Positions 1 to 64,000 of a stretch of DNA of 64,000 nucleotides are shown in pieces. The translations under genes were made by a program, and so were the position numbers. The notes under the pieces were generated by a model. That model was given only the letters and a program-made list of their open reading frames with translations. It was not told the origin of the DNA and searched no databases. The stretch is from a virus. Within the stretch, counting starts at the first letter, position 1. Every line of letters begins with the position of its first letter. The stretch is from positions 46,916-110,915 of the IMG/VR virus record IMGVR_UViG_3300028384_001046. One strand, written 5' to 3'.

Positions 1-1
1 C

Positions 2-3000
2 AACGATCTCGTCACTTATGCTAACGTAGTATATCGTGTTACTGAGGCACACACTTCTGTTGGTACATTTATCGATGAAACGAAGGTTGTTCAGTATGTC
101 GCAGGATTTAATGCGGAAGGAGATTGGAGCTTAGAAGAAGATTACCAAAAAGGAGACGTTGTTAACTACAACGGATCGTCCTATGTTGCAATTACTACTT
201 CCGTAGCAGGATTTGTTCCACCACAATTCATCGGTTTAGGAACAGGTAGCAAGTGGAATATTCTTGCTGATGGCCTTGCTGGTGCGGCAATCACATATAC
301 CGAGGGTACATACTATAGAGGCGATATGATCCTCTATGGTGGTAATACATATCGCCACAAGGTTGGTGTTACTACTAACGTTTCTCCAATTCAAGTTGGT
401 TTGGGAAGTGTTGGTGATGCTGCTAGAGATGGCTCATCAACTTGGGATCTTTTGGTCAAAGGATTCAGTTTCGTTGGTAATTTCTCTACAACATTCGCAT
501 ATCACCCAGGTCATGTTGTTAGATATGGATCTAACTCCTATGTCTCGGTTGGCAATTCCTTCGTAAATATTGACCCAGTTGTTGGTGTAGGCACCTATTG
601 GGAGACACTGGCTGCTGGTGACTCCGCTGCTGCTCTGAACACTAAGGGTGATCTTCTTACCTATAACGGTGGTCCGGCTAGAATCGGTATTGGTTCTACT
701 GGTTATGCTCTTGCAGTTCAGTCTAATGGACTACCTGGATACGAAATTGTAGGTAACCAGACTAGAATTTACTATGTTGACTCCGAGGATGGAATTGATA
801 CAAACAACGGTCTTGCACCTAACCTAGCATTTAGAACAATTAAACAGGCTTGTCGTTCTGCACGTCCTGATAACGCTATTACTGATTTCGATTATACAGC
901 TGCCACTGGTGTTGCGACAATCACATCTCCTGGTCACGGATTGGCTAACACTGGTACGTTTATCCAGTTGGCTGAAATTGAGTTTGAGTGTCTGTCTGGT
1001 GGTAATGTCTTCAACATCCTGGGCATGACCTACAACAAGTCTGTTGGTCTTGCAACTATCACGGCTATTGGTCTTGGTGCTGCTCCAGAAATCGGAATCG
1101 GTGCTACTGTAAGACTAAGAAACCTTGGTGTTTCGTTCACTGGTAACGCAAACTTCGATCACCAGTTCTCCAGTGCATTGGATGATGCAGTTATCACTGG
1201 TGGTGATTATATCCACAACTTCGTTGCTGCTACTGCAGGTGCAGTCAACGTTGTGACTGGATCCCTTGCAGGTTCTCAGTTAACTCCAACAAACGCTGTT
1301 TACTCCGCAAATAGTGGTGAATTGGAGATCACAGTTGGTTCTCACGGCCTGTCTATTAGTGACACCATCAGCTTCGACGCCAATTCCATGACATTCACTT
1401 GTCAGATGGACGGTGGTACTGCTAATAAAACATATCCAAGAACAACTGACCCCGCATACGGCGTTAATCTTCCAATTAGTGCAATTACTGCGAATACCTT
1501 CACAGTTAACGTTGGACCTTCTCCAATTGTAAACTTCAACGTTAGTGATGCAACATATAACCAGACCACTGGTGATATGACAATGACCATCGGTATTCAC
1601 CAACTTGATGTTGGCACATCGGTCAAACTTCTCACTGAAGGTCTGATCTTCAAGTGTTCCATGGATGGTTATCTAACCGACCACGCATATCCAAGAGCAA
1701 CTGCTGGTGATGGTTCTCCTGACCCTGCATACAACACTGCTCTGTCAATTACTGCTGCAACAACTACCACCATCACAGTTAACGTTGGTACTGCAAGTTC
1801 TTCTCAGACAATTAACGGTAAGTTCCCTGCAGTTCACACTCAGGCATCTACCTTCCAGTTCCCAGTACAGGCTGTTCCTGATGCGAACTCTATCGTAGTT
1901 AACGTTGGTGCTTCTCAGACTGATTACCTCTACGTTTCTGGTGGTACTGCATTCGTTGGTGTTACTACAACTGTTTATCCTGATAAGGTTTCCAAGTCTT
2001 ACTTTGAGGTTCTTCAGGTTATTGACGCTGACACCATCAGAACTAACGTTGGTATTTCTACTATCAACCACACATATGTAAGAGGTGGTCATCTAACTGA
2101 CTTGACTCCTGCTATTCTGAAACTATCTGCTTCTCAGTTCTATGAGCAACTGCCAATCAAGGTTCCTCCTTTCACCTCGATTGTTGGTAACTCTCTAAGA
2201 GGTACTCAAGTTCTACCTGCTTCTGGTATTTCTGACGACAGTGTTACTCCTAACAACAGATCTCAGATGTTCCAAATGTCTGATGCAACTACGCTTCAGG
2301 CGCTTTCCATGAAAGGAATGGAAGGATTCTATTATGATCCACAAGCACCCTATGTACTCGATAATGCCAACCTAAGAACTGGTATTGGTACTACCGCTTG
2401 TGGTGTTGTTTGTGCTCTAAACCCAGATTCTCCAATCAATAACAAGTCTCCTTACGTCAAGGATTGTACCGTATTCTCGGACAATGCTTATGACTATGGT
2501 CGCTTCGGTGGTGGTGCAGTCGGCGTCTTCTGTGACGGTGGCGTCCATGACGAAGGTGCAAAATCGATGGTCTTTGACTCCTTCACCCAGGTATCTTCTG
2601 ATGGTGCTGGATTCATCCTCGACAAGAGTGCAATTGCTGAGATTGTCTCCTGTTTCACCTACTACTGTCAGTGGGGTTACTACTCTGGTGGTGGATCTAG
2701 AATCCGTTCTGTTGGTGGTAACAACTCCTATGGTGACTATGGTGTTATTGCATCTGGTTTCTCCACTGAGGAGACCCCAAGAACCGCAAGAGTCTTTGGT
2801 GCCCTGATGGCCGTTAATGGCGCTACTAAGGCAGGTACACTGGCAATCGGTGCTACCATGTTCGGTGCAACATCTGGTGCTCGTGGATGGTTCCTGAATG
2901 ACCAAACTGCTGCAGATAAGATCTACTTCAAGTATCATCCTGGTTACGGTTCGGTTGGTCTTGGAACCACTGGATTCGTAGATGGTGAAGTTGTCTGGTT

Positions 3001-4198
3001 CGGTGATGGTGGTGAAAATGGTGCTGGTATTGGTTCCATCACGATGTCTGGTGTTACATCTTCTATCAGTGGACAAAAGGGTACAATCCTTGAAGTTGAT
3101 AATGTCTCTTCAACTCTATTGGTTGGTGACGCACTTGGATTCTCCACAACTTCTTACGGTGATGATGATCTCTTCTATATCATCAATACCATTACAAATG
3201 TCTCTGCCGCGACTACGTACACGTATTACACGACGACTGGCATCGCAACCATAACATATCCAGAACGTGCTACATTGACCATTTCCCCAGAGAAATCTAC
3301 TGGAACATGGGATACCAGAGAAGTTACTGGTGCAGGTTCTACTATTAGTATTAGAACTCTCTTCTCACAGTGTCGCCTAACAGGTCATGACTTCCTGAGT
3401 GTTGGTACTGGTAGTAAGGCAGAAACCAACTATCCTGATGTTGATCAAACTAGAATTATTCAGGGTAATGAAACTAATTACTTCGGTCCTGGTAAAGTCT
3501 TCTTTGTCTCTACTGACCAAGGTGGTAACTTCAGAGTTGGTCAATTCTTCTCCGTTGACCAGTTGACTGGTCGCGCCACCCTGGACGCCTCCGCGTTCAA
3601 CCTGTCTGGTCTGACTGAACTGAGACTGGGTGCAATTGGTGGTCAGGTCGGTGAGGCAATTAACGAATTCTCCTCTGACGAATTCATGTCTGGTCTGTCC
3701 AATAATGCATGTCCTACTGAGGCTGCAGTTGCTGGATTCCTCCGCCACGGTTCGATGGGAACCAAGGCCATGACTCCTCCAGTTGGTACTACCGCTCAAA
3801 GACCTGGAGGCGTTGATGAAGAGTTCAACACTGGTGCTCTAAGATTTAACACCGATCTCGGTGCTCTTGAGTACTACAACGGAACCAGTTGGATACAACC
3901 TGGAATTCAAGCTTATTCTACCGTGACTACTTCTGGATCAGTTGTATCTGGCACCACTTACTTTGTCAATACCAATGGCGGTCAAGTCACTCTAGATCTT
4001 CCCGCATCTCCTAATCTTGGAGATACCATTAGATTCTATGACGTTGCGAAGACATTCGATTCTAACAACTTAATTGTTGGACGTAATGGAAAACTGATTC
4101 AGGGTGACGCTGCTAATATGACTGTTGCTCTTGAGGGTGCGTCATTTGAACTCACCTTCTCTGGTGACTCCTATGGTTGGAGACTGTTCTCCGTCTGA
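2..4198 (+). CDS. Large fibre-like virion protein, 3' part (5' end outside window)
   Basis: The reading frame is open from base 2, so the gene starts upstream; at least 1398 codons are present. The first ATG at 326 is internal. Near bases 100-620 there are three repeats of a carbohydrate-binding-module-like pattern (a Y..GD/H.V.Y....Y motif, then a W about 25 residues later), as in chitin-binding ChtBD3 domains. Bases 880-2090 carry tandem repeats with the pattern TGxxTITxxxHGL and ending in TVNVG. Bases 2430-2780 look like a right-handed beta-helix (short Gly/Asp-rich repeats, many Val, Ser and Tyr). The C-terminus is a beta-rich domain ending GWRLFSV, a type seen at the end of cyanophage structural proteins. 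It sits just before the Cys-rich tail proteins and before the island leading to gene 13. I infer a tail-fibre or baseplate-associated adhesin; the exact identity is unknown. Confidence 0.75.
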   Translation, partial: NDLVTYANVVYRVTEAHTSVGTFIDETKVVQYVAGFNAEGDWSLEEDYQKGDVVNYNGSSYVAITTSVAGFVPPQFIGLGTGSKWNILADGLAGAAITYTEGTYYRGDMILYGGNTYRHKVGVTTNVSPIQVGLGSVGDAARDGSSTWDLLVKGFSFVGNFSTTFAYHPGHVVRYGSNSYVSVGNSFVNIDPVVGVGTYWETLAAGDSAAALNTKGDLLTYNGGPARIGIGSTGYALAVQSNGLPGYEIVGNQTRIYYVDSEDGIDTNNGLAPNLAFRTIKQACRSARPDNAITDFDYTAATGVATITSPGHGLANTGTFIQLAEIEFECLSGGNVFNILGMTYNKSVGLATITAIGLGAAPEIGIGATVRLRNLGVSFTGNANFDHQFSSALDDAVITGGDYIHNFVAATAGAVNVVTGSLAGSQLTPTNAVYSANSGELEITVGSHGLSISDTISFDANSMTFTCQMDGGTANKTYPRTTDPAYGVNLPISAITANTFTVNVGPSPIVNFNVSDATYNQTTGDMTMTIGIHQLDVGTSVKLLTEGLIFKCSMDGYLTDHAYPRATAGDGSPDPAYNTALSITAATTTTITVNVGTASSSQTINGKFPAVHTQASTFQFPVQAVPDANSIVVNVGASQTDYLYVSGGTAFVGVTTTVYPDKVSKSYFEVLQVIDADTIRTNVGISTINHTYVRGGHLTDLTPAILKLSASQFYEQLPIKVPPFTSIVGNSLRGTQVLPASGISDDSVTPNNRSQMFQMSDATTLQALSMKGMEGFYYDPQAPYVLDNANLRTGIGTTACGVVCALNPDSPINNKSPYVKDCTVFSDNAYDYGRFGGGAVGVFCDGGVHDEGAKSMVFDSFTQVSSDGAGFILDKSAIAEIVSCFTYYCQWGYYSGGGSRIRSVGGNNSYGDYGVIASGFSTEETPRTARVFGALMAVNGATKAGTLAIGATMFGATSGARGWFLNDQTAADKIYFKYHPGYGSVGLGTTGFVDGEVVWFGDGGENGAGIGSITMSGVTSSISGQKGTILEVDNVSSTLLVGDALGFSTTSYGDDDLFYIINTITNVSAATTYTYYTTTGIATITYPERATLTISPEKSTGTWDTREVTGAGSTISIRTLFSQCRLTGHDFLSVGTGSKAETNYPDVDQTRIIQGNETNYFGPGKVFFVSTDQGGNFRVGQFFSVDQLTGRATLDASAFNLSGLTELRLGAIGGQVGEAINEFSSDEFMSGLSNNACPTEAAVAGFLRHGSMGTKAMTPPVGTTAQRPGGVDEEFNTGALRFNTDLGALEYYNGTSWIQPGIQAYSTVTTSGSVVSGTTYFVNTNGGQVTLDLPASPNLGDTIRFYDVAKTFDSNNLIVGRNGKLIQGDAANMTVALEGASFELTFSGDSYGWRLFSV

Positions 4199-4237
4199 TA
4201 CGTGACTATCTTTATTATGATTTTTCTTTATCCTTCG

Positions 4238-4245
4238 TCTAAATA
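4238..4245 (+). promoter_or_regulatory. T4-type late promoter box TCTAAATA
   Basis: The octamer TCTAAATA lies 20 bases before the first Cys-rich gene, in the 67-base gap after the large fibre gene. T4 late promoters carry TATAAATA at -10, read by gp55. The same box recurs before many virion genes in this window, which supports the call. Confidence 0.55.
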
Positions 4246-4265
4246 AAACTAATCTAGGATCGTAA

Positions 4266-5048
4266 ATGGCCAACTATAGATCATATAAAAAAGTCACAGC
4301 GTCCCAGGTTCCTGATGGGTCTATCACCATTGAAAAACTCGCAAATGGTGTTGGACCCTCTTGGTGCGTAAAAACTTTCTATGGTGATCCAGGAGTTTGT
4401 ACTCCTGGTTGTTGCTGTAACTGGACAGTACCAGCGGGAGTTGCTAAACTAACTTGGGAACTATGGGGTGCTGGAGGAAACGGACACGGAGCCTGTTCTT
4501 GTAGAAGATGCCATCACTATAGAGGTGCTGGTGGAGGTTCTTTCACAACCAAAACAATCGATACTACCCCAGGATGTTCATATACAGTATGTGCTGCTGG
4601 AGTTTACAGATGTTGTTCACGAGAATGTGTAGGATGTTACGGATGTGCATCGTATGTTAATGGATATAACTTGACTAACTTCTGTGCAGTTGGTGGTGGT
4701 AGAGGAGAGGCTAATACAGATTGGTCCAACCTCTGTCATTCAACAATTGCTTGTTGCGTTCAACCTGGAAGTTATAATAGTGACTTTGGAATGAATGCAC
4801 ATTGGCCTGGATTCAGTGGTCACTGGAGTTGCCATTGTGGACTATCTGTAACTCAAACTTGTTCTGGTGGTGCTCCATTTATTGGAGTTGGTAATAAAAC
4901 GTATTCTTCACACTGCTGGATTCGTTGTGGTTGCTGGTCCTCTCCATATGGTGCAGGTGGACAGGGTGCAATGACTTCATATTGTGAGAGATGCTGCGGA
5001 CAAGGTGGTACAGGTGGATCTGGACTTGTAAGACTCACATACATGTAA
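4266..5048 (+). CDS. Cys- and Gly-rich tail protein, copy 1 (adhesin candidate)
   Basis: The protein has 260 residues, of which 28 are cysteine. It is the first of three tandem paralogues. The N-terminus (MANYRSYKKVTASQVPDGSI) resembles the short attachment segment of phage fibre-tip proteins. The rest is built from glycine-rich stretches (GAGGNGHG, GAGGGS, GGGRGE, GAGGQG, GQGGTGGSG) separated by cysteine clusters (PGCCCNW, RCCSREC, WIRCGCW, CERCCGQ). Similar poly-Gly stretches form the sandwich of receptor-binding gp38-type adhesins of T-even phages; that link is an inference from composition. The clusters could form disulfides or bind metal. A late promoter box lies 20 bases upstream. No enzymatic motif is seen. 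Confidence 0.7.
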   Translation: MANYRSYKKVTASQVPDGSITIEKLANGVGPSWCVKTFYGDPGVCTPGCCCNWTVPAGVAKLTWELWGAGGNGHGACSCRRCHHYRGAGGGSFTTKTIDTTPGCSYTVCAAGVYRCCSRECVGCYGCASYVNGYNLTNFCAVGGGRGEANTDWSNLCHSTIACCVQPGSYNSDFGMNAHWPGFSGHWSCHCGLSVTQTCSGGAPFIGVGNKTYSSHCWIRCGCWSSPYGAGGQGAMTSYCERCCGQGGTGGSGLVRLTYM

Positions 5049-5060
5049 TAGAGGGAATCA

Positions 5061-5855
5061 ATGGCTAGCTATTTAAGTTACAAAAAAATTCAAGGCGATC
5101 AGTTAGAGGATAATATCCTCGACGCTGCTAAGTTCTCCACATCCCCGACTTCCACGTTTGGAGTGAAGTGGATCTACGGGACAATGTGTCGTTGTTCTCC
5201 TGGTTGTTGTTGTCTTTGGACTGTACCTACTGGAGTTAAGAAACTCTGGATTCAGGCTTGGGGATCTGGTGGTAATGGTGCAGGTGCATGTTCTTGTAAT
5301 AGATGCCAACACTATAGAGGTGCAGGCGGTGGATTTTATAATAGTGTCATGATTGATACTGCTTCAGGATGTCAGTATCGTGTCTGTGCAGGTGGTGTAT
5401 ATCCATGTCTCTCTATAGAATGTTGTGGATGTATTGGTTGTGCATCATATGTTAATGGATATAACTTGAGCAACTTCTGTGCATATGGTGGTTCATGTGG
5501 TCACGCTAATAGTAGTTGGTCAACCTCATGTAACGCAACTTGGCATTGCTGTGTAGCACCAACATCTAATGGTGGTCAGTTTGGTATGGGTAATCTGCGT
5601 GACAGTTGGACCAATGGTGGATATTCCACTAACCGTGGCTGGTGTCACTGCTATGTTCAGATGACTAACCCAACTGCCGCTCCATTTATTGGAACAGAAG
5701 TTATTCAATCTATTCGTGAGTGCTGGATTCGTTGTGGTTGCTGGATCGTTCCTTATGGTAATGGTGGACAAAATGCAATGACTACCTATTGCGGACGTTG
5801 CTGTGGTCAAGGTGGTACTGGCGGTGGCGGTCTCGTCAAAATTACGTACTTCTGA
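5061..5855 (+). CDS. Cys- and Gly-rich tail protein, copy 2
   Basis: This 264-residue paralogue of the preceding gene starts 12 bases after it (GAGGGAATCAATG gives the ribosome site) and also has 28 cysteines. The shared framework includes PGCCCLWTVPTGV, GACSCNRCQHYRGAGGG, CASYVNGYNLSNFCA, ECWIRCGCW and CGRCCGQGGTGG. Divergence is concentrated at the N-terminal 40 residues and in the segment around residues 165-210, between conserved Cys-Cys and HC motifs. It has no late box of its own, so it is probably co-transcribed with copy 1. The likely role is a tail-tip or fibre-tip component, by the same reasoning as copy 1. Confidence 0.7.
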   Translation: MASYLSYKKIQGDQLEDNILDAAKFSTSPTSTFGVKWIYGTMCRCSPGCCCLWTVPTGVKKLWIQAWGSGGNGAGACSCNRCQHYRGAGGGFYNSVMIDTASGCQYRVCAGGVYPCLSIECCGCIGCASYVNGYNLSNFCAYGGSCGHANSSWSTSCNATWHCCVAPTSNGGQFGMGNLRDSWTNGGYSTNRGWCHCYVQMTNPTAAPFIGTEVIQSIRECWIRCGCWIVPYGNGGQNAMTTYCGRCCGQGGTGGGGLVKITYF

Positions 5856-5861
5856 TAAATA
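5854..5861 (+). promoter_or_regulatory. Late promoter box GATAAATA
   Basis: The box overlaps the stop of Cys-rich copy 2 and lies 20 bases before copy 3. It matches the T4 late -10 TATAAATA in 7 of 8 bases. Confidence 0.5.
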
Positions 5862-5881
5862 ACTATTAAATAGGACTCCTA

Positions 5882-6679
5882 ATGGCTAATTACGCTTCTT
5901 ATAAACAGATTAGTAACTCCCAAATCGTTGATGGGTCTATTACAAACACCCAGTTAGTACAGGGCGCTTTCTCGAACTGGAACGTCAAATGGATCTATGG
6001 TGATGCACAGGCAATGACATCTGGTTGTTGCTGTAATTGGACAGTACCCACTGGAGTCCAAAGGGTTTATTGGGAGCTCTGGGGTGCTGGAGGAAACGGA
6101 CACGGAACGTGTTCTTGTAATAGATGTTATAACTGGCATGGTGCTGGTGGAGGATACTATAACTCAAAATCAATGGGTGTCAGTGCTGGAGACAGTTACA
6201 CTGTTTGTGCTGCTGGTGTTTATCGTTGTTGTTCCAGAGATTGTGTTGGATGTAGAGGATGTAGTTCCTATGTAAACGGAACTGGACTATCTAACTTCTG
6301 TGCTGCTGGTGGAACAAGAGGTTGTGCAACTAACTCTTGGAGTACTACTTGTTTCTCTGCATTCCAAGATTGCTGCGTTCAACCAGGAGCATGGGGTGGA
6401 GACTTTGCAATGGGTAACCACGCTGGTGGTACTAGAAAAGGATATGGTGGTGGTGGTTGGAACTGTCACTGTTACTATAACGAAAGTAGACCCACTGGTG
6501 CTCCATTCATGGGTACTATGGGTGTCAACTCTGCTGTTAGACACTGTTGGGTTCGTTGTGGTTGCTGGAGAGTTCCTTATGCACATGGTGGTCAGGGCGC
6601 AGTTACATCTTACTGTGAGAGATGTTGCGGACAAGGTGGAACAGGTGGTAGTGGTGTTGTTAAAATCAGCTACATGTGA
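5882..6679 (+). CDS. Cys- and Gly-rich tail protein, copy 3
   Basis: The third paralogue has 265 residues and 25 cysteines. It keeps the SGCCCNWTVPTGV, TCSCNRC, RCCSRDCVGC, HCWVRCGCW and CERCCGQGGTGG motifs but has lost the two cysteines that precede the CCC cluster in the other copies. It has a late box upstream and a strong terminator just downstream, so it ends the tail-fibre operon. Three diverging copies suggest either a heteromeric tip or alternative receptor-binding proteins; neither can be decided from sequence. Confidence 0.7.
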   Translation: MANYASYKQISNSQIVDGSITNTQLVQGAFSNWNVKWIYGDAQAMTSGCCCNWTVPTGVQRVYWELWGAGGNGHGTCSCNRCYNWHGAGGGYYNSKSMGVSAGDSYTVCAAGVYRCCSRDCVGCRGCSSYVNGTGLSNFCAAGGTRGCATNSWSTTCFSAFQDCCVQPGAWGGDFAMGNHAGGTRKGYGGGGWNCHCYYNESRPTGAPFMGTMGVNSAVRHCWVRCGCWRVPYAHGGQGAVTSYCERCCGQGGTGGSGVVKISYM

Positions 6680-6701
6680 TCCATCATTAGTATTATTCAG
6701 A

Positions 6702-6721
6702 CCCCGAAAGGGGTTTTTTTT
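6702..6721 (+). terminator. Rho-independent terminator after the Cys-rich genes
   Basis: A CCCC-GAAA-GGGG hairpin with a stable GNRA tetraloop is followed directly by eight T. It lies 22 bases after the stop of the third Cys-rich gene. Confidence 0.85.
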
Positions 6722-6730
6722 ATGTTTTTT

Positions 6731-6738
6731 TATAAATA
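6731..6738 (+). promoter_or_regulatory. Late promoter box TATAAATA
   Basis: This is an exact match to the T4 late-promoter -10 octamer. It lies directly after the terminator and 37 bases before the next ATG, so it restarts late transcription for the following gene. Confidence 0.7.
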
Positions 6739-6775
6739 ATCGAGAAGGACGTTAACCTGAAAAAATTTAACCACC

Positions 6776-7552
6776 ATGGCAACAGAAATTATTTCTCACG
6801 CTTGGAACATGCCAGTTCCAAATGACTTCCTAAGAGATCACTCTTTTAGTGAAGGTAGAACAAGAGCCGTCAGTTATGACGGACCAGATAAGATTTGGCT
6901 TCAAATCGGTGCAGATGGTACTGAACTGTATGGTCCACTGACTGAAGATGATATGGCTGATGGGCGCCCAGTCCCAGCTGATGTTACTCAGATGTTTGAA
7001 GTAAACTGTACTGAGTATCCTCTCATCTGTCAGTTAAGAGCACCAGTTATCAACGAAAGACAAGAAGATAGAAGTGTAGATGATGAAATTCGTCATCCAG
7101 ATTGTCCTGATATGACTGCCCAAGGTTACAGGACCTTTACTTACAATGAAACTCTTTTTGTGGAAGACATCTATGACGCTTCAACTGTCAGAGTTGTTGA
7201 TGGAGTTCCAACAGTTCATGCCTTTACCGTTAATGAAAAACTGATTGGTAGAGCAGATGATTTAACTTGGGATGATATCAGATCTCATAGAAACGCTCTT
7301 CTAGATGGTAGTGATCAATCTATTGCAGAGGACATGCCTGAAGATATGAAGAATAGTTGGAAAGCATATCGCCAAAAGTTGAGAGATCTCCCTGCAGAGC
7401 TTGAGGCTGCTGGAGTTAGTCCAAATATTGCATACTATATGTTCCCACAACAGCCATTCTTTACTACTCCACCTTCTGATCCAGAACCACCTGCAGATGC
7501 AACTGCAGGTTGGGCTCCACCAGAAAGTGGTGTTATGAATGGGGTTTCCTGA
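6776..7552 (+). CDS. Tail-fibre assembly-like protein
   Basis: The protein has 258 residues. The C-terminal third contains HRNALLDGSDQSI followed by SWKAYRQKLRDLPAE. This matches the pattern of phage tail-fibre assembly proteins (R..LL..SD....P.....W..YRq.LRdlP). The end is Pro-rich. The N-terminal two thirds have no motif I recognise. It has its own late promoter box upstream and a terminator downstream, so it is a single-gene late unit. Its position directly after the tail-fibre-like genes agrees with a role in fibre assembly or attachment. The family assignment rests on this one motif. Confidence 0.55.
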   Translation: MATEIISHAWNMPVPNDFLRDHSFSEGRTRAVSYDGPDKIWLQIGADGTELYGPLTEDDMADGRPVPADVTQMFEVNCTEYPLICQLRAPVINERQEDRSVDDEIRHPDCPDMTAQGYRTFTYNETLFVEDIYDASTVRVVDGVPTVHAFTVNEKLIGRADDLTWDDIRSHRNALLDGSDQSIAEDMPEDMKNSWKAYRQKLRDLPAELEAAGVSPNIAYYMFPQQPFFTTPPSDPEPPADATAGWAPPESGVMNGVS

Positions 7553-7573
7553 ATCTGATATATAATATGATTA

Positions 7574-7596
7574 GGGGGATATAATCCCCCTTTTTT
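7574..7596 (+). terminator. Rho-independent terminator
   Basis: The stem GGGGGA/TCCCCC with a 5-base loop TATAA is followed by six T. It lies 22 bases after the stop of the tail-assembly-like gene. Confidence 0.85.
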
Positions 7597-7609
7597 AATG
7601 GGAGGAATT

Positions 7610-8242
7610 ATGTTTGAACTGAATGAATCTCGTAAAACAACAGTAAAAAAAGTCTACGATCATGCTAAAAATGAACTGGGACATGTATGGAGGTATGTAA
7701 TTACTGTAGATGATTTTTATAAAAACCCAGATGAAGTGAGGGAGTTTGCTTTAAATTGTACCCCCAAAAAAGATAAAAAGTATACTGGCAATCTTATTGG
7801 GTCTAGAGTTGTTGAAGATGTAAATGGTTTTGATCAGAATTTAAGACAAGTTTTTGAAAAAGCATGTCAATTTGATTTTTGGAATCCAGAGTTCGATGAA
7901 ACTTTTTGGAGAGACACAAAATTTATGGTAAATGTCACCACCTCAGATGATATTGAAACCAGATTTAATGAGAGAAAACACACTTATACATTCCATAAAG
8001 ACTCCACCAGTTATAAGTGGGCATCATTAATCTATCTCAATAAAGAAGAGGAGTGTGATGGTGGAACCAACTTTTATGCGTGGATGCCAGAAGATCCTTG
8101 CGCTACACCTAGATTGGAATATAGTATAGAAATGAAGTATAATAGAATGGTTTTATATGAGTGTGATCATATGCATGGAGCTGTCCTAAAAAAAGGTATG
8201 TTCAGTGATTTCCCGAGACTAACACAAGTGTTATTCATGTAA
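7610..8242 (+). CDS. DUF6445-like putative 2OG-Fe(II) oxygenase
   Basis: I chose ATG 7610 rather than the in-frame ATG 7598 because GGGAGGA lies 3-9 bases before it, a strong ribosome site. The protein has 210 residues. Seen motifs: an N-terminal DDFYKNPDEVREFA segment, a FHKDS metal-type H-x-D pair, WASLIYLN..EECDGGTNFY, and a distal CDHMHGAV with a following PRLTQ. This layout matches the DUF6445 group of the double-stranded beta-helix dioxygenases and is shared with the minus-strand gene at 16184-16891. The substrate is unknown. It lies directly after a terminator, and I see no clear promoter, so read-through is likely. Confidence 0.6.
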   Translation: MFELNESRKTTVKKVYDHAKNELGHVWRYVITVDDFYKNPDEVREFALNCTPKKDKKYTGNLIGSRVVEDVNGFDQNLRQVFEKACQFDFWNPEFDETFWRDTKFMVNVTTSDDIETRFNERKHTYTFHKDSTSYKWASLIYLNKEEECDGGTNFYAWMPEDPCATPRLEYSIEMKYNRMVLYECDHMHGAVLKKGMFSDFPRLTQVLFM

Positions 8243-8251
8243 TTTTGGTGT

Positions 8252-8259
8252 ACTAAATA
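8252..8259 (+). promoter_or_regulatory. Late promoter box ACTAAATA
   Basis: This late-type octamer in the 60-base gap lies 43 bases before the glycosyltransferase start. It probably drives the whole plus-strand glycan operon up to 15412, whose genes overlap or nearly touch. Confidence 0.5.
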
Positions 8260-8302
8260 AATCAGAATAGATCATTCTTTATCATCCCGTTTGGAGTTGT
8301 AT

Positions 8303-9457
8303 ATGAGACCCAAGGCATTTTTTATTAATGGAGGAGCTGGCAGAGTACTTTGCTCCATCCCTGCATTTGAAAAATATGCAGAAGAACATGATGATTTTAT
8401 CATTGTTGCTGAAGGAGGCACTGACTTTTTTAAGGGTCATCCCACCTTAGATGGTAAAGTCTATGATGTTTGGCACAAGAATTTGTTCCAAGAACATCTG
8501 AAACACAGAGATTGTGTTTCTCCAGAACCATACAGAATGTGGCATTACTACAACCAGAAGTGTAGTTTGACACAGGCTTTTGATATGGAAATCAACGGTC
8601 TAGAAGAACCTAGAGAACTTCCCAAACCAACTCTCAACCTCACTAAGATGGAGGTTATTGCTGGTTACAATATGGTTCAGGAAGTAAAAGCAGTAACTGG
8701 TAAAGATAAAGTAGTTGTTATCCAACCCTTCGGTAGAGGTGTCGAACAAGTAGGTGACTTTATTGCAGACGCTTCTTCTAGAAGCATGTCTCTAGTAAAC
8801 ACTGTAGACATCATCAATGACCTTAAAAAGGATTATGGTGTCATTGTCATGTCCGAAATTCAATTCCCTGTAGAAGAAAACGAAGATAAGTCTAAGTATA
8901 AAATTGCAAGACCCCAGATTGAAGACATTCGAGTTTGGGCATCTGTAATTGATGTTGCAGACCACTTCCTAGGTGTGGATAGTATTGGTCAACATATCTG
9001 TAAGGCTTTAGATAAAAAGGCAACCGTTGTAATCGGATCCACATATCCAGTCAATATTTCTTATCCAGAAGATAAGAACTTTGATATCATTGATATTGGT
9101 TTGGATAAGAGAAAATATTCTCCCATTAGATTGACAATGGATGAAGCTGTTGATCGTTATAATGATCAATCAATGGAAATGTCTAAAGATGATATTAGTA
9201 AAGTTCTAAGTTCTGTTAGAAAAGCTATGGGTAAACCCGCTACTTTTAAGGGAACTTACACTCCTGTTCAACAACAGCAAGATTGTCCTACATGCCCACC
9301 AGGAACTAAGACAACTCCCGCCGTTGCACCAGGAAGCGCTGCAATGATGCCGCAACAACAATGGAATCAACCACCAGTTATCGCGGAGAAACCCAAAAAA
9401 CCAAAAGTAGGATTCAAACAGGAAGTAAAGAATCTCTTAAAGACTGAAACTAAGTGA
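8303..9457 (+). CDS. GT9/heptosyltransferase-like glycosyltransferase
   Basis: ATG 8303 is preferred over the in-frame TTG 8291 because TTGGAG sits 6 bases before it. The protein has 384 residues. The start (FFINGGAGRVLCSIPAFEKY) looks like the N-terminal nucleotide-sugar fold of ADP-heptose:LPS heptosyltransferases. The segment VDSIGQHICKALDKKATVVI corresponds to their DSGP.H.AaAl.k..v.lfG signature. The last 70 residues are low complexity, rich in Pro, Gln and Lys, and include a CPTC pair; they look like a flexible tail. Genes for ADP-heptose synthesis lie downstream in the same operon, so a heptose or related sugar is the natural donor candidate, by inference. Confidence 0.55.
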   Translation: MRPKAFFINGGAGRVLCSIPAFEKYAEEHDDFIIVAEGGTDFFKGHPTLDGKVYDVWHKNLFQEHLKHRDCVSPEPYRMWHYYNQKCSLTQAFDMEINGLEEPRELPKPTLNLTKMEVIAGYNMVQEVKAVTGKDKVVVIQPFGRGVEQVGDFIADASSRSMSLVNTVDIINDLKKDYGVIVMSEIQFPVEENEDKSKYKIARPQIEDIRVWASVIDVADHFLGVDSIGQHICKALDKKATVVIGSTYPVNISYPEDKNFDIIDIGLDKRKYSPIRLTMDEAVDRYNDQSMEMSKDDISKVLSSVRKAMGKPATFKGTYTPVQQQQDCPTCPPGTKTTPAVAPGSAAMMPQQQWNQPPVIAEKPKKPKVGFKQEVKNLLKTETK

Positions 9458-9466
9458 GGTATTTAA

Positions 9467-11263
9467 ATGTCACAATGGATTGCGGCTATTGCCCGAGGAC
9501 ATAACTCGGGTCTTTGTCTCCTGAAAGATGGAGAAATTGTATTATCGATTGAGGAAGAAAGACTTTCTAGGAACAAGTATGATGGTGGTCCATATGCTTG
9601 TATGACCAGAATCCTGGATTTTACTGACAAACTAGACTATCTTGTTATTGCACATACCCAACCACTAAGTGAGGCTGGTCATTGTGATTTTAGTGGAGAT
9701 CCAATCTATGTTGCATTAGCAAGAAAGTTGGGGTTGATTGATAGACATGCAAACCCACATGAACATCCACAAGTTATTGACCTAAGTTCTACTCATCATA
9801 AACTTCATGCAGCATGTGCATTTTATAGATCAGGTTTTGATCGCGCTGCTGCAGTTGTTGTTGATGGTGCAGGCACTTTTATTCCCATGAATATTAATGG
9901 GGAAAATGAAATGACATGGGAACTAGAGTCCATGTTTAATTGTGAGTATCCATCCGAATTTAAAACTGTCTACAAGCACCAAGGTGGAAGAGGTCCATGG
10001 GGATCTATTAGATTTGAAGAGTTTAGTAGTGAGAGAGAAGGTGAAGAAGGCACTCATGAGATGATTCTTGATGAGAGCGCTGGCATTACCAAAGCGTATG
10101 AAGCGGTAACTCAATATTGTGGTTGGGCACCTATCGAAGCTGGTAAGACTATGGGTTTATTCCCATATGGAAAACCCAACGATCATATTCCAGATGTATA
10201 TACCGATTATAATGGTACTGCAACATGGAAAACATCTAATAGGGACCTTATTGTACCAACCTATCCTAACGGTGCCGTAGTCAACCAGGGGCGGTTTAAG
10301 TTCCTTCAGACTGACTATGACTATGAAGGAGATAAGACCCTCTTAGAGAACCGTAGAGACATGGCATACGCCATTCAAGTAGAGTCTCAGCAAATGGTTT
10401 TGGATCTTATTCGTAAAGTTGTAGATATGACTGGTCAAACTAATGTTGTATTGACTGGTGGATATGCATTAAATTGTGTTGCTAACTATTGGTATCTTGA
10501 ACAACTCAAAGATGAAGGTATTAACTTATTCGTAGAACCAGTAAGTAATGATGCTGGTACTGCAATTGGAGCAGCACTCCTTCAATATCATAGAGTAACG
10601 AAAGATGCACAAGTCCGTGAACCACTAAAAACCCTTTATACTGGATTTGAATACATGTATGCAACCGATGAAATTGTAGATACTGCAGATAAGTATGAGT
10701 CTACGAGAGTCTTTGAAGCTACAAACAAAGATGTAATTGATCTAATTACCAACAAAAATATTGTTGCTGTTTTCCAAGGTAGATCTGAAGCTGGTCCTAG
10801 AGCACTGGGCAATCGTTCTATTCTATATGATCCTCGCGATCCTGATGGAAAAGACTTTGTTAATAAGGTAAAACGTCGTGAATATTTCCGACCATTCGCT
10901 GGGTCAATTCTAAAAGAACATGTTCATGAATGGTTTGATCTTCGTGGCATGGATGAAACTCCATTTATGATGTATGCTGTTAAGTGTAAGGAGGGTATTG
11001 AGGAAAAAATTCCTGCAATTATTCACGTTGATGGAACTTGTAGAATCCAAACAGTCACTGAAGAACAGAACAAAAATTATCATGATCTGATTAGAGAGTT
11101 CTATGAAGCTACTGGTTGTCCTATTGTCTTCAACACTTCTTTTAATCTGGGTGGCGAGCCTCTCGTTGAAACACTTGATGACGCTTGCAGAACCCTCGCT
11201 AACTCTGATATTGAATACCTGTACTTGCCCGAATATGGTTTGATGATTGAGGTTAAAAACTAA
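9467..11263 (+). CDS. Carbamoyltransferase, NodU/TobZ family (full length)
   Basis: The protein has 598 residues, the usual family length. The N-terminal Kae1/ASKHA-like domain (about 1-400) shows RGHNSGLCLLKDGEIV, IEEERLSR, HH..HA (HHKLHAACAFYRSGF), VVVDGAGTF, GKTMGLFPYGK and LTGGYALNCVAN. The C-terminal YrdC-like domain contains GRSEAGPRALGNRSI and REYFRPFAGSI, followed by VFNTSFNLGGEPLVE. The family makes carbamoyl-adenylate from carbamoyl phosphate and ATP and moves the carbamoyl group to a hydroxyl of a sugar or antibiotic. The ribosome site is GAGG, 7 bases before the ATG. Its neighbours are glycosyltransferase and heptose genes, so a glycan is the likely acceptor. Confidence 0.85.
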   Translation: MSQWIAAIARGHNSGLCLLKDGEIVLSIEEERLSRNKYDGGPYACMTRILDFTDKLDYLVIAHTQPLSEAGHCDFSGDPIYVALARKLGLIDRHANPHEHPQVIDLSSTHHKLHAACAFYRSGFDRAAAVVVDGAGTFIPMNINGENEMTWELESMFNCEYPSEFKTVYKHQGGRGPWGSIRFEEFSSEREGEEGTHEMILDESAGITKAYEAVTQYCGWAPIEAGKTMGLFPYGKPNDHIPDVYTDYNGTATWKTSNRDLIVPTYPNGAVVNQGRFKFLQTDYDYEGDKTLLENRRDMAYAIQVESQQMVLDLIRKVVDMTGQTNVVLTGGYALNCVANYWYLEQLKDEGINLFVEPVSNDAGTAIGAALLQYHRVTKDAQVREPLKTLYTGFEYMYATDEIVDTADKYESTRVFEATNKDVIDLITNKNIVAVFQGRSEAGPRALGNRSILYDPRDPDGKDFVNKVKRREYFRPFAGSILKEHVHEWFDLRGMDETPFMMYAVKCKEGIEEKIPAIIHVDGTCRIQTVTEEQNKNYHDLIREFYEATGCPIVFNTSFNLGGEPLVETLDDACRTLANSDIEYLYLPEYGLMIEVKN

Positions 11264-11670
11264 TGAAGACAGTTTTTGTTAATGGTACATTTGATATCCT
11301 TCATCCAGGACACATTGAATTATTTCGAGTAGCAAAGTCTCTTGGTGATCGTGTAGTCGTCGCTACTGATAGTGATGCTAAGATCAAAAAAGACAAGGGA
11401 CCAACTAAACCGATTAATGATTTGTGTTATCGAGTATCAATGCTTAAGTCAATTAAGTATATTGATGTTGTTCATTATTTCCATGACAGATCTGGTTTGG
11501 AGAGTTTAATTAGGCTCTATAGACCAGATATTCTCCTTTTGGGGGGTGATTGGGAAGGCGGAGATGTTGTCGGTAAAGATCTTGCCAAAGAAGTTAGATT
11601 TCTTCCAAGAGTAGGAGACTACTCATCTAGTGCTGTTATTAATAAAATTCTAACAAATCATTCAACCTGA
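11263..11670 (+). CDS. HldE/RfaE2-type ADP-heptose nucleotidyltransferase
   Basis: The protein has 135 residues. The start GTFDILHPGHIELF carries the HxGH motif of the cytidylyltransferase superfamily. GPTKPINDLCYRVSML, LLLGGDW and a SSSAVINKI end match the C-terminal domain of HldE (RfaE domain II). That domain attaches AMP to D-glycero-beta-D-manno-heptose 1-phosphate. The start overlaps the carbamoyltransferase stop (TAATG). The kinase half follows as a separate gene; in most Gram-negative bacteria the two are fused with the kinase first, so here the order is reversed and the halves are split. Confidence 0.75.
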   Translation: MKTVFVNGTFDILHPGHIELFRVAKSLGDRVVVATDSDAKIKKDKGPTKPINDLCYRVSMLKSIKYIDVVHYFHDRSGLESLIRLYRPDILLLGGDWEGGDVVGKDLAKEVRFLPRVGDYSSSAVINKILTNHST

Positions 11671-12455
11671 TGAATTATAATATATTAGTTATTGGCGACT
11701 CCTGTGAAGATGAATATATCTATGGAGATTGTTCTAGATTAAATCCAGAGGGACCCATTCCCGTTCTTGATAAAACTTCTACAGAAGTCAAGGCAGGAAT
11801 GGCAGCAAATGTTAATGCAAACTTGAAGTCACTTGGAATTAAAACTAATCTAATTACTCAAAAAGAGACAATCAAAAAAACAAGATTTGTTGATAGAAAG
11901 AGTAATTATCAATTACTTAGAGTTGATTCTACACCTGAGGTGACTCCTTTAAGCGCTCCTCAGGTCAAGATGGCATTCATGCACAGTCGATATGATGCAT
12001 TAGTAATATCCGATTATAATAAGGGGTTTCTTACAATCCAATCAATGCAGACTATTTGTACGTATTTTAGGGGTCCTATTTTCATTGACACTAAAAAGAC
12101 TAAGTTATTCCAACAATCTAATGTTTTTTACAAAATAAACAAGAAGGAATATGATCTACTTGATAGGGAATATATGCCCAGTGATACTAATCTAATCGTC
12201 ACTTTGGGAGCAAACGGATGCAAATGGAGTGGTATCCATTTTCAACCAAGAACTGTCAATGTATTTGACGTATGCGGAGCTGGTGATACCTTTCTCGCGG
12301 CATTAGTTTCTGAGTTTCTTGTTACAAAAGATATGCAAAGGTCTATTGATCTTGCAAATAGAGCAGCTTCTATCTCTGTAGAAAACCCAGGAACATATCA
12401 ACTAACTAGATCTGATATTGAGAGGATTTATAATGAGCGAATTCAAACAACCTAA
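11670..12455 (+). CDS. HldE/RfaE1-type heptose 7-phosphate kinase (PfkB family)
   Basis: The protein has 261 residues and a ribokinase/PfkB fold. Seen motifs: VIGDSCEDEYIYGDCSRLNP at the N-terminus, AGMAANVNANLKSLG, VISDYNKGFL, and the C-terminal PfkB signature DVCGAGDTFLAALV with the catalytic GAGD. The N-terminal pattern (GD...D.Y..G...R..PE.P.PV) is typical of the HldE kinase domain. It is somewhat shorter than the bacterial domain. It overlaps the preceding nucleotidyltransferase (TGATG), so the two are probably made together and supply consecutive kinase and adenylylation steps. Confidence 0.75.
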   Translation: MNYNILVIGDSCEDEYIYGDCSRLNPEGPIPVLDKTSTEVKAGMAANVNANLKSLGIKTNLITQKETIKKTRFVDRKSNYQLLRVDSTPEVTPLSAPQVKMAFMHSRYDALVISDYNKGFLTIQSMQTICTYFRGPIFIDTKKTKLFQQSNVFYKINKKEYDLLDREYMPSDTNLIVTLGANGCKWSGIHFQPRTVNVFDVCGAGDTFLAALVSEFLVTKDMQRSIDLANRAASISVENPGTYQLTRSDIERIYNERIQTT

Positions 12456-12978
12456 TCCAATATTTTGGATGCCTTTCTTTATCGAACCAATCGATGTCGA
12501 TAAATTAGAATTTAAAGAGGAACCAAACTATAAACCAACGTTTATTTCAAGAACTCCAACTACAATGGAGGAGGATTGTCTCACTGATGAATCATACAAT
12601 TATCTTGGTAGATTGATTTGGGAATGTATTGGTCAATATACAGAAAAACCTTTTTTCATTGGTTCTGTTTGGCGTAATAAGTATGGAAAGACTGATTGGC
12701 AAGATCCACATATTCATTCTGGAGCTCAATGGAGTTTTGTAATTTACGTGGATGTTGAAGAGTCCAAGACAGTTTTTCTTTCTCCAAGCAGACACGATCA
12801 GATGAATCAATGGGGATATTTGGGTAACGCATTTCCTATTGATTATTCACCTAAAGTTTCTCCTGGAAATATTATAATTTTCCCATCATTCATCGAACAC
12901 TTTGTTCCCCCTGGAAATGAAGGTATAACTATATCAGGTAACATTTATTATGATCAACCCCCTGGAGGACCATGCTAA
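12433..12978 (+). CDS. Putative 2OG-Fe(II) oxygenase (short, sugar island)
   Basis: ATG 12433 is used, with AGAGG 8 bases upstream. The protein has 181 residues. The central part has DPHIHSGAQWSFVIYVDV, the metal-binding HxH/beta-strand pattern of this oxygenase group. A distal GNIIIFPSFIEHFVPP supplies the second metal histidine. The end ITISGNIYYD is where related proteins carry an Arg that binds 2-oxoglutarate (compare ERISIAGNI in the protein at 53947). Here Gly-Ile precedes the segment, so the usual arginine is not evident. It overlaps the kinase gene by 23 bases and the next gene by 7. The substrate is unknown. Confidence 0.5.
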   Translation: MSEFKQPNPIFWMPFFIEPIDVDKLEFKEEPNYKPTFISRTPTTMEEDCLTDESYNYLGRLIWECIGQYTEKPFFIGSVWRNKYGKTDWQDPHIHSGAQWSFVIYVDVEESKTVFLSPSRHDQMNQWGYLGNAFPIDYSPKVSPGNIIIFPSFIEHFVPPGNEGITISGNIYYDQPPGGPC

Positions 12979-14129
12979 AAAAACAAGTAGGGTTTAATCT
13001 GACACATGATTCATCGGTATCAGTTTTAGATGAAGATGGTGACATAGAGCTTTTTGTAGAAGAAGAAAGATTAAGCAGAATTAAACATGATAGCATTCCA
13101 TTCAAAGCATGTGATCTTGTTCTTGGTGGACTTACTTTGCAAGAGATTGAAAAATATGAACTGGGTGCAAGTGGATTAATATACAGAGATGAATATGGAG
13201 CAACAAGATTAAATACTTATTATGACCCACTGATTATTAATACTGTTAAATCATTAAAAACTGCCGTACAGGATCGCTCCATTGAAAACTATGAACTAAT
13301 AAAGAAAAAATTTGATATATTTTATGAGCATCACTTATTTCATGCTTATTGTGGATTCTATAATTCTGGATTTGATGATGCAGTTACAGTTGTAGTTGAT
13401 GGTATGGGAAATTCTGTAATTGATAATACGGGGTCTTTCAACGAAGATACAAATGAGGTTGCTTCAATATTCGATGCATCTTATCCAAAGAATATGAATT
13501 ATTTGGGAGGAATGGCTACACATTCTACTCATAGTCCTTGGGAGAGTCAAAATACAAACCATGATGGTAATTGGACATGTGGAATTGGCATGGCATATTC
13601 TGCAGTATCTGCTTACATGGGTTTTGGACAACTTGGATCTGGAAAACTAATGGGTCTTGCTCCGTATGGTAAAGAAGATCCAAATATTAGACCTTTTCTT
13701 CTTGACAATGGATTTCATGTAAATTCATCTCTTTTTTATAGGACCACAAATGGATGTAATTTTGTTCCATATGATTATTTGCCTCGATGTGGAGATGGAG
13801 AATCTTTCGATATTGAAAATAATTTTGAAAAATTAGCTAATCTTGCTTGGAGGATTCAAGAAGATTTTCAGAAACACATGTTGAAAATTTTATTGGATGC
13901 TCTTAAAATGACAGGACGTAAAAATATTATTTTAACTGGTGGATGTGCTTTAAATTGTGCTGCAAATTACTGGTATTTGGATAAGTTGCCAAAAGATGTT
14001 AAACTATATGTGGAACCCATCAGTACTGATGCTGGAACTAGTCTTGGGATAGCCAAGGCTCAACATTATTCCAAAACTGGTTCCATGAAGAAACACCCAC
14101 TTAAAACCTTATACTTAGGACCCGAATGA
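12972..14129 (+). CDS. Truncated carbamoyltransferase: Kae1-like domain only
   Basis: The protein has 385 residues and parallels the N-terminal domain of the 598-residue carbamoyltransferase: FNLTHDSSVSVLDEDG, EEERLSRIKHD, HHLFHAYCGFYNSGFDDA, VVVDGMGNSV, GSGKLMGLAPYGK, LTGGCALNCAANYWYLD, EPISTDAGTSLG and PLKTLYLGPE. It stops exactly where the YrdC-like carbamoyl-adenylating domain would begin. No remnant of that domain (GRSEAGPRALGNRS-type) follows; the next gene starts at the stop codon. It is therefore a clean single-domain protein, not a recent frameshift. It may act with the full-length paralogue or use another carbamoyl donor. It has GGAGG 4 bases before the ATG. Confidence 0.75.
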   Translation: MLKKQVGFNLTHDSSVSVLDEDGDIELFVEEERLSRIKHDSIPFKACDLVLGGLTLQEIEKYELGASGLIYRDEYGATRLNTYYDPLIINTVKSLKTAVQDRSIENYELIKKKFDIFYEHHLFHAYCGFYNSGFDDAVTVVVDGMGNSVIDNTGSFNEDTNEVASIFDASYPKNMNYLGGMATHSTHSPWESQNTNHDGNWTCGIGMAYSAVSAYMGFGQLGSGKLMGLAPYGKEDPNIRPFLLDNGFHVNSSLFYRTTNGCNFVPYDYLPRCGDGESFDIENNFEKLANLAWRIQEDFQKHMLKILLDALKMTGRKNIILTGGCALNCAANYWYLDKLPKDVKLYVEPISTDAGTSLGIAKAQHYSKTGSMKKHPLKTLYLGPE

Positions 14130-14452
14130 GATATAACGTGGATATAGACGGCACTATCTGTATTCCTGGAAAGGGAGAAGGTAGATATACTGAAGCTGTA
14201 CCTATCCCAGAAAGGATCGCTAAAATAAATGATCTATATATTAAAGGACATCAAATAATCTACCATACTGCTAGAGGTATGGGTACATTTGATAATGATA
14301 GAGAAAAGGCTAAAGAAAAGTATTATGACTTCACCCTAAAACAGCTTCGCAGTTGGGGGTGTATGTTCCACGATCTTTTCCTAGGGAAACCTGCCGCCGA
14401 CTATTACATTGACGACAAAGGAGTAAACTCTGATGATTTCTTCAAGACCTAG
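14126..14452 (+). CDS. HAD-superfamily phosphatase (small, capsular type)
   Basis: The protein has 108 residues. It starts MRYNVDIDGTIC, the DxDGT nucleophile motif of HAD enzymes. It continues with a HTARGMG motif II segment and ends with YYIDDKGVNSDDF, the acidic motif IV. This short HAD type has no large cap and occurs in sugar and capsule clusters. In this operon it could supply the phosphatase step between the two HldE reactions (normally GmhB), but it is not a typical GmhB, so that is only an inference. The start overlaps the stop of the preceding gene (ATGA). Confidence 0.65.
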   Translation: MRYNVDIDGTICIPGKGEGRYTEAVPIPERIAKINDLYIKGHQIIYHTARGMGTFDNDREKAKEKYYDFTLKQLRSWGCMFHDLFLGKPAADYYIDDKGVNSDDFFKT

Positions 14453-14807
14453 AGCAGGGGAACCGATCAAATTCGTATCCAAAGGATGGGGATATGAAAA
14501 ATGGATCGTTAACTCCGAACAATATTGTGGTAAACTCCTTTTCATTGCAAAAGGAAAACAATGTTCTTGGCACTTTCATAAAAAGAAAGACGAAGTTTTC
14601 TACGTCCAAAGTGGAAAAATTAAAATCTACTATGGATGGGACGACAATATTGAGATGGCTAGTGTATCTGTCTTGGAACCAGGAGATAAGTTTCATGTTC
14701 CTATTGGAATGAAACATAGAATGTATGGTCTTTCGGATACTGAACTATTTGAGTTTAGTACAGAACACTTTGATGAAGACAGTAATAGAATTCAACCTGG
14801 GGATTGA
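14433..14807 (+). CDS. Cupin-domain protein (sugar-phosphate isomerase/epimerase-like)
   Basis: The protein has 124 residues and a single cupin barrel. Motif 1 is CSWHFHKKKDEVFYVQSG (HxH, then E, then G). Motif 2 is PGDKFHVPIGMKHRM. The start region KFVSKGWGYEKWIVNS resembles cupins of the mannose-6-phosphate isomerase or nucleotide-sugar type. The three His and one Glu needed for a metal are present. It overlaps the HAD gene by 20 bases. Its reaction cannot be named from sequence; an isomerase or epimerase in the same sugar pathway is plausible. Confidence 0.65.
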   Translation: MISSRPRAGEPIKFVSKGWGYEKWIVNSEQYCGKLLFIAKGKQCSWHFHKKKDEVFYVQSGKIKIYYGWDDNIEMASVSVLEPGDKFHVPIGMKHRMYGLSDTELFEFSTEHFDEDSNRIQPGD

Positions 14808-15412
14808 TGAAAGCAGAAAAGATAACTGACCTGATTGTGGTTTTGAAAAATCACATTCCAGATGATACTTGTGATGAAATACTAGAATGGTTTGAATTAA
14901 ATAAACATCTACAAACAGATGGATGTGTTTATAGCACAGAAGGAGATCAAGATAAAGGTGCCAAAGTTGACAAAGATTTTAAGAATGCTATTCAAACTCT
15001 AGTTCCTCCAGGAGCATCTATCTCAGACAAAATGACAGAGATCACCATGTCTGCCTTCAGAGAAGCTGGTTCTAGATATCCAGTTCCAGAAAATAGTATG
15101 ACCTTAAATGATTATTGCGTTAGAGTATATCCCAAAGACGAAGGGATATTTAAGACTCATGTGGATCAACACGCATTTGGAACCGTAAGTAGATTATTTG
15201 CTTGCATTATGTATCTTAATGATGTTGAGATTGGTGGGGAAACTGAATTTCCAGACTGGAACATAGCAGTAAAACCAGAGAAAGGAAAAGTTTTATTGTT
15301 CCCATGCAATTATCTTTTCAAACATAAAGGCAATGTTCCTATCTCAAACGAAAAATATATTGCTACAAACTTCATTAACTTTATGATGCAAGATATTCCT
15401 CTAGTGTCTTGA
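14807..15412 (+). CDS. Prolyl 4-hydroxylase-type 2OG-Fe(II) oxygenase
   Basis: ATG 14807 overlaps the cupin stop (TGATG) and is preferred over TTG 14804. The protein has 201 residues. Seen motifs: VRVYPKDEGIFKTHVDQH (H-x-D metal pair), LFACIMYLNDVEIGGETEFP (the strand and GGET.F pattern of P4Hc domains), then KPEKGKVLLFP with a distal FKHKG histidine. The family hydroxylates proteins or small molecules using O2 and 2-oxoglutarate. The last 32 bases overlap the convergent HldD gene on the other strand. Confidence 0.8.
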   Translation: MKAEKITDLIVVLKNHIPDDTCDEILEWFELNKHLQTDGCVYSTEGDQDKGAKVDKDFKNAIQTLVPPGASISDKMTEITMSAFREAGSRYPVPENSMTLNDYCVRVYPKDEGIFKTHVDQHAFGTVSRLFACIMYLNDVEIGGETEFPDWNIAVKPEKGKVLLFPCNYLFKHKGNVPISNEKYIATNFINFMMQDIPLVS

Positions 15413-16184
15413 GTCTATAATTCAACCATTCCATATCTGCACAGGTGTAGTCTTGATACTTACCTTTCAGATGATCAGGGAAAGGAATCATTTCGATTTC
15501 TCCCCCTTCTTTTTTAGCAATTAACTCTGCAACTCTCTGGAATGACATTGGTTTACCAGTTCCGATGTCATAGATTCCACTAGGAGCATCATTATTCATG
15601 ACAATATTGACTATATCATCTACACATACAAAGTCTCGATAAAACTTATCGGATCCTTCAAATAATTTTAGTTTTCCTGTCTCTTTAATCTGTTTAGTAA
15701 ACTTTGAAACGGGACTTGCTTGATCTCCCTTATGGTCTTCACCAGTTCCATATACATTAAAATATCTAAATCCTTGGATACTCTCAAACCGATCTAGATT
15801 GTCCAATACGTAATAATCTATGATTAGTTTTGAAATTGCATATTGATTTAAGGGATTTATTTTTCTACATTCTTTTGTTTGATTGCCATACACAGATGCT
15901 GAAGACGCATACTTAATAGGAATCTTGTGTTCTATCGCATGAGAGAAGAGATGAGCAGTAAAGGTTTGGTTGTAGTGGGAGATCTTCATCCAGTTTTTTT
16001 CTGTAGTGGATGAGATTGCTCCATTATGAATGATTAGATCTACATTTTCCCAACCATTGAATTTAGCCATGAAATCCCATGCATTATCCATATCAATACC
16101 GATAACGTCACGTTCTGCTTCATTTTCAAGATATTTTAAAAAGTGGGATCCAATGAATCCCTTATAACCAGTAAGTAAGATCAT
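15381..16184 (-). CDS. hldD: ADP-L-glycero-D-manno-heptose 6-epimerase (HldD-like)
   Basis: The protein has 267 residues and is an extended short-chain dehydrogenase. The N-terminus LLTGYKGFIGSHFLKYL is the NAD(P)-binding GxxGxxG site. The catalytic region has SSASVYG and YAISK (Y-x-x-x-K). FRYFNVYG, DFVCVDDIV and GIYDIGTG are the usual SDR landmarks. The RYFNVYG...HKG..ASP segment with DKFYRDFV is characteristic of HldD, which converts ADP-D,D-heptose to ADP-L,D-heptose. The family usually has about 310 residues, so this one is short. It overlaps the upstream minus-strand gene (TGATG). It completes the heptose set with the split HldE, although it lies on the opposite strand. Confidence 0.75.
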   Translation of the reverse strand: MILLTGYKGFIGSHFLKYLENEAERDVIGIDMDNAWDFMAKFNGWENVDLIIHNGAISSTTEKNWMKISHYNQTFTAHLFSHAIEHKIPIKYASSASVYGNQTKECRKINPLNQYAISKLIIDYYVLDNLDRFESIQGFRYFNVYGTGEDHKGDQASPVSKFTKQIKETGKLKLFEGSDKFYRDFVCVDDIVNIVMNNDAPSGIYDIGTGKPMSFQRVAELIAKKEGGEIEMIPFPDHLKGKYQDYTCADMEWLNYRLKTLEEYLAS

Positions 16185-16891
16185 CAGTATATTATCCTTG
16201 GAATAGGTAGAAATATTGATTGAGCGAGTCTATACACCTGTTGATCAAAGTGACCTGGATGTTGATATACACCATGAAGAAAATTATCTGGATATACAAT
16301 CAATCTATTGTATTTCATTTCTGCTAAGTGAACAAGTTCCCAAGGACCAACACTATCTCTTACAATATCTTCGTTCCAGATTCCAGATTGGTTTACATCA
16401 ACACAACTCATTCCCTTATAAGTATAAAATCCAGTGCCACCATGACATTCTTCTGGCGTGTTTAAATAAATTACACCTGCCCAACCCCTAACTAAATTTT
16501 TACTATCTATAGGAGAATCTACGTGTGGAATAAGTACTTGATCTGATGCAGTTACATTTACCGAGAATGTAAGTTGTTTGCATCCAAAGACAAATCGTTC
16601 TTCTTCTTCTTTTGACAATCCATAAACTGATTTGGCTATGTCAATCCAGATTGGAACTAAATGATCAAGATCAAAATTTGCACTAACTCTACCACCTGGA
16701 ACTGCTCCACAAATTCTTCGATTAAAAGTTGGAGGAATTCTTAGAGCCAAATCTCGAACCTGATCGGGATTTTTATAGAAGTTATCGATGTATACGATTG
16801 GTTTTTCTTCCCACCCCATTAACTCTACTCTTGCATCCAATTCATCATTGATTGCAAAGACTTCGGATTCATTTATAAAGTACTTTTTCAT
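16184..16891 (-). CDS. DUF6445-like putative 2OG-Fe(II) oxygenase
   Basis: The protein has 235 residues. It shares the layout of the gene at 7610-8242: DNFYKNPDQVRDLA near the start, a metal-type IPHVDSPID, WAGVIYLNTPEECHGGTGFY, EMKYNRLIVYP, then FLHGVYQH and a late YRLAQSIFLP. It is the first gene of a two-gene minus-strand operon with hldD and runs divergently from gene 13. I see no late octamer facing this way, so its timing may differ from that of the neighbouring virion genes. The substrate is unknown. Confidence 0.6.
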   Translation of the reverse strand: MKKYFINESEVFAINDELDARVELMGWEEKPIVYIDNFYKNPDQVRDLALRIPPTFNRRICGAVPGGRVSANFDLDHLVPIWIDIAKSVYGLSKEEEERFVFGCKQLTFSVNVTASDQVLIPHVDSPIDSKNLVRGWAGVIYLNTPEECHGGTGFYTYKGMSCVDVNQSGIWNEDIVRDSVGPWELVHLAEMKYNRLIVYPDNFLHGVYQHPGHFDQQVYRLAQSIFLPIPRIIY

Positions 16892-16895
16892 GAGA

Positions 16896-16903
16896 CATAA
16901 ATA
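16896..16903 (+). promoter_or_regulatory. Late promoter box CATAAATA before gene 13
   Basis: The octamer matches the late consensus in 7 of 8 bases. Transcripts should begin about 6 bases further on. That is downstream of ATG 16903 and upstream of ATG 16930, which decides the start of gene 13. Confidence 0.6.
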
Positions 16904-16929
16904 TGTTGAGAACCCTATTATTATTAGGA

Positions 16930-17748
16930 ATGGCTAAGCCCTCCAGCAGAGAAGAATTGAAGCAATATTGCCTCAGGAAACTTGGAAAGCCAGTATTGGA
17001 AGTTAACGTTGATGATGATCAAATCGAAGATCTGATTGACGATGCAATCCAATTATACCATGAAAGACATGGAGAGGGGATAGATCGAGTATTTCTTAAG
17101 CATAAACTTCTAGAGACAGAAAAACAAACATTAGTGGGAATTGCTAGTACAACTACAGGTACAAGCAGCCACGGTGGTATTTCTATGATGGAATATGAGG
17201 AAGGTGCAAACTATCTTCCTCTTCCAGAATCTGTTATTGGAGTCAATAAAGTATTTAAGATCGACTCTTCCTCAGTGTCTGATGGATTGTTTAATATTAA
17301 ATATCAACTCTTCCTTAATGATTTATACTACTACGGAGCAGTTGATTTATTGAACTATTCGATGGTCAAGTCATACTTAGAAACTCTTGATTATCTAATC
17401 AACCCAGATGCACAGGTAAGATTTAATAAGAAAAATAATAGACTTTATCTAGATATAACCCTAAAGGACCTACAGAGCAATCACTATTTGCTCTTAGATT
17501 GTTACAGGATTGTAGATCCAGAAAGTGAGACTGCTGTATACAATGACCCATGGGTCAAGAGATATACAACGTCTTTAATTAAGAGACAGTGGGGTCAGAA
17601 CCTTATCAAGTTCCAAGGAGTTAAACTTCCTGGTGGACTTGAGATGAACGGTAGACAACTGTTTGATGATGCTCAAAGAGAACTTGAGGATCATGAACAG
17701 AAACTGATGACCGAATACGCTATGCCACCTCTAGACATGATAGGATAA
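16930..17748 (+). CDS. gp13: Neck protein gp13
   Basis: The protein has 272 residues from ATG 16930. An in-frame ATG at 16903 overlaps the late promoter box and would lie before the expected transcript start. The N-terminus MAKPSSREELKQYCLRKLG, followed by VDDDQIEDLIDDAIQLYHER, is the conserved opening of cyanophage gp13. gp13 joins gp14 in the neck, which closes the filled head and receives the tail. The order 13-14-15-16-17 that follows is the T4 order, which supports the call. Confidence 0.85.
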   Translation: MAKPSSREELKQYCLRKLGKPVLEVNVDDDQIEDLIDDAIQLYHERHGEGIDRVFLKHKLLETEKQTLVGIASTTTGTSSHGGISMMEYEEGANYLPLPESVIGVNKVFKIDSSSVSDGLFNIKYQLFLNDLYYYGAVDLLNYSMVKSYLETLDYLINPDAQVRFNKKNNRLYLDITLKDLQSNHYLLLDCYRIVDPESETAVYNDPWVKRYTTSLIKRQWGQNLIKFQGVKLPGGLEMNGRQLFDDAQRELEDHEQKLMTEYAMPPLDMIG

Positions 17749-20039
17749 TGCCCCTAAATCCATTTTTTCTACACGGTTCACCAAGCGAACAAAGATTGGT
17801 TCAGGATTTGGTTAACGAGCATTTGAAAATGTTCGGTCAGGATGTTTTGTATATGCCTCGGAGGATTGTTAATGAGCAAACAGTTATTAAAGAAATAACT
17901 GCATCTAGGTTTGACGATAGTTTCCGACTCGAAGCATACTTAGTAAATTTTGATGGATTTGGAAGTCCTTCGGAGATTCTATCAAAGTTTGGTGTTAGAT
18001 CGCAAGATGAAATTCAGTTGGTCATTTCAAAGGAAAGGTATGATGATTTCATCTCTCCTTTGTTGAAGTTGTGGCCAGAGGATGAGATTAAAGTTGCTAC
18101 TAGACCTCAGGAAGGAGATCTAATCTATCTTCCTCTAGATAATGCGTTATTTGAGATTAAGTTTGTAGAGACAAAAGTTCCTTTCTACCAACTCAATGAT
18201 CTTTACATGTATGAATTAAGATGTGAAATCTTTGAGTATGAAGATGAAATCATTGATCTTCCAGATACTCTTGCTGGTGTAAATGGTGATGAGGTTATGG
18301 AGCCCATTGGTATGGGGGGACAGTTTATATCCCTACAACTATCGAAAGATACGTACACCAATGCAACGGCTTCCGTATCTCTTGCTTCAACTATTTTTGG
18401 CACGAAATCGGTACAATATATTAGATTGTTTAATGACGGTAATTATAAAACAACACCATCAGTATACATCTCAAAACCAACCAGAGGTAAACAAGCAACT
18501 GGTATTGCTACAGCGGTTAATGGACGTGTAAATGATCTAACTATTGATTTTGGCGGAACAAATTACATTCAGATTCCACAAGTAACGTTTACACCACCAA
18601 ACAGAACAACAGCAACGCAAATAAAATTTGGAAATAACTCCCTTTATCATGACAATGCTCAGGATACGGAGCAATCGAGATTTGAGTTCCCAACAAACAT
18701 TGACTCTAGAGATACTGAGGATGGAAGATTGTCCTTTAGTATGTGGTTCTATCCAACCACGTTTACTCCGAATCCAAGTTATGGTGGAGTTATTTTGTGG
18801 TCTGATAGAATCAAACTATACCATAGAGATTCTGGAACTGTAGTTTTTGCTTCTGGATCTACTGCTATTGAAAATCCAAATCCACTTACATTGAATACAT
18901 GGAACTTCATTAGAATCGAACAGCATGGTTCCAATGCCAAACTCTGTGTGAATGGTAATCCTGGATCTGAATATAGTAATGCAGACCCAATCATGTTCTT
19001 TGCGAACAACCAATTGCATTATGGGGCTGATGCTTCTGGTCTAGGCAAACTAAACACAATCAGAGATGGATATATTGGATATCTCGATCACGTAACTCTC
19101 AATCTTACTGGGGATACTTCTTTTAGAACTGATAGTGAATCTCTTGTCCCAACAACAACCTCAGAACAAGAAATAGATACACCAACGTCTAGAACAGCTC
19201 AGTTCGTTGAGAATTTAAATAACGAATATCCAGAAGTATATGCTTCTCTAAATGATGAGAGAGAAGTATCTGGTCTACAAATTGTTTATGGTGGTAGTGG
19301 ATATATTTCCGATCCATTGATGATTATCGAAAAACCAGATCTCGGTCAACAGGCAACAGCAGTTGCTATTATGACTAGCAGAACTGGAGTTCCCAATAAG
19401 TCAATTGATAGAATTCTACTAAACAACCCAGGAACTGGATATACGACTCCACCATCCATTACTTTTAGAGGTGGTAAGCCAACATCGGTAGCCATTGCTA
19501 CTGCTATAGTATCGACTGGTGTCCTCGGACCAGTTGGAATTGACACCGCTGGATTTGGATATAACTTTAAACCAACTGTAGGAATCACTTCTGTGTTTAT
19601 TCCTCAGTCTGTTGATACTACAGACTTGATTAAAAATGCAAAAGCAGAATCAGTCGTAAGTACAGGATCTAGTATTACAAAAATAAGATTCTCGAATGCA
19701 GGAACTGGATATACATCCGTAATACCAAACATAGAAATTGAAGAAGTTATAAATCCAGTCTTTGGCGACTTCGTAATTGGTGAATCTGTAAGAGGAGTTT
19801 CTAGTGGAACTAGTGCAATTGTTGCTTCTTGGGATGCTGGTAACAGAATCCTCAAGCTTGGAAATGCAACTGGAGATTTTCAATTTGGAGAAACAATCGT
19901 TGGCGCAGGAGCTAGTCATACTATTGCAAGTTTCTTTAATGAGTATGATGATAATGGATTTGCATCTAATGATGATATTGAGTTTGAAGCTGATCAAATT
20001 ATAGACTTCACAGAGAGGAATCCTTTTGGGGAAGTCTAA
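17748..20039 (+). CDS. gp14: Neck protein gp14 with large beta-sandwich insertion
   Basis: The protein has 763 residues, against about 256 in T4. The first 185 residues (PFFLHGSPSEQRLVQDLVNEH, DVLYMPRR and the region up to EYEDEIIDLPD) form the gp14 core. The rest is an extension. At about 287-460 it has a laminin-G/concanavalin A-like sandwich (FSMWFYP, DRIKLYHRDSG, TLNTWNFIRIEQ, KLCVNG, DGYIGYLDHVTL). On either side are repeats of the type GGSGY/GTGYT.PP.I. The start overlaps the gp13 stop (TAATG). Known role: with gp13 it completes the head neck. Inferred: the extension may form neck decorations that touch glycans. Confidence 0.85.
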   Translation: MPLNPFFLHGSPSEQRLVQDLVNEHLKMFGQDVLYMPRRIVNEQTVIKEITASRFDDSFRLEAYLVNFDGFGSPSEILSKFGVRSQDEIQLVISKERYDDFISPLLKLWPEDEIKVATRPQEGDLIYLPLDNALFEIKFVETKVPFYQLNDLYMYELRCEIFEYEDEIIDLPDTLAGVNGDEVMEPIGMGGQFISLQLSKDTYTNATASVSLASTIFGTKSVQYIRLFNDGNYKTTPSVYISKPTRGKQATGIATAVNGRVNDLTIDFGGTNYIQIPQVTFTPPNRTTATQIKFGNNSLYHDNAQDTEQSRFEFPTNIDSRDTEDGRLSFSMWFYPTTFTPNPSYGGVILWSDRIKLYHRDSGTVVFASGSTAIENPNPLTLNTWNFIRIEQHGSNAKLCVNGNPGSEYSNADPIMFFANNQLHYGADASGLGKLNTIRDGYIGYLDHVTLNLTGDTSFRTDSESLVPTTTSEQEIDTPTSRTAQFVENLNNEYPEVYASLNDEREVSGLQIVYGGSGYISDPLMIIEKPDLGQQATAVAIMTSRTGVPNKSIDRILLNNPGTGYTTPPSITFRGGKPTSVAIATAIVSTGVLGPVGIDTAGFGYNFKPTVGITSVFIPQSVDTTDLIKNAKAESVVSTGSSITKIRFSNAGTGYTSVIPNIEIEEVINPVFGDFVIGESVRGVSSGTSAIVASWDAGNRILKLGNATGDFQFGETIVGAGASHTIASFFNEYDDNGFASNDDIEFEADQIIDFTERNPFGEV

Positions 20040-20042
20040 ATA
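20035..20042 (+). promoter_or_regulatory. Late promoter box TCTAAATA
   Basis: The box overlaps the gp14 stop and lies 17 bases before the gp15 ATG. It is the same octamer as before gp18. Confidence 0.55.
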
Positions 20043-20059
20043 ATTAAAAATACTGTATT

Positions 20060-21139
20060 ATGTTAAGCTCTCATTTTTATCACGAAATCATCAGGAAGGT
20101 AATTATTTCCTTCGGAACCCTATTTAATGGGATTGAAATTAAGCATCAAGATAAAAATGATAATACCTTTAGTGTCATCAATGTTCCCATTTCATATGGA
20201 CCGACTCAAAAATTCTTGGCACGACTAGAACAGAGTAGGGATTTGAGATCTCCTGGTAAACCAGCTGGTGCATTGACATTGCCAAGGATGTCATTTGAAA
20301 TGATTGGTGTTCAGTACGACGCTAGTAGAAAAATTTCTACTATGCAAACATTTAAAGCTGTTAATAAAGAGAGCAATAAGTTGATTAAGGGATACATGCC
20401 AGTTCCCTATAATATCAATATGCAATTAAGCATTCTAACAAAACTTAACGAAGATGCTTTGCAAATTTTAGAACAAATTTTACCATATTTTCAACCATCA
20501 TTCAATCTTACAGTAAATCTCTCTGACACAATTGGAGAATCAAGAGATATTCCAATTACATTAGAAGCGATTCAGATGGATGATAATTATGAGGGGGACT
20601 TCTTGACCAGAAGAGCCCTTATCTACACACTAAACTTTACTTGTAAGGCATACCTTTACGGACCTATCAACCCCACTACAGATGGACTTATCAAGAAAGT
20701 TCAGGTCGATTACATGCAAGGGACCGAAAATATTAAAACTCCAAATAGACAACTTAGATATACTGCTGTTCCAGTAGCAATAAAAGATTATGATAATGAC
20801 GATACTGCTAGAACTGGAGAAGTATTTAATGAAATCGTAACAGCGTTTGCGGTTTCAGATTCAACTCCATTTATCGAAAATACTTATATTCAAGTAGATG
20901 ATGAAGTAATGAGAATTAAATCGAAGAGTGGACAAAGATTGCATGTTTCTAGGGGAGAATATGGAACAAGTGCTGTTCCTCATGATATCGACGTTCCAAT
21001 TAATGCAATTACTGCTCAGGATGACTCGTTTGTTGAATCAAATTTGGATGATGATGATTTTGGATTTGGTGAAACCAGAACAGAATTCATGGATGGGCAA
21101 GTATATAGCATTAGTCAAAGTAGAGATTCCGATCTATGA
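20060..21139 (+). CDS. gp15: Tail sheath stabilizer/tail terminator gp15
   Basis: The protein has 359 residues, against about 270 in T4. The N-terminal 230 residues match gp15: SSHFYHEIIRKVIISFGTLF, VPISYGPTQKFLARLEQ, LPRMSFEMIGVQYDASRK, ILEQILPYFQPSFNLTV and a TRRALIYTLNFTCKAYLYG strand. gp15 forms the hexameric ring that caps the tail and docks it to the neck. About 100 extra C-terminal residues carry a small beta-rich segment (FAVSDSTPFIENTYIQVDDE) and an acidic end. Its position between 14 and 16 is as in T4. Confidence 0.85.
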   Translation: MLSSHFYHEIIRKVIISFGTLFNGIEIKHQDKNDNTFSVINVPISYGPTQKFLARLEQSRDLRSPGKPAGALTLPRMSFEMIGVQYDASRKISTMQTFKAVNKESNKLIKGYMPVPYNINMQLSILTKLNEDALQILEQILPYFQPSFNLTVNLSDTIGESRDIPITLEAIQMDDNYEGDFLTRRALIYTLNFTCKAYLYGPINPTTDGLIKKVQVDYMQGTENIKTPNRQLRYTAVPVAIKDYDNDDTARTGEVFNEIVTAFAVSDSTPFIENTYIQVDDEVMRIKSKSGQRLHVSRGEYGTSAVPHDIDVPINAITAQDDSFVESNLDDDDFGFGETRTEFMDGQVYSISQSRDSDL

Positions 21140-21564
21140 ATATGAATTTTGATGAGATTGATAAGTCTTTGGACATTACTCCTTCAGAAGTAGTGCCTGA
21201 AGAAAAACCCGTTGCCAAAAAGAAACCTGTAAGAGAGGAGAAACCTGATATTGATCGGGATTATGAATATACTAGAGGTCATCTATATTCTTTGATTGAG
21301 AAGGGACAAGAAGCAATTGATGGAATTCTTGAATTATCTCAACAATCTGATTCTCCCAGAGCATATGAAGTTGCTGGACAATTAATTAAGAACGTTGCAG
21401 ACACAACAGATAAGTTGATGGATCTCCAAAAGAAATTGAAAGATGTTAACGAAGAATCTAAAAAAGGTCCAACCAATGTCACTAACAATGCCTTATTTGT
21501 TGGAAGTACAGCTGATTTGCAAAAAATGTTGAAACAGGCATCTAAAGACAATCAATCTAAATAA
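21136..21564 (+). CDS. gp16: Small terminase subunit gp16
   Basis: The protein has 142 residues. An acidic and Lys/Pro-rich N-terminus is followed by YTRGHLYSLIEKGQEAID and a long helical region with PRAYEVAGQLIKNVADTTDK and LMDLQKKLKDV, typical of gp16 coiled-coil cores. It ends GSTADLQKMLKQ. gp16 recognises DNA and regulates gp17 in packaging. It overlaps the gp15 stop and lies upstream of gp17, with one small gene between. Confidence 0.8.
   Translation: MNMNFDEIDKSLDITPSEVVPEEKPVAKKKPVREEKPDIDRDYEYTRGHLYSLIEKGQEAIDGILELSQQSDSPRAYEVAGQLIKNVADTTDKLMDLQKKLKDVNEESKKGPTNVTNNALFVGSTADLQKMLKQASKDNQSK
21556..21563 (+). promoter_or_regulatory. Late promoter box TCTAAATA
   Basis: The box overlaps the gp16 stop and lies 22 bases before the small gene at 21586. 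It gives that gene and gp17 a late transcript of their own. Confidence 0.5.
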
Positions 21565-21585
21565 ACGTGTAGATGTCTCCGAAAC

Positions 21586-21834
21586 ATGAAGTCATTTCAA
21601 AAATTTCTGGGTGAAGGTGTGGAGAGAATTGCACAATATGGAAATTATTACAGCATAACTTTAGTTTTTAGGGGATCAACCAGAACTCTTCAAATGTTCT
21701 TTCCACAAAGAGGAAGACCTATGAAGAAAGATGTCCAGAATGAAGTCGAAAAAGTATATCCTGGAGCAAAAGTAATTTACTTTTATCCTGCAGTAAAAGA
21801 TCCTAGAGAACCTCTTTTTATGGTAAACCCCTGA
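21586..21834 (+). CDS. Small protein with capsid-targeting-type leader
   Basis: The protein has 82 residues. Its first eleven, MKSFQKFLGEG, have the form of the T4 capsid-targeting sequence MKTYQEFIAEA found on internal proteins IPI-III and Alt. gp21 cuts after the Glu of an (L/I)xE site, so FLGE|G is a predicted cleavage point. The same FLGE|A motif occurs in gp23 of this phage. The mature part (about 72 residues, basic, with a YYSITLVFRG strand and VYPGAKVIYFYP) is unknown to me. It lies between gp16 and gp17 and has a late promoter. I infer a small internal head protein delivered with the DNA. Confidence 0.6.
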   Translation: MKSFQKFLGEGVERIAQYGNYYSITLVFRGSTRTLQMFFPQRGRPMKKDVQNEVEKVYPGAKVIYFYPAVKDPREPLFMVNP

Positions 21835-21841
21835 ATGTCTT

Positions 21842-23494
21842 ATGAGTGATAATATATATCTTGGTAATCCTAATCTTAAAAAGTCCAACGTTGCTATTCA
21901 GTGGACTCAAGAACAGGTAAAGGAATATTTGAAATGTAAGGAAGATCCATTATATTTTGCAGCCAATTACGTAAAGATTATTAGTCTTGATGAAGGTTTA
22001 GTTCCTTTCAAGATGTATGATTTTCAGGAAAAACTTATTCAAAATTTCCATCGGAACAGATTCAATATCTGTAAGATGCCTCGACAGTCGGGAAAGTCAA
22101 CAACTGTTGTTTCATATCTCCTACATTACGCACTCTTTAACGATAGCGTTACTATTGGTATACTCGCAAACAAGGCTGCAACTGCCAGAGAACTATTGGG
22201 TAGGCTTCAGACTGCATATGAGGCACTACCTCATTGGATGCAACAAGGTATCGTTGCCTGGAACAAAGGTTCCATGGAATTAGAAAATAAATCAAAGATT
22301 ATTGCGGCATCCACATCCGCATCTGCCGTTCGAGGCATGTCGTTTAATATTATTTTCTTGGACGAATTTGCATTCATTCCAAATCATATTGCAGATGAGT
22401 TTTTTAGTTCTGTATATCCTACCATTTCATCTGGTAAATCCACAAAGGTAATTATCGTTTCTACCCCCAAGGGTATGAATCATTTCTATCGATTGTGGCA
22501 CGACTCAGAACTGAATAGAAATGAATATGTAAATACTGAGGTTCACTGGTCAGAAGTTCCTGGTCGTGACGAGGCTTGGAAAGAACAGACAATTAAAAAC
22601 ACATCAGAAGCTCAGTTCCGAGTTGAGTTTGAATGTGAGTTCTTGGGATCTGTTGATACTTTGATTGCTCCATCAAAGCTTAAGTCAATGGTATATGATG
22701 AACCAATCAATACCGCCAAGAATGGCGGAGAAATATACGCACATCCACTAGAGAAACATACTTATGTAATTACTGTTGACGTTGCAAGAGGCGTAGAAAA
22801 AGACTATTCAGCTTTCATTGTATTTGATACTACGGAGTTTCCATATAGAGTAGTTGCAAAGTATAGAAACAATTCTATCAAACCAATGTTATTTCCAAAT
22901 ATTATTTGGGAATTTGCAAAAGCATACAATGATGCATATATCTTATGTGAAGTAAACGATATTGGAGATCAGATTGCCGCAACAATTCAATACGATTTAG
23001 AATATCAAAATCTTCTCATGTGTTCTATGAGAGGTCGTGCTGGTCAATTAGTCGGTCAAGGATTTTCTGGTAAAAAGACACAACTAGGTGTGAAGATGTC
23101 CAAGACTGTCAAAAAAATTGGAGCATTGAATCTAAAAACAATGATTGAATCTGATAAGTTATTGATATCTGATTATCATATCATTGCAGAACTTACTACA
23201 TTTATTCAGAAAAATAATTCTTTTGAAGCAGAAGAAGGTTGTAATGACGACCTTGCAATGTGTCTTGTTATTTTTGCTTGGCTAGTTCAACAGGAATACT
23301 TTAAAGAGATGTCAGATGATGATATTAGAAAGAGAATCTATGATGATCAAAGAGACCAGATTGAACAGGATATGGCACCATTCGGATTTGTCAGCGATGG
23401 TATCAATGAAGAAACATCATTCGTAGATAGTACTGGAGATAGATGGCATACCGATGAATATGGTGATATGTCTCACATGTGGGATTATCAATGA
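21842..23494 (+). CDS. gp17: Large terminase subunit gp17
   Basis: The protein has 550 residues. The ATPase has KMPRQSGKSTTVVSYLLHYA (Walker A), IIFLDEFAFIPNH (Walker B with catalytic Glu) and VSTPKGMNHFYRLW (coupling motif). The RNase H-like nuclease shows TVDVARGVEKDYSAFIVFD, CEVNDIGDQIA and a final NDDLAMCLVIF, which supply the three acidic residues. gp17 is the packaging motor and headful nuclease. Length and motif spacing are normal for the T4 family. Confidence 0.95.
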   Translation: MSDNIYLGNPNLKKSNVAIQWTQEQVKEYLKCKEDPLYFAANYVKIISLDEGLVPFKMYDFQEKLIQNFHRNRFNICKMPRQSGKSTTVVSYLLHYALFNDSVTIGILANKAATARELLGRLQTAYEALPHWMQQGIVAWNKGSMELENKSKIIAASTSASAVRGMSFNIIFLDEFAFIPNHIADEFFSSVYPTISSGKSTKVIIVSTPKGMNHFYRLWHDSELNRNEYVNTEVHWSEVPGRDEAWKEQTIKNTSEAQFRVEFECEFLGSVDTLIAPSKLKSMVYDEPINTAKNGGEIYAHPLEKHTYVITVDVARGVEKDYSAFIVFDTTEFPYRVVAKYRNNSIKPMLFPNIIWEFAKAYNDAYILCEVNDIGDQIAATIQYDLEYQNLLMCSMRGRAGQLVGQGFSGKKTQLGVKMSKTVKKIGALNLKTMIESDKLLISDYHIIAELTTFIQKNNSFEAEEGCNDDLAMCLVIFAWLVQQEYFKEMSDDDIRKRIYDDQRDQIEQDMAPFGFVSDGINEETSFVDSTGDRWHTDEYGDMSHMWDYQ

Positions 23495-23736
23495 TTAAAT
23501 TTTTAAAATTATTGAGTAATGTGGTTGATCCAAATTGGTGGGCAGAAGTTGTTGGTAAAAAATCTGGTTTATATGCTTTAGCAAGCAAACCAAATAAATT
23601 TAAAGAGTGGAAGTTAAAGCAACCATTATGGAAACAAGCATTCATTGAAATTTTAATGTTCACACTTTTAGCATTAGCCTTTGAACCAGTATTGAATACA
23701 TTGGGTTATTCGATGCTCCCTTGGAGATGGTTCTGA
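23491..23736 (+). CDS. Small membrane protein of unknown function
   Basis: ATG 23491 overlaps the gp17 stop (AATGATT). The protein has 81 residues. The N-terminal half is basic and has the WWAEVVGKKSGLYALA segment. Around residues 46-70 there is one hydrophobic span (FIEILMFTLLALAFEPVL), long enough to cross a membrane. Similar small proteins sit between 17 and 18 in other cyanophages, to my memory, without known role. Nothing here names a function. Confidence 0.6.
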   Translation: MIKFLKLLSNVVDPNWWAEVVGKKSGLYALASKPNKFKEWKLKQPLWKQAFIEILMFTLLALAFEPVLNTLGYSMLPWRWF

Positions 23737-23984
23737 TGGACTTAGATGAAGAGTTTAAATTAAGTCACCTACTTTTACAGGAGAGGAAGTGTAGGTCTTG
23801 TAACCAGATAAAAGACTTATTAACTGATTTTTACAGAACACGTAGAGATAGAACATCATATTCCGCATATTCATATGAGTGCAAAGAATGTACTATTAAA
23901 AGAGTTGTGGAATCCAGAAAGCAAAAATCAGAGATGCCATACAATATAGTTCTTGGAATAGATGATGTATATCCAGACTGGTAA
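23736..23984 (+). CDS. Small zinc-ribbon-like protein
   Basis: ATG 23736 overlaps the stop of the membrane protein (TGATG). The protein has 82 residues. It contains CRSCNQIK and, about 30 residues later, CKECTIKR, two CxxC pairs that can form one zinc site. The segment between them is basic and Tyr-rich. Such treble-clef or ribbon modules occur in endonuclease VII-type and other DNA-binding phage proteins, but I see no catalytic HNH residues. The function is unknown. Confidence 0.6.
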   Translation: MDLDEEFKLSHLLLQERKCRSCNQIKDLLTDFYRTRRDRTSYSAYSYECKECTIKRVVESRKQKSEMPYNIVLGIDDVYPDW

Positions 23985-24024
23985 AGTGTTCATGCATTGT
24001 TTCCCCACTTAAAAACTAGCAAAT

Positions 24025-24032
24025 TCTAAATA
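24025..24032 (+). promoter_or_regulatory. Late promoter box TCTAAATA before gene 18
   Basis: The box lies 40 bases before the gp18 ATG in the 88-base gap that follows the zinc-ribbon gene. The rest of the gap holds no gene; AAGAGGAAC before the ATG is the ribosome site. Confidence 0.6.
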
Positions 24033-24072
24033 ATAACAGATAAAAAATGGACTTCTTCAAGAGGAACTAACA

Positions 24073-26517
24073 ATGTCATTAAATTTAGTCTCCCCAGGCG
24101 TAAGAGTAAGAGAAGTTGACTTAACTATTGGACGTATTGATGATATTAATGATCAAGTAGGTGCTATCGCTGGACCATTTCAAAAGGGTCCCGTAAATAC
24201 ACCAATCTTAATTGAAACCGAAAACGATCTTTTACAAACGTTTGGTAAGCCACTATCTACTGATTCTCAGTATGAATACTGGATGAGTGCATCCTCATAT
24301 CTCTCATATGGTGGTATATTGAGAGTTATCAGATCTTCGCATACGGATGAAACATCTCCATTATCCAATGCTAACGTCTCTGTCGATGGTGGAACTCTAA
24401 CGAGTTTACAAGTTGATTCCTCAGAGGACTATTACAACAACCATTTAAATGATATTACTTGGATGTATGCATCCAGAAACCCAGGATCTTGGGCTAATGA
24501 CTTGAAGGTTTGTACTATTGACTCCAAAGCAGATCAGAGACTGGCAATTGGAACGGATGGTCTTGCCGTAGGATATGCGATCACGGCTGGATTTACAACT
24601 TCTGTAGCAAATACGGATGGAACTATTGGTATTCAAACAGGATATCTTAAAGCAGTTATTACTGACATTCATGATTCGTCTGTTGATGTCAAAATTTTGT
24701 CCGAACATAACGTAACAACTGATGTTTGGAGTGAAGTTGACTATCAAGAGGGCAGTTCTACTAAATCTTTCTCAGGATATGATGAGGGAGTAGACACATT
24801 TAATCTTGAAACTCCAGGTGGGGCACTCCGAAATAACTCAAATTTATATAGGGCTTTTGATAATGCTGGGGCAGAAGTTCAACTTGAAAGAACAAGATTC
24901 CAAGCCGTTGTTGGTTTAGGATCTACAGAGATTACTTTTGGTGATGATCTAAACACTCTAAAGGCTAGTATCGGTGATCAGATTAAATCTGTTAATGGTA
25001 CTTATACTGGTAACATTGTTGGATTCTCTCCAGACGGATCTGATGGACAGTACATTATCATGGACACTGCTACTTCTGTTGCATTTGCAAATACAGACTT
25101 TATTGTTAAGAGTGGAATTGGTAGTGGATTAATACTCAGACAAGGCAATACTGCGGAAGACTGGTATAATCAACAGACTCTTGGTTTAGACAACCAAAAA
25201 ATCTTCTGGAAATCTCTTGCGGAAAGACCAGGAACGTCTGCATATGCTGCAGATAGAAGTTCTAGATTTGACGAGGTTCATATTGTTATCGTTGACGACA
25301 CTGGTAAAGTAACTGGTAGTGCAGGAAACATTGTAGAGAAGTGGGTTGGTCTTTCTAAGGCATCGGATGCCAAGATTTCTCCATCTGCGGACATATACTA
25401 TAAGAACTACATTGCACAGTATTCATCAAACATTTTTGTTGGTGCGGCACAAACTGGTACTGGGTTAAAATACACAATGCTCAGTGGATATACAATTGAT
25501 AATAGTGGTACATGGGGTCAACTCACTCAAGGAGTTTCTTTTAATGGATCTGGACCTCAAACATATTCATTATCTGGAGGTAGTGATTATGGTGGTGTTG
25601 GAGTTTACAAGTGCAAACTTTCTGATGTTGTTTCCTCATATTCCATCTTAGATAACCCCGCAGAATACTCGGTTAACTACATTATTCAAGGTCCATCTTC
25701 AGGCGATACTGTTTTTTCTGCACAAGCTAAGGCAAATAAACTGATTCAGATTGCGGAAACTCGTAAAGATTGTGTTGCTTGTATTTCGCCATACAAGCCT
25801 GATGTTGTTGGAGTTACTCAGTCAGATACACAGACAAGAAACATTATCAATTTCTATGATAGTTTGACATCTAGTTCTTACGCTGTATTTGATTCTGGAT
25901 ACAAGTACACCTTTGATAGATTCAACAATACATTCAGATATGTTGCTTTGAATGCCGACATTGCTGGTTTGATGGCAAGAACTTCTATTAATTCTTTCCC
26001 CTGGTTCTCACCTGCAGGATCTCAAAGAGGATCCATCAATAATGCAATTAAACTTGCTTATAATCCATCACAGGCACAAAGAGATCTGCTTTATCCTAAG
26101 AGAATTAACCCAGTTATATTCTCTCCTGGTGCAGGAATGATTCTATATGGAGACAAAACTGCTCTTAAGGAATCATCTGCATTCGATAGAATTAACGTTC
26201 GTCGTCTGTTCCTCACTATTGAACAAACCATTGAAAGAGCTGCAAGAGCACAACTCTTTGAGTTCAATGATATTTTAACAAGAACTAACTTCTTGAATGT
26301 CGTTGAACCATATCTCCGCGATGTTAAGGCGAAGAGAGGTATCATTGATTTCGTTGTTATTTGTGACGAATCTAATAACACACCAGATGTTATTGATTCC
26401 AATCAGTTTAAAGCTGATATCTTCATAAAACCAAATAGATCAATCAACTTCATTGGACTGACGTTCGTGGCTACACGTTCTGGAGTCAGTTTTGATGAAG
26501 TAGTTGGTAATGTTTGA
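24073..26517 (+). CDS. gp18: Contractile tail sheath gp18
   Basis: The protein has 814 residues (T4 659). The N-terminus SLNLVSPGVRVREVDLTIGR and GPFQKGPVNTPILIETENDL are conserved sheath features. The C-terminus has the sheath core: RINPVIFSPGAGMILYGDKT, FDRINVRRLFLTIEQTIERA, LFEFNDILTRTNFLNVVEPY and FIKPNRSINFIGLTFVATRS. The middle is longer than in T4 and probably adds surface loops. gp18 forms the contractile sheath around the gp19 tube. It has its own late promoter. Confidence 0.95.
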   Translation: MSLNLVSPGVRVREVDLTIGRIDDINDQVGAIAGPFQKGPVNTPILIETENDLLQTFGKPLSTDSQYEYWMSASSYLSYGGILRVIRSSHTDETSPLSNANVSVDGGTLTSLQVDSSEDYYNNHLNDITWMYASRNPGSWANDLKVCTIDSKADQRLAIGTDGLAVGYAITAGFTTSVANTDGTIGIQTGYLKAVITDIHDSSVDVKILSEHNVTTDVWSEVDYQEGSSTKSFSGYDEGVDTFNLETPGGALRNNSNLYRAFDNAGAEVQLERTRFQAVVGLGSTEITFGDDLNTLKASIGDQIKSVNGTYTGNIVGFSPDGSDGQYIIMDTATSVAFANTDFIVKSGIGSGLILRQGNTAEDWYNQQTLGLDNQKIFWKSLAERPGTSAYAADRSSRFDEVHIVIVDDTGKVTGSAGNIVEKWVGLSKASDAKISPSADIYYKNYIAQYSSNIFVGAAQTGTGLKYTMLSGYTIDNSGTWGQLTQGVSFNGSGPQTYSLSGGSDYGGVGVYKCKLSDVVSSYSILDNPAEYSVNYIIQGPSSGDTVFSAQAKANKLIQIAETRKDCVACISPYKPDVVGVTQSDTQTRNIINFYDSLTSSSYAVFDSGYKYTFDRFNNTFRYVALNADIAGLMARTSINSFPWFSPAGSQRGSINNAIKLAYNPSQAQRDLLYPKRINPVIFSPGAGMILYGDKTALKESSAFDRINVRRLFLTIEQTIERAARAQLFEFNDILTRTNFLNVVEPYLRDVKAKRGIIDFVVICDESNNTPDVIDSNQFKADIFIKPNRSINFIGLTFVATRSGVSFDEVVGNV

Positions 26518-26525
26518 TTCATACC

Positions 26526-26533
26526 ACTAAATA
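26526..26533 (+). promoter_or_regulatory. Late promoter box ACTAAATA before gene 19
   Basis: The box lies 23 bases before the gp19 ATG, between gp18 and gp19. AAGAGGTTAA follows as ribosome site. Confidence 0.55.
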
Positions 26534-26556
26534 ACAGTACAAGAGGTTAACTAGCC

Positions 26557-27252
26557 ATGCCAAGTTCCAAGTCATTTAATCCACCTCAGGTAGGGGATAG
26601 GACTATTGAGGATTTTAAGGCTCGACTCAGTGGAGGGGCTGCGCGCCCCAATTTGTTTGAGGTTGAACTTGCCTTCCCAAGCTACGTCCAAATAGCAACA
26701 GAATCTGTAGCTAACTCCAGATTCTTAGTAAAAGCTGCTCAGTTACCAGCTTCAAATATTAATGTAATTGATGTTCCTTTCAGAGGAAGAAATTTAAAGA
26801 TTGCTGGAGATAGAACTTTTGATGTTTGGACCATTACGGTCATTAATGACATCTCTTTCGATTTGCGAAATGCTTTTGAGCAGTGGATGAATGGTATCAA
26901 CAAGCATGATAATGCTACTGGTGTCATTAATCCAACTCAATATCAGAAGGATGCCGTTGTTTATCAACTAGGAAGAAATACTAGAACATCCACTGGTAGT
27001 TTTCCAACTACTATTTCGGATGCAACTTTAGGAGCTGCTGACAAATATCCAGTTCTCAAGAAGTACGTATTCCATGGTATCTTCCCAACCAATGTAAGTT
27101 CTATTGAATTATCATACGACAACTCTGATACTATTGAAGAGTTTACTGTAGATATGCAAGTTCAATGGTGGGATGCATATACTGCAGAAAATGTAAATCT
27201 CTTTGGAACAGAGGAAGAACCAGTAACAACGGCTGATTCTCAGACTGCTTAA
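26557..27252 (+). CDS. gp19: Tail tube protein gp19
   Basis: The protein has 231 residues, a little longer than T4 gp19 (163). It has the tube-protein layout: RPNLFEVELAFPSY, FLVKAAQLPASNINVIDVPF, GRNLKIAGDRTFDVWTITVI, NAFEQWMNGIN, then YPVLKKYVFHGIFPTNVSSI and EFTVDMQVQWWDAY. gp19 hexamers stack to form the inner tube through which DNA passes. It lies between the sheath and portal genes as in T4. Confidence 0.9.
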   Translation: MPSSKSFNPPQVGDRTIEDFKARLSGGAARPNLFEVELAFPSYVQIATESVANSRFLVKAAQLPASNINVIDVPFRGRNLKIAGDRTFDVWTITVINDISFDLRNAFEQWMNGINKHDNATGVINPTQYQKDAVVYQLGRNTRTSTGSFPTTISDATLGAADKYPVLKKYVFHGIFPTNVSSIELSYDNSDTIEEFTVDMQVQWWDAYTAENVNLFGTEEEPVTTADSQTA

Positions 27253-27261
27253 TTTTCATTG

Positions 27262-27269
27262 AATAAATA
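27262..27269 (+). promoter_or_regulatory. Late promoter box AATAAATA before gene 20
   Basis: The box lies 28 bases before the gp20 ATG, in the short gap after gp19. It matches the late octamer in 7 of 8 bases. Confidence 0.5.
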
Positions 27270-27297
27270 TATTTGATTATGCCTCAAGTGAATCTAA

Positions 27298-28968
27298 ATG
27301 GCTAGGTTGTTTGGTTTTAAAATTGATAAGGGAGACGATGCTTCAAAGAGCATCGTTTCTCCCGTCCCAAAGTCCGATGAGGATTCATCGGACTTTTATG
27401 TTAGCAGCGGCTTTTATGGTCAGTACGTAGATATTGATGGCGTCTATAAGTCAGAGTTTGATTTAATTAAAAGATATCGAGAAATGGCTCTGCATCCAGA
27501 AGTGGATAGTGCTATTGAAGATATTATAAATGAGGCGATTGTCTCGGATCAGAACGATTCCCCCATTCAAATTGATCTATCGAATCTCCCTGCTTCGGAA
27601 AAACTTAAAGAACTTATTAGAGATGAGTTTAAGAAGATCAAAGAAATCATGGACTTTGATAAAAAGTGCCATGAAATCCTCCGTAACTGGTATGTCGATG
27701 GAAGAATCTTCTATCACAAAGTAATTGATCTCAAAAAACCAGAAGAAGGTATTCAGGAAGTAAGATATATTGATCCACTGAAAATTAAGTACGTTAGAAA
27801 ACTGAAGAAGAAAGACAACGTACAACAAACTGTTGCAAGAATTCAAAGTCAAGATAATCCTCTTACTCCAGAAATCGAAGAGTATTATCTCTACGATCCA
27901 AATACTCAGGCAGCAAAAAATAATGTTGGAGCTATTGGACAACCAGCATTCAAAAATGTAACTAAACCAGTAAAAATTGCTATTGATGCAGTTACGTTCT
28001 GTCACTCTGGATTAGTAGATAGAAACAAACAAACAATTCTTTCATATCTTCACAAGTCTATTAAGGCACTCAATCAACTTCGTATGATTGAAGACAGTCT
28101 GGTTATCTATAGATTGTCGCGTGCTCCAGAAAGAAGAATTTTCTATATTGATGTGGGCAATCTTCCTAAGATTAAAGCAGAACAATATCTAAAAGATGTA
28201 ATGAGCCGTTATCGTAATAAACTTGTTTACGATGCTGGAACTGGTGAGGTCAGAGATGACCGCAAGCACATGAGTATGTTAGAAGACTTCTGGCTTCCTC
28301 GTCGTGAAGGTGGTCGTGGTACTGAAATCACAACTCTTCCTGGTGGACAGAACTTAGGCGAACTATCCGATATTGAGTATTTCCAGAAAAAACTTTACAG
28401 AGCACTTGGTGTTCCCGAGTCTCGTATTGCTGGATCTGGAGAAGGTTTCAACCTCGGTCGTTCTTCCGAAATTCTTAGAGACGAAATTAAGTTTACTAAG
28501 TTCGTCGGTAGAATGAGAAAGAGATTCTCTGGTGTTTTTAGCGATATGCTGAAGACTCAGTTAATCCTGAAAAACATTGTTACCCCAGAAGATTGGGAAA
28601 TTTTGTCTGATCATATTCAATATGATTTTGTATATGATAATCACTTTGCCGAACTAAAGGAAACAGAACTTCTTAATGAGAGACTTGGAACTGCTGCTGC
28701 AGTTGACCCATATCTTGGTAAGTACTTCTCTCTTGAGTATGTTAGAAGACATGTCCTCAAACAGAAGGATGAAGAAATTATAGAGATTGATAAACAGATT
28801 GAGAAAGAAATTAAAGATGGTAAGTTGATAGATCCAATGGAAATTCAACAGATGGAAATGGGAGCTGGAGAAGATTTGGGATCTCCTGTCACAGAACCAG
28901 AAATTGATGCATCCGCCGTAGAAGCTGATGGATCATCAATGGAGATGCCCAAGGGAGGGGAAATATAA
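27298..28968 (+). CDS. gp20: Portal protein gp20
   Basis: The protein has 556 residues (T4 524). Conserved gp20 segments are visible: FYGQYVDIDGVYKSEFDLIK, YREMALHPEVDSAIEDIINE, NWYVDGRIFYHKVID, EVRYIDPLKIKYVRK, FYIDVGNLPKIKAEQYLKDV, FWLPRREGGRGTEITTLPGG and YRALGVPESRIAGSGEGFNL. The dodecameric portal is the vertex for head assembly, packaging and tail joining. The C-terminal 50 residues are acidic and Met/Gln-rich. Confidence 0.95.
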   Translation: MARLFGFKIDKGDDASKSIVSPVPKSDEDSSDFYVSSGFYGQYVDIDGVYKSEFDLIKRYREMALHPEVDSAIEDIINEAIVSDQNDSPIQIDLSNLPASEKLKELIRDEFKKIKEIMDFDKKCHEILRNWYVDGRIFYHKVIDLKKPEEGIQEVRYIDPLKIKYVRKLKKKDNVQQTVARIQSQDNPLTPEIEEYYLYDPNTQAAKNNVGAIGQPAFKNVTKPVKIAIDAVTFCHSGLVDRNKQTILSYLHKSIKALNQLRMIEDSLVIYRLSRAPERRIFYIDVGNLPKIKAEQYLKDVMSRYRNKLVYDAGTGEVRDDRKHMSMLEDFWLPRREGGRGTEITTLPGGQNLGELSDIEYFQKKLYRALGVPESRIAGSGEGFNLGRSSEILRDEIKFTKFVGRMRKRFSGVFSDMLKTQLILKNIVTPEDWEILSDHIQYDFVYDNHFAELKETELLNERLGTAAAVDPYLGKYFSLEYVRRHVLKQKDEEIIEIDKQIEKEIKDGKLIDPMEIQQMEMGAGEDLGSPVTEPEIDASAVEADGSSMEMPKGGEI

Positions 28969-28971
28969 ATA
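28964..28971 (+). promoter_or_regulatory. Late promoter box TATAAATA before gene 67
   Basis: This is an exact T4 late octamer overlapping the gp20 stop, 29 bases before the next ATG. Confidence 0.7.
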
Positions 28972-28999
28972 CTTCTAGTTTGTATGTAATTTAACTGTC

Positions 29000-29245
29000 A
29001 TGGATGACCTTATTGATTTGATTGTGAATAATGAATCTCCAACGGAAATTCATTCTAAGATCAAAGATGTTCTTTTTGCAAAGTCTGCTGAGAATATCGA
29101 AACCATTCGTCCAGCTATCACAGCTGATATGTTTGGTGGTCCCAATCCTTGGGTTGATCAATTAGATGATGCGGAGCCAGAAACTGATGAAGTGGAGGCA
29201 TCTGCAGAAGTTGAAGAACCTGCCGAGGAACCAGAGGAAGAATGA
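29000..29245 (+). CDS. gp67: Prohead core protein gp67-like
   Basis: The protein has 81 residues, the same size as T4 gp67 (80). The N-terminus MDDLIDLIVNNESPTEIHSK and its helical continuation parallel T4 gp67 (MEGLIEAIKSNDLVAARKLF), and the last 30 residues are almost all Glu, Asp, Ala and Pro. T4 gp67 is an acidic scaffold-core component that gp21 degrades during head maturation. The position between 20 and 21 is also the same. The overlap with gp21 (GAATGAAA) suggests coupled translation. Confidence 0.75.
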   Translation: MDDLIDLIVNNESPTEIHSKIKDVLFAKSAENIETIRPAITADMFGGPNPWVDQLDDAEPETDEVEASAEVEEPAEEPEEE

Positions 29246-29967
29246 AACTTATTACCGAAGAAATCGAATCAGCTAAGGTTCTTGTCGAAGAAAAAGACGG
29301 CAAGAAATCTATGTTTATTGAGGGTATTTTCCTTCAAGGAAACCTAAAGAATAGAAATGGTCGTTTCTATCCTGTTGAAACTCTTCAAAAAGAAGTAAAC
29401 AGATATACCGAGTCTTTCATTTCTAAGGGTCGTGCTCTTGGTGAGCTTGGCCACCCCGATGGACCAACGGTAAATCTCGATAGAGTTTCCCATAAGATTG
29501 TTGATCTTCATAAAGAAGGAACCAATTTTATTGGAAAGGCTAAACTTCTCGATACACCTATGGGCAAAATTGCTCAGTCATTAATTGATGAGGGTGTTCA
29601 ACTGGGAGTTTCTTCCAGAGGAATGGGAAGTCTACGTGACACAAACGAAGGTTATAAGGTAGTAGGCGAAGATTTTATGCTTGCTACTGCTGCTGATATT
29701 GTCGCAGATCCTTCTGCTCCTGACGCTTTTGTTAATGGAATTATGGAAGGAGTTGAGTGGATTTGGGACGCTGGTCTTCTCAAAGCACAAACTACAATTA
29801 AAGAAGCAACAGTTGAAGAAACCGTTGCAGTAATTGAAAAAGAACCAGAAGAAGTTGTCGAAGAGACGATTGAGAAAACTAAGAAAACTATAAATACCTT
29901 AGTTAAACAACAAAGACTTGATGAGAAGAAATTGGAACTATTCCAAAACTTCCTATCAAATCTTTGA
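29242..29967 (+). CDS. gp21: Prohead core scaffold and protease gp21
   Basis: The protein has 241 residues (T4 212). Seen: FIEGIFLQGNLKNRNGRFYP, RALGELGHPDGPTVNLDRVS with the catalytic His, and GVQLGVSSRGMGSLR with the catalytic Ser of the U9/S49-like phage proteases. The C-terminal 65 residues are acidic with many Glu-Glu and Val-Glu pairs, fit for self-cleavage. It cuts scaffold and capsid proteins after (L/I)xE. Possible targets in this phage are gp23 (FLGE|A) and the two proteins with capsid-targeting leaders. Confidence 0.95.
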   Translation: MKLITEEIESAKVLVEEKDGKKSMFIEGIFLQGNLKNRNGRFYPVETLQKEVNRYTESFISKGRALGELGHPDGPTVNLDRVSHKIVDLHKEGTNFIGKAKLLDTPMGKIAQSLIDEGVQLGVSSRGMGSLRDTNEGYKVVGEDFMLATAADIVADPSAPDAFVNGIMEGVEWIWDAGLLKAQTTIKEATVEETVAVIEKEPEEVVEETIEKTKKTINTLVKQQRLDEKKLELFQNFLSNL

Positions 29968-29971
29968 ATTT

Positions 29972-29983
29972 AATAAATAAATA
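29972..29983 (+). promoter_or_regulatory. Double late promoter box AATAAATAAATA before gene 22
   Basis: Two overlapping AATAAATA octamers lie 42-53 bases before gp22. No further box is seen before gp23, so this promoter probably drives both scaffold and major capsid protein. Confidence 0.55.
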
Positions 29984-30024
29984 TAGATTACGATATCTAC
30001 AACGATCAAAAACGGAGAGTTCAA

Positions 30025-31110
30025 ATGTCTCGTGGAGATTTACAAGAAATGGAAGTAGGCACTAAGCAATCCAAAACCGCTGTTAATAGTGGTGCAAAGG
30101 CTGGTGAACCCATGCCAAAAGCACCTAACTATGTTCCCGACAACGGTGCCGTTGAGGATCTCGGTGGTCCAACCCCCGAGAATTCTAAACCAGACGATAA
30201 TTCTAATGCGCTTAAGACTCCTACCCAGACGATTAAGCAAGTTAAGGATGTAGTCAACAAGGGCGCTAAACCTGCTGAACCCATGACACAAGCACCTAAG
30301 TACGCTGAAGAAACTGAAGCATCTGCTGAAGAAGAGGTAATTTCCGAAGAGGAGACTACCGAACAGGAGAGCATCATCGACATCGACGCTGCAATTGCAG
30401 AAGATGTTGAAGCACTCCTGGGCGGTGAAGAACTCTCAGAAGAATTCAAAGAGAAGGCTAAACTGATCTTTGAAGCTTCTATTACTGCTAAGATCACAGA
30501 TATCGAAAATCAAATCGTCGAGGCTTACGAACAAAAACTCGTAGAGGAAGTTGAAACCCTTAAGGTTGAACTTACCGAGAGACTTGATTCGTACCTTGAG
30601 TATGTCGCTGAAGAATGGCTTGAGGAAAACGCTCTCTCCGTTGAGCGTGGAATCAAGACAGAAATGACCGAATCCTTCCTTGAAGGAATGAAGGGTCTTT
30701 TTGAAGAACATTATGTATCTCTTCCTGAAGATAGATACGATGTACTTGAGAGCATGGTAGACAAACTTGATGAAATGGAGACTAAACTCAACGAGCAAAT
30801 CGAAAGAAATATTGCTCTAAATAGTAAGCTGTCGGAATCGACTGCTGAGACCGTCATGAATAATGTTGCTGAAGGACTTGCAGTTTCTCAAAAAGAAAAA
30901 CTTGCAACCCTCGCAGAAGGTGTTGAGTTTGAAAGTGAAGAAAGCTATCGTGAAAAACTAGAAACACTGAAGGAGTCATACTTCGGTGGAAAGACTAGTT
31001 CTTCCAAGACGAAAGAGACACAAGTTCTCAAAGAAGAAGCCGAACACGTAGAAGCACCTACTGGTTCTATGGCTGCATATCTAAGAGCACTCTCTAACGT
31101 CAAACAGTGA
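30025..31110 (+). CDS. gp22: Prohead scaffold gp22
   Basis: The protein has 361 residues, highly acidic and predicted to be largely helical (ITAKITDIENQIVEAYEQKL, ETLKVELTERLDSYLEYVAE). This is typical of gp22, the main core protein on which the prohead shell forms. The first 100 residues are longer than in T4 and contain a degenerate duplication: NSGAKAGEPMPKAPNYVPDN and NKGAKPAEPMTQAPKYAEET. Several (L/I)xE sites could be cut by gp21. It lies directly upstream of gp23. Confidence 0.85.
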   Translation: MSRGDLQEMEVGTKQSKTAVNSGAKAGEPMPKAPNYVPDNGAVEDLGGPTPENSKPDDNSNALKTPTQTIKQVKDVVNKGAKPAEPMTQAPKYAEETEASAEEEVISEEETTEQESIIDIDAAIAEDVEALLGGEELSEEFKEKAKLIFEASITAKITDIENQIVEAYEQKLVEEVETLKVELTERLDSYLEYVAEEWLEENALSVERGIKTEMTESFLEGMKGLFEEHYVSLPEDRYDVLESMVDKLDEMETKLNEQIERNIALNSKLSESTAETVMNNVAEGLAVSQKEKLATLAEGVEFESEESYREKLETLKESYFGGKTSSSKTKETQVLKEEAEHVEAPTGSMAAYLRALSNVKQ

Positions 31111-31147
31111 TTTAAAGATTATCAAATTTCAACACAGGTATCCTAAA

Positions 31148-32539
31148 ATGCAACAAAACATCAATTACCAACAGCTCACTGAAAAGTGGGCTCCTCTTCT
31201 AGACTACGATGGTCTAGATAACATCAAAGACGCTCACAGACGTAACGTTACCGCAGTTCTTCTTGAGAACCAAGAGCAAATGCTCAAGGAAGAAGCATCC
31301 TTCCTTGGTGAAGCATCTCCAACTAACTCTGCAGGTACAGGTGGATTCGGTGGAGACTCAGCTGCAGCTGGTCCTGTTGCTGGTTTCGACCCAGTTCTGA
31401 TCTCCCTGATCAGACGTGCAATGCCTAACCTGGTCGCTTATGACCTCGCAGGCGTTCAACCAATGAGTGGTCCTACTGGACTCATCTTCGCAATGCGTTC
31501 CCGTTACACCAACCAGAGCGGAACCGAAGCACTGTTCAACGAGCCCGATACTGCATTCGCAGGTCAGAACGACGGTGGTACTCTTACTGCAGGTCAAACT
31601 GATCAGGCTGCTGGTTTCGGTACAGGTTCTCAGTCGGGTACTAACCCTGCAGTTCTGAACCCTGTTGGTTCTGCAACTACCTCCGCTTACAACGTTGGTC
31701 AGGGTATGGCCACTGGTGAGTCTGAGGCACTCGGAGATGGTTCTGGCAACCACTTCAATGAGATGGCATTCTCGATCGAGAAGGTCACCGTTACTGCGAA
31801 GTCCAGAGCACTGAAAGCTGAGTACTCCTTAGAACTCGCACAAGACCTCAAGGCAATCCACGGTCTGAATGCTGAGGCTGAGTTGGCAAACATTCTCTCC
31901 ACAGAGATTCTTGCTGAAATCAACCGCGAAGTCATTCGTTCCATCTACAAGGTTGCTGAACAGGGTGCAACTCTTAACACCGCTACCGCTGGTGAGTTCG
32001 ACCTCGATGTTGACTCCAACGGACGCTGGTCGGTTGAGAAGTTCAAGGGTCTACTCTTCCAAATCGAAAGAGACGCTAACCAGATCGCACAAAGAACTCG
32101 TAGAGGGAAGGGCAACGTTGTTCTCTGCTCCGCAGACGTTGCTTCCGCACTCACGATGGCAGGCATTCTGGATTACACTCCTGCACTCAACGCTAACCTC
32201 AACGTTGATGACACTGGCAACACCTTCGCTGGTACACTTGCTGGTAAGTACAAGGTCTACATCGACCCATTTGCTGCAAACAACGCTGCAAATCAGTACT
32301 ACGTTGTTGGTTATAAGGGAACTTCCCCTTATGATGCAGGTATGTTCTACTGCCCATATGTTCCTCTCCAGATGGTTCGCGCCGTTGGTCAGGACACCTT
32401 CCAACCAAAAATTGGATTCAAGACTCGCTACGGCATGGTCGCAAATCCATTCGCAGAAGGAACTGATCAGGGTCTCGGTAGACTCCTCGCTAACTCCAAC
32501 CGTTACTACAGAAGAGTTACCGTTAAGAACCTCATGTGA
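31148..32539 (+). CDS. gp23: Major capsid protein gp23
   Basis: The protein has 463 residues. The HK97-like core shows LISLIRRAMPNLVAYDLAGV, QPMSGPTGLIFAMRSRYTNQ, MAFSIEKVTVTAKSRALKAE, YSLELAQDLKAIHGLNAEAE and LANILSTEILAEINREVIRS, all hallmark gp23 blocks. Near the N-terminus SFLGEASP gives a predicted gp21 cut after Glu55 (T4 cuts after residue 65). The mature shell protein would have about 408 residues. It is followed by a strong terminator. Codon choice is shifted to C-ending codons relative to neighbours, as expected for a highly expressed gene. Confidence 0.97.
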   Translation: MQQNINYQQLTEKWAPLLDYDGLDNIKDAHRRNVTAVLLENQEQMLKEEASFLGEASPTNSAGTGGFGGDSAAAGPVAGFDPVLISLIRRAMPNLVAYDLAGVQPMSGPTGLIFAMRSRYTNQSGTEALFNEPDTAFAGQNDGGTLTAGQTDQAAGFGTGSQSGTNPAVLNPVGSATTSAYNVGQGMATGESEALGDGSGNHFNEMAFSIEKVTVTAKSRALKAEYSLELAQDLKAIHGLNAEAELANILSTEILAEINREVIRSIYKVAEQGATLNTATAGEFDLDVDSNGRWSVEKFKGLLFQIERDANQIAQRTRRGKGNVVLCSADVASALTMAGILDYTPALNANLNVDDTGNTFAGTLAGKYKVYIDPFAANNAANQYYVVGYKGTSPYDAGMFYCPYVPLQMVRAVGQDTFQPKIGFKTRYGMVANPFAEGTDQGLGRLLANSNRYYRRVTVKNLM

Positions 32540-32560
32540 TCCAAGTTTCACATTTTTTCA

Positions 32561-32586
32561 AGACCTCCTTCGGGGGGTCTTTTTTT
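32561..32586 (+). terminator. Rho-independent terminator after the major capsid gene
   Basis: AGACCTCC and GGGGGTCT pair around a TTCG tetraloop and are followed by a run of T. It lies 22 bases after the gp23 stop. Confidence 0.9.
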
Positions 32587-32595
32587 ATGCCTTTT

Positions 32596-32603
32596 TATAA
32601 ATA
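32596..32603 (+). promoter_or_regulatory. Late promoter box TATAAATA after the gp23 terminator
   Basis: This is an exact late octamer 10 bases after the terminator. It restarts late transcription for the membrane protein gene and gp3. Confidence 0.7.
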
Positions 32604-32672
32604 GGGCTGCTTTTAAATAATTAAAATGTGGTAAGACTAAGTGGTTTAATTAATTCAACATCGGAGGTTGAC

Positions 32673-33284
32673 ATGTCAGAGGAACCCAAAAAAGAGAAAA
32701 AACTGCCACTGACCAAAGTGGTTGTAGGAACTATTGGTGCAATCTTTGTAGTATCGCACATTGGTTTACTGGGTTATGTTGTAAGAAAACCAGAACCACC
32801 CAGAGTTCCACAAGTTCCGACAATTAATATTCCTCGCGGTGATTATTCATCCTATACTATCAAAGCAGGAAAGGATGGATATGAGATTGAATATCGTGCA
32901 AATGACCCTAAGATTTTAACTTCGGAAAGAGGATTAGATCTTGATAAATCAAAGAAAGGATTCTTTGGTGGATCATCTAGTGAAAAGAGAAATGAATATC
33001 GTCGTGATGAATATACAATGGAAGGAACCCGCAATATGGGAGGTGCCGTAACGCAGGGTGAAGAGGGAAAGTCTGCAAAAGAAGTCGAGTGCATAGTGGC
33101 GGACGCTGGCGCACGGTCACAAGGTGCAATGGCAGGAACCGCAATTAGTGCTGGTCTCGTCGTCCCAGTGGTCTCTAGTATCCCCTACATTGGATGGTTA
33201 GCAGGTGGTTGGGCATTACTTCTAGGTCAGCAAGCAGGATCCGAATTAGGATCTCAAGTTGGTGAAGTATTTAATGACTGCTAA
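32673..33284 (+). CDS. Unknown membrane-anchored protein with glycine-zipper-like end
   Basis: ATG 32673 is used because CGGAGG lies 8 bases upstream; the in-frame GTG 32628 has no such site. The protein has 203 residues. A basic start is followed by one transmembrane segment (about 13-34: VVVGTIGAIFVVSHIGLLGY) and a Pro-rich stretch. The C-terminal 70 residues are small-residue rich and hydrophobic (GAMAGTAISAGLVVPVVSSI, GWLAGGWALLLGQQAGSELG), like glycine-zipper segments that insert in membranes. It contains two Cys late in the chain. It lies between gp23 and gp3. Late timing plus membrane features might suit a lysis or entry role, but nothing proves it. Confidence 0.65.
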   Translation: MSEEPKKEKKLPLTKVVVGTIGAIFVVSHIGLLGYVVRKPEPPRVPQVPTINIPRGDYSSYTIKAGKDGYEIEYRANDPKILTSERGLDLDKSKKGFFGGSSSEKRNEYRRDEYTMEGTRNMGGAVTQGEEGKSAKEVECIVADAGARSQGAMAGTAISAGLVVPVVSSIPYIGWLAGGWALLLGQQAGSELGSQVGEVFNDC

Positions 33285-33287
33285 ATA
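33280..33287 (+). promoter_or_regulatory. Late promoter box GCTAAATA before gene 3
   Basis: The box overlaps the stop of the membrane protein gene and lies 22 bases before the gp3 ATG. Confidence 0.45.
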
Positions 33288-33309
33288 ATACAGAACTATA
33301 TTTTATTCC

Positions 33310-33846
33310 ATGGTAAAAGAAAGTGGATTATCCAAGTGGGATAGAGAGATTAAAAATAAAAACTTTCTATCCCCAACTGGATTTAAATTTAGTTTGGAAA
33401 AGGCACCAAAGGTAGATTTCTTCTCCAATTCTGTTAACATCCCAGGCATTAATCTTGGTGTAGCTGTTCAATCTACTCCATTAAAGGATTTGATGATTCC
33501 TGGAGATAAGTTGGTTTACAACGATCTTACCATTCAGTTTATGGTAGATGAAAACTTAGAAAACTATTTGGAAATTCATGACTGGATGCGAGGTCTTGGA
33601 TATCCAGAAAGTATGTCAGAAGCATTGCCATTTGGACCTGTAGATCCCGTCATTGGTGCTTTTTCTGATGGAAGTCTACTCATCTATAATAGTAACTTTA
33701 ATCCGATATCGAAGGTAACTTTCAAAGACTTATTTCCAACATCATTATCATCTGTCGAATTTGATGCTAAGTCAACTGATATAAATTATATTATGGCATC
33801 AGCCACGTTTAAATATACAATTTTTGATATTGAGAGTTTGCTGTAG
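33310..33846 (+). CDS. gp3: Tail completion and sheath stabilizer gp3
   Basis: The protein has 178 residues (T4 gp3: 176). The match lies in VNIPGINLGVAVQST, YNDLTIQFMVDENLENYLEI, HDWMRGLGYP and SSVEFDAKSTDINYIMASAT, which parallel T4 gp3 (PIPGIRI, YDPLIVRFIVDEELKSWIGM, YEWM). gp3 caps the tail tube and sets tail length. The fold is related to gp19. In T4 gene 3 is elsewhere; its position after gp23 is usual for cyanophages. Confidence 0.85.
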   Translation: MVKESGLSKWDREIKNKNFLSPTGFKFSLEKAPKVDFFSNSVNIPGINLGVAVQSTPLKDLMIPGDKLVYNDLTIQFMVDENLENYLEIHDWMRGLGYPESMSEALPFGPVDPVIGAFSDGSLLIYNSNFNPISKVTFKDLFPTSLSSVEFDAKSTDINYIMASATFKYTIFDIESLL

Positions 33847-33847
33847 T

Positions 33848-34276
33848 ATGAATCTTGAAATGATTGAGAATCTTTGGGAACAAGATTCCAAAATTGATAA
33901 CGATGATCTTCACTTAGAGTCAACAAAAATTCCATCCTTACACTCGAAGTATTATAAAATCTATAATAATATTCTTGTTTTAAAAAAAGGGCAGGAAAAT
34001 AAATTCAAAGTGTTAAGAAAAGAAAAATGGGAGTATTACTCTGGTAAAGCAAAACCAGAAGTATATACAGAAAAACCATTTGACTTCAAGGTATTAAAAT
34101 CAGACATTGACAAATATCTTGATTCTGATGAAGATCTTATTAAATGTCTCACAAAAGTTGAATATTATCAAATTGAATTGGATTATCTTGAAAGTATTCT
34201 CAAGGTAATTTTAAACAGAACATACCAGATTAAAAACGCTATTGAATGGCAGAGGTTTATTAGAGGATATGACTGA
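33848..34276 (+). CDS. uvsY: Recombination mediator UvsY
   Basis: ATG 33848 follows the gp3 stop by one base; upstream in-frame codons would overlap gp3. The protein has 142 residues (T4 137). LHSKYYKIYNNILVLKKGQE, KEKWEYYSGKA and YYQIELDYLESILKVILNRT match T4 UvsY, including the YYSG motif. It ends AIEWQRFIRGYD. UvsY loads UvsX onto gp32-covered single-stranded DNA. It starts the replication and recombination block and overlaps uvsW. Confidence 0.85.
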   Translation: MNLEMIENLWEQDSKIDNDDLHLESTKIPSLHSKYYKIYNNILVLKKGQENKFKVLRKEKWEYYSGKAKPEVYTEKPFDFKVLKSDIDKYLDSDEDLIKCLTKVEYYQIELDYLESILKVILNRTYQIKNAIEWQRFIRGYD

Positions 34277-35732
34277 TTTAATCATTGAAAAGAAAAATGA
34301 GGTGTTTCTTAAGATTAAAGCAGAACCTCATGTAAATCAGGAACTATCAGATCATTTTACTTTTGACGTTCCTGGAGCAAAATTTATGCCCCAATATCGT
34401 AGTAAGTATTGGGATGGAAAGATACGATTATTCTCTACGGCAACTGGAGAAATTTATGTTGGTCTTTTGGATAAAGTATGTGCATGGGCAAAAAAATCCG
34501 ACTACTCTGTAAGTTTTAAAGACAATAAATTTTATGGAACTCCCTTTGAAAAGAATGACAATATCTCTAGGGAAGGTATAGAAGATTATATGAAATCAAT
34601 TTCCAAGCACACTCCTAGAGATTATCAAATTGAAGGAGTATATGATGCGCTTAGATATAATAGAAGGTTATTGATTTCTCCAACTGCTTCTGGAAAATCT
34701 TTGATGATTTATTCTATTGTTAGATATTCGATAGAAAAAGATAGAAAAGTTTTACTAGTTGTTCCTACTACATCATTAGTAGAACAGATGTATAAGGACT
34801 TTGAAGACTATGGATGGAATGCCCAACAGTATTGTTACAAGATATATGGAGGCAAAACTCGTATTGCCAAAAAGGATGTTGTTATCAGTACTTGGCAGTC
34901 TATCTACAAAATGGACCGTAAGTGGTTTGGTCAGTTTGATGTCATCATTGGTGATGAGGCACACCAGTTTAAATCCAAGTCTTTAGTTTCAATCATGTCC
35001 AAACTTTCGGATGCCAAGTATCGATATGGATTTACTGGAACTCTTGATGGATCACAAACACATAAATGGGTTTTGGAAGGATTATTTGGACCTAGTTATA
35101 AGATTACACAAACAGCGGAGTTAATTAAAAAGGGACATTTATCTAAACTTGATATTCGAGTTCTTTTACTAAAACACCCACCAAGGACATTTGATACTTA
35201 TGAAGATGAAATTCAATATATTATTTCACATAATCAGAGAACTAACTTTATTAAAAACTTAGCTTTAAGTTTAAAAGGAAATACTTTAATCTTATTCCAA
35301 AGAGTAGAATCTCATGGAAAAATTATTCATGAGTTAATAAATAATTCAGTTGATAATAATCGAAAAGTATTTTATGTTCATGGTGGTGTAGATGCTGAAG
35401 AACGTGAACAGGTAAGAGAAATTACCGAGAGGGAAATAAATTCTATTATTGTTGCTTCATATGGCACCTTCTCTACAGGCATCAATATCAAAAATTTACA
35501 TAACGTAGTTTTTGCTTCGCCTAGTAAATCAAGAATTAGAAATCTCCAATCGATTGGTAGAGTTCTAAGAAAAGGAAGCAATAAAGATAAAGCCATGCTT
35601 TACGATATTGCAGATGATATTACTTGTCAAGGGAAAAAAAACTACACTCTCAATCATTTAATCGAAAGAATTAAAATTTATACCGAAGAAGATTTTAATT
35701 ATGAATTTACCCAAATAAAATTAAAAAACTAA
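34269..35732 (+). CDS. uvsW: UvsW DNA/RNA helicase
   Basis: ATG 34269 overlaps the uvsY stop and begins MTDLIIEKKNEVFLKIKAEP; the upstream TTG 34242 is less likely. The protein has 487 residues. The N-terminal UvsW-specific domain shows GAKFMPQYRSKYWDGKIRLF. Superfamily 2 motifs follow: LISPTASGKSLMIY (I), IIGDEAHQFK (II), YGFTGTLDG (III), FSTGINIKNL (V) and QSIGRVLRKG (VI). In T4 UvsW unwinds branched DNA and R-loops and switches replication from origin- to recombination-dependent mode. Confidence 0.92.
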   Translation: MTDLIIEKKNEVFLKIKAEPHVNQELSDHFTFDVPGAKFMPQYRSKYWDGKIRLFSTATGEIYVGLLDKVCAWAKKSDYSVSFKDNKFYGTPFEKNDNISREGIEDYMKSISKHTPRDYQIEGVYDALRYNRRLLISPTASGKSLMIYSIVRYSIEKDRKVLLVVPTTSLVEQMYKDFEDYGWNAQQYCYKIYGGKTRIAKKDVVISTWQSIYKMDRKWFGQFDVIIGDEAHQFKSKSLVSIMSKLSDAKYRYGFTGTLDGSQTHKWVLEGLFGPSYKITQTAELIKKGHLSKLDIRVLLLKHPPRTFDTYEDEIQYIISHNQRTNFIKNLALSLKGNTLILFQRVESHGKIIHELINNSVDNNRKVFYVHGGVDAEEREQVREITEREINSIIVASYGTFSTGINIKNLHNVVFASPSKSRIRNLQSIGRVLRKGSNKDKAMLYDIADDITCQGKKNYTLNHLIERIKIYTEEDFNYEFTQIKLKN

Positions 35733-35733
35733 T

Positions 35734-36138
35734 ATGGAAGAAGAATTTTATGGAACAATAAAGTTAGTCAGCGGCGAAGAAATCTTTGCAGAAATTCTTC
35801 CAACAGAAGAAAATGGGAGAAGAGTTTTAGTTCTTAGTGATCCAGTTTCTATTGAATCAATATCAATTTCTTCAGGAGAAGGCCTGCGAATGATTCCTTG
35901 GATTAAAACAAATCCAAACGAAGGAATAGTAGTAATTCCAATGCAACATGTGATCACAGTTGTAGAAGCATCTGAAAAATCAGATGTAGTGGAGTCTTAC
36001 ATGAATTTTGTCAGATCAAAATTTAATAGACTGTATAAAAAACAAGGCAATGGAACAAAAGTATTCAAAACAACAGTAGAACAAGCTCGAAAAGAACTTG
36101 AAAAGATTTATAAGATAGAATCTAAAGAAGCTGAATAG
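35734..36138 (+). CDS. Sm-like protein, copy A
   Basis: The protein has 134 residues. The first 75 look like a single Sm/LSm barrel: FYGTIKLVSGEEIFAEILP, then VLVLSDPVSIESISIS, MIPWIKTNPNEGIVVIPMQH and VITVVEASE. The pattern (xLxxGexIxAei, dP..i, l.PWl, v.ip..hVitvvE) recurs in the proteins at 50370 and 50701. A basic C-terminal helix follows (YMNFVRSKFNRLYKKQGNGT). An Sm-like protein of presumed cyanophage origin has a published crystal structure; I cannot check identity with it. An RNA-binding ring is the natural hypothesis. The gene begins 1 base after the uvsW stop. Confidence 0.6.
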   Translation: MEEEFYGTIKLVSGEEIFAEILPTEENGRRVLVLSDPVSIESISISSGEGLRMIPWIKTNPNEGIVVIPMQHVITVVEASEKSDVVESYMNFVRSKFNRLYKKQGNGTKVFKTTVEQARKELEKIYKIESKEAE

Positions 36139-36147
36139 TGCTTCTGA

Positions 36148-36160
36148 ACTCTGGCAGAGT
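36148..36160. repeat. Inverted repeat upstream of the gene 55 promoter
   Basis: ACTCTG-G-CAGAGT is a perfect 6-base inverted repeat 31 bases before the -35 element of the gp55 promoter and 9 bases after the stop of the Sm-like gene. No T run follows, so a regulator site or an RNA processing hairpin is possible. Confidence 0.4.
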
Positions 36161-36191
36161 AATCATACACAAAATATAGAGCCTTGTCAAG

Positions 36192-36220
36192 TTGTCAGTT
36201 TCTGCACTTCATGATACAAT
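36192..36220 (+). promoter_or_regulatory. Sigma-70-type promoter before gene 55
   Basis: TTGTCA (-35), a 17-base spacer and TACAAT (-10) lie 27 bases before the gp55 ATG. The gap of 108 bases after the Sm-like gene also holds the inverted repeat ACTCTG-G-CAGAGT at 36148-36160. AGGAG at 36233 is the ribosome site. The promoter would allow early expression of the late sigma factor by host polymerase. Confidence 0.65.
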
Positions 36221-36246
36221 ATTAATATTTACAGGAGATCAATGAA

Positions 36247-36720
36247 ATGGCTGCTAGAAAGAGGTCTGAACATTATGTAAACAACAAAGAATTTTTGTAT
36301 GCTATTGTTCAGTATAAGAAAGATGTAAAGGATGCTGAGGAAGCAGGTCAACCAAAACCTCGCATCACAAATTATCTTGGGGAATGCTTTTTGAAGATTG
36401 CAACCCACCTATCCTACAAACCAAACTTTGTTAATTACATGTTTCGTGAGGACATGATTTGTGATGGTATTGAAAACTGCGTTCAGTATATTCACAATTT
36501 TAATCCAGAAAAATCTACCAATCCCTTTGCTTACTTCACTCAGATTATTCACTACGCTTTTCTGAGACGTATTCAAAAAGAGAAGAAGCAGATGGAAATC
36601 AGAACCAAGATTCTTGAGAGATCTGGTTATGATGAAGTATTTACAGTCGATGATGACCATGGTAACTCTTTCGAGTATAATAGTATTAAAGACACCATTC
36701 AGTCTAAGATGTATCAATGA
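36247..36720 (+). CDS. gp55: Late-transcription sigma factor gp55
   Basis: The protein has 157 residues (T4 185). HYVNNKEFLYAIVQYKKDV, FREDMICDGIENCVQYIHNF, STNPFAYFTQIIHYAFLRRI and QKEKKQMEIRTKI match T4 gp55 ([54 protein letters not shown]). It is a minimal region-2-like sigma factor that directs host RNA polymerase to TATAAATA late promoters, which are abundant in this window. The C-terminal 30 residues of T4 gp55 that bind the sliding clamp are shortened here. Confidence 0.9.
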   Translation: MAARKRSEHYVNNKEFLYAIVQYKKDVKDAEEAGQPKPRITNYLGECFLKIATHLSYKPNFVNYMFREDMICDGIENCVQYIHNFNPEKSTNPFAYFTQIIHYAFLRRIQKEKKQMEIRTKILERSGYDEVFTVDDDHGNSFEYNSIKDTIQSKMYQ

Positions 36721-37760
36721 AGATTGCGATTATTACGGACACGCATTATGGTTGTAGGCGGTCGTCTAAGGCTTTTCATGATTATTTTCAAAAATTTTAT
36801 GATGACATTTTCTTTCCTTACATAAAGGAAGAAGGAATCACTCATTGTATTCATATGGGTGATGCTTTTGATAATAGAAAAAGTATTGATTTTTGGGCTC
36901 TTGATTGGGCTAGAACAAATGTATATGATAAATTTAGAGATCTTGGTGTGAAGGTCTGGCAACTTGCAGGCAATCATGATACATATTTCAAAAATACTAA
37001 TGAAGTCAATTCTATTGATTCTCTTCTGAAAGATTATGATAATCTAATTCCGATTTCATCTCCTGGTGAATATGATATTGATGGATTCAAAGCTTTCATG
37101 ATTCCTTGGATTTGTGATGATAATTTGGAAGAAACGAAGAAAAAAATAGATAAAACAAAAATCAAAGTTGCTTTTGGTCATCTTGAAATCAATGGGTTTC
37201 AACTGTATCCTGGGTGCGTTCAACAGGGGGGTATCGATAAAGAACTGTTCAAGAAGTTTCAGTTAGTATTTTCTGGGCATTATCATACTCGTAGTAATGA
37301 TGGACAAGTATATTACCTTGGCAATCCATATCAAATGTATTGGAATGATGTTGGTGACATTCGTGGATTTAATGTGATTGACACTGAAACTTATGAAATG
37401 GAGTTCATTCAAAATCCATATACAATGTTTGAAAAGGTTTACTACGATGATACTCCCTCCGAACTTTTCAAAGCCCATCTATACGAAAATAAGATTGTCA
37501 AATTAATTGTTAGGAAAAAAACAGATCAAAAAAAATTCGATAAATTTGTAGATAAACTTCTCAAATCCAAAGCAATTGATATTAAGATTATTGAATCTTT
37601 GGATGTCAATGATTCGGAGGTTGATTTTAATGGAGATGCTGTAGAAGACACACTAACACTTCTCAATAAATATATTGAAGACTCGGACTTTGATCTTAGT
37701 AAAAGTCGAGTAAAGGACTTGCTTCGTGAAGTCTATCTTGAAGCTTGCGAAATGGAGTAA
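36717..37760 (+). CDS. gp47: Recombination endonuclease subunit gp47 (Mre11-like)
   Basis: The protein has 347 residues (T4 339). It shows the metallophosphoesterase motifs in order: ITDTHYGCRR, HMGDAFDNRKSIDFWA, LAGNHDTYFKN, FGHLEINGFQ and FSGHYHTRSN. With gp46 it forms the SbcCD/Mre11-Rad50-type nuclease that resects DNA ends for recombination-dependent replication. It overlaps gp55 (ATGA). gp46 follows after one small gene. Confidence 0.95.
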   Translation: MKIAIITDTHYGCRRSSKAFHDYFQKFYDDIFFPYIKEEGITHCIHMGDAFDNRKSIDFWALDWARTNVYDKFRDLGVKVWQLAGNHDTYFKNTNEVNSIDSLLKDYDNLIPISSPGEYDIDGFKAFMIPWICDDNLEETKKKIDKTKIKVAFGHLEINGFQLYPGCVQQGGIDKELFKKFQLVFSGHYHTRSNDGQVYYLGNPYQMYWNDVGDIRGFNVIDTETYEMEFIQNPYTMFEKVYYDDTPSELFKAHLYENKIVKLIVRKKTDQKKFDKFVDKLLKSKAIDIKIIESLDVNDSEVDFNGDAVEDTLTLLNKYIEDSDFDLSKSRVKDLLREVYLEACEME

Positions 37761-37762
37761 AG

Positions 37763-38035
37763 ATGTTCATTCTATCACTCTCGGGACATGAAGGAGAAGG
37801 TGCTTATTCGTTGGAAGATGACGAAGGCATTAAACAACTTTACATGTTTGAGGAAGAGGATGATGCTGAAAGATATGCAGGACTTTTAGAAGCCGATGAT
37901 TATCATAAATTATCCGTTGTTGAAATTGATGAAGAACTTGCCATCGAAGCTTGCAACAGGTATAATTATAAGTACATAATCGTGACACCCGAAGATATAG
38001 TATTCCCTCCGTATGATAGTATTTCAGAAGATTAG
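37763..38035 (+). CDS. DUF3110 family protein
   Basis: ATG 37763 comes 2 bases after the gp47 stop. The protein has 90 residues. The segment LYMFEEEDDAERYAGLLEAD, followed by VVEIDEELAIEACNRYNYKY, matches the DUF3110 family known from cyanobacteria (VVLMFE.EDDA.RYA.LLEAQDFP...VE.ID.EEI..FC). The function of the family is unknown. It was probably taken from a host. It overlaps the start of gene 46 by 23 bases, so it is inserted within the gp47-gp46 pair and likely co-translated with it. Confidence 0.7.
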   Translation: MFILSLSGHEGEGAYSLEDDEGIKQLYMFEEEDDAERYAGLLEADDYHKLSVVEIDEELAIEACNRYNYKYIIVTPEDIVFPPYDSISED

Positions 38036-39728
38036 GTGGAAAAACTTTCTTTCTACAGGAAATAACTTCAATGATATTGATTTTAGAAAGTCTCCAACAA
38101 CACTTATTGTTGGATCGAATGGTGCTGGAAAATCTACAATTTTAGACGCTCTTACTTTTGTCTTATACAATAAGCCGTTTAGGAAAGTAAACAAGAGTCA
38201 ACTAGTAAACAGTGTTAACGAAAAAGATTGCATTGTTGAAATTGAATTTGATATCAATGATAGATCTTATAAAGTTATTAGGGGCATCAAACCTAATGTG
38301 TTTGAGATTCACTGTAATGGAGAATTATGGAACCAGGACGCATCTGCTCTTGACCAACAAAAACATTTAGAAGATAATATTTTAAAGTTAAACTATAAGT
38401 CTTTCACTCAAACAGTTATTCTTGGTTCAGCTACTTTTGTTCCATTTATGCAACTCAGTTCTTCTCACAGGAGAGATATTGTTGAGGATCTTTTGGACAT
38501 TAAGATTTTTTCTGGCATGGGAAAAATTCTTGCTGATAGAATGAGACAGATAAAACAAGATATTCGAGATCTGTCACTTCAAAAAGATTTGGTGGAAGAA
38601 AAAATTTCCATGCAAAAAAACTTTATTAAAGACCTAGATGAGAGAGGTAAGGTTAATATTGAGAATAAGAAGTCTAAAATTGAAGCGTTGTCAAAAGATA
38701 TTGACAACTTGATGGGGGATAACCGTACACTCAATGAAAATATTAGAGATGTGTATCAACCACAACTTCAAGAACTGAGTGACCCCACAAAATCTCTCAG
38801 GAGGATGAATGGAGTCAAAGCAAAACTGGAACAAAAGATACAAAACATAACCAAAGAACATAAGTTTTTCAAGGATAATTCGGTTTGTCCCACCTGTGGA
38901 CAGGATATTGAGGAACAGTTTCGTGTAAATAAAGTAGGAGAGATTGAAGATCAAGTACAAGAAATTAATACGGCATACAAAGCACTCAAGAAAACTATCT
39001 CTGAAGAACAGGATAGGGAGAAAGAGTTTGCTCAGCTCTCTAAGTTGATCTCTGACAAAACGCATGACATCTCTACTAACAATACTAAAATCTCTGAATA
39101 TCAAAAACAAACCAGAAGTTTGGAATCTGAAATTCAAGAGATTGCCTCGCAAATTGCAAACAGAAATTCTGAGAGAGATGCCCTTAAAAAGTTAGAAAAG
39201 GAACTTAAGTCGGTAGAGAAGAACAAGTCCGAACAGACAGAAAGTGTTTCCTATCTAGATTTTGCTCATTCCCTTATGAAGGATAACGGAGTTAAATCTA
39301 AGATCATTAAAAGATATCTCCCAGTGATGAATAAGCAGATCAATATGTATCTGCAACAAATGGATTTCTATATCAACTTTACATTGGATGAGGAATTTAA
39401 GGAGAATGTCAAGTCTCCTATTCATGAGAACTTTAGTTATGATTCCTTTTCCGAAGGCGAAAAAATGAGAATTGATCTTGCTCTTCTGTTTACTTGGAGA
39501 GATATTGCCAAGATGAAGAATTCATCATCTACAAATCTTCTTATCTTGGATGAGATCTTTGATAGTTCTTTGGATGGAACTGGAACAGACGAGTTTACAA
39601 AGATTGTGAGATATGCTATTAAAGATGCAAATGTGTTTGTCATTTCACATAATACTCAGGATCTTCAAGACAGATTTGATAGTATGATTACCTTTAGTAA
39701 GATAAACGGATTCTCAAAAGTCAGTTGA
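38013..39728 (+). CDS. gp46: Recombination endonuclease subunit gp46 (Rad50-like)
   Basis: The protein has 571 residues (T4 560). It opens with the typical IRWKNFLSTGNNFNDIDF and LIVGSNGAGKSTILDALTFV (Walker A). A coiled coil carries the zinc hook CPTCGQD at about residue 294. The C-terminus has SEGEKMRIDLALLFTWRD (ABC signature) and LLILDEIFDSSLDG (Walker B). It pairs with gp47 in end resection. The start overlaps the DUF3110 gene. Confidence 0.95.
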   Translation: MIVFQKIRWKNFLSTGNNFNDIDFRKSPTTLIVGSNGAGKSTILDALTFVLYNKPFRKVNKSQLVNSVNEKDCIVEIEFDINDRSYKVIRGIKPNVFEIHCNGELWNQDASALDQQKHLEDNILKLNYKSFTQTVILGSATFVPFMQLSSSHRRDIVEDLLDIKIFSGMGKILADRMRQIKQDIRDLSLQKDLVEEKISMQKNFIKDLDERGKVNIENKKSKIEALSKDIDNLMGDNRTLNENIRDVYQPQLQELSDPTKSLRRMNGVKAKLEQKIQNITKEHKFFKDNSVCPTCGQDIEEQFRVNKVGEIEDQVQEINTAYKALKKTISEEQDREKEFAQLSKLISDKTHDISTNNTKISEYQKQTRSLESEIQEIASQIANRNSERDALKKLEKELKSVEKNKSEQTESVSYLDFAHSLMKDNGVKSKIIKRYLPVMNKQINMYLQQMDFYINFTLDEEFKENVKSPIHENFSYDSFSEGEKMRIDLALLFTWRDIAKMKNSSSTNLLILDEIFDSSLDGTGTDEFTKIVRYAIKDANVFVISHNTQDLQDRFDSMITFSKINGFSKVS

Positions 39729-39743
39729 AGAACTGTCCATGGG

Positions 39744-39768
39744 GGCATGGACCATGCCTTGGTATGAT
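39744..39768 (+). promoter_or_regulatory. Inverted repeat and extended -10 promoter before the VWA gene
   Basis: In the 69-base gap after gp46, GGCATGG-A-CCATGCC (39744-39758) is a perfect 7-base inverted repeat. Right after it comes TGGTATGAT (39760-39768), an extended -10 element. No good -35 is seen, as expected for extended -10 promoters. The repeat would sit where a regulator could block polymerase. This is inferred from sequence only. Confidence 0.35.
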
Positions 39769-39797
39769 GTATAGTATATGCATACGAGACAACTTCC

Positions 39798-41963
39798 ATG
39801 GTCAACTACGAAGTCAAGGGACAACTTGCAAAGCTTCTTGCAACTGAAGATCTCATCATTGAGAACAGGACAGTCTCTACTGCATCCTTTGATGTTCGTA
39901 GGAGAGTTCTTACTCTTCCGTTGTGGGAACGTGCTTCTACGACCGTATATGATCTTCTTGTGGGTCATGAAGTAGGACACGCTTTATATACACCAGATAC
40001 TAATTGGAAACTGAAATATCCTGATCTTCCTGGCAGTTTTGTCAATGTTTTGGAAGACTCTAGGGTAGAGAGACTGATCAAGAGGAAGTTTCCTGGGATG
40101 ACCAAAACTTTTTATCGTGGATATTATCATCTCTCTGACCAAGATTTCTTTGGGATTGATGATGAAGATGTTGACTCCATGTCTTTCATGGATCGCATCA
40201 ATCTTTATATCAAAATCGGTAACTTTATTGATATAAACTTCACTGAAAATGAAAAGAGCCTTGTCTCAGAAGTTGAGCGCACTGAAACATTTGAAGAAGT
40301 TCTAGAACTTTCTTTCAAAATCTTTAAATATTTGAAAGAAATGGAAGTAAAATCTCCTCCTCAAGTTGAGACTCCTGCTGGTAATAAACAGGGTGATGTA
40401 GAGGACACACCTTCCCCCCAAAGTTCTCCTGAAGGTTCTAATGATAAAGATGATAAATCTGATTCTGAATCGGAATCTGATAATGACTTTAGCGAGTTTA
40501 CTAATGAGATCCCAGAAGAACCTAGGGGTGGTTCTGAGTTTGATACAGTTACTGATAAGAACTTCGATGATGCCGTCGAAGAATTGAATAGTGACTATCC
40601 ATCTCGTCGCGATATTAATTACTTGGAGACCCCAGAAGTTAAAATTGACAATGTAATTGCAAAAAATTCTGAGATTCATGAGACTCTGAATAATTTTTAT
40701 GAAATTACTTTTCAAATGAGAAAAAATGAGTATGGGGTAGAAGTTGCTAATGAAATCTTTTCTGGAGTAGATAATGAGTACCTACTCTTCAAAAAACAAT
40801 CACAGAAAGAAGTCAACTACCTCGTCAAAGAATTTGAGTGCCGTAAAGCCGCAGACTCTTATGCTCGTGCTGCTGTTAGTAGGACTGGAGTTCTTGATAC
40901 AGGGAAGTTACATACTTATCGATACAATGAAGACCTGTTCAAAAAAGTAACAACTATTGCTGACGGCAAGAATCATGGTCTAGTGTTTGTTCTAGACTGG
41001 TCTGGATCTATGTCCGATGTCCTTATGGATACAGTGAAGCAACTATATAACCTGATTTGGTTTTGTAAAAAAGTCAACATTCCTTATGAGGTATATGCTT
41101 TCACCAATCATTGGGCTTCTTGGAAACGTGATAATGATGGACATTATCAAGATCCTGAAGATCATGTGGATGAGAAAATTGAAAATCAATTCCATATTTC
41201 TCCCGACTTTCACATGATGAATGTTCTCTCTAGTAAAGTTCGATCTTCTGATTTTGAGAATCAGATGAAAAACTTCTATCGACTTGCGTATAGTGCTGAT
41301 TCCAGGGGATATCGATGGGGTGGTGCTAGTTATCAAATTCCTGCACAACTTTCTCTTTCTGGAACTCCTTTGCATGAAGCTCTGATCTCCTTAAATGCAA
41401 TTCTCCCGCAGTTCAAAAAATTTACGGGGGTGGATAAAATGCATACTATTATCCTTACCGATGGTGAAGCTCCTCCTTTGAAATATCACCGAATGATTTC
41501 TTATAATGAACGGAAACCTTTCTGGGGATTGCGTCAGGTTTATATGGAGGATTTTATCCGAGACCGCAAAACTGGAAACTCATTTAGGATTGATCATCCT
41601 TATCATGGTCTTACTACTGCTCTTTTAAATCAGCTGCGAGTTCGATTTCCTCAAACCAGCTTTATTGGTATGCGACTTCTTTCTCCTAGAGATGCAAGTG
41701 CTTTTATCCGCCGATTTATTACAAATTGTGGAGAGTCGGAAAAACTGATTGCTCAATACAAGAAAGATAGGTCTTTCTCTATGGTTGATGTTGGTTATCA
41801 AACATACTTTGGTCTTTCTTCATCTGCCCTCAATTCTGACTCTTCTTTTGAAGTAAATGAAGACGCTACGAAAGCTCAGATTAAATCCGCTTTCAAAAAA
41901 TCTTTGTCTGCTAAAAAGATGAATAAAAAAATTCTTGGAGAGTTTATTTCTCTGATTGCCTAA
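39798..41963 (+). CDS. HExxH metalloprotease-like/VWA domain protein (CobT-like)
   Basis: The protein has 721 residues. The N-terminal region has VGHEVGHALYTP, an HExxH zinc motif, with a downstream NVLEDSRVERLIKRKFPGM that could give the third ligand. Residues 185-250 are an acidic Ser/Asp/Glu linker. The C-terminal half is a von Willebrand A domain: GLVFVLDWSGSMSDVLMDTV (MIDAS DxSxS), a Thr/Gly region around YRWGGASYQIP, and HTIILTDGEAPP. This layout occurs in CobT-type partners of MoxR/CobS ATPases, and a CobS-like ATPase follows 82 bases later. No ribosome site is clear before ATG 39798. The HExxH suggests proteolysis or a structural zinc, not proven. Confidence 0.7.
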   Translation: MVNYEVKGQLAKLLATEDLIIENRTVSTASFDVRRRVLTLPLWERASTTVYDLLVGHEVGHALYTPDTNWKLKYPDLPGSFVNVLEDSRVERLIKRKFPGMTKTFYRGYYHLSDQDFFGIDDEDVDSMSFMDRINLYIKIGNFIDINFTENEKSLVSEVERTETFEEVLELSFKIFKYLKEMEVKSPPQVETPAGNKQGDVEDTPSPQSSPEGSNDKDDKSDSESESDNDFSEFTNEIPEEPRGGSEFDTVTDKNFDDAVEELNSDYPSRRDINYLETPEVKIDNVIAKNSEIHETLNNFYEITFQMRKNEYGVEVANEIFSGVDNEYLLFKKQSQKEVNYLVKEFECRKAADSYARAAVSRTGVLDTGKLHTYRYNEDLFKKVTTIADGKNHGLVFVLDWSGSMSDVLMDTVKQLYNLIWFCKKVNIPYEVYAFTNHWASWKRDNDGHYQDPEDHVDEKIENQFHISPDFHMMNVLSSKVRSSDFENQMKNFYRLAYSADSRGYRWGGASYQIPAQLSLSGTPLHEALISLNAILPQFKKFTGVDKMHTIILTDGEAPPLKYHRMISYNERKPFWGLRQVYMEDFIRDRKTGNSFRIDHPYHGLTTALLNQLRVRFPQTSFIGMRLLSPRDASAFIRRFITNCGESEKLIAQYKKDRSFSMVDVGYQTYFGLSSSALNSDSSFEVNEDATKAQIKSAFKKSLSAKKMNKKILGEFISLIA

Positions 41964-41965
41964 AA

Positions 41966-42028
41966 CCAGTCAGGAAACTGGCACAAAATCCCAAGACACA
42001 CTGGGTTTTTCTCAGTATATTGTATACA
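41966..42028 (+). promoter_or_regulatory. Intergenic region with inverted repeats and possible promoter before cobS
   Basis: The gap between the VWA gene and cobS holds CCAGT-N6-ACTGG (41966-41981), then CCCA-N8-TGGG followed by five T (41990-42010), a weak terminator candidate. After it AAGACA (41993), a 17-base spacer and TATATT (42016-42021) make a weak sigma-70-type promoter; TATACA at 42023 is an alternative -10. All calls are low confidence. Confidence 0.25.
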
Positions 42029-42045
42029 TACCAATGAGGTTTCAA

Positions 42046-43137
42046 ATGACCGCCCGCGTGAACTCCGATTCTCTGATTAACTCTCTTCGTGATCTTTATG
42101 GAGAGACTATTACGTCTGCTGACGTTCGTGGCTATTGTGCATCCAATGGTGTTTCTTATCCTACCGTCACTAAGTATCTTGATAGTTACAAGTCTGGTCG
42201 TGGTAAGTGGAATCTGACAGTTCAGGAAGCTCGGCAACAACTTGAAACAGCAGCTTCTGCACCTGCGTTCATTCCTCCTGTCGAACAAAATCTTATCCCA
42301 CAGAAAGATGATACTTTCGTCAAGTTTGGTAATTTCACTGATATTAAAAAAATTATTAAGTCCAATCTATTCTATCCGACGTTCATTACTGGTCTTTCTG
42401 GTAACGGCAAGACGTTCTCTATCGAACAAGCGTGTGCTCAACTCGGACGGGAACTCATCCGTGTAAACATTACTATCGAGACAGATGAAGATGATCTCAT
42501 TGGTGGATTCCGTCTCGTCAATGGTGAAACCGTTTGGCACAATGGTCCAGTCATCGAAGCCCTGGAGCGCGGTGCGATTCTACTGCTTGACGAGATTGAC
42601 CTGGCTTCCAACAAGATTCTTTGCCTTCAATCAATTCTCGAAGGAAAAGGTGTCTTCCTAAAGAAAATCGGTAAGTTTGTTCGACCTACTGCAGGTTTCA
42701 ATGTCATCGCCACGGCCAACACCAAGGGCAAGGGATCTGATGATGGACGATTCATTGGAACTAATGTGCTCAACGAAGCATTCCTAGAGCGTTTCCCTGT
42801 CACCTTTGAGCAGGAGTATCCAACTCCGTCAACTGAACAAAAGATTCTTGAAGGTATTGCTCTGGATCTTGGCGTAGAAGATCGTGACTTCTGCAAACGT
42901 CTTGTGGACTGGGCAGATATTATTCGTAAGACCTTTTATGACGGTGGTGTTGAGGAAATTATCTCTACTCGTCGTCTCGTCCACATTATCCGTGCTTATA
43001 ACATCTTTGGTGATAAAGCGAAAGCAATTCAAGTTTGCTTGAATCGTTTCGATGATGAGACGAAGCAAGCATTCATGGATCTCTACGATAAAGTAGATAC
43101 CGAAGTTGATTTTGGAGAAGGAGAAGAAAATGAATGA
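42046..43137 (+). CDS. cobS: CobS-like MoxR-family AAA+ ATPase
   Basis: ATG 42046 is chosen because GAGG lies 7 bases upstream. The protein has 363 residues. AAA+ motifs: FITGLSGNGKTFSIEQACAQ (Walker A), AILLLDEIDLASNKILC (Walker B), NVIATANTKGKG (sensor 1) and FLERFPVTFEQEYP (arginine-finger region). ETDEDDLIGGFRLVNGETVW is the CobS/MoxR insert. The N-terminal 70 residues look like a small helical DNA-binding-type domain (DVRGYCASNGVSYPTVTKYL). It is usually named cobS in cyanophages, after the cobaltochelatase subunit. Its VWA partner lies upstream, but no CobN is present here, so a role in B12 synthesis is doubtful. Confidence 0.85.
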   Translation: MTARVNSDSLINSLRDLYGETITSADVRGYCASNGVSYPTVTKYLDSYKSGRGKWNLTVQEARQQLETAASAPAFIPPVEQNLIPQKDDTFVKFGNFTDIKKIIKSNLFYPTFITGLSGNGKTFSIEQACAQLGRELIRVNITIETDEDDLIGGFRLVNGETVWHNGPVIEALERGAILLLDEIDLASNKILCLQSILEGKGVFLKKIGKFVRPTAGFNVIATANTKGKGSDDGRFIGTNVLNEAFLERFPVTFEQEYPTPSTEQKILEGIALDLGVEDRDFCKRLVDWADIIRKTFYDGGVEEIISTRRLVHIIRAYNIFGDKAKAIQVCLNRFDDETKQAFMDLYDKVDTEVDFGEGEENE

Positions 43138-43765
43138 TTTGTGGTTGAATTGGAAAATCGCAGTTTTTGAAACATTTCCTGAACTGTATCACCATTCGAC
43201 TTGGGCTAATTGGGAGGGAAAAGGAACCTCCCTCTTAGCCAAACTTTACGGAACACCTAAAGATAGGTACATCAATAAGTCTAGGGAGGTTGAGATCTGG
43301 GACGATAAATCCTGCATCTACAACAACATCATCTATCCTAGGACAGGTGAAAATCTCCCTTGCTTTGGTATGGACCTTATGGGGTTCTTTGAAAAGAAAG
43401 TCATTATTGTATTTGACTTTCAACATCCAGTAGAGAATTACTTGTTCTCTCATCCTGATCTGCCAAAGGCGGAAGGAAATTACAGGTTCTTTGAACCTGG
43501 AAATCACTTCTCAGAAAACATTTACGTTGCTAAATGTACTATGTCTGAAGTGGATGAACACCTGGAAATGTTCAAGAAATACTTGACTGTTTACAAAGAA
43601 ATGTTAGAATGTAAGAAACCTAGCGGGTTTTCAATGTATTCTACATACGGAGATTTCGACAAATATATGAGGAGACTTGATCCCGTTGGTGGATATCTTT
43701 CTAGTAAATTTGGAGAAGAAAAAGCAGAATCATTGGTAAACGATTTCCTTTTCTGTTATGGTTAA
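43130..43765 (+). CDS. pebS: Ferredoxin-dependent bilin reductase, PebS type
   Basis: ATG 43130 overlaps the cobS stop, with GGAGAAGGAGA upstream. The protein has 211 residues; the known phage PebS has 233. It aligns through FETFPELYHHSTWANWEGKG, NNIIYPRTGENLPCFGMDLM, KKVIIVFDFQHPVENYLFS, YRFFEPGNHFSENIYVA and YGDFDKYMRRLDPVGGYLSS. Both catalytic aspartates of PebS are kept: the one in CFGMD (Asp105) and the one in RLDPV (Asp206). PebS reduces biliverdin IXalpha to phycoerythrobilin in two steps with ferredoxin electrons. Its N-terminus is shorter by about 20 residues. PcyX or PebA-type activity cannot be fully excluded. Confidence 0.85.
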   Translation: MNDLWLNWKIAVFETFPELYHHSTWANWEGKGTSLLAKLYGTPKDRYINKSREVEIWDDKSCIYNNIIYPRTGENLPCFGMDLMGFFEKKVIIVFDFQHPVENYLFSHPDLPKAEGNYRFFEPGNHFSENIYVAKCTMSEVDEHLEMFKKYLTVYKEMLECKKPSGFSMYSTYGDFDKYMRRLDPVGGYLSSKFGEEKAESLVNDFLFCYG

Positions 43766-44588
43766 CTCCTGGTCTTTACTTTATGATGAACTTATGAGCC
43801 AAGAACATTCTAAGTATTGGTACGATTATGATCGCAATGATCCTGATCGTAAAAATCCTTTTGCAAAAGAGGATGATGGACGTGATGAAGATGGTCGATA
43901 TCCTGCCGATCATCCAAGTCAAGAATTTTGGTATGAAGATGGTATTAGTCTGACTGGAAATCCTGCGCCTTCGGCACAAGATACAATCAATTTAGACTTT
44001 GGCACATCCGACCAAGGTATTGTAAACTTCGGTGCAGCACAACCAGTTCCTATGGACGGTATTTTTGGTGGTGCTGGAACCGATATTCTTAATTTTGATA
44101 TGAACTCATCTGATATGGATTTCATCAGTGCTAATGGAGGGTTTGAATACACTCCACTTTCTGGTGAAGTTTCTGCACGAACTGATGATTGGGTTTACGA
44201 ATCTCCCGATGGAGGTAAAACTGTAACTCGTCGTCGTCCTGGTGCTGACTATACAACTAAAGAAGTAATTAAAACAGAGGAAAAATCCCCTCATTTCTGG
44301 CAGTACGAAGAAGATAAAACTCTTAAGGAGGTTCGTGAATATATTTCGGGAACCTATCATTCCCACTATACATCCAAAGAGTCTAAGACGCAGACTCTCG
44401 ATTTGATTGAAAGTATCGGTGATGCAGAAGCATTCACTCGATCTAACGCTATCAAATATCTGTCACGGTTTGGTAAGAAGGATGGCAAATCCAAACTTGA
44501 CATCCTAAAAGCCATCCACTATTGTATTCTTCTCTACCATTTCGCTGGACTTCATAATGCAAACAAAAACCCCTTTGAAACTTTCTGA
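43758..44588 (+). CDS. Protein with C-terminal DUF3310 domain
   Basis: The protein has 276 residues and overlaps the pebS stop. Residues 1-185 are rich in Asp, Gly, Pro and Asn, of low complexity and probably disordered (YWYDYDRNDPDRKNPFAKED). The last 90 residues match the DUF3310 family: YHSHYTSKESKTQTLDLIES, AFTRSNAIKYLSRFGKKDGK and LDILKAIHYCILLYHF. DUF3310 domains are common in phages beside nucleotide metabolism and replication genes, with unknown biochemical role. The end overlaps the gp45 start by 32 bases. Confidence 0.6.
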   Translation: MVNSWSLLYDELMSQEHSKYWYDYDRNDPDRKNPFAKEDDGRDEDGRYPADHPSQEFWYEDGISLTGNPAPSAQDTINLDFGTSDQGIVNFGAAQPVPMDGIFGGAGTDILNFDMNSSDMDFISANGGFEYTPLSGEVSARTDDWVYESPDGGKTVTRRRPGADYTTKEVIKTEEKSPHFWQYEEDKTLKEVREYISGTYHSHYTSKESKTQTLDLIESIGDAEAFTRSNAIKYLSRFGKKDGKSKLDILKAIHYCILLYHFAGLHNANKNPFETF

Positions 44589-45243
44589 TCGTACTGTTAA
44601 TCTTCTTCGTAACTTCTCGTCGATTAATCAGTCGATTCTGTTCAAAGAAGGTAACAAACTTCGCACCATCAGTGTGATGAAGAACATCCTTGCAGAAGCA
44701 AACATTGATGAAGAACTTCCACAAGACTTTGGTATCTATGACCTTGGTCAGTTTCTCAATTCCCTGAATCTTTTTCAGGAACCTGAACTGAACTTCGATG
44801 GATCCAGCTATGTCACTCTTAAAGAGGGACGACAGAAATCTAAGTATTTCTTTGCTGATCCTAGTGTTATTGTATCTCCTCCCGACAAGTCTATCGAACT
44901 GCCTACAGTTGATGTTGATTTTATTCTGAAGAGTTCTCAACTTGATCGTCTTCTTAAGGCTGCTGCAGTCTACCACCTCACAGACCTTTCTGTGATCGGT
45001 GAAGACGGTGAGATCAAACTGATGGTACATGACCGTAAGAACGACACGTCTAACGACTTCTCTATCGTTGTAGGCGAGACTAGCAAGAACTTTGGTCTCC
45101 ACTTCAAAGTTGAGAATATTAAAATTGTCCCTGGTTCTTACGAAGTTTCTATTTCTAAAAAACTTCTTTCTCAGTTTAAATCCTCTGAGTATGATTTGAC
45201 TTACTTTATTGCTCTTGAGCCTGATCTTACCTGGGAAGAATAA
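44557..45243 (+). CDS. gp45: Sliding clamp gp45
   Basis: The protein has 228 residues, the same as T4 gp45. LKLSDRTVNLLRNFSSINQS, LAEANIDEELPQDFGIYDLG, FADPSVIVSPPDKSIELPTV and VVGETSKNFGLHFKVENIKI track the T4 sequence, ending LALEPD-like (FIALEPDLTWEE). The trimeric clamp holds gp43 on DNA and, in T4, activates late transcription with gp55 and gp33. The start overlaps the preceding gene. A promoter with a palindrome follows. Confidence 0.9.
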   Translation: MQTKTPLKLSDRTVNLLRNFSSINQSILFKEGNKLRTISVMKNILAEANIDEELPQDFGIYDLGQFLNSLNLFQEPELNFDGSSYVTLKEGRQKSKYFFADPSVIVSPPDKSIELPTVDVDFILKSSQLDRLLKAAAVYHLTDLSVIGEDGEIKLMVHDRKNDTSNDFSIVVGETSKNFGLHFKVENIKIVPGSYEVSISKKLLSQFKSSEYDLTYFIALEPDLTWEE

Positions 45244-45246
45244 ACA

Positions 45247-45280
45247 TTGACGATATTCTGCCCTATGGTTATCATAGGGC
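45247..45280 (+). promoter_or_regulatory. Sigma-70-type promoter with palindromic operator-like site
   Basis: TTGACG (45247-45252), a 17-base spacer and TATCAT (45270-45275) form a near-consensus promoter in the 52-base gap after gp45. A perfect inverted repeat, GCCCTATG-GTTAT-CATAGGGC (45260-45280), covers the spacer, the -10 and the start region. No T run follows, so it is not a terminator. It could bind a dimeric repressor, or form an RNA hairpin when read through from upstream. Confidence 0.6.
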
Positions 45281-45295
45281 ATATCCAACATTATC

Positions 45296-45823
45296 ATGAA
45301 TATTTTTGTAACAGATCAATGTCCAAAAAATTCAGCGACAGTTCTTCCTGATAAACATATTGTTAAAATGCCACTTGAATCCTGTCAGATGATTTCTATC
45401 ATCTACAGCAAGTGGTATTTAAATTGGGGAGAAGTTTATCGCAAGGATGGTCAACCATATAATACAAAAAAAGGTGCCTTTCGCAATCACCCATGCACTA
45501 AGTGGGCTGCAAAGAATCATTACAATCTTGCTTGGTTGATTCAACATGGATGTGCATTGACTACCGAGTATCTCCATAGGTATGGAAAAATTCATACATG
45601 TGCAAAAACTTTGTTTGAAGCCAAAAAAATGTTTCATCGTCTAGTTGGTGAGACAATTACATGTTATAATATGGCTGATAATTTTGTTCGTGCAATGCCA
45701 GATGAGTTTAAACTTGACACAAGCATCGACACTTTTACTGCTTACAAAATGTATATCTCATCCAAACCTTGGGTTGCATCTAATTATCTTCGTGACGAAT
45801 CCCGTAAACCAAATTGGATATGA
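45296..45823 (+). CDS. Conserved T4-like phage protein of unknown function
   Basis: The protein has 175 residues. The opening MNIFVTDQCPKNSATVLPDK, HIVKMPLESCQMISIIYSKW, then NHPCTKWAAKNHYNLAWLIQ, HGCALTTEYLHRYGKIHTCA define a family that I recall from many T4-like phages and some bacteria (MNIFV.D..P...A...cDKHVVKM.LE..Q). Four histidines and several Cys are conserved-looking. Some databases relate such proteins to pyrimidine-dimer glycosylases; I cannot confirm this. It begins 16 bases after a palindromic promoter. Confidence 0.6.
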   Translation: MNIFVTDQCPKNSATVLPDKHIVKMPLESCQMISIIYSKWYLNWGEVYRKDGQPYNTKKGAFRNHPCTKWAAKNHYNLAWLIQHGCALTTEYLHRYGKIHTCAKTLFEAKKMFHRLVGETITCYNMADNFVRAMPDEFKLDTSIDTFTAYKMYISSKPWVASNYLRDESRKPNWI

Positions 45824-45826
45824 TCT

Positions 45827-46045
45827 ATGAATGACCAGTATATGATTAACGATGGCGAATCCAAACAAGACAAGTGGAACAGAGGACTTGATCTTTTCAT
45901 TGAGTCTGTTTTGAAACCTGATCATGCTCTCCGTCAGTGTGCTCATAATCAGAAGTGTTATCACGAATTGATGGATGTGCGACAAGATGTATTGGACTAC
46001 TTGAATACTTTGCGATGGCACCAGGATACTTTCATGGTAAAATGA
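45827..46045 (+). CDS. Small unknown protein
   Basis: The protein has 72 residues, hydrophilic and helical in composition (DKWNRGLDLFIESVLKPDHA, CYHELMDVRQDVLDYLNTLR), with two Cys and several His. It starts 3 bases after the preceding stop, so it is in the same operon. I do not recognise a family. Confidence 0.5.
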   Translation: MNDQYMINDGESKQDKWNRGLDLFIESVLKPDHALRQCAHNQKCYHELMDVRQDVLDYLNTLRWHQDTFMVK

Positions 46046-46048
46046 ACA

Positions 46049-46077
46049 TTGGTGCCGTTTGGCACAATTTGCATAAC
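46049..46077 (+). promoter_or_regulatory. Weak promoter with inverted repeat before gene 44
   Basis: TTGGTG (46049), a 17-base spacer and CATAAC (46072) are a weak match to a sigma-70 promoter. Inside the spacer is GTGCC-GTTT-GGCAC. The arrangement resembles the palindrome in the stronger promoter 800 bases upstream. Confidence 0.3.
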
Positions 46078-46089
46078 TTTAACTAAATT

Positions 46090-47040
46090 ATGAACAACCA
46101 GGATTTTCTTTGGGTTGAGAAATATCGCCCAAAGACTATTGAAGATTGTATCCTTCCCGAGGATACGAAAAAAACTTTCAAGTCATTCCTGGAGAAAGGT
46201 GAGATTCCAAATTTACTTCTCGCTGGACCTCCTGGCATTGGAAAGACTACTATTGCAAAGGCACTATGTCACGAACTTGGAGTAGATTATTATGTCATCA
46301 ACGGATCCGATGAAGGACGATTTCTGGATACAGTACGGAACCAGGCCAAGAATTTCGCTGCGACCGTATCACTATCGGCATCTGACGCAAAGCACAAAGT
46401 CATCATTATTGACGAAGCTGACAACACAACCCACGACGTACAGCTCCTCCTACGGGCAAATATTGAGGCGTTTTATAAAAACTGCCGATTCATCTTTACT
46501 TGCAACTATCGAAACCGAATTGTTGAACCAATACAATCTCGGTGTTCTGTCATCGAGTTCGGAATTACAGGAAAAAACAAACCTGCAATCGCCTCAAAGT
46601 TCTTCAAACGACTCCAAACCATCCTGGATAAGGAGAATATTAAGGCGGATCCAAAGGTCCTTGCCGAACTGATTAACAAACACTTCCCTGATTGGAGACG
46701 TGTTCTGAACGAATGTCAGAGACATGCATCCTCGGGAGAAATTGACTCATCAATCCTTGCTAATTTTTCCGATGTCAATATTCAAGACCTTATCAAGGCC
46801 CTTAAGGATAAGAAGTTTCCCGAGGTCCGTAAATGGGTCGTTAATAATCTGGACAATGATCCTGGTGTACTTCTTCGTCGTCTTTACGATGCTCTTTTTG
46901 AAACCCTTGACGGTCCTAGCGTTGCTGCTGCTGTGCTCATTATTGCTAAATATCAGTATCAGATCGCGTTCGTAGCGGATCAAGAAATTAACTTACTTGC
47001 TGCTATGACCGAAATTATGGTGGAGTGCGAGTTCAAATGA
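46090..47040 (+). CDS. gp44: Clamp loader ATPase subunit gp44
   Basis: The protein has 316 residues (T4 319). It starts with the family motif WVEKYRPKTIEDCILP. Seen: LLLAGPPGIGKTTIAKALCH (Walker A), KVIIIDEADNTTHDVQLLLR (Walker B, DEAD) and RIVEPIQSRCSVIEFGI (SRC arginine-finger motif). Four gp44 and one gp62 form the loader that opens the gp45 clamp. Two genes separate it from gp62 here. Confidence 0.95.
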   Translation: MNNQDFLWVEKYRPKTIEDCILPEDTKKTFKSFLEKGEIPNLLLAGPPGIGKTTIAKALCHELGVDYYVINGSDEGRFLDTVRNQAKNFAATVSLSASDAKHKVIIIDEADNTTHDVQLLLRANIEAFYKNCRFIFTCNYRNRIVEPIQSRCSVIEFGITGKNKPAIASKFFKRLQTILDKENIKADPKVLAELINKHFPDWRRVLNECQRHASSGEIDSSILANFSDVNIQDLIKALKDKKFPEVRKWVVNNLDNDPGVLLRRLYDALFETLDGPSVAAAVLIIAKYQYQIAFVADQEINLLAAMTEIMVECEFK

Positions 47041-47267
47041 AAAAGAAGATTGATAAATTAATTGACAAGTCTCTTAGATTTCATCATCGTGATATTCATC
47101 AAGAGATTAATGGCATGAAACTCAGTGCTCAAATTAAATCTAAGTGGTATTATATTTTCTGGGGAATTGCTACAGTTTCTGTAGTCTCAGGACAGTTATA
47201 TGTTGGGAGTGGATATAGAATTATGTCTGACTCCATGAAGGAGTTAATTGAACATGCAGCTAAGTGA
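47037..47267 (+). CDS. Small membrane protein of unknown function
   Basis: ATG 47037 overlaps the gp44 stop (ATGA). The protein has 76 residues: a basic N-terminal half, then one transmembrane segment (YYIFWGIATVSVVSGQLYVG, about 38-57) and a short C-terminal tail. No family is recognised. It overlaps the next gene by 14 bases. Confidence 0.55.
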   Translation: MKKKIDKLIDKSLRFHHRDIHQEINGMKLSAQIKSKWYYIFWGIATVSVVSGQLYVGSGYRIMSDSMKELIEHAAK

Positions 47268-48384
47268 AACCGATGCAGTATATGCAGCTAGTAAATTCAT
47301 TGATTACTTTTCAAACACTGGAAGAATCGATGAATATCTTCGCACAGTCAAACTAGATCGTATTGCCGATCAACCACAATCTCTCTTTGGTATGCGTCCT
47401 GAAGATGATCTCTTCAGCAACTTTGACATGCATCCAGAGGATATGGATATTAGAGTGTACCCTGCTGGAGAAAAAGATAGACAAGATTCTTTCCAGAATG
47501 AATACTTCAATGAGAGACTTCAGATTACGATGTCTCATGCTTTTGAAACTTCTATTCCTGGAAAATCTCTAAAGTGGATTGTCCAAGAGAAGAATACTAA
47601 CAAGACCCTTGGGTTTATTCGGTTCGGTTCTCCCACCATCAATAGCAAACCTCGCAATGAGTGGTTGGGTGATACGCCAGAACTCAGTAGATTCAATCGT
47701 CATGCAATCATGGGATTTGTTATTGTCCCTACTCAACCGTTCGGTTTCAACTACCTGGGCGGTAAACTCTTAGCTCTTCTTTGTTGTTCTCACGCCGCTA
47801 GAGAACAGTTAAATAGTAAGTACGGTTCGGATATCTGTCTGTTTGAGACTACCTCTCTGTACGGGTCTACAAAGTCCTCCTCACAGTACGATGGACTCAA
47901 ACCCTACATGAGGTACAGAGGACTCACTGACAGCGATTTTACACCGCTCTTACACGACAATATATTCAAAGACCTGAACAAATGGTTCATAGCAAGGAAC
48001 AACGACAAACTCCTGGTGAAGGAGGACGCATCGAGTCGCAAACTCAAGACTCAACAAAAGATGATATCAATCATCAAGAAGAACTTACCTTCTCAAAAGG
48101 TTGTGGAGTTCACAACTGCGATTGCAAGTGCAAAAAATCTGACTGAACAAAAGCGTTTCTATATGTGTGACTATGGATTCAGCAATGCTCGTGAAGTTAT
48201 TCTCGGTGAACAAGAAACTCTCTGTCCTGGCCAGAATTATGAAAAGTTCCATACCGAGAACTTGATTAAATGGTGGAAGAATAAATCTTCTAAACGATAT
48301 GCGAAATTAAAGTCTGAAGGAAGACTTCGCATCAAACTTGAAACCTGGAATACCAATCCAGATGAAATTGATATTATTAGATAA
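47254..48384 (+). CDS. DruA-like (DUF4338-type) protein
   Basis: ATG 47254 is preferred over the TTG at 47248. The protein has 376 residues. The middle region follows the DruA/DUF4338 pattern: SLKWIVQEKNTNKTLGFIRF, NEWLGDTPELSRFNRHAIMG, FVIVPTQPFGFNYLGGKLLA, LNSKYGSDICLFETTSLYGS and QYDGLKPYMRYRGLT. These match the family's IGW...R..NL, fLILPwv...hLAS.LL, yG..v.f.ETFvd..r..GT.Y...nW..lG.T. DruA is the common gene of Druantia defence systems; its activity is not well known. Here it lies between the two clamp-loader genes. The C-terminal 130 residues (WKNKSSKRYAKLK and others) look basic and nucleic-acid-friendly. The assignment is by pattern only. Confidence 0.5.
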   Translation: MQLSETDAVYAASKFIDYFSNTGRIDEYLRTVKLDRIADQPQSLFGMRPEDDLFSNFDMHPEDMDIRVYPAGEKDRQDSFQNEYFNERLQITMSHAFETSIPGKSLKWIVQEKNTNKTLGFIRFGSPTINSKPRNEWLGDTPELSRFNRHAIMGFVIVPTQPFGFNYLGGKLLALLCCSHAAREQLNSKYGSDICLFETTSLYGSTKSSSQYDGLKPYMRYRGLTDSDFTPLLHDNIFKDLNKWFIARNNDKLLVKEDASSRKLKTQQKMISIIKKNLPSQKVVEFTTAIASAKNLTEQKRFYMCDYGFSNAREVILGEQETLCPGQNYEKFHTENLIKWWKNKSSKRYAKLKSEGRLRIKLETWNTNPDEIDIIR

Positions 48385-48764
48385 TGGAACTCAAAGACTG
48401 GCTAAACTCTATCAACTTCAACAAACAAGATCTTATTAAAGAAGATCCTGATCGCGAAAAAAAGTATCCCGCTTTTATTATAAACAAGTGCCTATCTGGG
48501 TTTCTGGATACAATCATGTTTGCTAATGAGATGAATTTGTCTCATCAATTACCAAATAAACTCCAATATGACTTTTATCTAAATAGTCTCAGGAAAAAGA
48601 AGAGATTCTCTCCCTGGCTCCGAAAAGAGAAAATTAAAGACCTTGACCTTGTTAAACAGTACTATGGATATAGTAATGAAAAAGCAATGCAGGCTTTGAC
48701 GATTCTAAATAAAAGACAACTGGATTACATTAGAGAACGACTTGACGTTGGAGGTACAAAATGA
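48384..48764 (+). CDS. gp62: Clamp loader small subunit gp62
   Basis: The protein has 126 residues, shorter than T4 gp62 (187) but of the length usual in cyanophages. It begins MELKDWLNSINFNKQDLI and has FIINKCLSGFLDTIMFANEM and LDLVKQYYGYSNEKAMQALT, which fit gp62 (NKsLS.f.D...yaneMN...). It follows gp44 after two inserted genes and overlaps both neighbours (TAATG, ATGA). It lacks ATPase motifs, as expected. Confidence 0.8.
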   Translation: MELKDWLNSINFNKQDLIKEDPDREKKYPAFIINKCLSGFLDTIMFANEMNLSHQLPNKLQYDFYLNSLRKKKRFSPWLRKEKIKDLDLVKQYYGYSNEKAMQALTILNKRQLDYIRERLDVGGTK

Positions 48765-49195
48765 CTGCATTTGCAGAGCCTGAGGTTAATTGGTCTGCCG
48801 ACCGAATGGTAGAAGTGACACTAAATGAACCCGATGATTTTCTGAAGGTTCGTGAAACTCTAACACGAATCGGAGTAGCTTCTAGGAAAGAGAAAAAGAT
48901 TTATCAGAGTTGCCATATCCTGCATAAACAGGGTAGATATTATATTGTTCATTTCAAAGAGTTGTTTGCTCTGGACGGTAAACACGCCAATCTTACAATT
49001 AATGATGTGCAGAGACGTAATCGCATCATTAATCTTCTAAGTGATTGGGGATTGATTAATATTGTTAAACCTGATGATACTATGGATGTTGCTCCTCTAA
49101 ACCAGATTAAAGTTTTGTCTTACAAAGATAAGAATGATTGGACACTAGAGACTAAGTATAATATCGGCAAAAAGAAGAAGGTAGAAACCGTATAG
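48761..49195 (+). CDS. regA: Translational repressor RegA
   Basis: The protein has 144 residues (T4 122), with about 15 extra at the N-terminus. MVEVTLNEPDDFLKVRETLT, RIGVASRKEKKIYQSCHILH, KQGRYYIVHFKELFALDGKH and DWGLINIVKPDDTM match T4 RegA almost throughout. RegA binds the start regions of many early mRNAs and blocks their translation. It ends the 44-62-regA operon and is followed by a terminator. Confidence 0.95.
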   Translation: MTAFAEPEVNWSADRMVEVTLNEPDDFLKVRETLTRIGVASRKEKKIYQSCHILHKQGRYYIVHFKELFALDGKHANLTINDVQRRNRIINLLSDWGLINIVKPDDTMDVAPLNQIKVLSYKDKNDWTLETKYNIGKKKKVETV

Positions 49196-49200
49196 GTTTG

Positions 49201-49224
49201 GGGGGTTTACCACCCCCTTTTTTT
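49201..49224 (+). terminator. Rho-independent terminator after regA
   Basis: GGGGGT-TTACC-ACCCCC-type hairpin followed by seven T, 6 bases after the regA stop. Confidence 0.85.
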
Positions 49225-49243
49225 ATGGTATACTATCTAAATA
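49206..49243 (+). promoter_or_regulatory. hsp20 promoter region: extended -10 and late-type box
   Basis: TGGTATACT (49226-49234) is an extended -10 element; TTTACC 17 bases before its hexamer is a weak -35. Directly after comes TCTAAATA (49236-49243), a late-type octamer. Both could serve hsp20, giving early and late expression. A small hairpin with a TTCG loop (about 49247-49264) lies in the leader but does not cover the AAGGAG ribosome site at 49288. Confidence 0.4.
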
Positions 49244-49301
49244 GTGATGGATGCCTTCGGGGTCCTCACAATACAAACTCGCTTTCTAAGGAGCTACAAT
49301 C

Positions 49302-49736
49302 ATGGGAAACCTACAACGCTATCAAGCGGCTGATCTTCCTCAGCTGTTTGATCGAATCACTCGTAATGCTATTGGGATGGACGATTATTTTGATCGTATC
49401 TTTACTCTCAATGAATCGGTTAGCAATTACCCTCCATTCAATCTTGTCCAAGTAAACAATGTAGAGTCTCGACTTGAAATTGCATTGGCTGGATTTAAGA
49501 ATGAAGAGGTAAAAGTCTATACAGAATTTGGGAAACTCTTCATTGAAGGAAAGAAAGAAGAAGAAGAATCTCAAAAAACCTATGCCCATCGCGGCATTGC
49601 TCAAAGATCTTTTATTCGTAGTTGGACTCTCTCGGATGATACAGAGATTCGCTCGGTAACCTTTGAGGATGGGCTACTGACGGTTGATCTAGGTAAGGTC
49701 GTCCCTGACCACCATTTGAGAAAAGAATGGTTCTAA
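49302..49736 (+). CDS. hsp20: Small heat-shock protein Hsp20
   Basis: The protein has 144 residues. After a short N-terminal arm the alpha-crystallin domain is clear: VESRLEIALAGFKNEEVKVY, GKLFIEGKKEEEESQKTYAH, GIAQRSFIRSWTLSDDTEIR and SVTFEDGLLTVDLGKVVP (the final GLLTV motif). Small heat-shock proteins hold unfolded proteins, and Hsp20 is a core gene of T4-like cyanophages. It is flanked by terminators and has AAGGAG 9 bases before the ATG. It forms a single-gene unit. Confidence 0.92.
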   Translation: MGNLQRYQAADLPQLFDRITRNAIGMDDYFDRIFTLNESVSNYPPFNLVQVNNVESRLEIALAGFKNEEVKVYTEFGKLFIEGKKEEEESQKTYAHRGIAQRSFIRSWTLSDDTEIRSVTFEDGLLTVDLGKVVPDHHLRKEWF

Positions 49737-49760
49737 ATACTTAGGAATATCGTCGCCGCT

Positions 49761-49801
49761 GGGGGAAGTCTGGTCACAGTCAGACACTCCCCCTTTTTTT
49801 T
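49761..49801 (+). terminator. Rho-independent terminator after hsp20
   Basis: GGGGGA and GTCTG pair with CAGAC and TCCCCC with small internal mismatches, followed by eight T. It lies 24 bases after the hsp20 stop. Confidence 0.85.
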
Positions 49802-49804
49802 AGC

Positions 49805-49833
49805 TTGACAAATAAATAATTTTAGCTTATGAT
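49805..49833 (+). promoter_or_regulatory. Strong sigma-70 early promoter TTGACA-17-TATGAT
   Basis: A consensus -35 TTGACA (49805-49810), a 17-base spacer and TATGAT (49828-49833) follow the hsp20 terminator. Transcription would begin near 49840 and read the small genes, the Sm-like genes and gp43, and probably on through uvsX and gp41. This is the best host-type promoter in the window. Confidence 0.8.
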
Positions 49834-49855
49834 ACGAGCATAATACACTTAGATC

Positions 49856-50050
49856 ATGAACTACAAACCGTACAGTCAGGAATGGCATAGGTATCGGTAT
49901 CTTAAGGAAGCTATCGATACTTACCTTGACGATTACGTTGAAAATGATATCATTATGAATGATATTTTAGATATCATTTGTGAACGTCAAGAACGGGCAC
50001 ATGTTGAGTATCATCGGTTGGAAGACCTGGAATTAAAACTGCGGGAGTAA
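49856..50050 (+). CDS. Small unknown protein, first gene of the gp43 operon
   Basis: The protein has 64 residues: MNYKPYSQEWHRYRYLKEAI, then an acidic helix DDYVENDIIMNDILDII and a final ERQERAHVEYHRLEDLELKL. It is rich in Tyr, Asp and Glu, probably one helical hairpin. It begins about 15 bases after the predicted transcription start. Small proteins with this opening occur in many cyanophages, to my memory; no function is known. Confidence 0.55.
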   Translation: MNYKPYSQEWHRYRYLKEAIDTYLDDYVENDIIMNDILDIICERQERAHVEYHRLEDLELKLRE

Positions 50051-50051
50051 C

Positions 50052-50366
50052 ATGCTATCTACTCAATACAGACTCCGACTGGAGTTCATCTGTAAGAAGA
50101 TCGCTAACAAAGAAGAAGTACAATTGGATGATATGATTTGGGCAGAGAAACTTGCCAAGCGTCATACCACTGCTCGTGACTGGTTAAACAAAGCACGCCG
50201 TCAAGCCTCTCAAGATATTCAAGAGGGGACCATTGATGATTTTATGAATAAGATGGGACTAGGAGACCCCGACCCATCTAATTATAAAACGGGGTTCGAT
50301 GGTGCTGACGAAATTGTTGATTGGTTCAAACAAGACAAACCTGATGATTGGAGACAAAGAGACTGA
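50052..50366 (+). CDS. Small unknown helical protein
   Basis: The protein has 104 residues and starts 1 base after the previous stop. STQYRLRLEFICKKIANKEE, VQLDDMIWAEKLAKRHTTAR, then DWLNKARRQASQDIQEGTID, then a Gly/Asp-rich end. It is helical and mixed in charge, with no motif I recognise. Co-transcribed with the gp43 genes. Confidence 0.55.
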   Translation: MLSTQYRLRLEFICKKIANKEEVQLDDMIWAEKLAKRHTTARDWLNKARRQASQDIQEGTIDDFMNKMGLGDPDPSNYKTGFDGADEIVDWFKQDKPDDWRQRD

Positions 50367-50369
50367 ATT

Positions 50370-50720
50370 ATGGCTGTAAAACTTGTATTGATGGAATCTG
50401 GAGATCTAGTTATCGCAGATGTGAAACAGGCTGTAGAAGGAGATAAAGTAATTTTTACTGTTCTAGATTGTCCTTTCTTTGCGGAACTGGTGGAAATACA
50501 ACGAGAACCAGAACTTCTTGTGGAAGAAAATTTGGTGAATATGGATCAAGATGATTCACCTAGATATAATGTCGCTTTTACTGAGTGGCAACCCCTGACT
50601 TCGGACAGAAAGATTTCTATTGAACCAGGATTTGTGGTGTCGATAATGGAACCTAAGAAAGAAGTCAAAGAGTCTTATGAAGAACGAATAAACCAACTTT
50701 ATGGAACCAATGGAAAGTGA
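50370..50720 (+). CDS. Sm-like protein, copy B
   Basis: The protein has 116 residues. It follows the same pattern as the gene at 35734: VKLVLMESGDLVIADVKQAV (strand and xLxxGdlvIAdv), KVIFTVLDCPFFAELV, then FTEWQPLTSDRKISIEPGFV and VSIMEPKKEVKESYEERINQ. The long loop between the barrel strands is expanded (EPELLVEENLVNMDQDDSPR). I infer an Sm/LSm fold by the shared spacing. The gene lies 3 bases after the previous stop. RNA binding is plausible, not shown. Confidence 0.5.
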   Translation: MAVKLVLMESGDLVIADVKQAVEGDKVIFTVLDCPFFAELVEIQREPELLVEENLVNMDQDDSPRYNVAFTEWQPLTSDRKISIEPGFVVSIMEPKKEVKESYEERINQLYGTNGK

Positions 50721-50997
50721 AATTCAATGCATCATTTTGACTAATGATGTCGTCCTTATCAGTCAAATTGAATCTGTTGCCGCTGACATTGGTGCTCCAG
50801 ATTGCAAACTAACATCTCCATATCAAATTTTGGGAAGGCATGAAACTGATGCTCCTCCCGAAGAACGTTTGATTCCATGGTTAGGAGATGTTACAGATGA
50901 CAATGTTGTGATGATTTCTTCTGATAAAATCCTAACATTGGTCGAACCACACAAAAAACTTATCGACTTTTACTTGAAACTTGCTACAAAGGAATGA
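50701..50997 (+). CDS. Sm-like protein, copy C
   Basis: The protein has 98 residues from ATG 50701, or 95 from ATG 50710; both overlap copy B. Motifs: IQCIILTNDVVLISQIESV, KLTSPYQILGRH, RLIPWLGDVTDDNVVMISSD and KILTLVEPHKKLIDFYLKLA. The PWL and ILTLVEP segments correspond to PWIKT and ITVVEAS of copy A. It ends at the gp43 start (ATGA overlap). Copies B and C in tandem could form a mixed ring. Function inferred from fold only. Confidence 0.5.
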   Translation: MEPMESEIQCIILTNDVVLISQIESVAADIGAPDCKLTSPYQILGRHETDAPPEERLIPWLGDVTDDNVVMISSDKILTLVEPHKKLIDFYLKLATKE

Positions 50998-53495
50998 GGT
51001 TCTACACTAACGTTTTCCAAATTGGTAATGACATTTTGATCCGTGGATATGAGAATGGGAAACACTTTAGTGATCGACAGAAGTTTCAACCAACACTGTA
51101 TGTTCCCACAAAAAGAAAGTCTAAGTGGCGAACTCTGGACAACATTCCAGTAGAACCAGTTCAACCTGGAACAATTAAAGACTGCAGAGAATTCATTGAC
51201 AAGTATAGTTCTGTCAATGGATTTGATGTCTTTGGGAACGAACGATATGTCCACCAATACATCTCTGAGATGTATCCTGAAGATGAAATTAAGTTTGATA
51301 TCAGTAAAATCAAACTAATTACGATTGATATTGAGGTTGCTGCAGAGAGCGGATTCCCAGATCCGTTTAACTGTGCAGAAGAACTTCTACTCATTACTAT
51401 TCAGGACTACAATACCAAGAAAGTTATTACTTTTGGGTCAAGACCTTACGCTAATCAAGACAGACCTAACTTTAAGTATGTTCAATGTCACGATGAAGAG
51501 GATCTGATCAGCAGGTTCTTGGCTTGGTGGCAAGAAAATACCCCAGAAGTTATCACTGGATGGAACTGTGAGTTTTACGACATTCCATATTTGACTGGTC
51601 GCATCGAAAGAATCATGGGTGAGAAAACCATGAAGAAGATGTCTCCCTGGAATATTCTCCGTCGTAACGAAATTGTCATTGCTGGTCGCAAGAATATCTC
51701 TTGTGATGTTGCGGGTATCTCAGTAATCGATTACCTAGATCTTTATAAGAAGTCTCCTGGCACCCCTAACCAGGAGAGTTATCGACTGGATCATATTGCC
51801 TCACAAGAACTAGGACAGAAGAAATTGGACCACTCGGAGTTTGATACCTTCCGAGAGTTCTATACTAAAGCCTGGGACAAGTTTGTTGACTATAACATTG
51901 TTGACGTGGAACTGGTGGATAAACTTGAGGATAAGTTGAAACTTATTGACTTGTGTCTTACCCGTGCATATGACGCTAAGGTCAACTTTAGCGATATTGC
52001 ATATCAGGTTCGCACCTGGGACGCAATCATTTACAACTATCTCAAGAAACAAAACATTGTTATTCCACAAAAGGAGAGGAATCAGAAAGATGAAAAATAT
52101 GCTGGTGCTTATGTTAAAGAACCTAAGCCTGGAGTTTATGAATGGGTGGTCAATTTTGACCTCAACTCCCTATACCCTCACCTCATTATGCAGTACAACA
52201 TCTCGCCAGAGACGCTACTGGATAAGAAACACCCATCAGCAACTGTAGATAAACTTCTGAACCAGGATATTACATTTGAAATGTATTCTGACTATGCAGT
52301 ATGTGCCAATGGTGCAATGTATAGGAAAGACAAGAAAGGTTTTCTCCCAGAATTGATGGAGAAGATGTATAACGAACGTGTCATCTTCAAGAAGAAGATG
52401 ATTCAAGCGAAGAAAGATTATGAGAAGACGCCTACTAAAGCACTTGAAAAGGAAATCGCTCGTTGCAATAACATTCAGATGGCGAAAAAGATTGCTCTTA
52501 ACTCTGCTTATGGCGCAATCGGTAATCAGTATTTCCGATATTATAAACTAGCTAATGCAGAGGCAATCACATTGTCTGGACAGGTCTCCATCCGATGGAT
52601 TGAGAACAAGATGAATTCATATATGAATCGTGTATTGAAAACAAAGGATGTAGATTATGTTATTGCTTCTGATACTGACTCTATCTACCTTAATATGGGT
52701 CCTCTGGTTGAAAATGTATACCAGGGAAGAGAGAAAACTACTGAAAGCATTGTCAAGTTCCTTGATAAGGTGTGTGAAGTGGAACTTGAGCCGTATATTG
52801 ACAGTTCTTACCAAGAACTCGCGGACTACGTGAACGCATACGATCAGAAGATGTTCATGAAACGAGAGAACATTGCTGATCGTGGTATCTGGACTGCTAA
52901 GAAGAGATACATTCTCAATGTATGGGACAGTGAGGGTGTTCGATATAAAGAACCCAAACTGAAGATTATGGGTATTGAAGCCATTAAGACTTCTACTCCT
53001 GCTCCTTGCCGTAAGATGATTAAGGATGGTCTGAAGTTGATGATGAGTGCAACTGAAGATGAGATGATTGACTTCATCGAAAAGTCTCGTAAAGAGTTTC
53101 ATGATCTCCCCCCATCAGATATTGCTTTCCCTCGAAGTGTTTCTGATATTAATAAGTGGAAGTCATCTTCGGATTTATATTCAAAGGGTACGCCTATCCA
53201 TGTTCGTGGAGCCATTCTTTACAATCACTATGTGAAACAAAAGAAACTTTCGGATAAGTATCAGGACATTCAAAGCGGAGAGAAGATCAAGTTTGTTTAT
53301 CTCAAAACTCCTAATCCTATTCATGAAAATGTGATGTCTTTTATCCAAGATTTCCCTTCCGAGTTTGACCTAGATAAGTATGTTGACTATGAACTTCAGT
53401 TCAGCAAATCTTTCATTGAACCCATCAAAGTGATCCTTGATTGTATTGGTTGGGAAGTTGAAAGGCGAAATACTTTAGAGGCATTTTTTTCATGA
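50994..53495 (+). CDS. gp43: DNA polymerase gp43 (family B)
   Basis: The protein has 833 residues (T4 898). The 3'-5' exonuclease has LITIDIEVAAESG (Exo I), VITGWNCEFYDIPYLTGRI (Exo II) and FVDYNIVDVELVDKLED (Exo III). Polymerase motifs are VNFDLNSLYPHLIMQYNISP (A), AKKIALNSAYGAIGNQYFRY (B) and VIASDTDSIYLNMG (C). The C-terminus ends in a clamp-binding-type hydrophobic tail (LEAFFS). gp43 copies phage DNA with gp44/62, gp45 and gp41. It overlaps the neighbours on both sides. Confidence 0.97.
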   Translation: MRFYTNVFQIGNDILIRGYENGKHFSDRQKFQPTLYVPTKRKSKWRTLDNIPVEPVQPGTIKDCREFIDKYSSVNGFDVFGNERYVHQYISEMYPEDEIKFDISKIKLITIDIEVAAESGFPDPFNCAEELLLITIQDYNTKKVITFGSRPYANQDRPNFKYVQCHDEEDLISRFLAWWQENTPEVITGWNCEFYDIPYLTGRIERIMGEKTMKKMSPWNILRRNEIVIAGRKNISCDVAGISVIDYLDLYKKSPGTPNQESYRLDHIASQELGQKKLDHSEFDTFREFYTKAWDKFVDYNIVDVELVDKLEDKLKLIDLCLTRAYDAKVNFSDIAYQVRTWDAIIYNYLKKQNIVIPQKERNQKDEKYAGAYVKEPKPGVYEWVVNFDLNSLYPHLIMQYNISPETLLDKKHPSATVDKLLNQDITFEMYSDYAVCANGAMYRKDKKGFLPELMEKMYNERVIFKKKMIQAKKDYEKTPTKALEKEIARCNNIQMAKKIALNSAYGAIGNQYFRYYKLANAEAITLSGQVSIRWIENKMNSYMNRVLKTKDVDYVIASDTDSIYLNMGPLVENVYQGREKTTESIVKFLDKVCEVELEPYIDSSYQELADYVNAYDQKMFMKRENIADRGIWTAKKRYILNVWDSEGVRYKEPKLKIMGIEAIKTSTPAPCRKMIKDGLKLMMSATEDEMIDFIEKSRKEFHDLPPSDIAFPRSVSDINKWKSSSDLYSKGTPIHVRGAILYNHYVKQKKLSDKYQDIQSGEKIKFVYLKTPNPIHENVMSFIQDFPSEFDLDKYVDYELQFSKSFIEPIKVILDCIGWEVERRNTLEAFFS

Positions 53496-53950
53496 AGAGA
53501 ATTATTACTTTAGTCACTGGTGGATTTGACCCCATTCACAGTGGACACATTGCATACTTTAAGAAAGCCAGAGAACTCACCAACTATCTGGTAGTGGGTC
53601 TGAATACAAACGAGTGGCTAAAGGATAAGAAAGGACAGTACTTTCAAGATTGGAAAGAACGTGCAGAGATCATTAGGCATTTGGAAATGGTTGATGCTGT
53701 GATTACGGTTCCATATGATGAGAAGGGATCTGCATGTGGAGCCATTGAGACTTGTCTGGGAATTGCACAGACAGTAGTCTTTGCCAATGGTGGTGATCGC
53801 GGAAAGGATAATACTCCAGAAGTTGATATGTATGGAGATAATCCTAGAGTTGAATTTGAATATGGTACTGGAGGAACTGATAAACTGAATAGTAGTTCTT
53901 GGTTACTTCACGATTACTTTAATAGACAGAGAAAAATTCTTGGTATATGA
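53492..53950 (+). CDS. Cytidylyltransferase-like nucleotidyltransferase
   Basis: The protein has 152 residues. VTGGFDPIHSGHIAYFKKAR carries the HxGH motif; LNTNEWLKDKKGQYFQDWKE, RAEIIRHLEMVD and VVFANGGDRGKDN are typical of TagD/RfaE2-type enzymes, and GGTDKLNSSSWLL stands where the ISST.i motif is expected. The family moves CMP or AMP to a phosphorylated polyol or sugar. The substrate is unknown. It overlaps the gp43 stop (ATGA) and precedes two oxygenase genes. Confidence 0.7.
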   Translation: MKRIITLVTGGFDPIHSGHIAYFKKARELTNYLVVGLNTNEWLKDKKGQYFQDWKERAEIIRHLEMVDAVITVPYDEKGSACGAIETCLGIAQTVVFANGGDRGKDNTPEVDMYGDNPRVEFEYGTGGTDKLNSSSWLLHDYFNRQRKILGI

Positions 53951-54582
53951 AAGAAATTGAATGGGATCCTTTTGAGCTTCCTAACCTTCCAATATACAAA
54001 ACAAAATTGCCAGAGAATGTAATGGACTATCTCTGGCAAAGGATAGACATTGCAAAAAAAGAAAATAAAAAAGTTACCAATAAACTTGCAGGCAATATTT
54101 CATCAAGTTTAGAACTTACGGATGACGGATTTTTTGTCAATAATGTTCTGATTCCTATTTCTAAACATATGGTAGATTCCAATCTATCTGCATTTGGACC
54201 ACAATTACATCGTGATGCTCCCCCATCTACTCTTGACATGACATGGTGGGTTAACTTCCAAAAACAAATGGAGTTTAATCCTATTCATACTCACGCAGGA
54301 ATTTTGTCATTTGTAATCTGGATGCAAATTCCTACTGATTATAGAGAACAACATAAACTTCCCTTTTGTGAGGGAAGCAATGGTCCAGCAGCATCAGATT
54401 TTCAGTTTACATATGCTGATATTCTTGGTAATATACAAACATATCCTATTTTAATGGATAAAGAGTCGGAGGGATGTATGTTTATTTTTCCAGCACACCT
54501 TGGACACTCTGTGCATCCTTTTTATAATTGTGATGATGAGAGGATTTCCATCGCTGGTAACATTCTTTGGACCGTAAAATGA
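53947..54582 (+). CDS. Putative 2OG-Fe(II) oxygenase (replication block, 1)
   Basis: The protein has 211 residues. WWVNFQKQMEFNPIHTHAGI and LSFVIWMQIPTDY give the first metal histidines and following strand. GCMFIFPAHLGHSVHPFYNC gives the distal His, and ERISIAGNILW has the Arg expected to bind 2-oxoglutarate. The layout equals that of the proteins at 12433 and 54579. It overlaps the nucleotidyltransferase (ATGA). No substrate can be named. Confidence 0.6.
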   Translation: MKEIEWDPFELPNLPIYKTKLPENVMDYLWQRIDIAKKENKKVTNKLAGNISSSLELTDDGFFVNNVLIPISKHMVDSNLSAFGPQLHRDAPPSTLDMTWWVNFQKQMEFNPIHTHAGILSFVIWMQIPTDYREQHKLPFCEGSNGPAASDFQFTYADILGNIQTYPILMDKESEGCMFIFPAHLGHSVHPFYNCDDERISIAGNILWTVK

Positions 54583-55214
54583 TGCATTTTCAATACCAAC
54601 TATTGAATCCTTTCGGACCCAACATTTTAAAAGCTAAATGTCCTCAGTCTATACTTAATGAGGTCAATAAATTTATTGATGGTCCTGAATCTAGATCAGT
54701 ATCACAAGATCTTCTGGATAGAGATATTGATGTTGTATATTTAACTGAAGAGTTCTGCGAATCCATTCAGTTGAAAACGTTTGTTGAAGATCTGGGTCAA
54801 TTTTACAATGAACAATTTCCATCTAACATCGATAAACTTTGCCTCTCATTGGTTCCACCAAATGATGATCGATTTGATGGGAAAACAATTATGGCAGATG
54901 CCTGGGTAAATAGATACCGATCAGGCAACTTTACTCCAGTTCATATACATGCAGCGGACTTATCTGGTATAATACTACTAGAAGTACCTGAGGATCCCTC
55001 GGAGCTTTGTTTCATGCATGGACATTACTTACCTTGGACTTCAGCTGAGTGGGTGCCAAAACAAGAGGTTGGAGATGTAATTCTTTTTCCTAGTTGGCTT
55101 CAACATATGGTATTCCCACAAAAACATAATAACGAGAGGAGAACTCTAAGTTTCAATCTCATTGATGAACAAAATTATTCTGAACGCAAATGGATTTTCT
55201 CAAAGACATCGTAA
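54579..55214 (+). CDS. Putative 2OG-Fe(II) oxygenase (replication block, 2)
   Basis: ATG 54579 overlaps the previous stop (AATGATG); a second ATG follows directly. The protein has 211 residues. AWVNRYRSGNFTPVHIHAAD with LSGIILLEVPED, then VGDVILFPSWLQHMVFPQKH and ERRTLSFNLIDE, give the H, distal H and R of this oxygenase group. It is similar in plan but not close in sequence to the gene before it. It overlaps uvsX by 25 bases. Confidence 0.6.
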   Translation: MMHFQYQLLNPFGPNILKAKCPQSILNEVNKFIDGPESRSVSQDLLDRDIDVVYLTEEFCESIQLKTFVEDLGQFYNEQFPSNIDKLCLSLVPPNDDRFDGKTIMADAWVNRYRSGNFTPVHIHAADLSGIILLEVPEDPSELCFMHGHYLPWTSAEWVPKQEVGDVILFPSWLQHMVFPQKHNNERRTLSFNLIDEQNYSERKWIFSKTS

Positions 55215-56191
55215 AAGAAATCGGAGATGACTACACCAAACTCGCCGCAGATATTGATGATACTGAAGAGTTTGTTGATACGGGCTCGTACATTTTTAAC
55301 GGACTTGTTTCAGGTAGTATTTTTGGTGGTGTATCTAGGAACAAGATTACTGCCATTGCTGGCGAGTCTTCTACTGGCAAAACTTTCTTCAGCCTCGCTG
55401 TTGTTAAAAATTTCCTTGATAGCAATCCCGATGGTTATTGTCTATATTTTGACACTGAAGCCGCTGTTACGAAGTCTCTTCTTGCAGATCGGGGCGTAGA
55501 TCTTAAACGTGTAGTTGTTGTCAATGTTGTAACTATTGAAGAGTTTAGGTCTAAAGCTCTAAAGGCTGTAGATATATATTTAAAAAAATCAGAGGAAGAT
55601 CGCAAACCGTGCATGTTTGTGTTAGACTCCTTAGGAATGCTTTCCACCGAAAAGGAGATCACTGACGCACTGAACGATAAACAAGTTCGTGACATGACTA
55701 AATCCCAACTGGTCAAAGGTGCTTTCAGAATGCTCACTCTCAAGTTGGGTCAAGCAAACATTCCAATGATTGTTACTAATCATACCTACGATGTTATCGG
55801 TTCTTATGTGCCTACAAAAGAAATGGGAGGAGGCAGTGGCCTCAAGTATGCAGCGAGTTCAATCATCTATCTCAGCAAGAAGAAAGAGAAAGATGGAACA
55901 GAAGTCGTCGGAAATCTTATCAAGGCAAAGACTGCTAAGTCGCGTTTGAGTAAAGAAAATAAAGAAGTTACTGTACGTCTCTACTATGATGAACGTGGAT
56001 TAGACAAGTATTATGGTCTCTTGGAACTTGGCGAACTTGGTGGACTTTGGAAGAATGTAGCAGGTCGTTATGAGATCGATGGGAAAAAAATCTACGCAAA
56101 ACAAATCCTGGCATCGCCCGAGGAATACTTTACCGATGATGTTATGGAAAAACTTGATGCGATTGCGAGAGAAACCTTTGCATATGGATGA
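55190..56191 (+). CDS. uvsX: Recombinase UvsX (RecA-like)
   Basis: The protein has 333 residues (T4 391). IAGESSTGKTFFSLAVVKNF is Walker A; CMFVLDSLGMLSTEKEITDA is Walker B; IPMIVTNHTYDVIGSYVPTK and GGGSGLKYAASSIIYLSKKK follow as in UvsX. It forms filaments on single-stranded DNA and catalyses strand exchange, helped by UvsY at 33848. It is shorter than T4 UvsX, as is usual in cyanophages. Confidence 0.95.
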   Translation: MDFLKDIVKEIGDDYTKLAADIDDTEEFVDTGSYIFNGLVSGSIFGGVSRNKITAIAGESSTGKTFFSLAVVKNFLDSNPDGYCLYFDTEAAVTKSLLADRGVDLKRVVVVNVVTIEEFRSKALKAVDIYLKKSEEDRKPCMFVLDSLGMLSTEKEITDALNDKQVRDMTKSQLVKGAFRMLTLKLGQANIPMIVTNHTYDVIGSYVPTKEMGGGSGLKYAASSIIYLSKKKEKDGTEVVGNLIKAKTAKSRLSKENKEVTVRLYYDERGLDKYYGLLELGELGGLWKNVAGRYEIDGKKIYAKQILASPEEYFTDDVMEKLDAIARETFAYG

Positions 56192-56729
56192 GTTTATCAA
56201 ACAATGTGAAACTTTTGACTCGGTAACTTGCCAATCACTTATTGATATTTTTGAACAATCTGAAAATAAAGAACGCATTGAAAATTTTGGAAGACCTAAT
56301 TTCACACAAGTAAACTTAAATGCAGAAAAAAAATATAAAAAATTTGTTCAAATTCTTTGTTATAAATTTATAGAAATTCTTCGATCTTATAAAGAAGGAA
56401 TTGGAGAGTGTGGGGAATGGTTTCCACACAAAACTTTTTTTGAAGAATTTAGAATCAAAAAGTATGAGCCTGATTCGGACGATATGTTTGATTTACATGT
56501 CGATGTACAGGATCATGATACATCAAAAAGATATCTCGCTTTTCTCTGTTATCTCAATGATGATTTTTTCGGTGGAGAAACAGATTTTCCTTACCATAAA
56601 TTGACAGTCAGACCAAAGACTGGTACAGTGTTGGTATTCCCCCCAACATGGCAGTACCCACACAGAGGTTTACCTGTAAAAGAAGGTAAACCAAAATATA
56701 TTATGAGCACGTATCTTCACTATAATTGA
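56184..56729 (+). CDS. Prolyl 4-hydroxylase-type 2OG-Fe(II) oxygenase (replication block, 3)
   Basis: ATG 56184 overlaps the uvsX stop. The protein has 181 residues. EFRIKKYEPDSDDMFDLHVD gives the H-x-D pair, RYLAFLCYLNDDFFGGETDF the strand and GGETdF pattern, and VRPKTGTVLVFPPTWQYPHR the distal His with its strand. It is the same type as the protein at 14807. The substrate is unknown; proteins of the replisome are possible targets given the location, but this is a guess. Confidence 0.75.
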   Translation: MDEFIKQCETFDSVTCQSLIDIFEQSENKERIENFGRPNFTQVNLNAEKKYKKFVQILCYKFIEILRSYKEGIGECGEWFPHKTFFEEFRIKKYEPDSDDMFDLHVDVQDHDTSKRYLAFLCYLNDDFFGGETDFPYHKLTVRPKTGTVLVFPPTWQYPHRGLPVKEGKPKYIMSTYLHYN

Positions 56730-58108
56730 TGGAAACGATTGAAAAGACAATCCTTAAGAATCTAATTCTTAATGAAGACTATACTAGAAAGGTGCTTCCT
56801 TTTATCAAGAAGGATTACTTTGATAGTGTACATGAGAAAGTAATCTTCGAGGAATCTGAAAGATTCATTAGTGAGTATAATAAGTGTCCTACAGTAGAGA
56901 TTCTTAATATCGAATGTGAGAAACGATCTGATATCAATCAAGAAACGTTTCAAACTGTTGTTTCTGCTCTTTCTGAGTTTGATACCGATCGTTCAAACGA
57001 AGAGTGGTTGACTGATGTTACGGAGAAGTGGTGTAGGGATAGAGCAATTTATCTCGCCCTGGTTGAGAGTATTGGTATTGCGGATGGAAATAATGAAAAG
57101 AAAAATATTGATGCAATCCCATCTATTCTTTCAGATGCACTAGCTGTAAGTTTCGACAATCATGTTGGTCATGACTATCTGCAAGACTTTTCTGAACGAT
57201 TTGATTTCTATCATCAAAAAGAAGAAAGAATACCTTTTGATCTTGACTTCTTCAATAAGATTACGAAAGGTGGTCTGGTCAATAAGAGTCTTAATATCGC
57301 TCTGGCTGGCACAGGTGTCGGTAAGTCTCTTTTCATGTGTCACATGGCTTCTTCCGTTCTCCTCAGAGGAAGTAACGTACTCTATATTACGCTTGAGATG
57401 GCTGAGGAAAAAATTGCAGAGAGAATCGACGCGAATCTCCTCAACATCCCAATCCAACAATTGACTGATTTGCCTCGGTCAATGTTTGAAAACAAAGTAT
57501 CTAAACTCGCGGAAAAAACTCAGGGGTCTCTTATAATTAAAGAGTATCCCACCGCAAGTGCTCACGTTGGACACTTTAGATCACTTCTTAATGAACTTGC
57601 ACTTAAGAAGTCATTTAGACCTGATATTATTTTCATTGATTACCTCAATATATGTGCTTCCGAAAGGTATCGCGGAAACAGCTCTGTCAATTCATATTCT
57701 TATATTAAGGCTATTGCAGAAGAACTTAGAGGATTGGCTTGCGAAGCCAAGGTCCCTATCGTATCTGCCACCCAGACCACTCGTTCTGGTTATGGTAGCT
57801 CTGATGTTGAGCTTACTGATACAAGTGAGTCCTTTGGTTTGCCTGCTACTGCTGATCTTATGTTTGCCCTTATCTCTACTGAGGAGCTTGAAGAACTTGG
57901 ACAGATTATGGTGAAACAATTGAAGAATCGATACAATGATCCTACAGTAAATAAAAGGTTTGTGGTTGGTATCGACCGTGCTAAGATGCGTCTTTATGAT
58001 TGCGAACAATCTGCACAGGATGATATTCTTGACTCTGGACAAGAAGAAGAGTATACTTACGAAGAGACCAAAAAATCCAAAGACAAATTTTCTGCTCTGA
58101 ATTTCTAA
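56729..58108 (+). CDS. gp41: Replicative helicase gp41 (DnaB-like)
   Basis: ATG 56729 (TGATG overlap) is preferred over TTG 56726. The protein has 459 residues (T4 475). SLNIALAGTGVGKSLFMCHM is Walker A, GSNVLYITLEMAEEKIAERI motif 1a, PDIIFIDYLNICASERY Walker B, and VPIVSATQTTRSGYGSSDVE sensor region. KNRYNDPTVNKRFVVGIDRA is the C-terminal arginine-finger region. The hexamer unwinds DNA at the fork. The primase gp61 is not in this window. Confidence 0.95.
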   Translation: METIEKTILKNLILNEDYTRKVLPFIKKDYFDSVHEKVIFEESERFISEYNKCPTVEILNIECEKRSDINQETFQTVVSALSEFDTDRSNEEWLTDVTEKWCRDRAIYLALVESIGIADGNNEKKNIDAIPSILSDALAVSFDNHVGHDYLQDFSERFDFYHQKEERIPFDLDFFNKITKGGLVNKSLNIALAGTGVGKSLFMCHMASSVLLRGSNVLYITLEMAEEKIAERIDANLLNIPIQQLTDLPRSMFENKVSKLAEKTQGSLIIKEYPTASAHVGHFRSLLNELALKKSFRPDIIFIDYLNICASERYRGNSSVNSYSYIKAIAEELRGLACEAKVPIVSATQTTRSGYGSSDVELTDTSESFGLPATADLMFALISTEELEELGQIMVKQLKNRYNDPTVNKRFVVGIDRAKMRLYDCEQSAQDDILDSGQEEEYTYEETKKSKDKFSALNF

Positions 58109-58512
58109 TGACTATTAAATTTTCCCGATACGAAGAGTTTGTTGATGCAGTCACTTCTGATGCATCAAAAGACTTTGTGTCCCTTGCTGATCGAATGGTT
58201 GAACTTGATGGTGAAGGTGCAAACATTGAGCGTCTGTTGACCGCTGGTGTTGGAATCAACGCTGAAGGTGGTGAGTTCCTTGAAATTATTAAAAAAATGA
58301 TTTTCCAAGGTAAGCCTTGGAACGATGCTAACAGAGAACATTTGATCCTTGAACTTGGTGATCTTCTGTGGTATGTTGCACAAGCAACACAAGCACTTGG
58401 AGTTTCTTTTGAAGACGTTATTGCTGGAAATATCCGTAAACTTGAGAAGCGTTATCCTGGGGGATCTTTTGATCCTTACTATTCCGAAAACCGTGCGGAG
58501 GGTGACCTGTGA
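58108..58512 (+). CDS. mazG: MazG-like nucleotide pyrophosphohydrolase
   Basis: The protein has 134 residues. AGVGINAEGGEFLEIIKKMI (ExxE) and ILELGDLLWYVAQATQALG (ExxD) give the metal-binding acids of the MazG/all-alpha NTP-PPase fold; EDVIAGNIRKLEKRYPGGSF follows as in phage MazG. Such enzymes hydrolyse non-canonical or canonical dNTPs to monophosphates. mazG is a common cyanophage auxiliary gene. It overlaps the gp41 stop (TAATG). Confidence 0.85.
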   Translation: MTIKFSRYEEFVDAVTSDASKDFVSLADRMVELDGEGANIERLLTAGVGINAEGGEFLEIIKKMIFQGKPWNDANREHLILELGDLLWYVAQATQALGVSFEDVIAGNIRKLEKRYPGGSFDPYYSENRAEGDL

Positions 58513-58763
58513 TTGGTAAACTTGATCCCGAAGAAAACGTTATGAATATGTCCGTAACATATCCTGGTAAAGTGTTAGGACAACTTGCCATTGCTCTGGA
58601 AACACTTGGGTGGGATTATGGTGATGACGTTGCAGTAGAAATTGCTGGCACTCAAATCTATGAGATTGAAGGTGCAGGCACTAAGTGGGCACCACTCAAA
58701 GGAACTCGCAAGTATAACAAAGATGCATTTATTGTAATTAAAAACAGATCACGAAATGTATAG
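58509..58763 (+). CDS. Small unknown protein
   Basis: The start is GTG 58509, because GGAGG lies 7 bases upstream; ATG 58542 and 58548 have no such site. The protein has 84 residues (SVTYPGKVLGQLAIALETLG, DDVAVEIAGTQIYEIEGAGT), beta-rich and neutral. No family is recognised. It overlaps mazG and is in the same operon. Confidence 0.55.
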   Translation: MIGKLDPEENVMNMSVTYPGKVLGQLAIALETLGWDYGDDVAVEIAGTQIYEIEGAGTKWAPLKGTRKYNKDAFIVIKNRSRNV

Positions 58764-58956
58764 TCTCTGGATTCACCTGGTAGCATTCTTCCAAGTTGTC
58801 GTGATGAATTGTGTTCAACCAGTCAACTGGAAGTATTGTTACCGTGTGGATCAGTGGTTGTTTCCTGAAGTAGTTGAGGGGTATCAATTATGGACGGGAC
58901 AAAAAAAGATCTATCAAAACGAGAAGGACTATCTAAATAGGGTTGTAGAACCATGA
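58756..58956 (+). CDS. Small hydrophobic protein
   Basis: The protein has 66 residues and overlaps the previous stop. The N-terminal 20 residues are hydrophobic (SLWIHLVAFFQVVVMNC), a possible membrane anchor or signal. The rest is rich in Tyr, Trp and Gln. The function is unknown. It is the last gene before the late block restarts. Confidence 0.45.
   Translation: MYSLWIHLVAFFQVVVMNCVQPVNWKYCYRVDQWLFPEVVEGYQLWTGQKKIYQNEKDYLNRVVEP
58932..58939 (+). promoter_or_regulatory. Late promoter box TCTAAATA
   Basis: The octamer lies inside the end of the preceding small gene and 23 bases before the next ATG. It marks the return to late genes after the replication block. Confidence 0.55.
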
Positions 58957-58962
58957 CCCTAT

Positions 58963-59679
58963 ATGGCAGGAACTCTAGCAGAAAGACAAGAAACTGGTCT
59001 TGTAGATGCAATCAATTTCTTCTCTGAGAAAAAAGGAGGCAAACCCTTCACTCTGCAGGCTGGTTCAACTAGATTAAATAATGTTCTTTCTGCTAATAAA
59101 GTAATGGGCAGATCTGCATCTGGTGATGAACCGTATACTGATGTAGAAATTAAAACCATAAACAGAATTTATAAACTGTCGATGAAAGGTCCCAGTGCTC
59201 CTAGTATGGCAGGTGGGGGACTAAACGGACTTGAAAAAATTGTACCTGGATTTAGTGGTAGATTTATTCGGGCAGCATATGAAAAGTATTTGCAACTTGG
59301 ATATACACAGGGACAACAGATTCCTGATATGTATGGTCAGATTGGTTCTGAATTGAAGGAGACTATTGTTCTCGGAACACAAGCAATGGGAGGTCCAATT
59401 ACCCATATGTATATCGGACCTATGGATGTTCATTCCACATCTAGTGGCAATGTTTTAACAGTGAATGGTAGACTTCATGATGCAAAGAAGTATGCAAGAG
59501 AACATGATCTTTATTTGCGACTTAGGAAAAGAAGAGCTGATCAACCCTTCGAGACAAATGAAAAGGATAAGAAAGGTCTTCCTTTGATTCTTGGTAAGTC
59601 TCCTAGTGCTGGTGATAAGGGTAGAAGAATTGTGATTGTGGCTAAACCACCATCAAATGCCATAGTGGTAACCTTTTAA
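58963..59679 (+). CDS. Probable virion-associated protein of unknown function
   Basis: The protein has 238 residues. Seen: ETGLVDAINFFSEKKGGKPF, STRLNNVLSANKVMGRSASG, YTDVEIKTINRIYKLSMKGP and THMYIGPMDVHSTSSGNVLT. It is basic at the C-terminus. The SMKGPSAPSMAGGGLNGLEK and MDVHSTSSGNVLTVNG regions give no clear family. Late promoter boxes before it and before both following genes suggest late expression and hence a structural or internal head protein. Confidence 0.55.
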   Translation: MAGTLAERQETGLVDAINFFSEKKGGKPFTLQAGSTRLNNVLSANKVMGRSASGDEPYTDVEIKTINRIYKLSMKGPSAPSMAGGGLNGLEKIVPGFSGRFIRAAYEKYLQLGYTQGQQIPDMYGQIGSELKETIVLGTQAMGGPITHMYIGPMDVHSTSSGNVLTVNGRLHDAKKYAREHDLYLRLRKRRADQPFETNEKDKKGLPLILGKSPSAGDKGRRIVIVAKPPSNAIVVTF

Positions 59680-59685
59680 TAAATA
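59678..59685 (+). promoter_or_regulatory. Late promoter box AATAAATA
   Basis: The octamer overlaps the stop of the preceding gene and lies 23 bases before the GTG start at 59709. Confidence 0.5.
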
Positions 59686-59708
59686 TAAGAAAGGGCAGAA
59701 TTCTTGTA

Positions 59709-60998
59709 GTGAAAAGTTTCTTAGAATTTATTACTGAAGCCGTCAAGACCAATGCTTCCATTCAAGCCAAACAAAAAGGTTTGACTGGTGATGGCCATGG
59801 CGGGTGGTATGATAAAGGTGGAAAGTTTGTAGCAAAGACAGTTGACGGTAAGTTAAAATTCACAGGTTCTAAGGAGACTGGGAAGGATGATGCACCAAAA
59901 CAAGGCGGTTCATCTAAGCCTAATGTACCAGGGAAGACTGCGACTCCAGTTGATACATCCCCAAAACCTGTTGCCCAGACAAGTCAGAAAACCGACCAAG
60001 AAGATAGTACGAAAACGGCGACATCACCCGAAGAACAATCTCTAGAAACGATGGGGGATCCATCAAGTGATAGTGCTGTAATCGTCTTTGGTAGATTCAA
60101 CCCACCAACTATTGGTCACGAAAAACTTCTGAAATCTGCATCTAGTGAAGCGAAGAGAACTAGAGCGGATCTAAGAATTTATCCAAGTCGTACACAGGAT
60201 GCTAAGAAGAATCCTCTGGAACCTGCAACTAAGATTGAATATATGAGGATGATGTTCCCTGATTACGAGGATGAAATTAGGGATGATCCAGAAGCAAAAA
60301 CAATCTTCAATGTATTACAGTCTTGTTACGGTCTTGGTTATAGAGGAGTAACTATTGTCGTGGGTCAGGACAGACTCGCTGAGTTCCAAAGTCTTGCTCA
60401 GAAATATAATGGGGATCTCTATGAGTTTGATGAGATCAAAGTTATCTCTGCTGGCGCAAGAGATGCAGACTCTGATGGTGTGGAAGGTATGTCCGCATCT
60501 AAGATGAGAAAGGCTGCCAAGGATGGAGATTTCAAAGGTTTTGTGAAAGGTATTCCAAATACTTTGGGAAATATGGATAAGAAACAGTTGTTCAATACCC
60601 TACAGAAGAGTATGGGTGCATCTGTTACTGAAGATTGGGAAGTTGCTCCTAAGTTAGACCCAGAGGGGTTGAGAGTTGCTTATATGAAAAATGAAGTATT
60701 TGATTTGGGTTCACTGGTAGAAAATGTTAATACTGGAGAAGTTGGTAGAATCACAAGACGTGGTACAAATTATGTGATTTGTATGACTAAAGAAGGCACA
60801 ATCTTCAAGTCTTGGTTAAGAGATATTATGGAAGCATATGAGGTTGGAACAGATGATTATCGAGAGTATGTTCAGTCAATGACACCAGGACAATCCAAAA
60901 AGAAGTTTGGTTTTTTCAAAGGCAGAATTAAACCAACAGTTCGTCCATTAAAACCAAATGATCCTCCTTCAGGTCCAGGCACAAAATACAATAAATAA
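59709..60998 (+). CDS. NMNAT-like nucleotidyltransferase with capsid-targeting leader
   Basis: The start is GTG 59709. The protein has 429 residues. The first eleven residues, (M)KSFLEFITEA, match the T4 capsid-targeting sequence MKTYQEFIAEA; gp21 would cut at FITE|A. Residues 25-45 hold a GDGHGGWYDKGGKFVAKT module, followed by a Pro/Thr/Lys-rich linker. At about 118-275 lies the nucleotidyltransferase: VIVFGRFNPPTIGHEKLLKS (GxFxPxxxGH) and a late GMSASKMRKA in place of ISST.iR, as in NMN adenylyltransferases. The C-terminus carries NEVFDLGSLVENVNTGEVGR, TRRGTNYVIC and EGTIFKSWLRDI, a small beta-barrel-like domain. With late promoters around it, I infer an enzyme packaged in the head and delivered to the host. 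Confidence 0.7.
   Translation: MKSFLEFITEAVKTNASIQAKQKGLTGDGHGGWYDKGGKFVAKTVDGKLKFTGSKETGKDDAPKQGGSSKPNVPGKTATPVDTSPKPVAQTSQKTDQEDSTKTATSPEEQSLETMGDPSSDSAVIVFGRFNPPTIGHEKLLKSASSEAKRTRADLRIYPSRTQDAKKNPLEPATKIEYMRMMFPDYEDEIRDDPEAKTIFNVLQSCYGLGYRGVTIVVGQDRLAEFQSLAQKYNGDLYEFDEIKVISAGARDADSDGVEGMSASKMRKAAKDGDFKGFVKGIPNTLGNMDKKQLFNTLQKSMGASVTEDWEVAPKLDPEGLRVAYMKNEVFDLGSLVENVNTGEVGRITRRGTNYVICMTKEGTIFKSWLRDIMEAYEVGTDDYREYVQSMTPGQSKKKFGFFKGRIKPTVRPLKPNDPPSGPGTKYNK
60990..60997 (+). promoter_or_regulatory. Late promoter box AATAAATA
   Basis: The octamer overlaps the stop of the nucleotidyltransferase gene and lies 28 bases before the next ATG. Confidence 0.5.
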
Positions 60999-61025
60999 CT
61001 TTGATAAGGTCTTTCTTTCAGAGCT

Positions 61026-62288
61026 ATGTTTGATAAAAAGTATGATGCTGAAGAGCTAGCATCTATCTATAAGTCTGTGTATGAGAAGAAATTAGATCCT
61101 GTTGGTCAGGAAGATAAGGACATCGATAACGATGGAGATCATGATAAGTCCGATAAGTATCTTCTGAATCGCCGCAAGGTTCGTAGTGATGCTATCAAGT
61201 CGGGAATGCATCGTGATGCCAAGACTGGTAAGGAATCAATGAAGAATCCTCATTCTGAGTCGGTTGAGGTTGAAGAGGGTTATAAAGAGATTAGTTTTGA
61301 TAAACATCAGAAAATGTATAACAGATATAAGAACCTTAGCAAGGCTGCTATGAAAGATGCTCGTGATTCAGGTGAAGCATCTGGTGACAACAGAAGAAAG
61401 ATGGGTAAGATGATGCCTGTTATTAATAAGTCTTCTGAGAATCTGAGAAAGAAACAAACAAAAGGAGAACTCACTGGTAGAGGACCTAGAAAAGAAGAAG
61501 TTGAGTTGGACGAGAACCGTCGTGCTGCTCGTTCTGCTGGTGGTTATAAGGACGATTCTAAGAAGCAACCCGATCCTTCTAAGGATGGATTTACTGGTAT
61601 CGGTAACATGAGTATCGATGCAATCAGAAAGATGTCTGCTCGCATCGAGAAAGAAAAGACTAAGAAAGAAGAAGTCGAAGTAGTTGACGAGGGCAGCATG
61701 AAGAAAGCCCGCGAGAACGTTGGCGCTTCTACATGTTGGGATGGATATAAGGCCAAGGGAACCAAGAAAAAGAATGGTCGTGAAGTTCCTAACTGTGTGA
61801 AGGAAGAAGAAGAACTAGAAGAGGATAAGAAGGAACTCTCTAGAGAAAAGAGAAACAAGATGTTCCGCCGTGCTGGTAACCTTTCCAGAGAAGCTCTGCA
61901 GGGTGGTGACAAAGGATCTGAAGCACATAAGAAGTCTGGAAAGATTGTCAAGGCACTCAACAAAGATGCCGAAGAGAACAACAGAAATGATGTTAGAGAG
62001 GAAACTCTGAGAGACATCTACGAAGGTAAGAAGAAAGGTCTCTGGGACAACATTCATGCCAAACGTAAGCGTGGTGAGAAACCTGCAAAGCCTGGTGATG
62101 AGGACTATCCCAAGACTTTGAAAATCGAGTCCAATGAAAAATTGGAAGAAGCAGCTCCCGCTCTCGTTGGTGTACTTGCCAAGATGGCTGCAAAAAAAGC
62201 AGCAGTTCATGTTGCAAAGAAGGGTGCTGAAAAAGTAAAGGATAAGATGGGTAAACTCCTCAAGGGAGATGAAGAGGAGGAAGGTTGA
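61026..62288 (+). CDS. Highly charged internal/core protein with EF-hand-like loop and internal repeat
   Basis: The protein has 420 residues, with Lys, Arg, Glu and Asp in nearly half of positions. DIDNDGDHDKSDKYLLNR (about 33-50) resembles an EF-hand or dockerin calcium loop. Two diverged repeats are visible: near 87-140 (KEISFDKHQKMYNRYKNLSK) and near 270-320 (KELSREKRNKMFRRAGNLSR). GASTCWDGYKAKG and CVKEEEE form a small two-Cys module. The end is Ala/Lys-rich with an amphipathic helix. Many (L/V/I)xE sites could be cut by gp21. It resembles proteins of cyanophage heads with basic DNA-contact regions; the role is inferred. Confidence 0.6.
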   Translation: MFDKKYDAEELASIYKSVYEKKLDPVGQEDKDIDNDGDHDKSDKYLLNRRKVRSDAIKSGMHRDAKTGKESMKNPHSESVEVEEGYKEISFDKHQKMYNRYKNLSKAAMKDARDSGEASGDNRRKMGKMMPVINKSSENLRKKQTKGELTGRGPRKEEVELDENRRAARSAGGYKDDSKKQPDPSKDGFTGIGNMSIDAIRKMSARIEKEKTKKEEVEVVDEGSMKKARENVGASTCWDGYKAKGTKKKNGREVPNCVKEEEELEEDKKELSREKRNKMFRRAGNLSREALQGGDKGSEAHKKSGKIVKALNKDAEENNRNDVREETLRDIYEGKKKGLWDNIHAKRKRGEKPAKPGDEDYPKTLKIESNEKLEEAAPALVGVLAKMAAKKAAVHVAKKGAEKVKDKMGKLLKGDEEEEG

Positions 62289-64000
62289 TGGCTAAACCAA
62301 GTCTCGATGATTTGATCGATTCTGTGAGAAAGGGACCTGCTCCAGATCCCAAAAAAGTTGCTGCTGAAAAAAAGAAGAAAGAGAGAAAAGAAGCTCTGAA
62401 GAATGTGCCCGTCGCTAAGAAAAAGTCAAGGGCACAAAAAGATAAGGAATCTGCAGATTCCTTTATTTCTACTGCAAAGAAATCTGTTTCTGATGCACGT
62501 AATAGACAACTAGATAGAGAGAAGAAAGAGGATACTCTTGCTTCTAGAACTAGAAAAAGAGAACTTGGAGATAAGAAGAAGTCTCTAGAGAACAAGAAAG
62601 CGGCAAGTGACGAAAGAAAACAGAAAGCTGGTGAAGCCTTAGCTTCTGCAAAGACCAGTACAGTTTCCAGTAAAGATTCTAATGCAGAAGCAACTGGAAA
62701 AATTGTTGGTAATGCATTGAGTACAGTTGGTGCTGGACTTCGAGCAGGTGCTGCTAGAGTTGGTGCTAGTGAAAAAGCATCTAGACTTAAGAAAAAGATG
62801 GTTCAAAAGATGCGGAAAAACAGAGGTCTCAAGACTGGTGTTGCTTCCAAACAAGATATTAAGAATAGAAGTCCCAAGAAAAAACAGGAAAAGGAAAAGG
62901 ATCCGTGGAATGAGTCCATGGATTGGAGAGATTCTTATATTCCAACGGAGATTGAAACCATGGACGTTATTAAACCAGAACCTCTTAAAGCTTCTAATTG
63001 GAAAGAGGATTTTATTTGGGAAGTAGAAGACTATCCAAAAGAAAAAAAAGAGAAACAACTCAAACCAATGACAGGAAAGAACACTGTCATTATTAATCCA
63101 AAGATTGATGAAGGTATTCGTCTTAAGACAAAAGATGAGTACATGCAGGGACTCAACAAGGCTAAAGAAAGAATTGGTAATTGGTGGAATAAGTTTGTTC
63201 CTCCAGCAAAAGATTCAAATGAACCTAGCGTAAGATCTGGTGAGAGAACTCCAAATACTGGAGGAGTCACTCAACCACATATCCCATCTAGAGGAAGAGA
63301 CGGTAAACGATATGGTTCCGAAGATGATGGAAGTGTAGCACCTCCAAAGAGCACCGAAAAAGATACCAGAACCCCAGAACAGAAAACAACTCCTGCGGAT
63401 AGAGCAAAACAGAAACCAACTCCTACTCCAACCCCCACTCCAACTCCAACCCCGAAACCTAAACCAAAACCTCCTACCGCGAGAGAAAAAGCATACGGAC
63501 CCAAATCTACTCTTTCTGCTAAAGATCAAGCGACCAATAGAGAGTATGATCGTCTAAGAAGACAGCCTGGAGGAACAAAACCAGGTAGTGCTGCGGAGAA
63601 GTTTGGTAAGGCTGCATCGAAAGCAAAGTTTGGCGACCAATTAAAACCAAAGACTCCCAATCCTTTAATGCGAGGAATGCCAAAGAGACCCAAAATTAAT
63701 ACCCCAGTAAAACTGACACCTACACCAGCTCAGGGATCAACTCCAACTCCAGCAAAAAAGAGTGGGTTTAGTAGTACACCCAAACCAATGAGATTGACAA
63801 ACTCTTTCTCCGACTGGAGATCAGAGTTGCAATTAGATGAAGAGGCAGAGAAAAGATACTGTCCAAAGTGTGACAAAGTAGAAACTAAATCCGAGTGTTC
63901 TTACGGTCCAAAATACTGGGAAGAGAACGCAAAGAAGGTAGTTGATGAGGGTGCTGCCTGGACTAAGAAGGAGGGTAAGAACTCTGCAGGTGGACTCAAT
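62288..64000 (+). CDS. Long basic, Pro-rich late protein, 3' end outside window
   Basis: The frame is open from ATG 62288 (overlapping the previous stop, TGATG) to the window end, at least 571 codons. The first 200 residues are Lys/Arg/Ser/Ala-rich and likely helical. A middle part has WNESMDWRDSYIPTEIET and NWKEDFIWEVEDY. Around 63415-63475 there is a Pro-Thr repeat (TPTPTPTPTP) followed by KPKPKPP. Near the end lie YCPKCDK and a later Cys of a zinc-ribbon-like site, then AAWTKKEGKNSAGGLN, the start of a motif of the DUF6321 type. It is probably a virion or internal head protein. The missing 3' part prevents a firm call. Confidence 0.6.
   Translation, partial: MAKPSLDDLIDSVRKGPAPDPKKVAAEKKKKERKEALKNVPVAKKKSRAQKDKESADSFISTAKKSVSDARNRQLDREKKEDTLASRTRKRELGDKKKSLENKKAASDERKQKAGEALASAKTSTVSSKDSNAEATGKIVGNALSTVGAGLRAGAARVGASEKASRLKKKMVQKMRKNRGLKTGVASKQDIKNRSPKKKQEKEKDPWNESMDWRDSYIPTEIETMDVIKPEPLKASNWKEDFIWEVEDYPKEKKEKQLKPMTGKNTVIINPKIDEGIRLKTKDEYMQGLNKAKERIGNWWNKFVPPAKDSNEPSVRSGERTPNTGGVTQPHIPSRGRDGKRYGSEDDGSVAPPKSTEKDTRTPEQKTTPADRAKQKPTPTPTPTPTPTPKPKPKPPTAREKAYGPKSTLSAKDQATNREYDRLRRQPGGTKPGSAAEKFGKAASKAKFGDQLKPKTPNPLMRGMPKRPKINTPVKLTPTPAQGSTPTPAKKSGFSSTPKPMRLTNSFSDWRSELQLDEEAEKRYCPKCDKVETKSECSYGPKYWEENAKKVVDEGAAWTKKEGKNSAGGLN
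63415..63475 (+). repeat. CCNACN hexamer repeat coding for Pro-Thr
   Basis: A run of CCA/CCT/CCC-ACT/ACC codon pairs codes for a Pro-Thr linker, changing to Lys-Pro. Codons vary, so it is a protein-level repeat and not a simple DNA repeat. Confidence 0.7.

Follow-up and report, generated by a model that had tools for sequence, protein, structure and literature searches.

A putative late-expressed nucleotidyltransferase with a T4-type capsid-targeting leader in a relative of Synechococcus phage Sf-FS3

The internal proteins IPI-IPIII of phage T4 are expressed late by a phage that encodes the gp21 protease, and they carry a 10-residue leader with F/Y at position 4, F at 7, I/L at 8 and E at 10, which is cut off before an alanine. 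The leader of IPII (record X04567), MKTYQEFIAE, is annotated as removed in this way. According to mutational work in T4, residues 4 and 7 mainly govern capsid targeting, residues 8 and 10 govern processing, and gp21 cleaves behind the motif L/I-X-E (PMC9026906). The protein described here shares this leader, late expression and the presence of gp21, although the T4 internal proteins are small restriction inhibitor cargo, whereas it is a large multi-domain enzyme whose processing is predicted. It also resembles the T4 ADP-ribosyltransferase Alt as a head-packaged enzyme that is expected to act early in infection, while the catalytic domains of the two differ.

More closely related are the T4-GC190 cytidylyltransferases of the Kyanoviridae (S-SSM7 SSSM7_194, S-SM1 SSM1_190 and S-SCSM1 ORF91), which are orthologous to our protein and have the same leader and the same domains. 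In S-SSM7 and S-SM1 the gene lies downstream of gp41-mazG. The published descriptions of T4-GC190 that we consulted make no mention of a capsid-targeting leader or a gp21 site, and in the open-licence literature capsid targeting sequences and cyanophages were found together in a T4 review alone. An injected "NMNAT" was already proposed by the authors who described S-SCSM1 (PMC9602691). The presence of the enzyme in virions and the idea of its entry into the host are published; the association of the leader and gp21 site with this cargo appears to be new.

The window that we analysed, a stretch of 64,000 nucleotides, is part of a 110,915-base IMG/VR record. The open reading frame at 59709-60998 (+ strand) was confirmed as a real gene that encodes 429 aa and has a GTG start; the position of the start is kept in relatives, close ones having GTG and others ATG. 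Its closest named relative is from Synechococcus phage Sf-FS3 (99% protein identity), and identity falls to 59% for S-SSM7, where the orthologue is labelled GC190, and to about 50% for S-SCSM1. The protein matches PHROG 395 (E=4e-100), with homology across the catalytic domain, and on sequence grounds is an orthologue of the cyanophage core family T4-GC190, which has matches in 557 phage records, mainly of cyanomyoviruses.

Behind the leader (residues 1-10, MKSFLEFITE; 59709-59738, +) lies a small beta module with the motif GHGGWYD (residues 12-53; 59742-59867, +), which is predicted with a pLDDT of about 91-93 for residues 21-50 and whose HMM also matches the S-CREM2 kinase ORF14, where the module directly follows the leader, and S-CREM2 ORF12. 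A disordered linker (residues 54-119; 59868-60065, +), 27-94 residues long in relatives, joins it to a HIGH-superfamily nucleotidyltransferase domain (residues 120-306; 60066-60626, +), followed by a second small beta domain (residues 331-378; 60699-60842, +). This C-terminal domain stands alone in S-PM2 p144 (4800-5075 of its record) and PHROG 4808, which are labelled ribonucleotide reductase alpha and consist of just this domain; the label is probably an annotation error that has spread through cyanophages.

The first residues of the protein, MKSFLEFITEA, fit the T4 head-loading tag, with agreement at the targeting positions 4 and 7 and the processing positions 8 and 10. The predicted gp21 site, I-T-E/A between E10 and A11 (59736-59741, +), matches the IPII cut, the L/I-X-E rule and the gp23 site of the same phage. 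Among 86 orthologous metaviral loci extracted by tblastn, 84 match the leader motif outright; of the remaining two, one has the leader shifted by two residues (MMTKSLSQFLTEA) and one is on a contig truncated at its 5′ end. Because these 86 loci are the ones closest to the query, the frequency of the leader across the whole family is lower, and the relatives from S-PM2, P-HM2 and giant phages lack it. The leader is under selection, as the 84 outright matches indicate. An alignment of 70 proteins shows no variation at M1, F7 or E10; K2 and F4 are present in at least 90%, while positions 5, 6 and 9 vary with entropies above 2 bits each. The conserved residues of the predicted leader coincide with those to which T4 genetics assigned targeting and cleavage.

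Head proteins with which such a leader would operate are likewise encoded in the window. A gp21 prohead protease (Peptidase_S77, PF03420, E=4.5e-39) is found at 29242-29967 (+), a gp22-type scaffold protein, inferred from its position between gp21 and gp23 in the T4 order, at 30025-31110 (+), and the gp23 major capsid protein at 31148-32539 (+). The cut site of this gp23, ASFLGE/A (E55/A56), aligns with GSFLTE/A of T4, and both the protease and a matching gp23 site are present, as for T4-type cargo. A late-promoter box, (N)ATAAATA, lies at 59679-59685 (+), 30 nt before the start codon. The same heptamer is found within 100 nt upstream of 53 of 84 orthologues, mostly 26-32 nt ahead of the start, vs 4.2% of random positions. 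It also precedes the portal gene, the gene at the gp67 position and gp22 in the window, where all 14 copies are on the + strand; this total is no excess over chance, and only strand and position stand out. The next gene downstream (61026-62288, +) has a late box at 60991 and has short segments in common with neighbouring proteins that were detected in the virions of S-SCSM1 and S-SZBM1.

Mass spectrometry of purified virions has revealed orthologues in S-SM1 (PMC3037559), S-SCSM1 (ORF91, annotated NMNAT; PMC9602691), S-SZBM1 (2 peptides; PMC9146016) and S-CREM2 (3 peptides; PMC10665884), the signal being weak in the last two. All four carry the leader: MKKFSAFLNE/A in S-SM1, MKSFLQFLKE/A in S-SCSM1, MRFRQFIIE/A, shorter by one residue, in S-SZBM1, and MKNFSSFLTE/A in S-CREM2. 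The S-PM2 protein, which has no leader, was absent from the proteins detected in S-PM2 virions; this is a single case, and other genuine virion proteins were missed there too. In S-CREM2 the leader motif is present in 6 of 52 virion proteins vs 1 of 167 others (p=0.0008), and a tighter form in 4 of 52 vs 0 of 167 (p=0.003); among the tagged virion proteins there are a kinase-like protein and an S-AdoMet lyase (70 bits in Pfam). A loose form of the motif was not enriched among the virion proteins of S-SCSM1. The conserved leader, the presence of gp21, gp22 and gp23 in the window and the virion mass spectra of four orthologues that carry the leader together strongly support packaging in the capsid by means of a T4-type leader. 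The initial annotation had noted a capsid-targeting N-terminus with a gp21 cut site (FITE/A) and a late promoter box in front of the gene, both of which are confirmed as sequence features, and had predicted packaging.

Because the leader match is accompanied by close relatives in purified virus particles, the enzyme is probably delivered together with the DNA; injection is a reasonable proposal by analogy with the T4 internal proteins and Alt. If a protein made late and addressed to the head acts at all, it does so in the host infected next. We consider it likely that the protein is a late-expressed head cargo that is docked by its leader, cut by gp21, leaves with the DNA and acts as a nucleotidyltransferase in the new host. 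The leader and its conservation, the late box, the domain and the head genes gp21, gp22 and gp23 are read from the sequence, and presence in purified virions comes from published mass spectrometry of relatives, while the mechanism and its timing are what we infer: while the prohead assembles, the N-terminal helix M1-E10 would dock on gp22 in the scaffold core, gp21 would cut after E10, and the resulting 419-residue enzyme would remain in the head and exit with the DNA. Its HIGH-superfamily domain would then transfer a nucleotidyl group in the new host, NMN being a possible and not a favoured substrate. The leader would thereby provide a sequence-level mechanism for the repeated, unexplained occurrence of a nucleotidyltransferase in cyanophage virions, which the authors of those studies could not separate from contamination.

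Assignment to the HIGH superfamily follows from the motifs GxFxPxxxGH and SxSxxR and a predicted Rossmann-like fold. The first, catalytic motif, GRFNPPTIGH (G128-H137), lies at 60090-60119 (+) and the second, SASKMR (S262-R267), which resembles ISSTxxR, at 60492-60509 (+); across 70 sequences, G128, R129, N131, P132, G136, H137, S262, S264 and R267 show no variation. AlphaFold gives a pLDDT above 90 at residues 121-250 and 261-300, Foldseek returns PPAT (ranked first), NadD and human NMNAT at E values of 1e-4 to 1e-3, and PF01467 is barely over threshold (21.2 bits vs a cut-off of 21). The only match in a PDB profile search, MJ0951 UPF0348, was so weak (E=0.001 with 11 sequences, 0.12 with 70) that no substrate claim is built upon it, and PADLOC gave no match. 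Two more CTP_transf_like proteins without a leader are encoded on the contig, at about 11262-11670 and 53495-53950, one of them TagD-like (GTFDILHPGH).

The most durable alternative retains packaging and injection and makes the protein a genuine NMN/NaMN adenylyltransferase by which host NAD is restored, for example against NAD-depleting defences. NMNAT-type models are the commonest weak NCBIfam matches below the generic superfamily model (53 and 50 of 70 members), and the S-SCSM1 orthologue was annotated and proposed as an NMNAT (PMC9602691). However, the NMNAT equivalog models score far under their curated cut-offs on our protein (12.9 vs 341 bits and 13.0 vs 112 bits), several adenylyltransferase models match the family weakly, CoaD models match 20 of 70 members, and PPAT, first in Foldseek, fits the fold equally well. 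A NAMPT/NAPRT partner is absent from the window's contig, which is a fragment, and from all 12 cyanophage-type records searched. In the giant phage K64-1, where NAMPT does occur, it is adjoined by a separate NadM-Nudix, and that phage has its own leaderless homologue of our protein in addition. NadM-Nudix has the same superfamily fold; unlike it, the window protein lacks a Nudix domain and a NAMPT partner and is below the cut-offs of all NMNAT models. We rejected an NMNAT identity by sequence and, for the contig fragment and the 12 records searched, membership in a NAMPT + NMNAT salvage pathway, and regard this alternative as unlikely. Of the NMNAT-like catalytic domain in the initial annotation, the nucleotidyltransferase fold stands (PF01467, Foldseek), while NMNAT specificity is not supported and the suggested action on NAD is weakened accordingly.

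Less likely still is that the packaged protein serves to assemble or organise the head, a role proposed for IPIII, with any enzymatic role secondary and nothing useful delivered. IPIII affects head morphogenesis in T4 (PMC9026906), the two extra non-catalytic domains are conserved about as much as the enzyme domain, and neighbours of the gene are also virion proteins in S-SCSM1. Against this stand the invariance of the motif residues G128, H137, S262, S264 and R267 and the retention of the enzyme domain in giant phages, where it stands alone. That the protein is instead an abundant late cytoplasmic enzyme which co-purifies with virions, its leader being a coincidental N-terminal helix, is very improbable, because, although the S-CREM2 and S-SCSM1 proteome authors caution that co-purification is possible (S-SCSM1: PMC9602691), detection was repeated in four phages, the conserved leader residues are exactly those of the T4 signal and recur in unrelated proteins, and the S-CREM2 virion fraction is enriched in leader-bearing proteins.

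The occurrence of the leader on unrelated proteins extends beyond S-CREM2. Viral contigs were searched with a DNA pattern for MKxFxxFLxEA; of 116 readable matches, 71 belong to the T4-GC190 family and at least 29 head other, unrelated ORFs, among which are proteins with DUF6267 or DUF192 and one with a weak peptidase-like match. These other ORFs have in common M1, K2, F4, F7, E10 and A11 alone, with L8 nearly so; because these positions were set by the search pattern, except for F8-type variation, the telling point is not the identity of the residues and instead that many unrelated long reading frames begin with them. In complete phage genomes, a related pattern gave 13 matches and its reversed control 0. 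The leader is in this sense a portable tag, from which one can predict which of the many uncharacterised proteins of very abundant ocean phages reach the host at time zero. More tentatively, with the balance slightly against it, marine T4-like phages might practise modular delivery, in which the leader, often together with the GHGGWYD module, is placed on interchangeable enzymes and each virion carries a host-modifying kit whose contents the leader alone reveals. Its members might, with equal reserve, be a nucleotidyltransferase and a kinase with leader and module, and a SAM lyase, a GNAT acetyltransferase and DUF6267 with the leader alone.

Several further loci carry leader-like starts. A second leader ORF in the window (21586-21834, +; MKSFQKFLGE/G, 82 aa), homologous to S-SCSM1 gp030 (E=1e-7) and followed directly downstream by a 550-aa ORF in the place of the large terminase gene, is a candidate small head cargo. 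S-CRM01_185 (1546-1941 of its record), annotated as an acetyltransferase, begins with MKTFDEFLTE and is a candidate further packaged enzyme. S-CREM2 ORF12 (7704-10313 of its record), a virion protein annotated Cas9/Csn1, combines the leader-like start LRFASFMAE/A with the GHGG module and has no Pfam match, so that the Cas9 label looks unsupported. DUF6267 (T4-GC71) was not found as a neighbour or fusion partner in the window's contig fragment, and the upstream gene there differs in this from that of several relatives. In many relatives DUF6267 is the upstream neighbour, and it is joined with the nucleotidyltransferase in PHROG 455. Copies in three records (27296-28270, 5149-6393 and 11478-12671) have a K-x-D-G motif like that of covalent nucleotidyltransferases/ligases, and some DUF6267 copies themselves bear the capsid leader.
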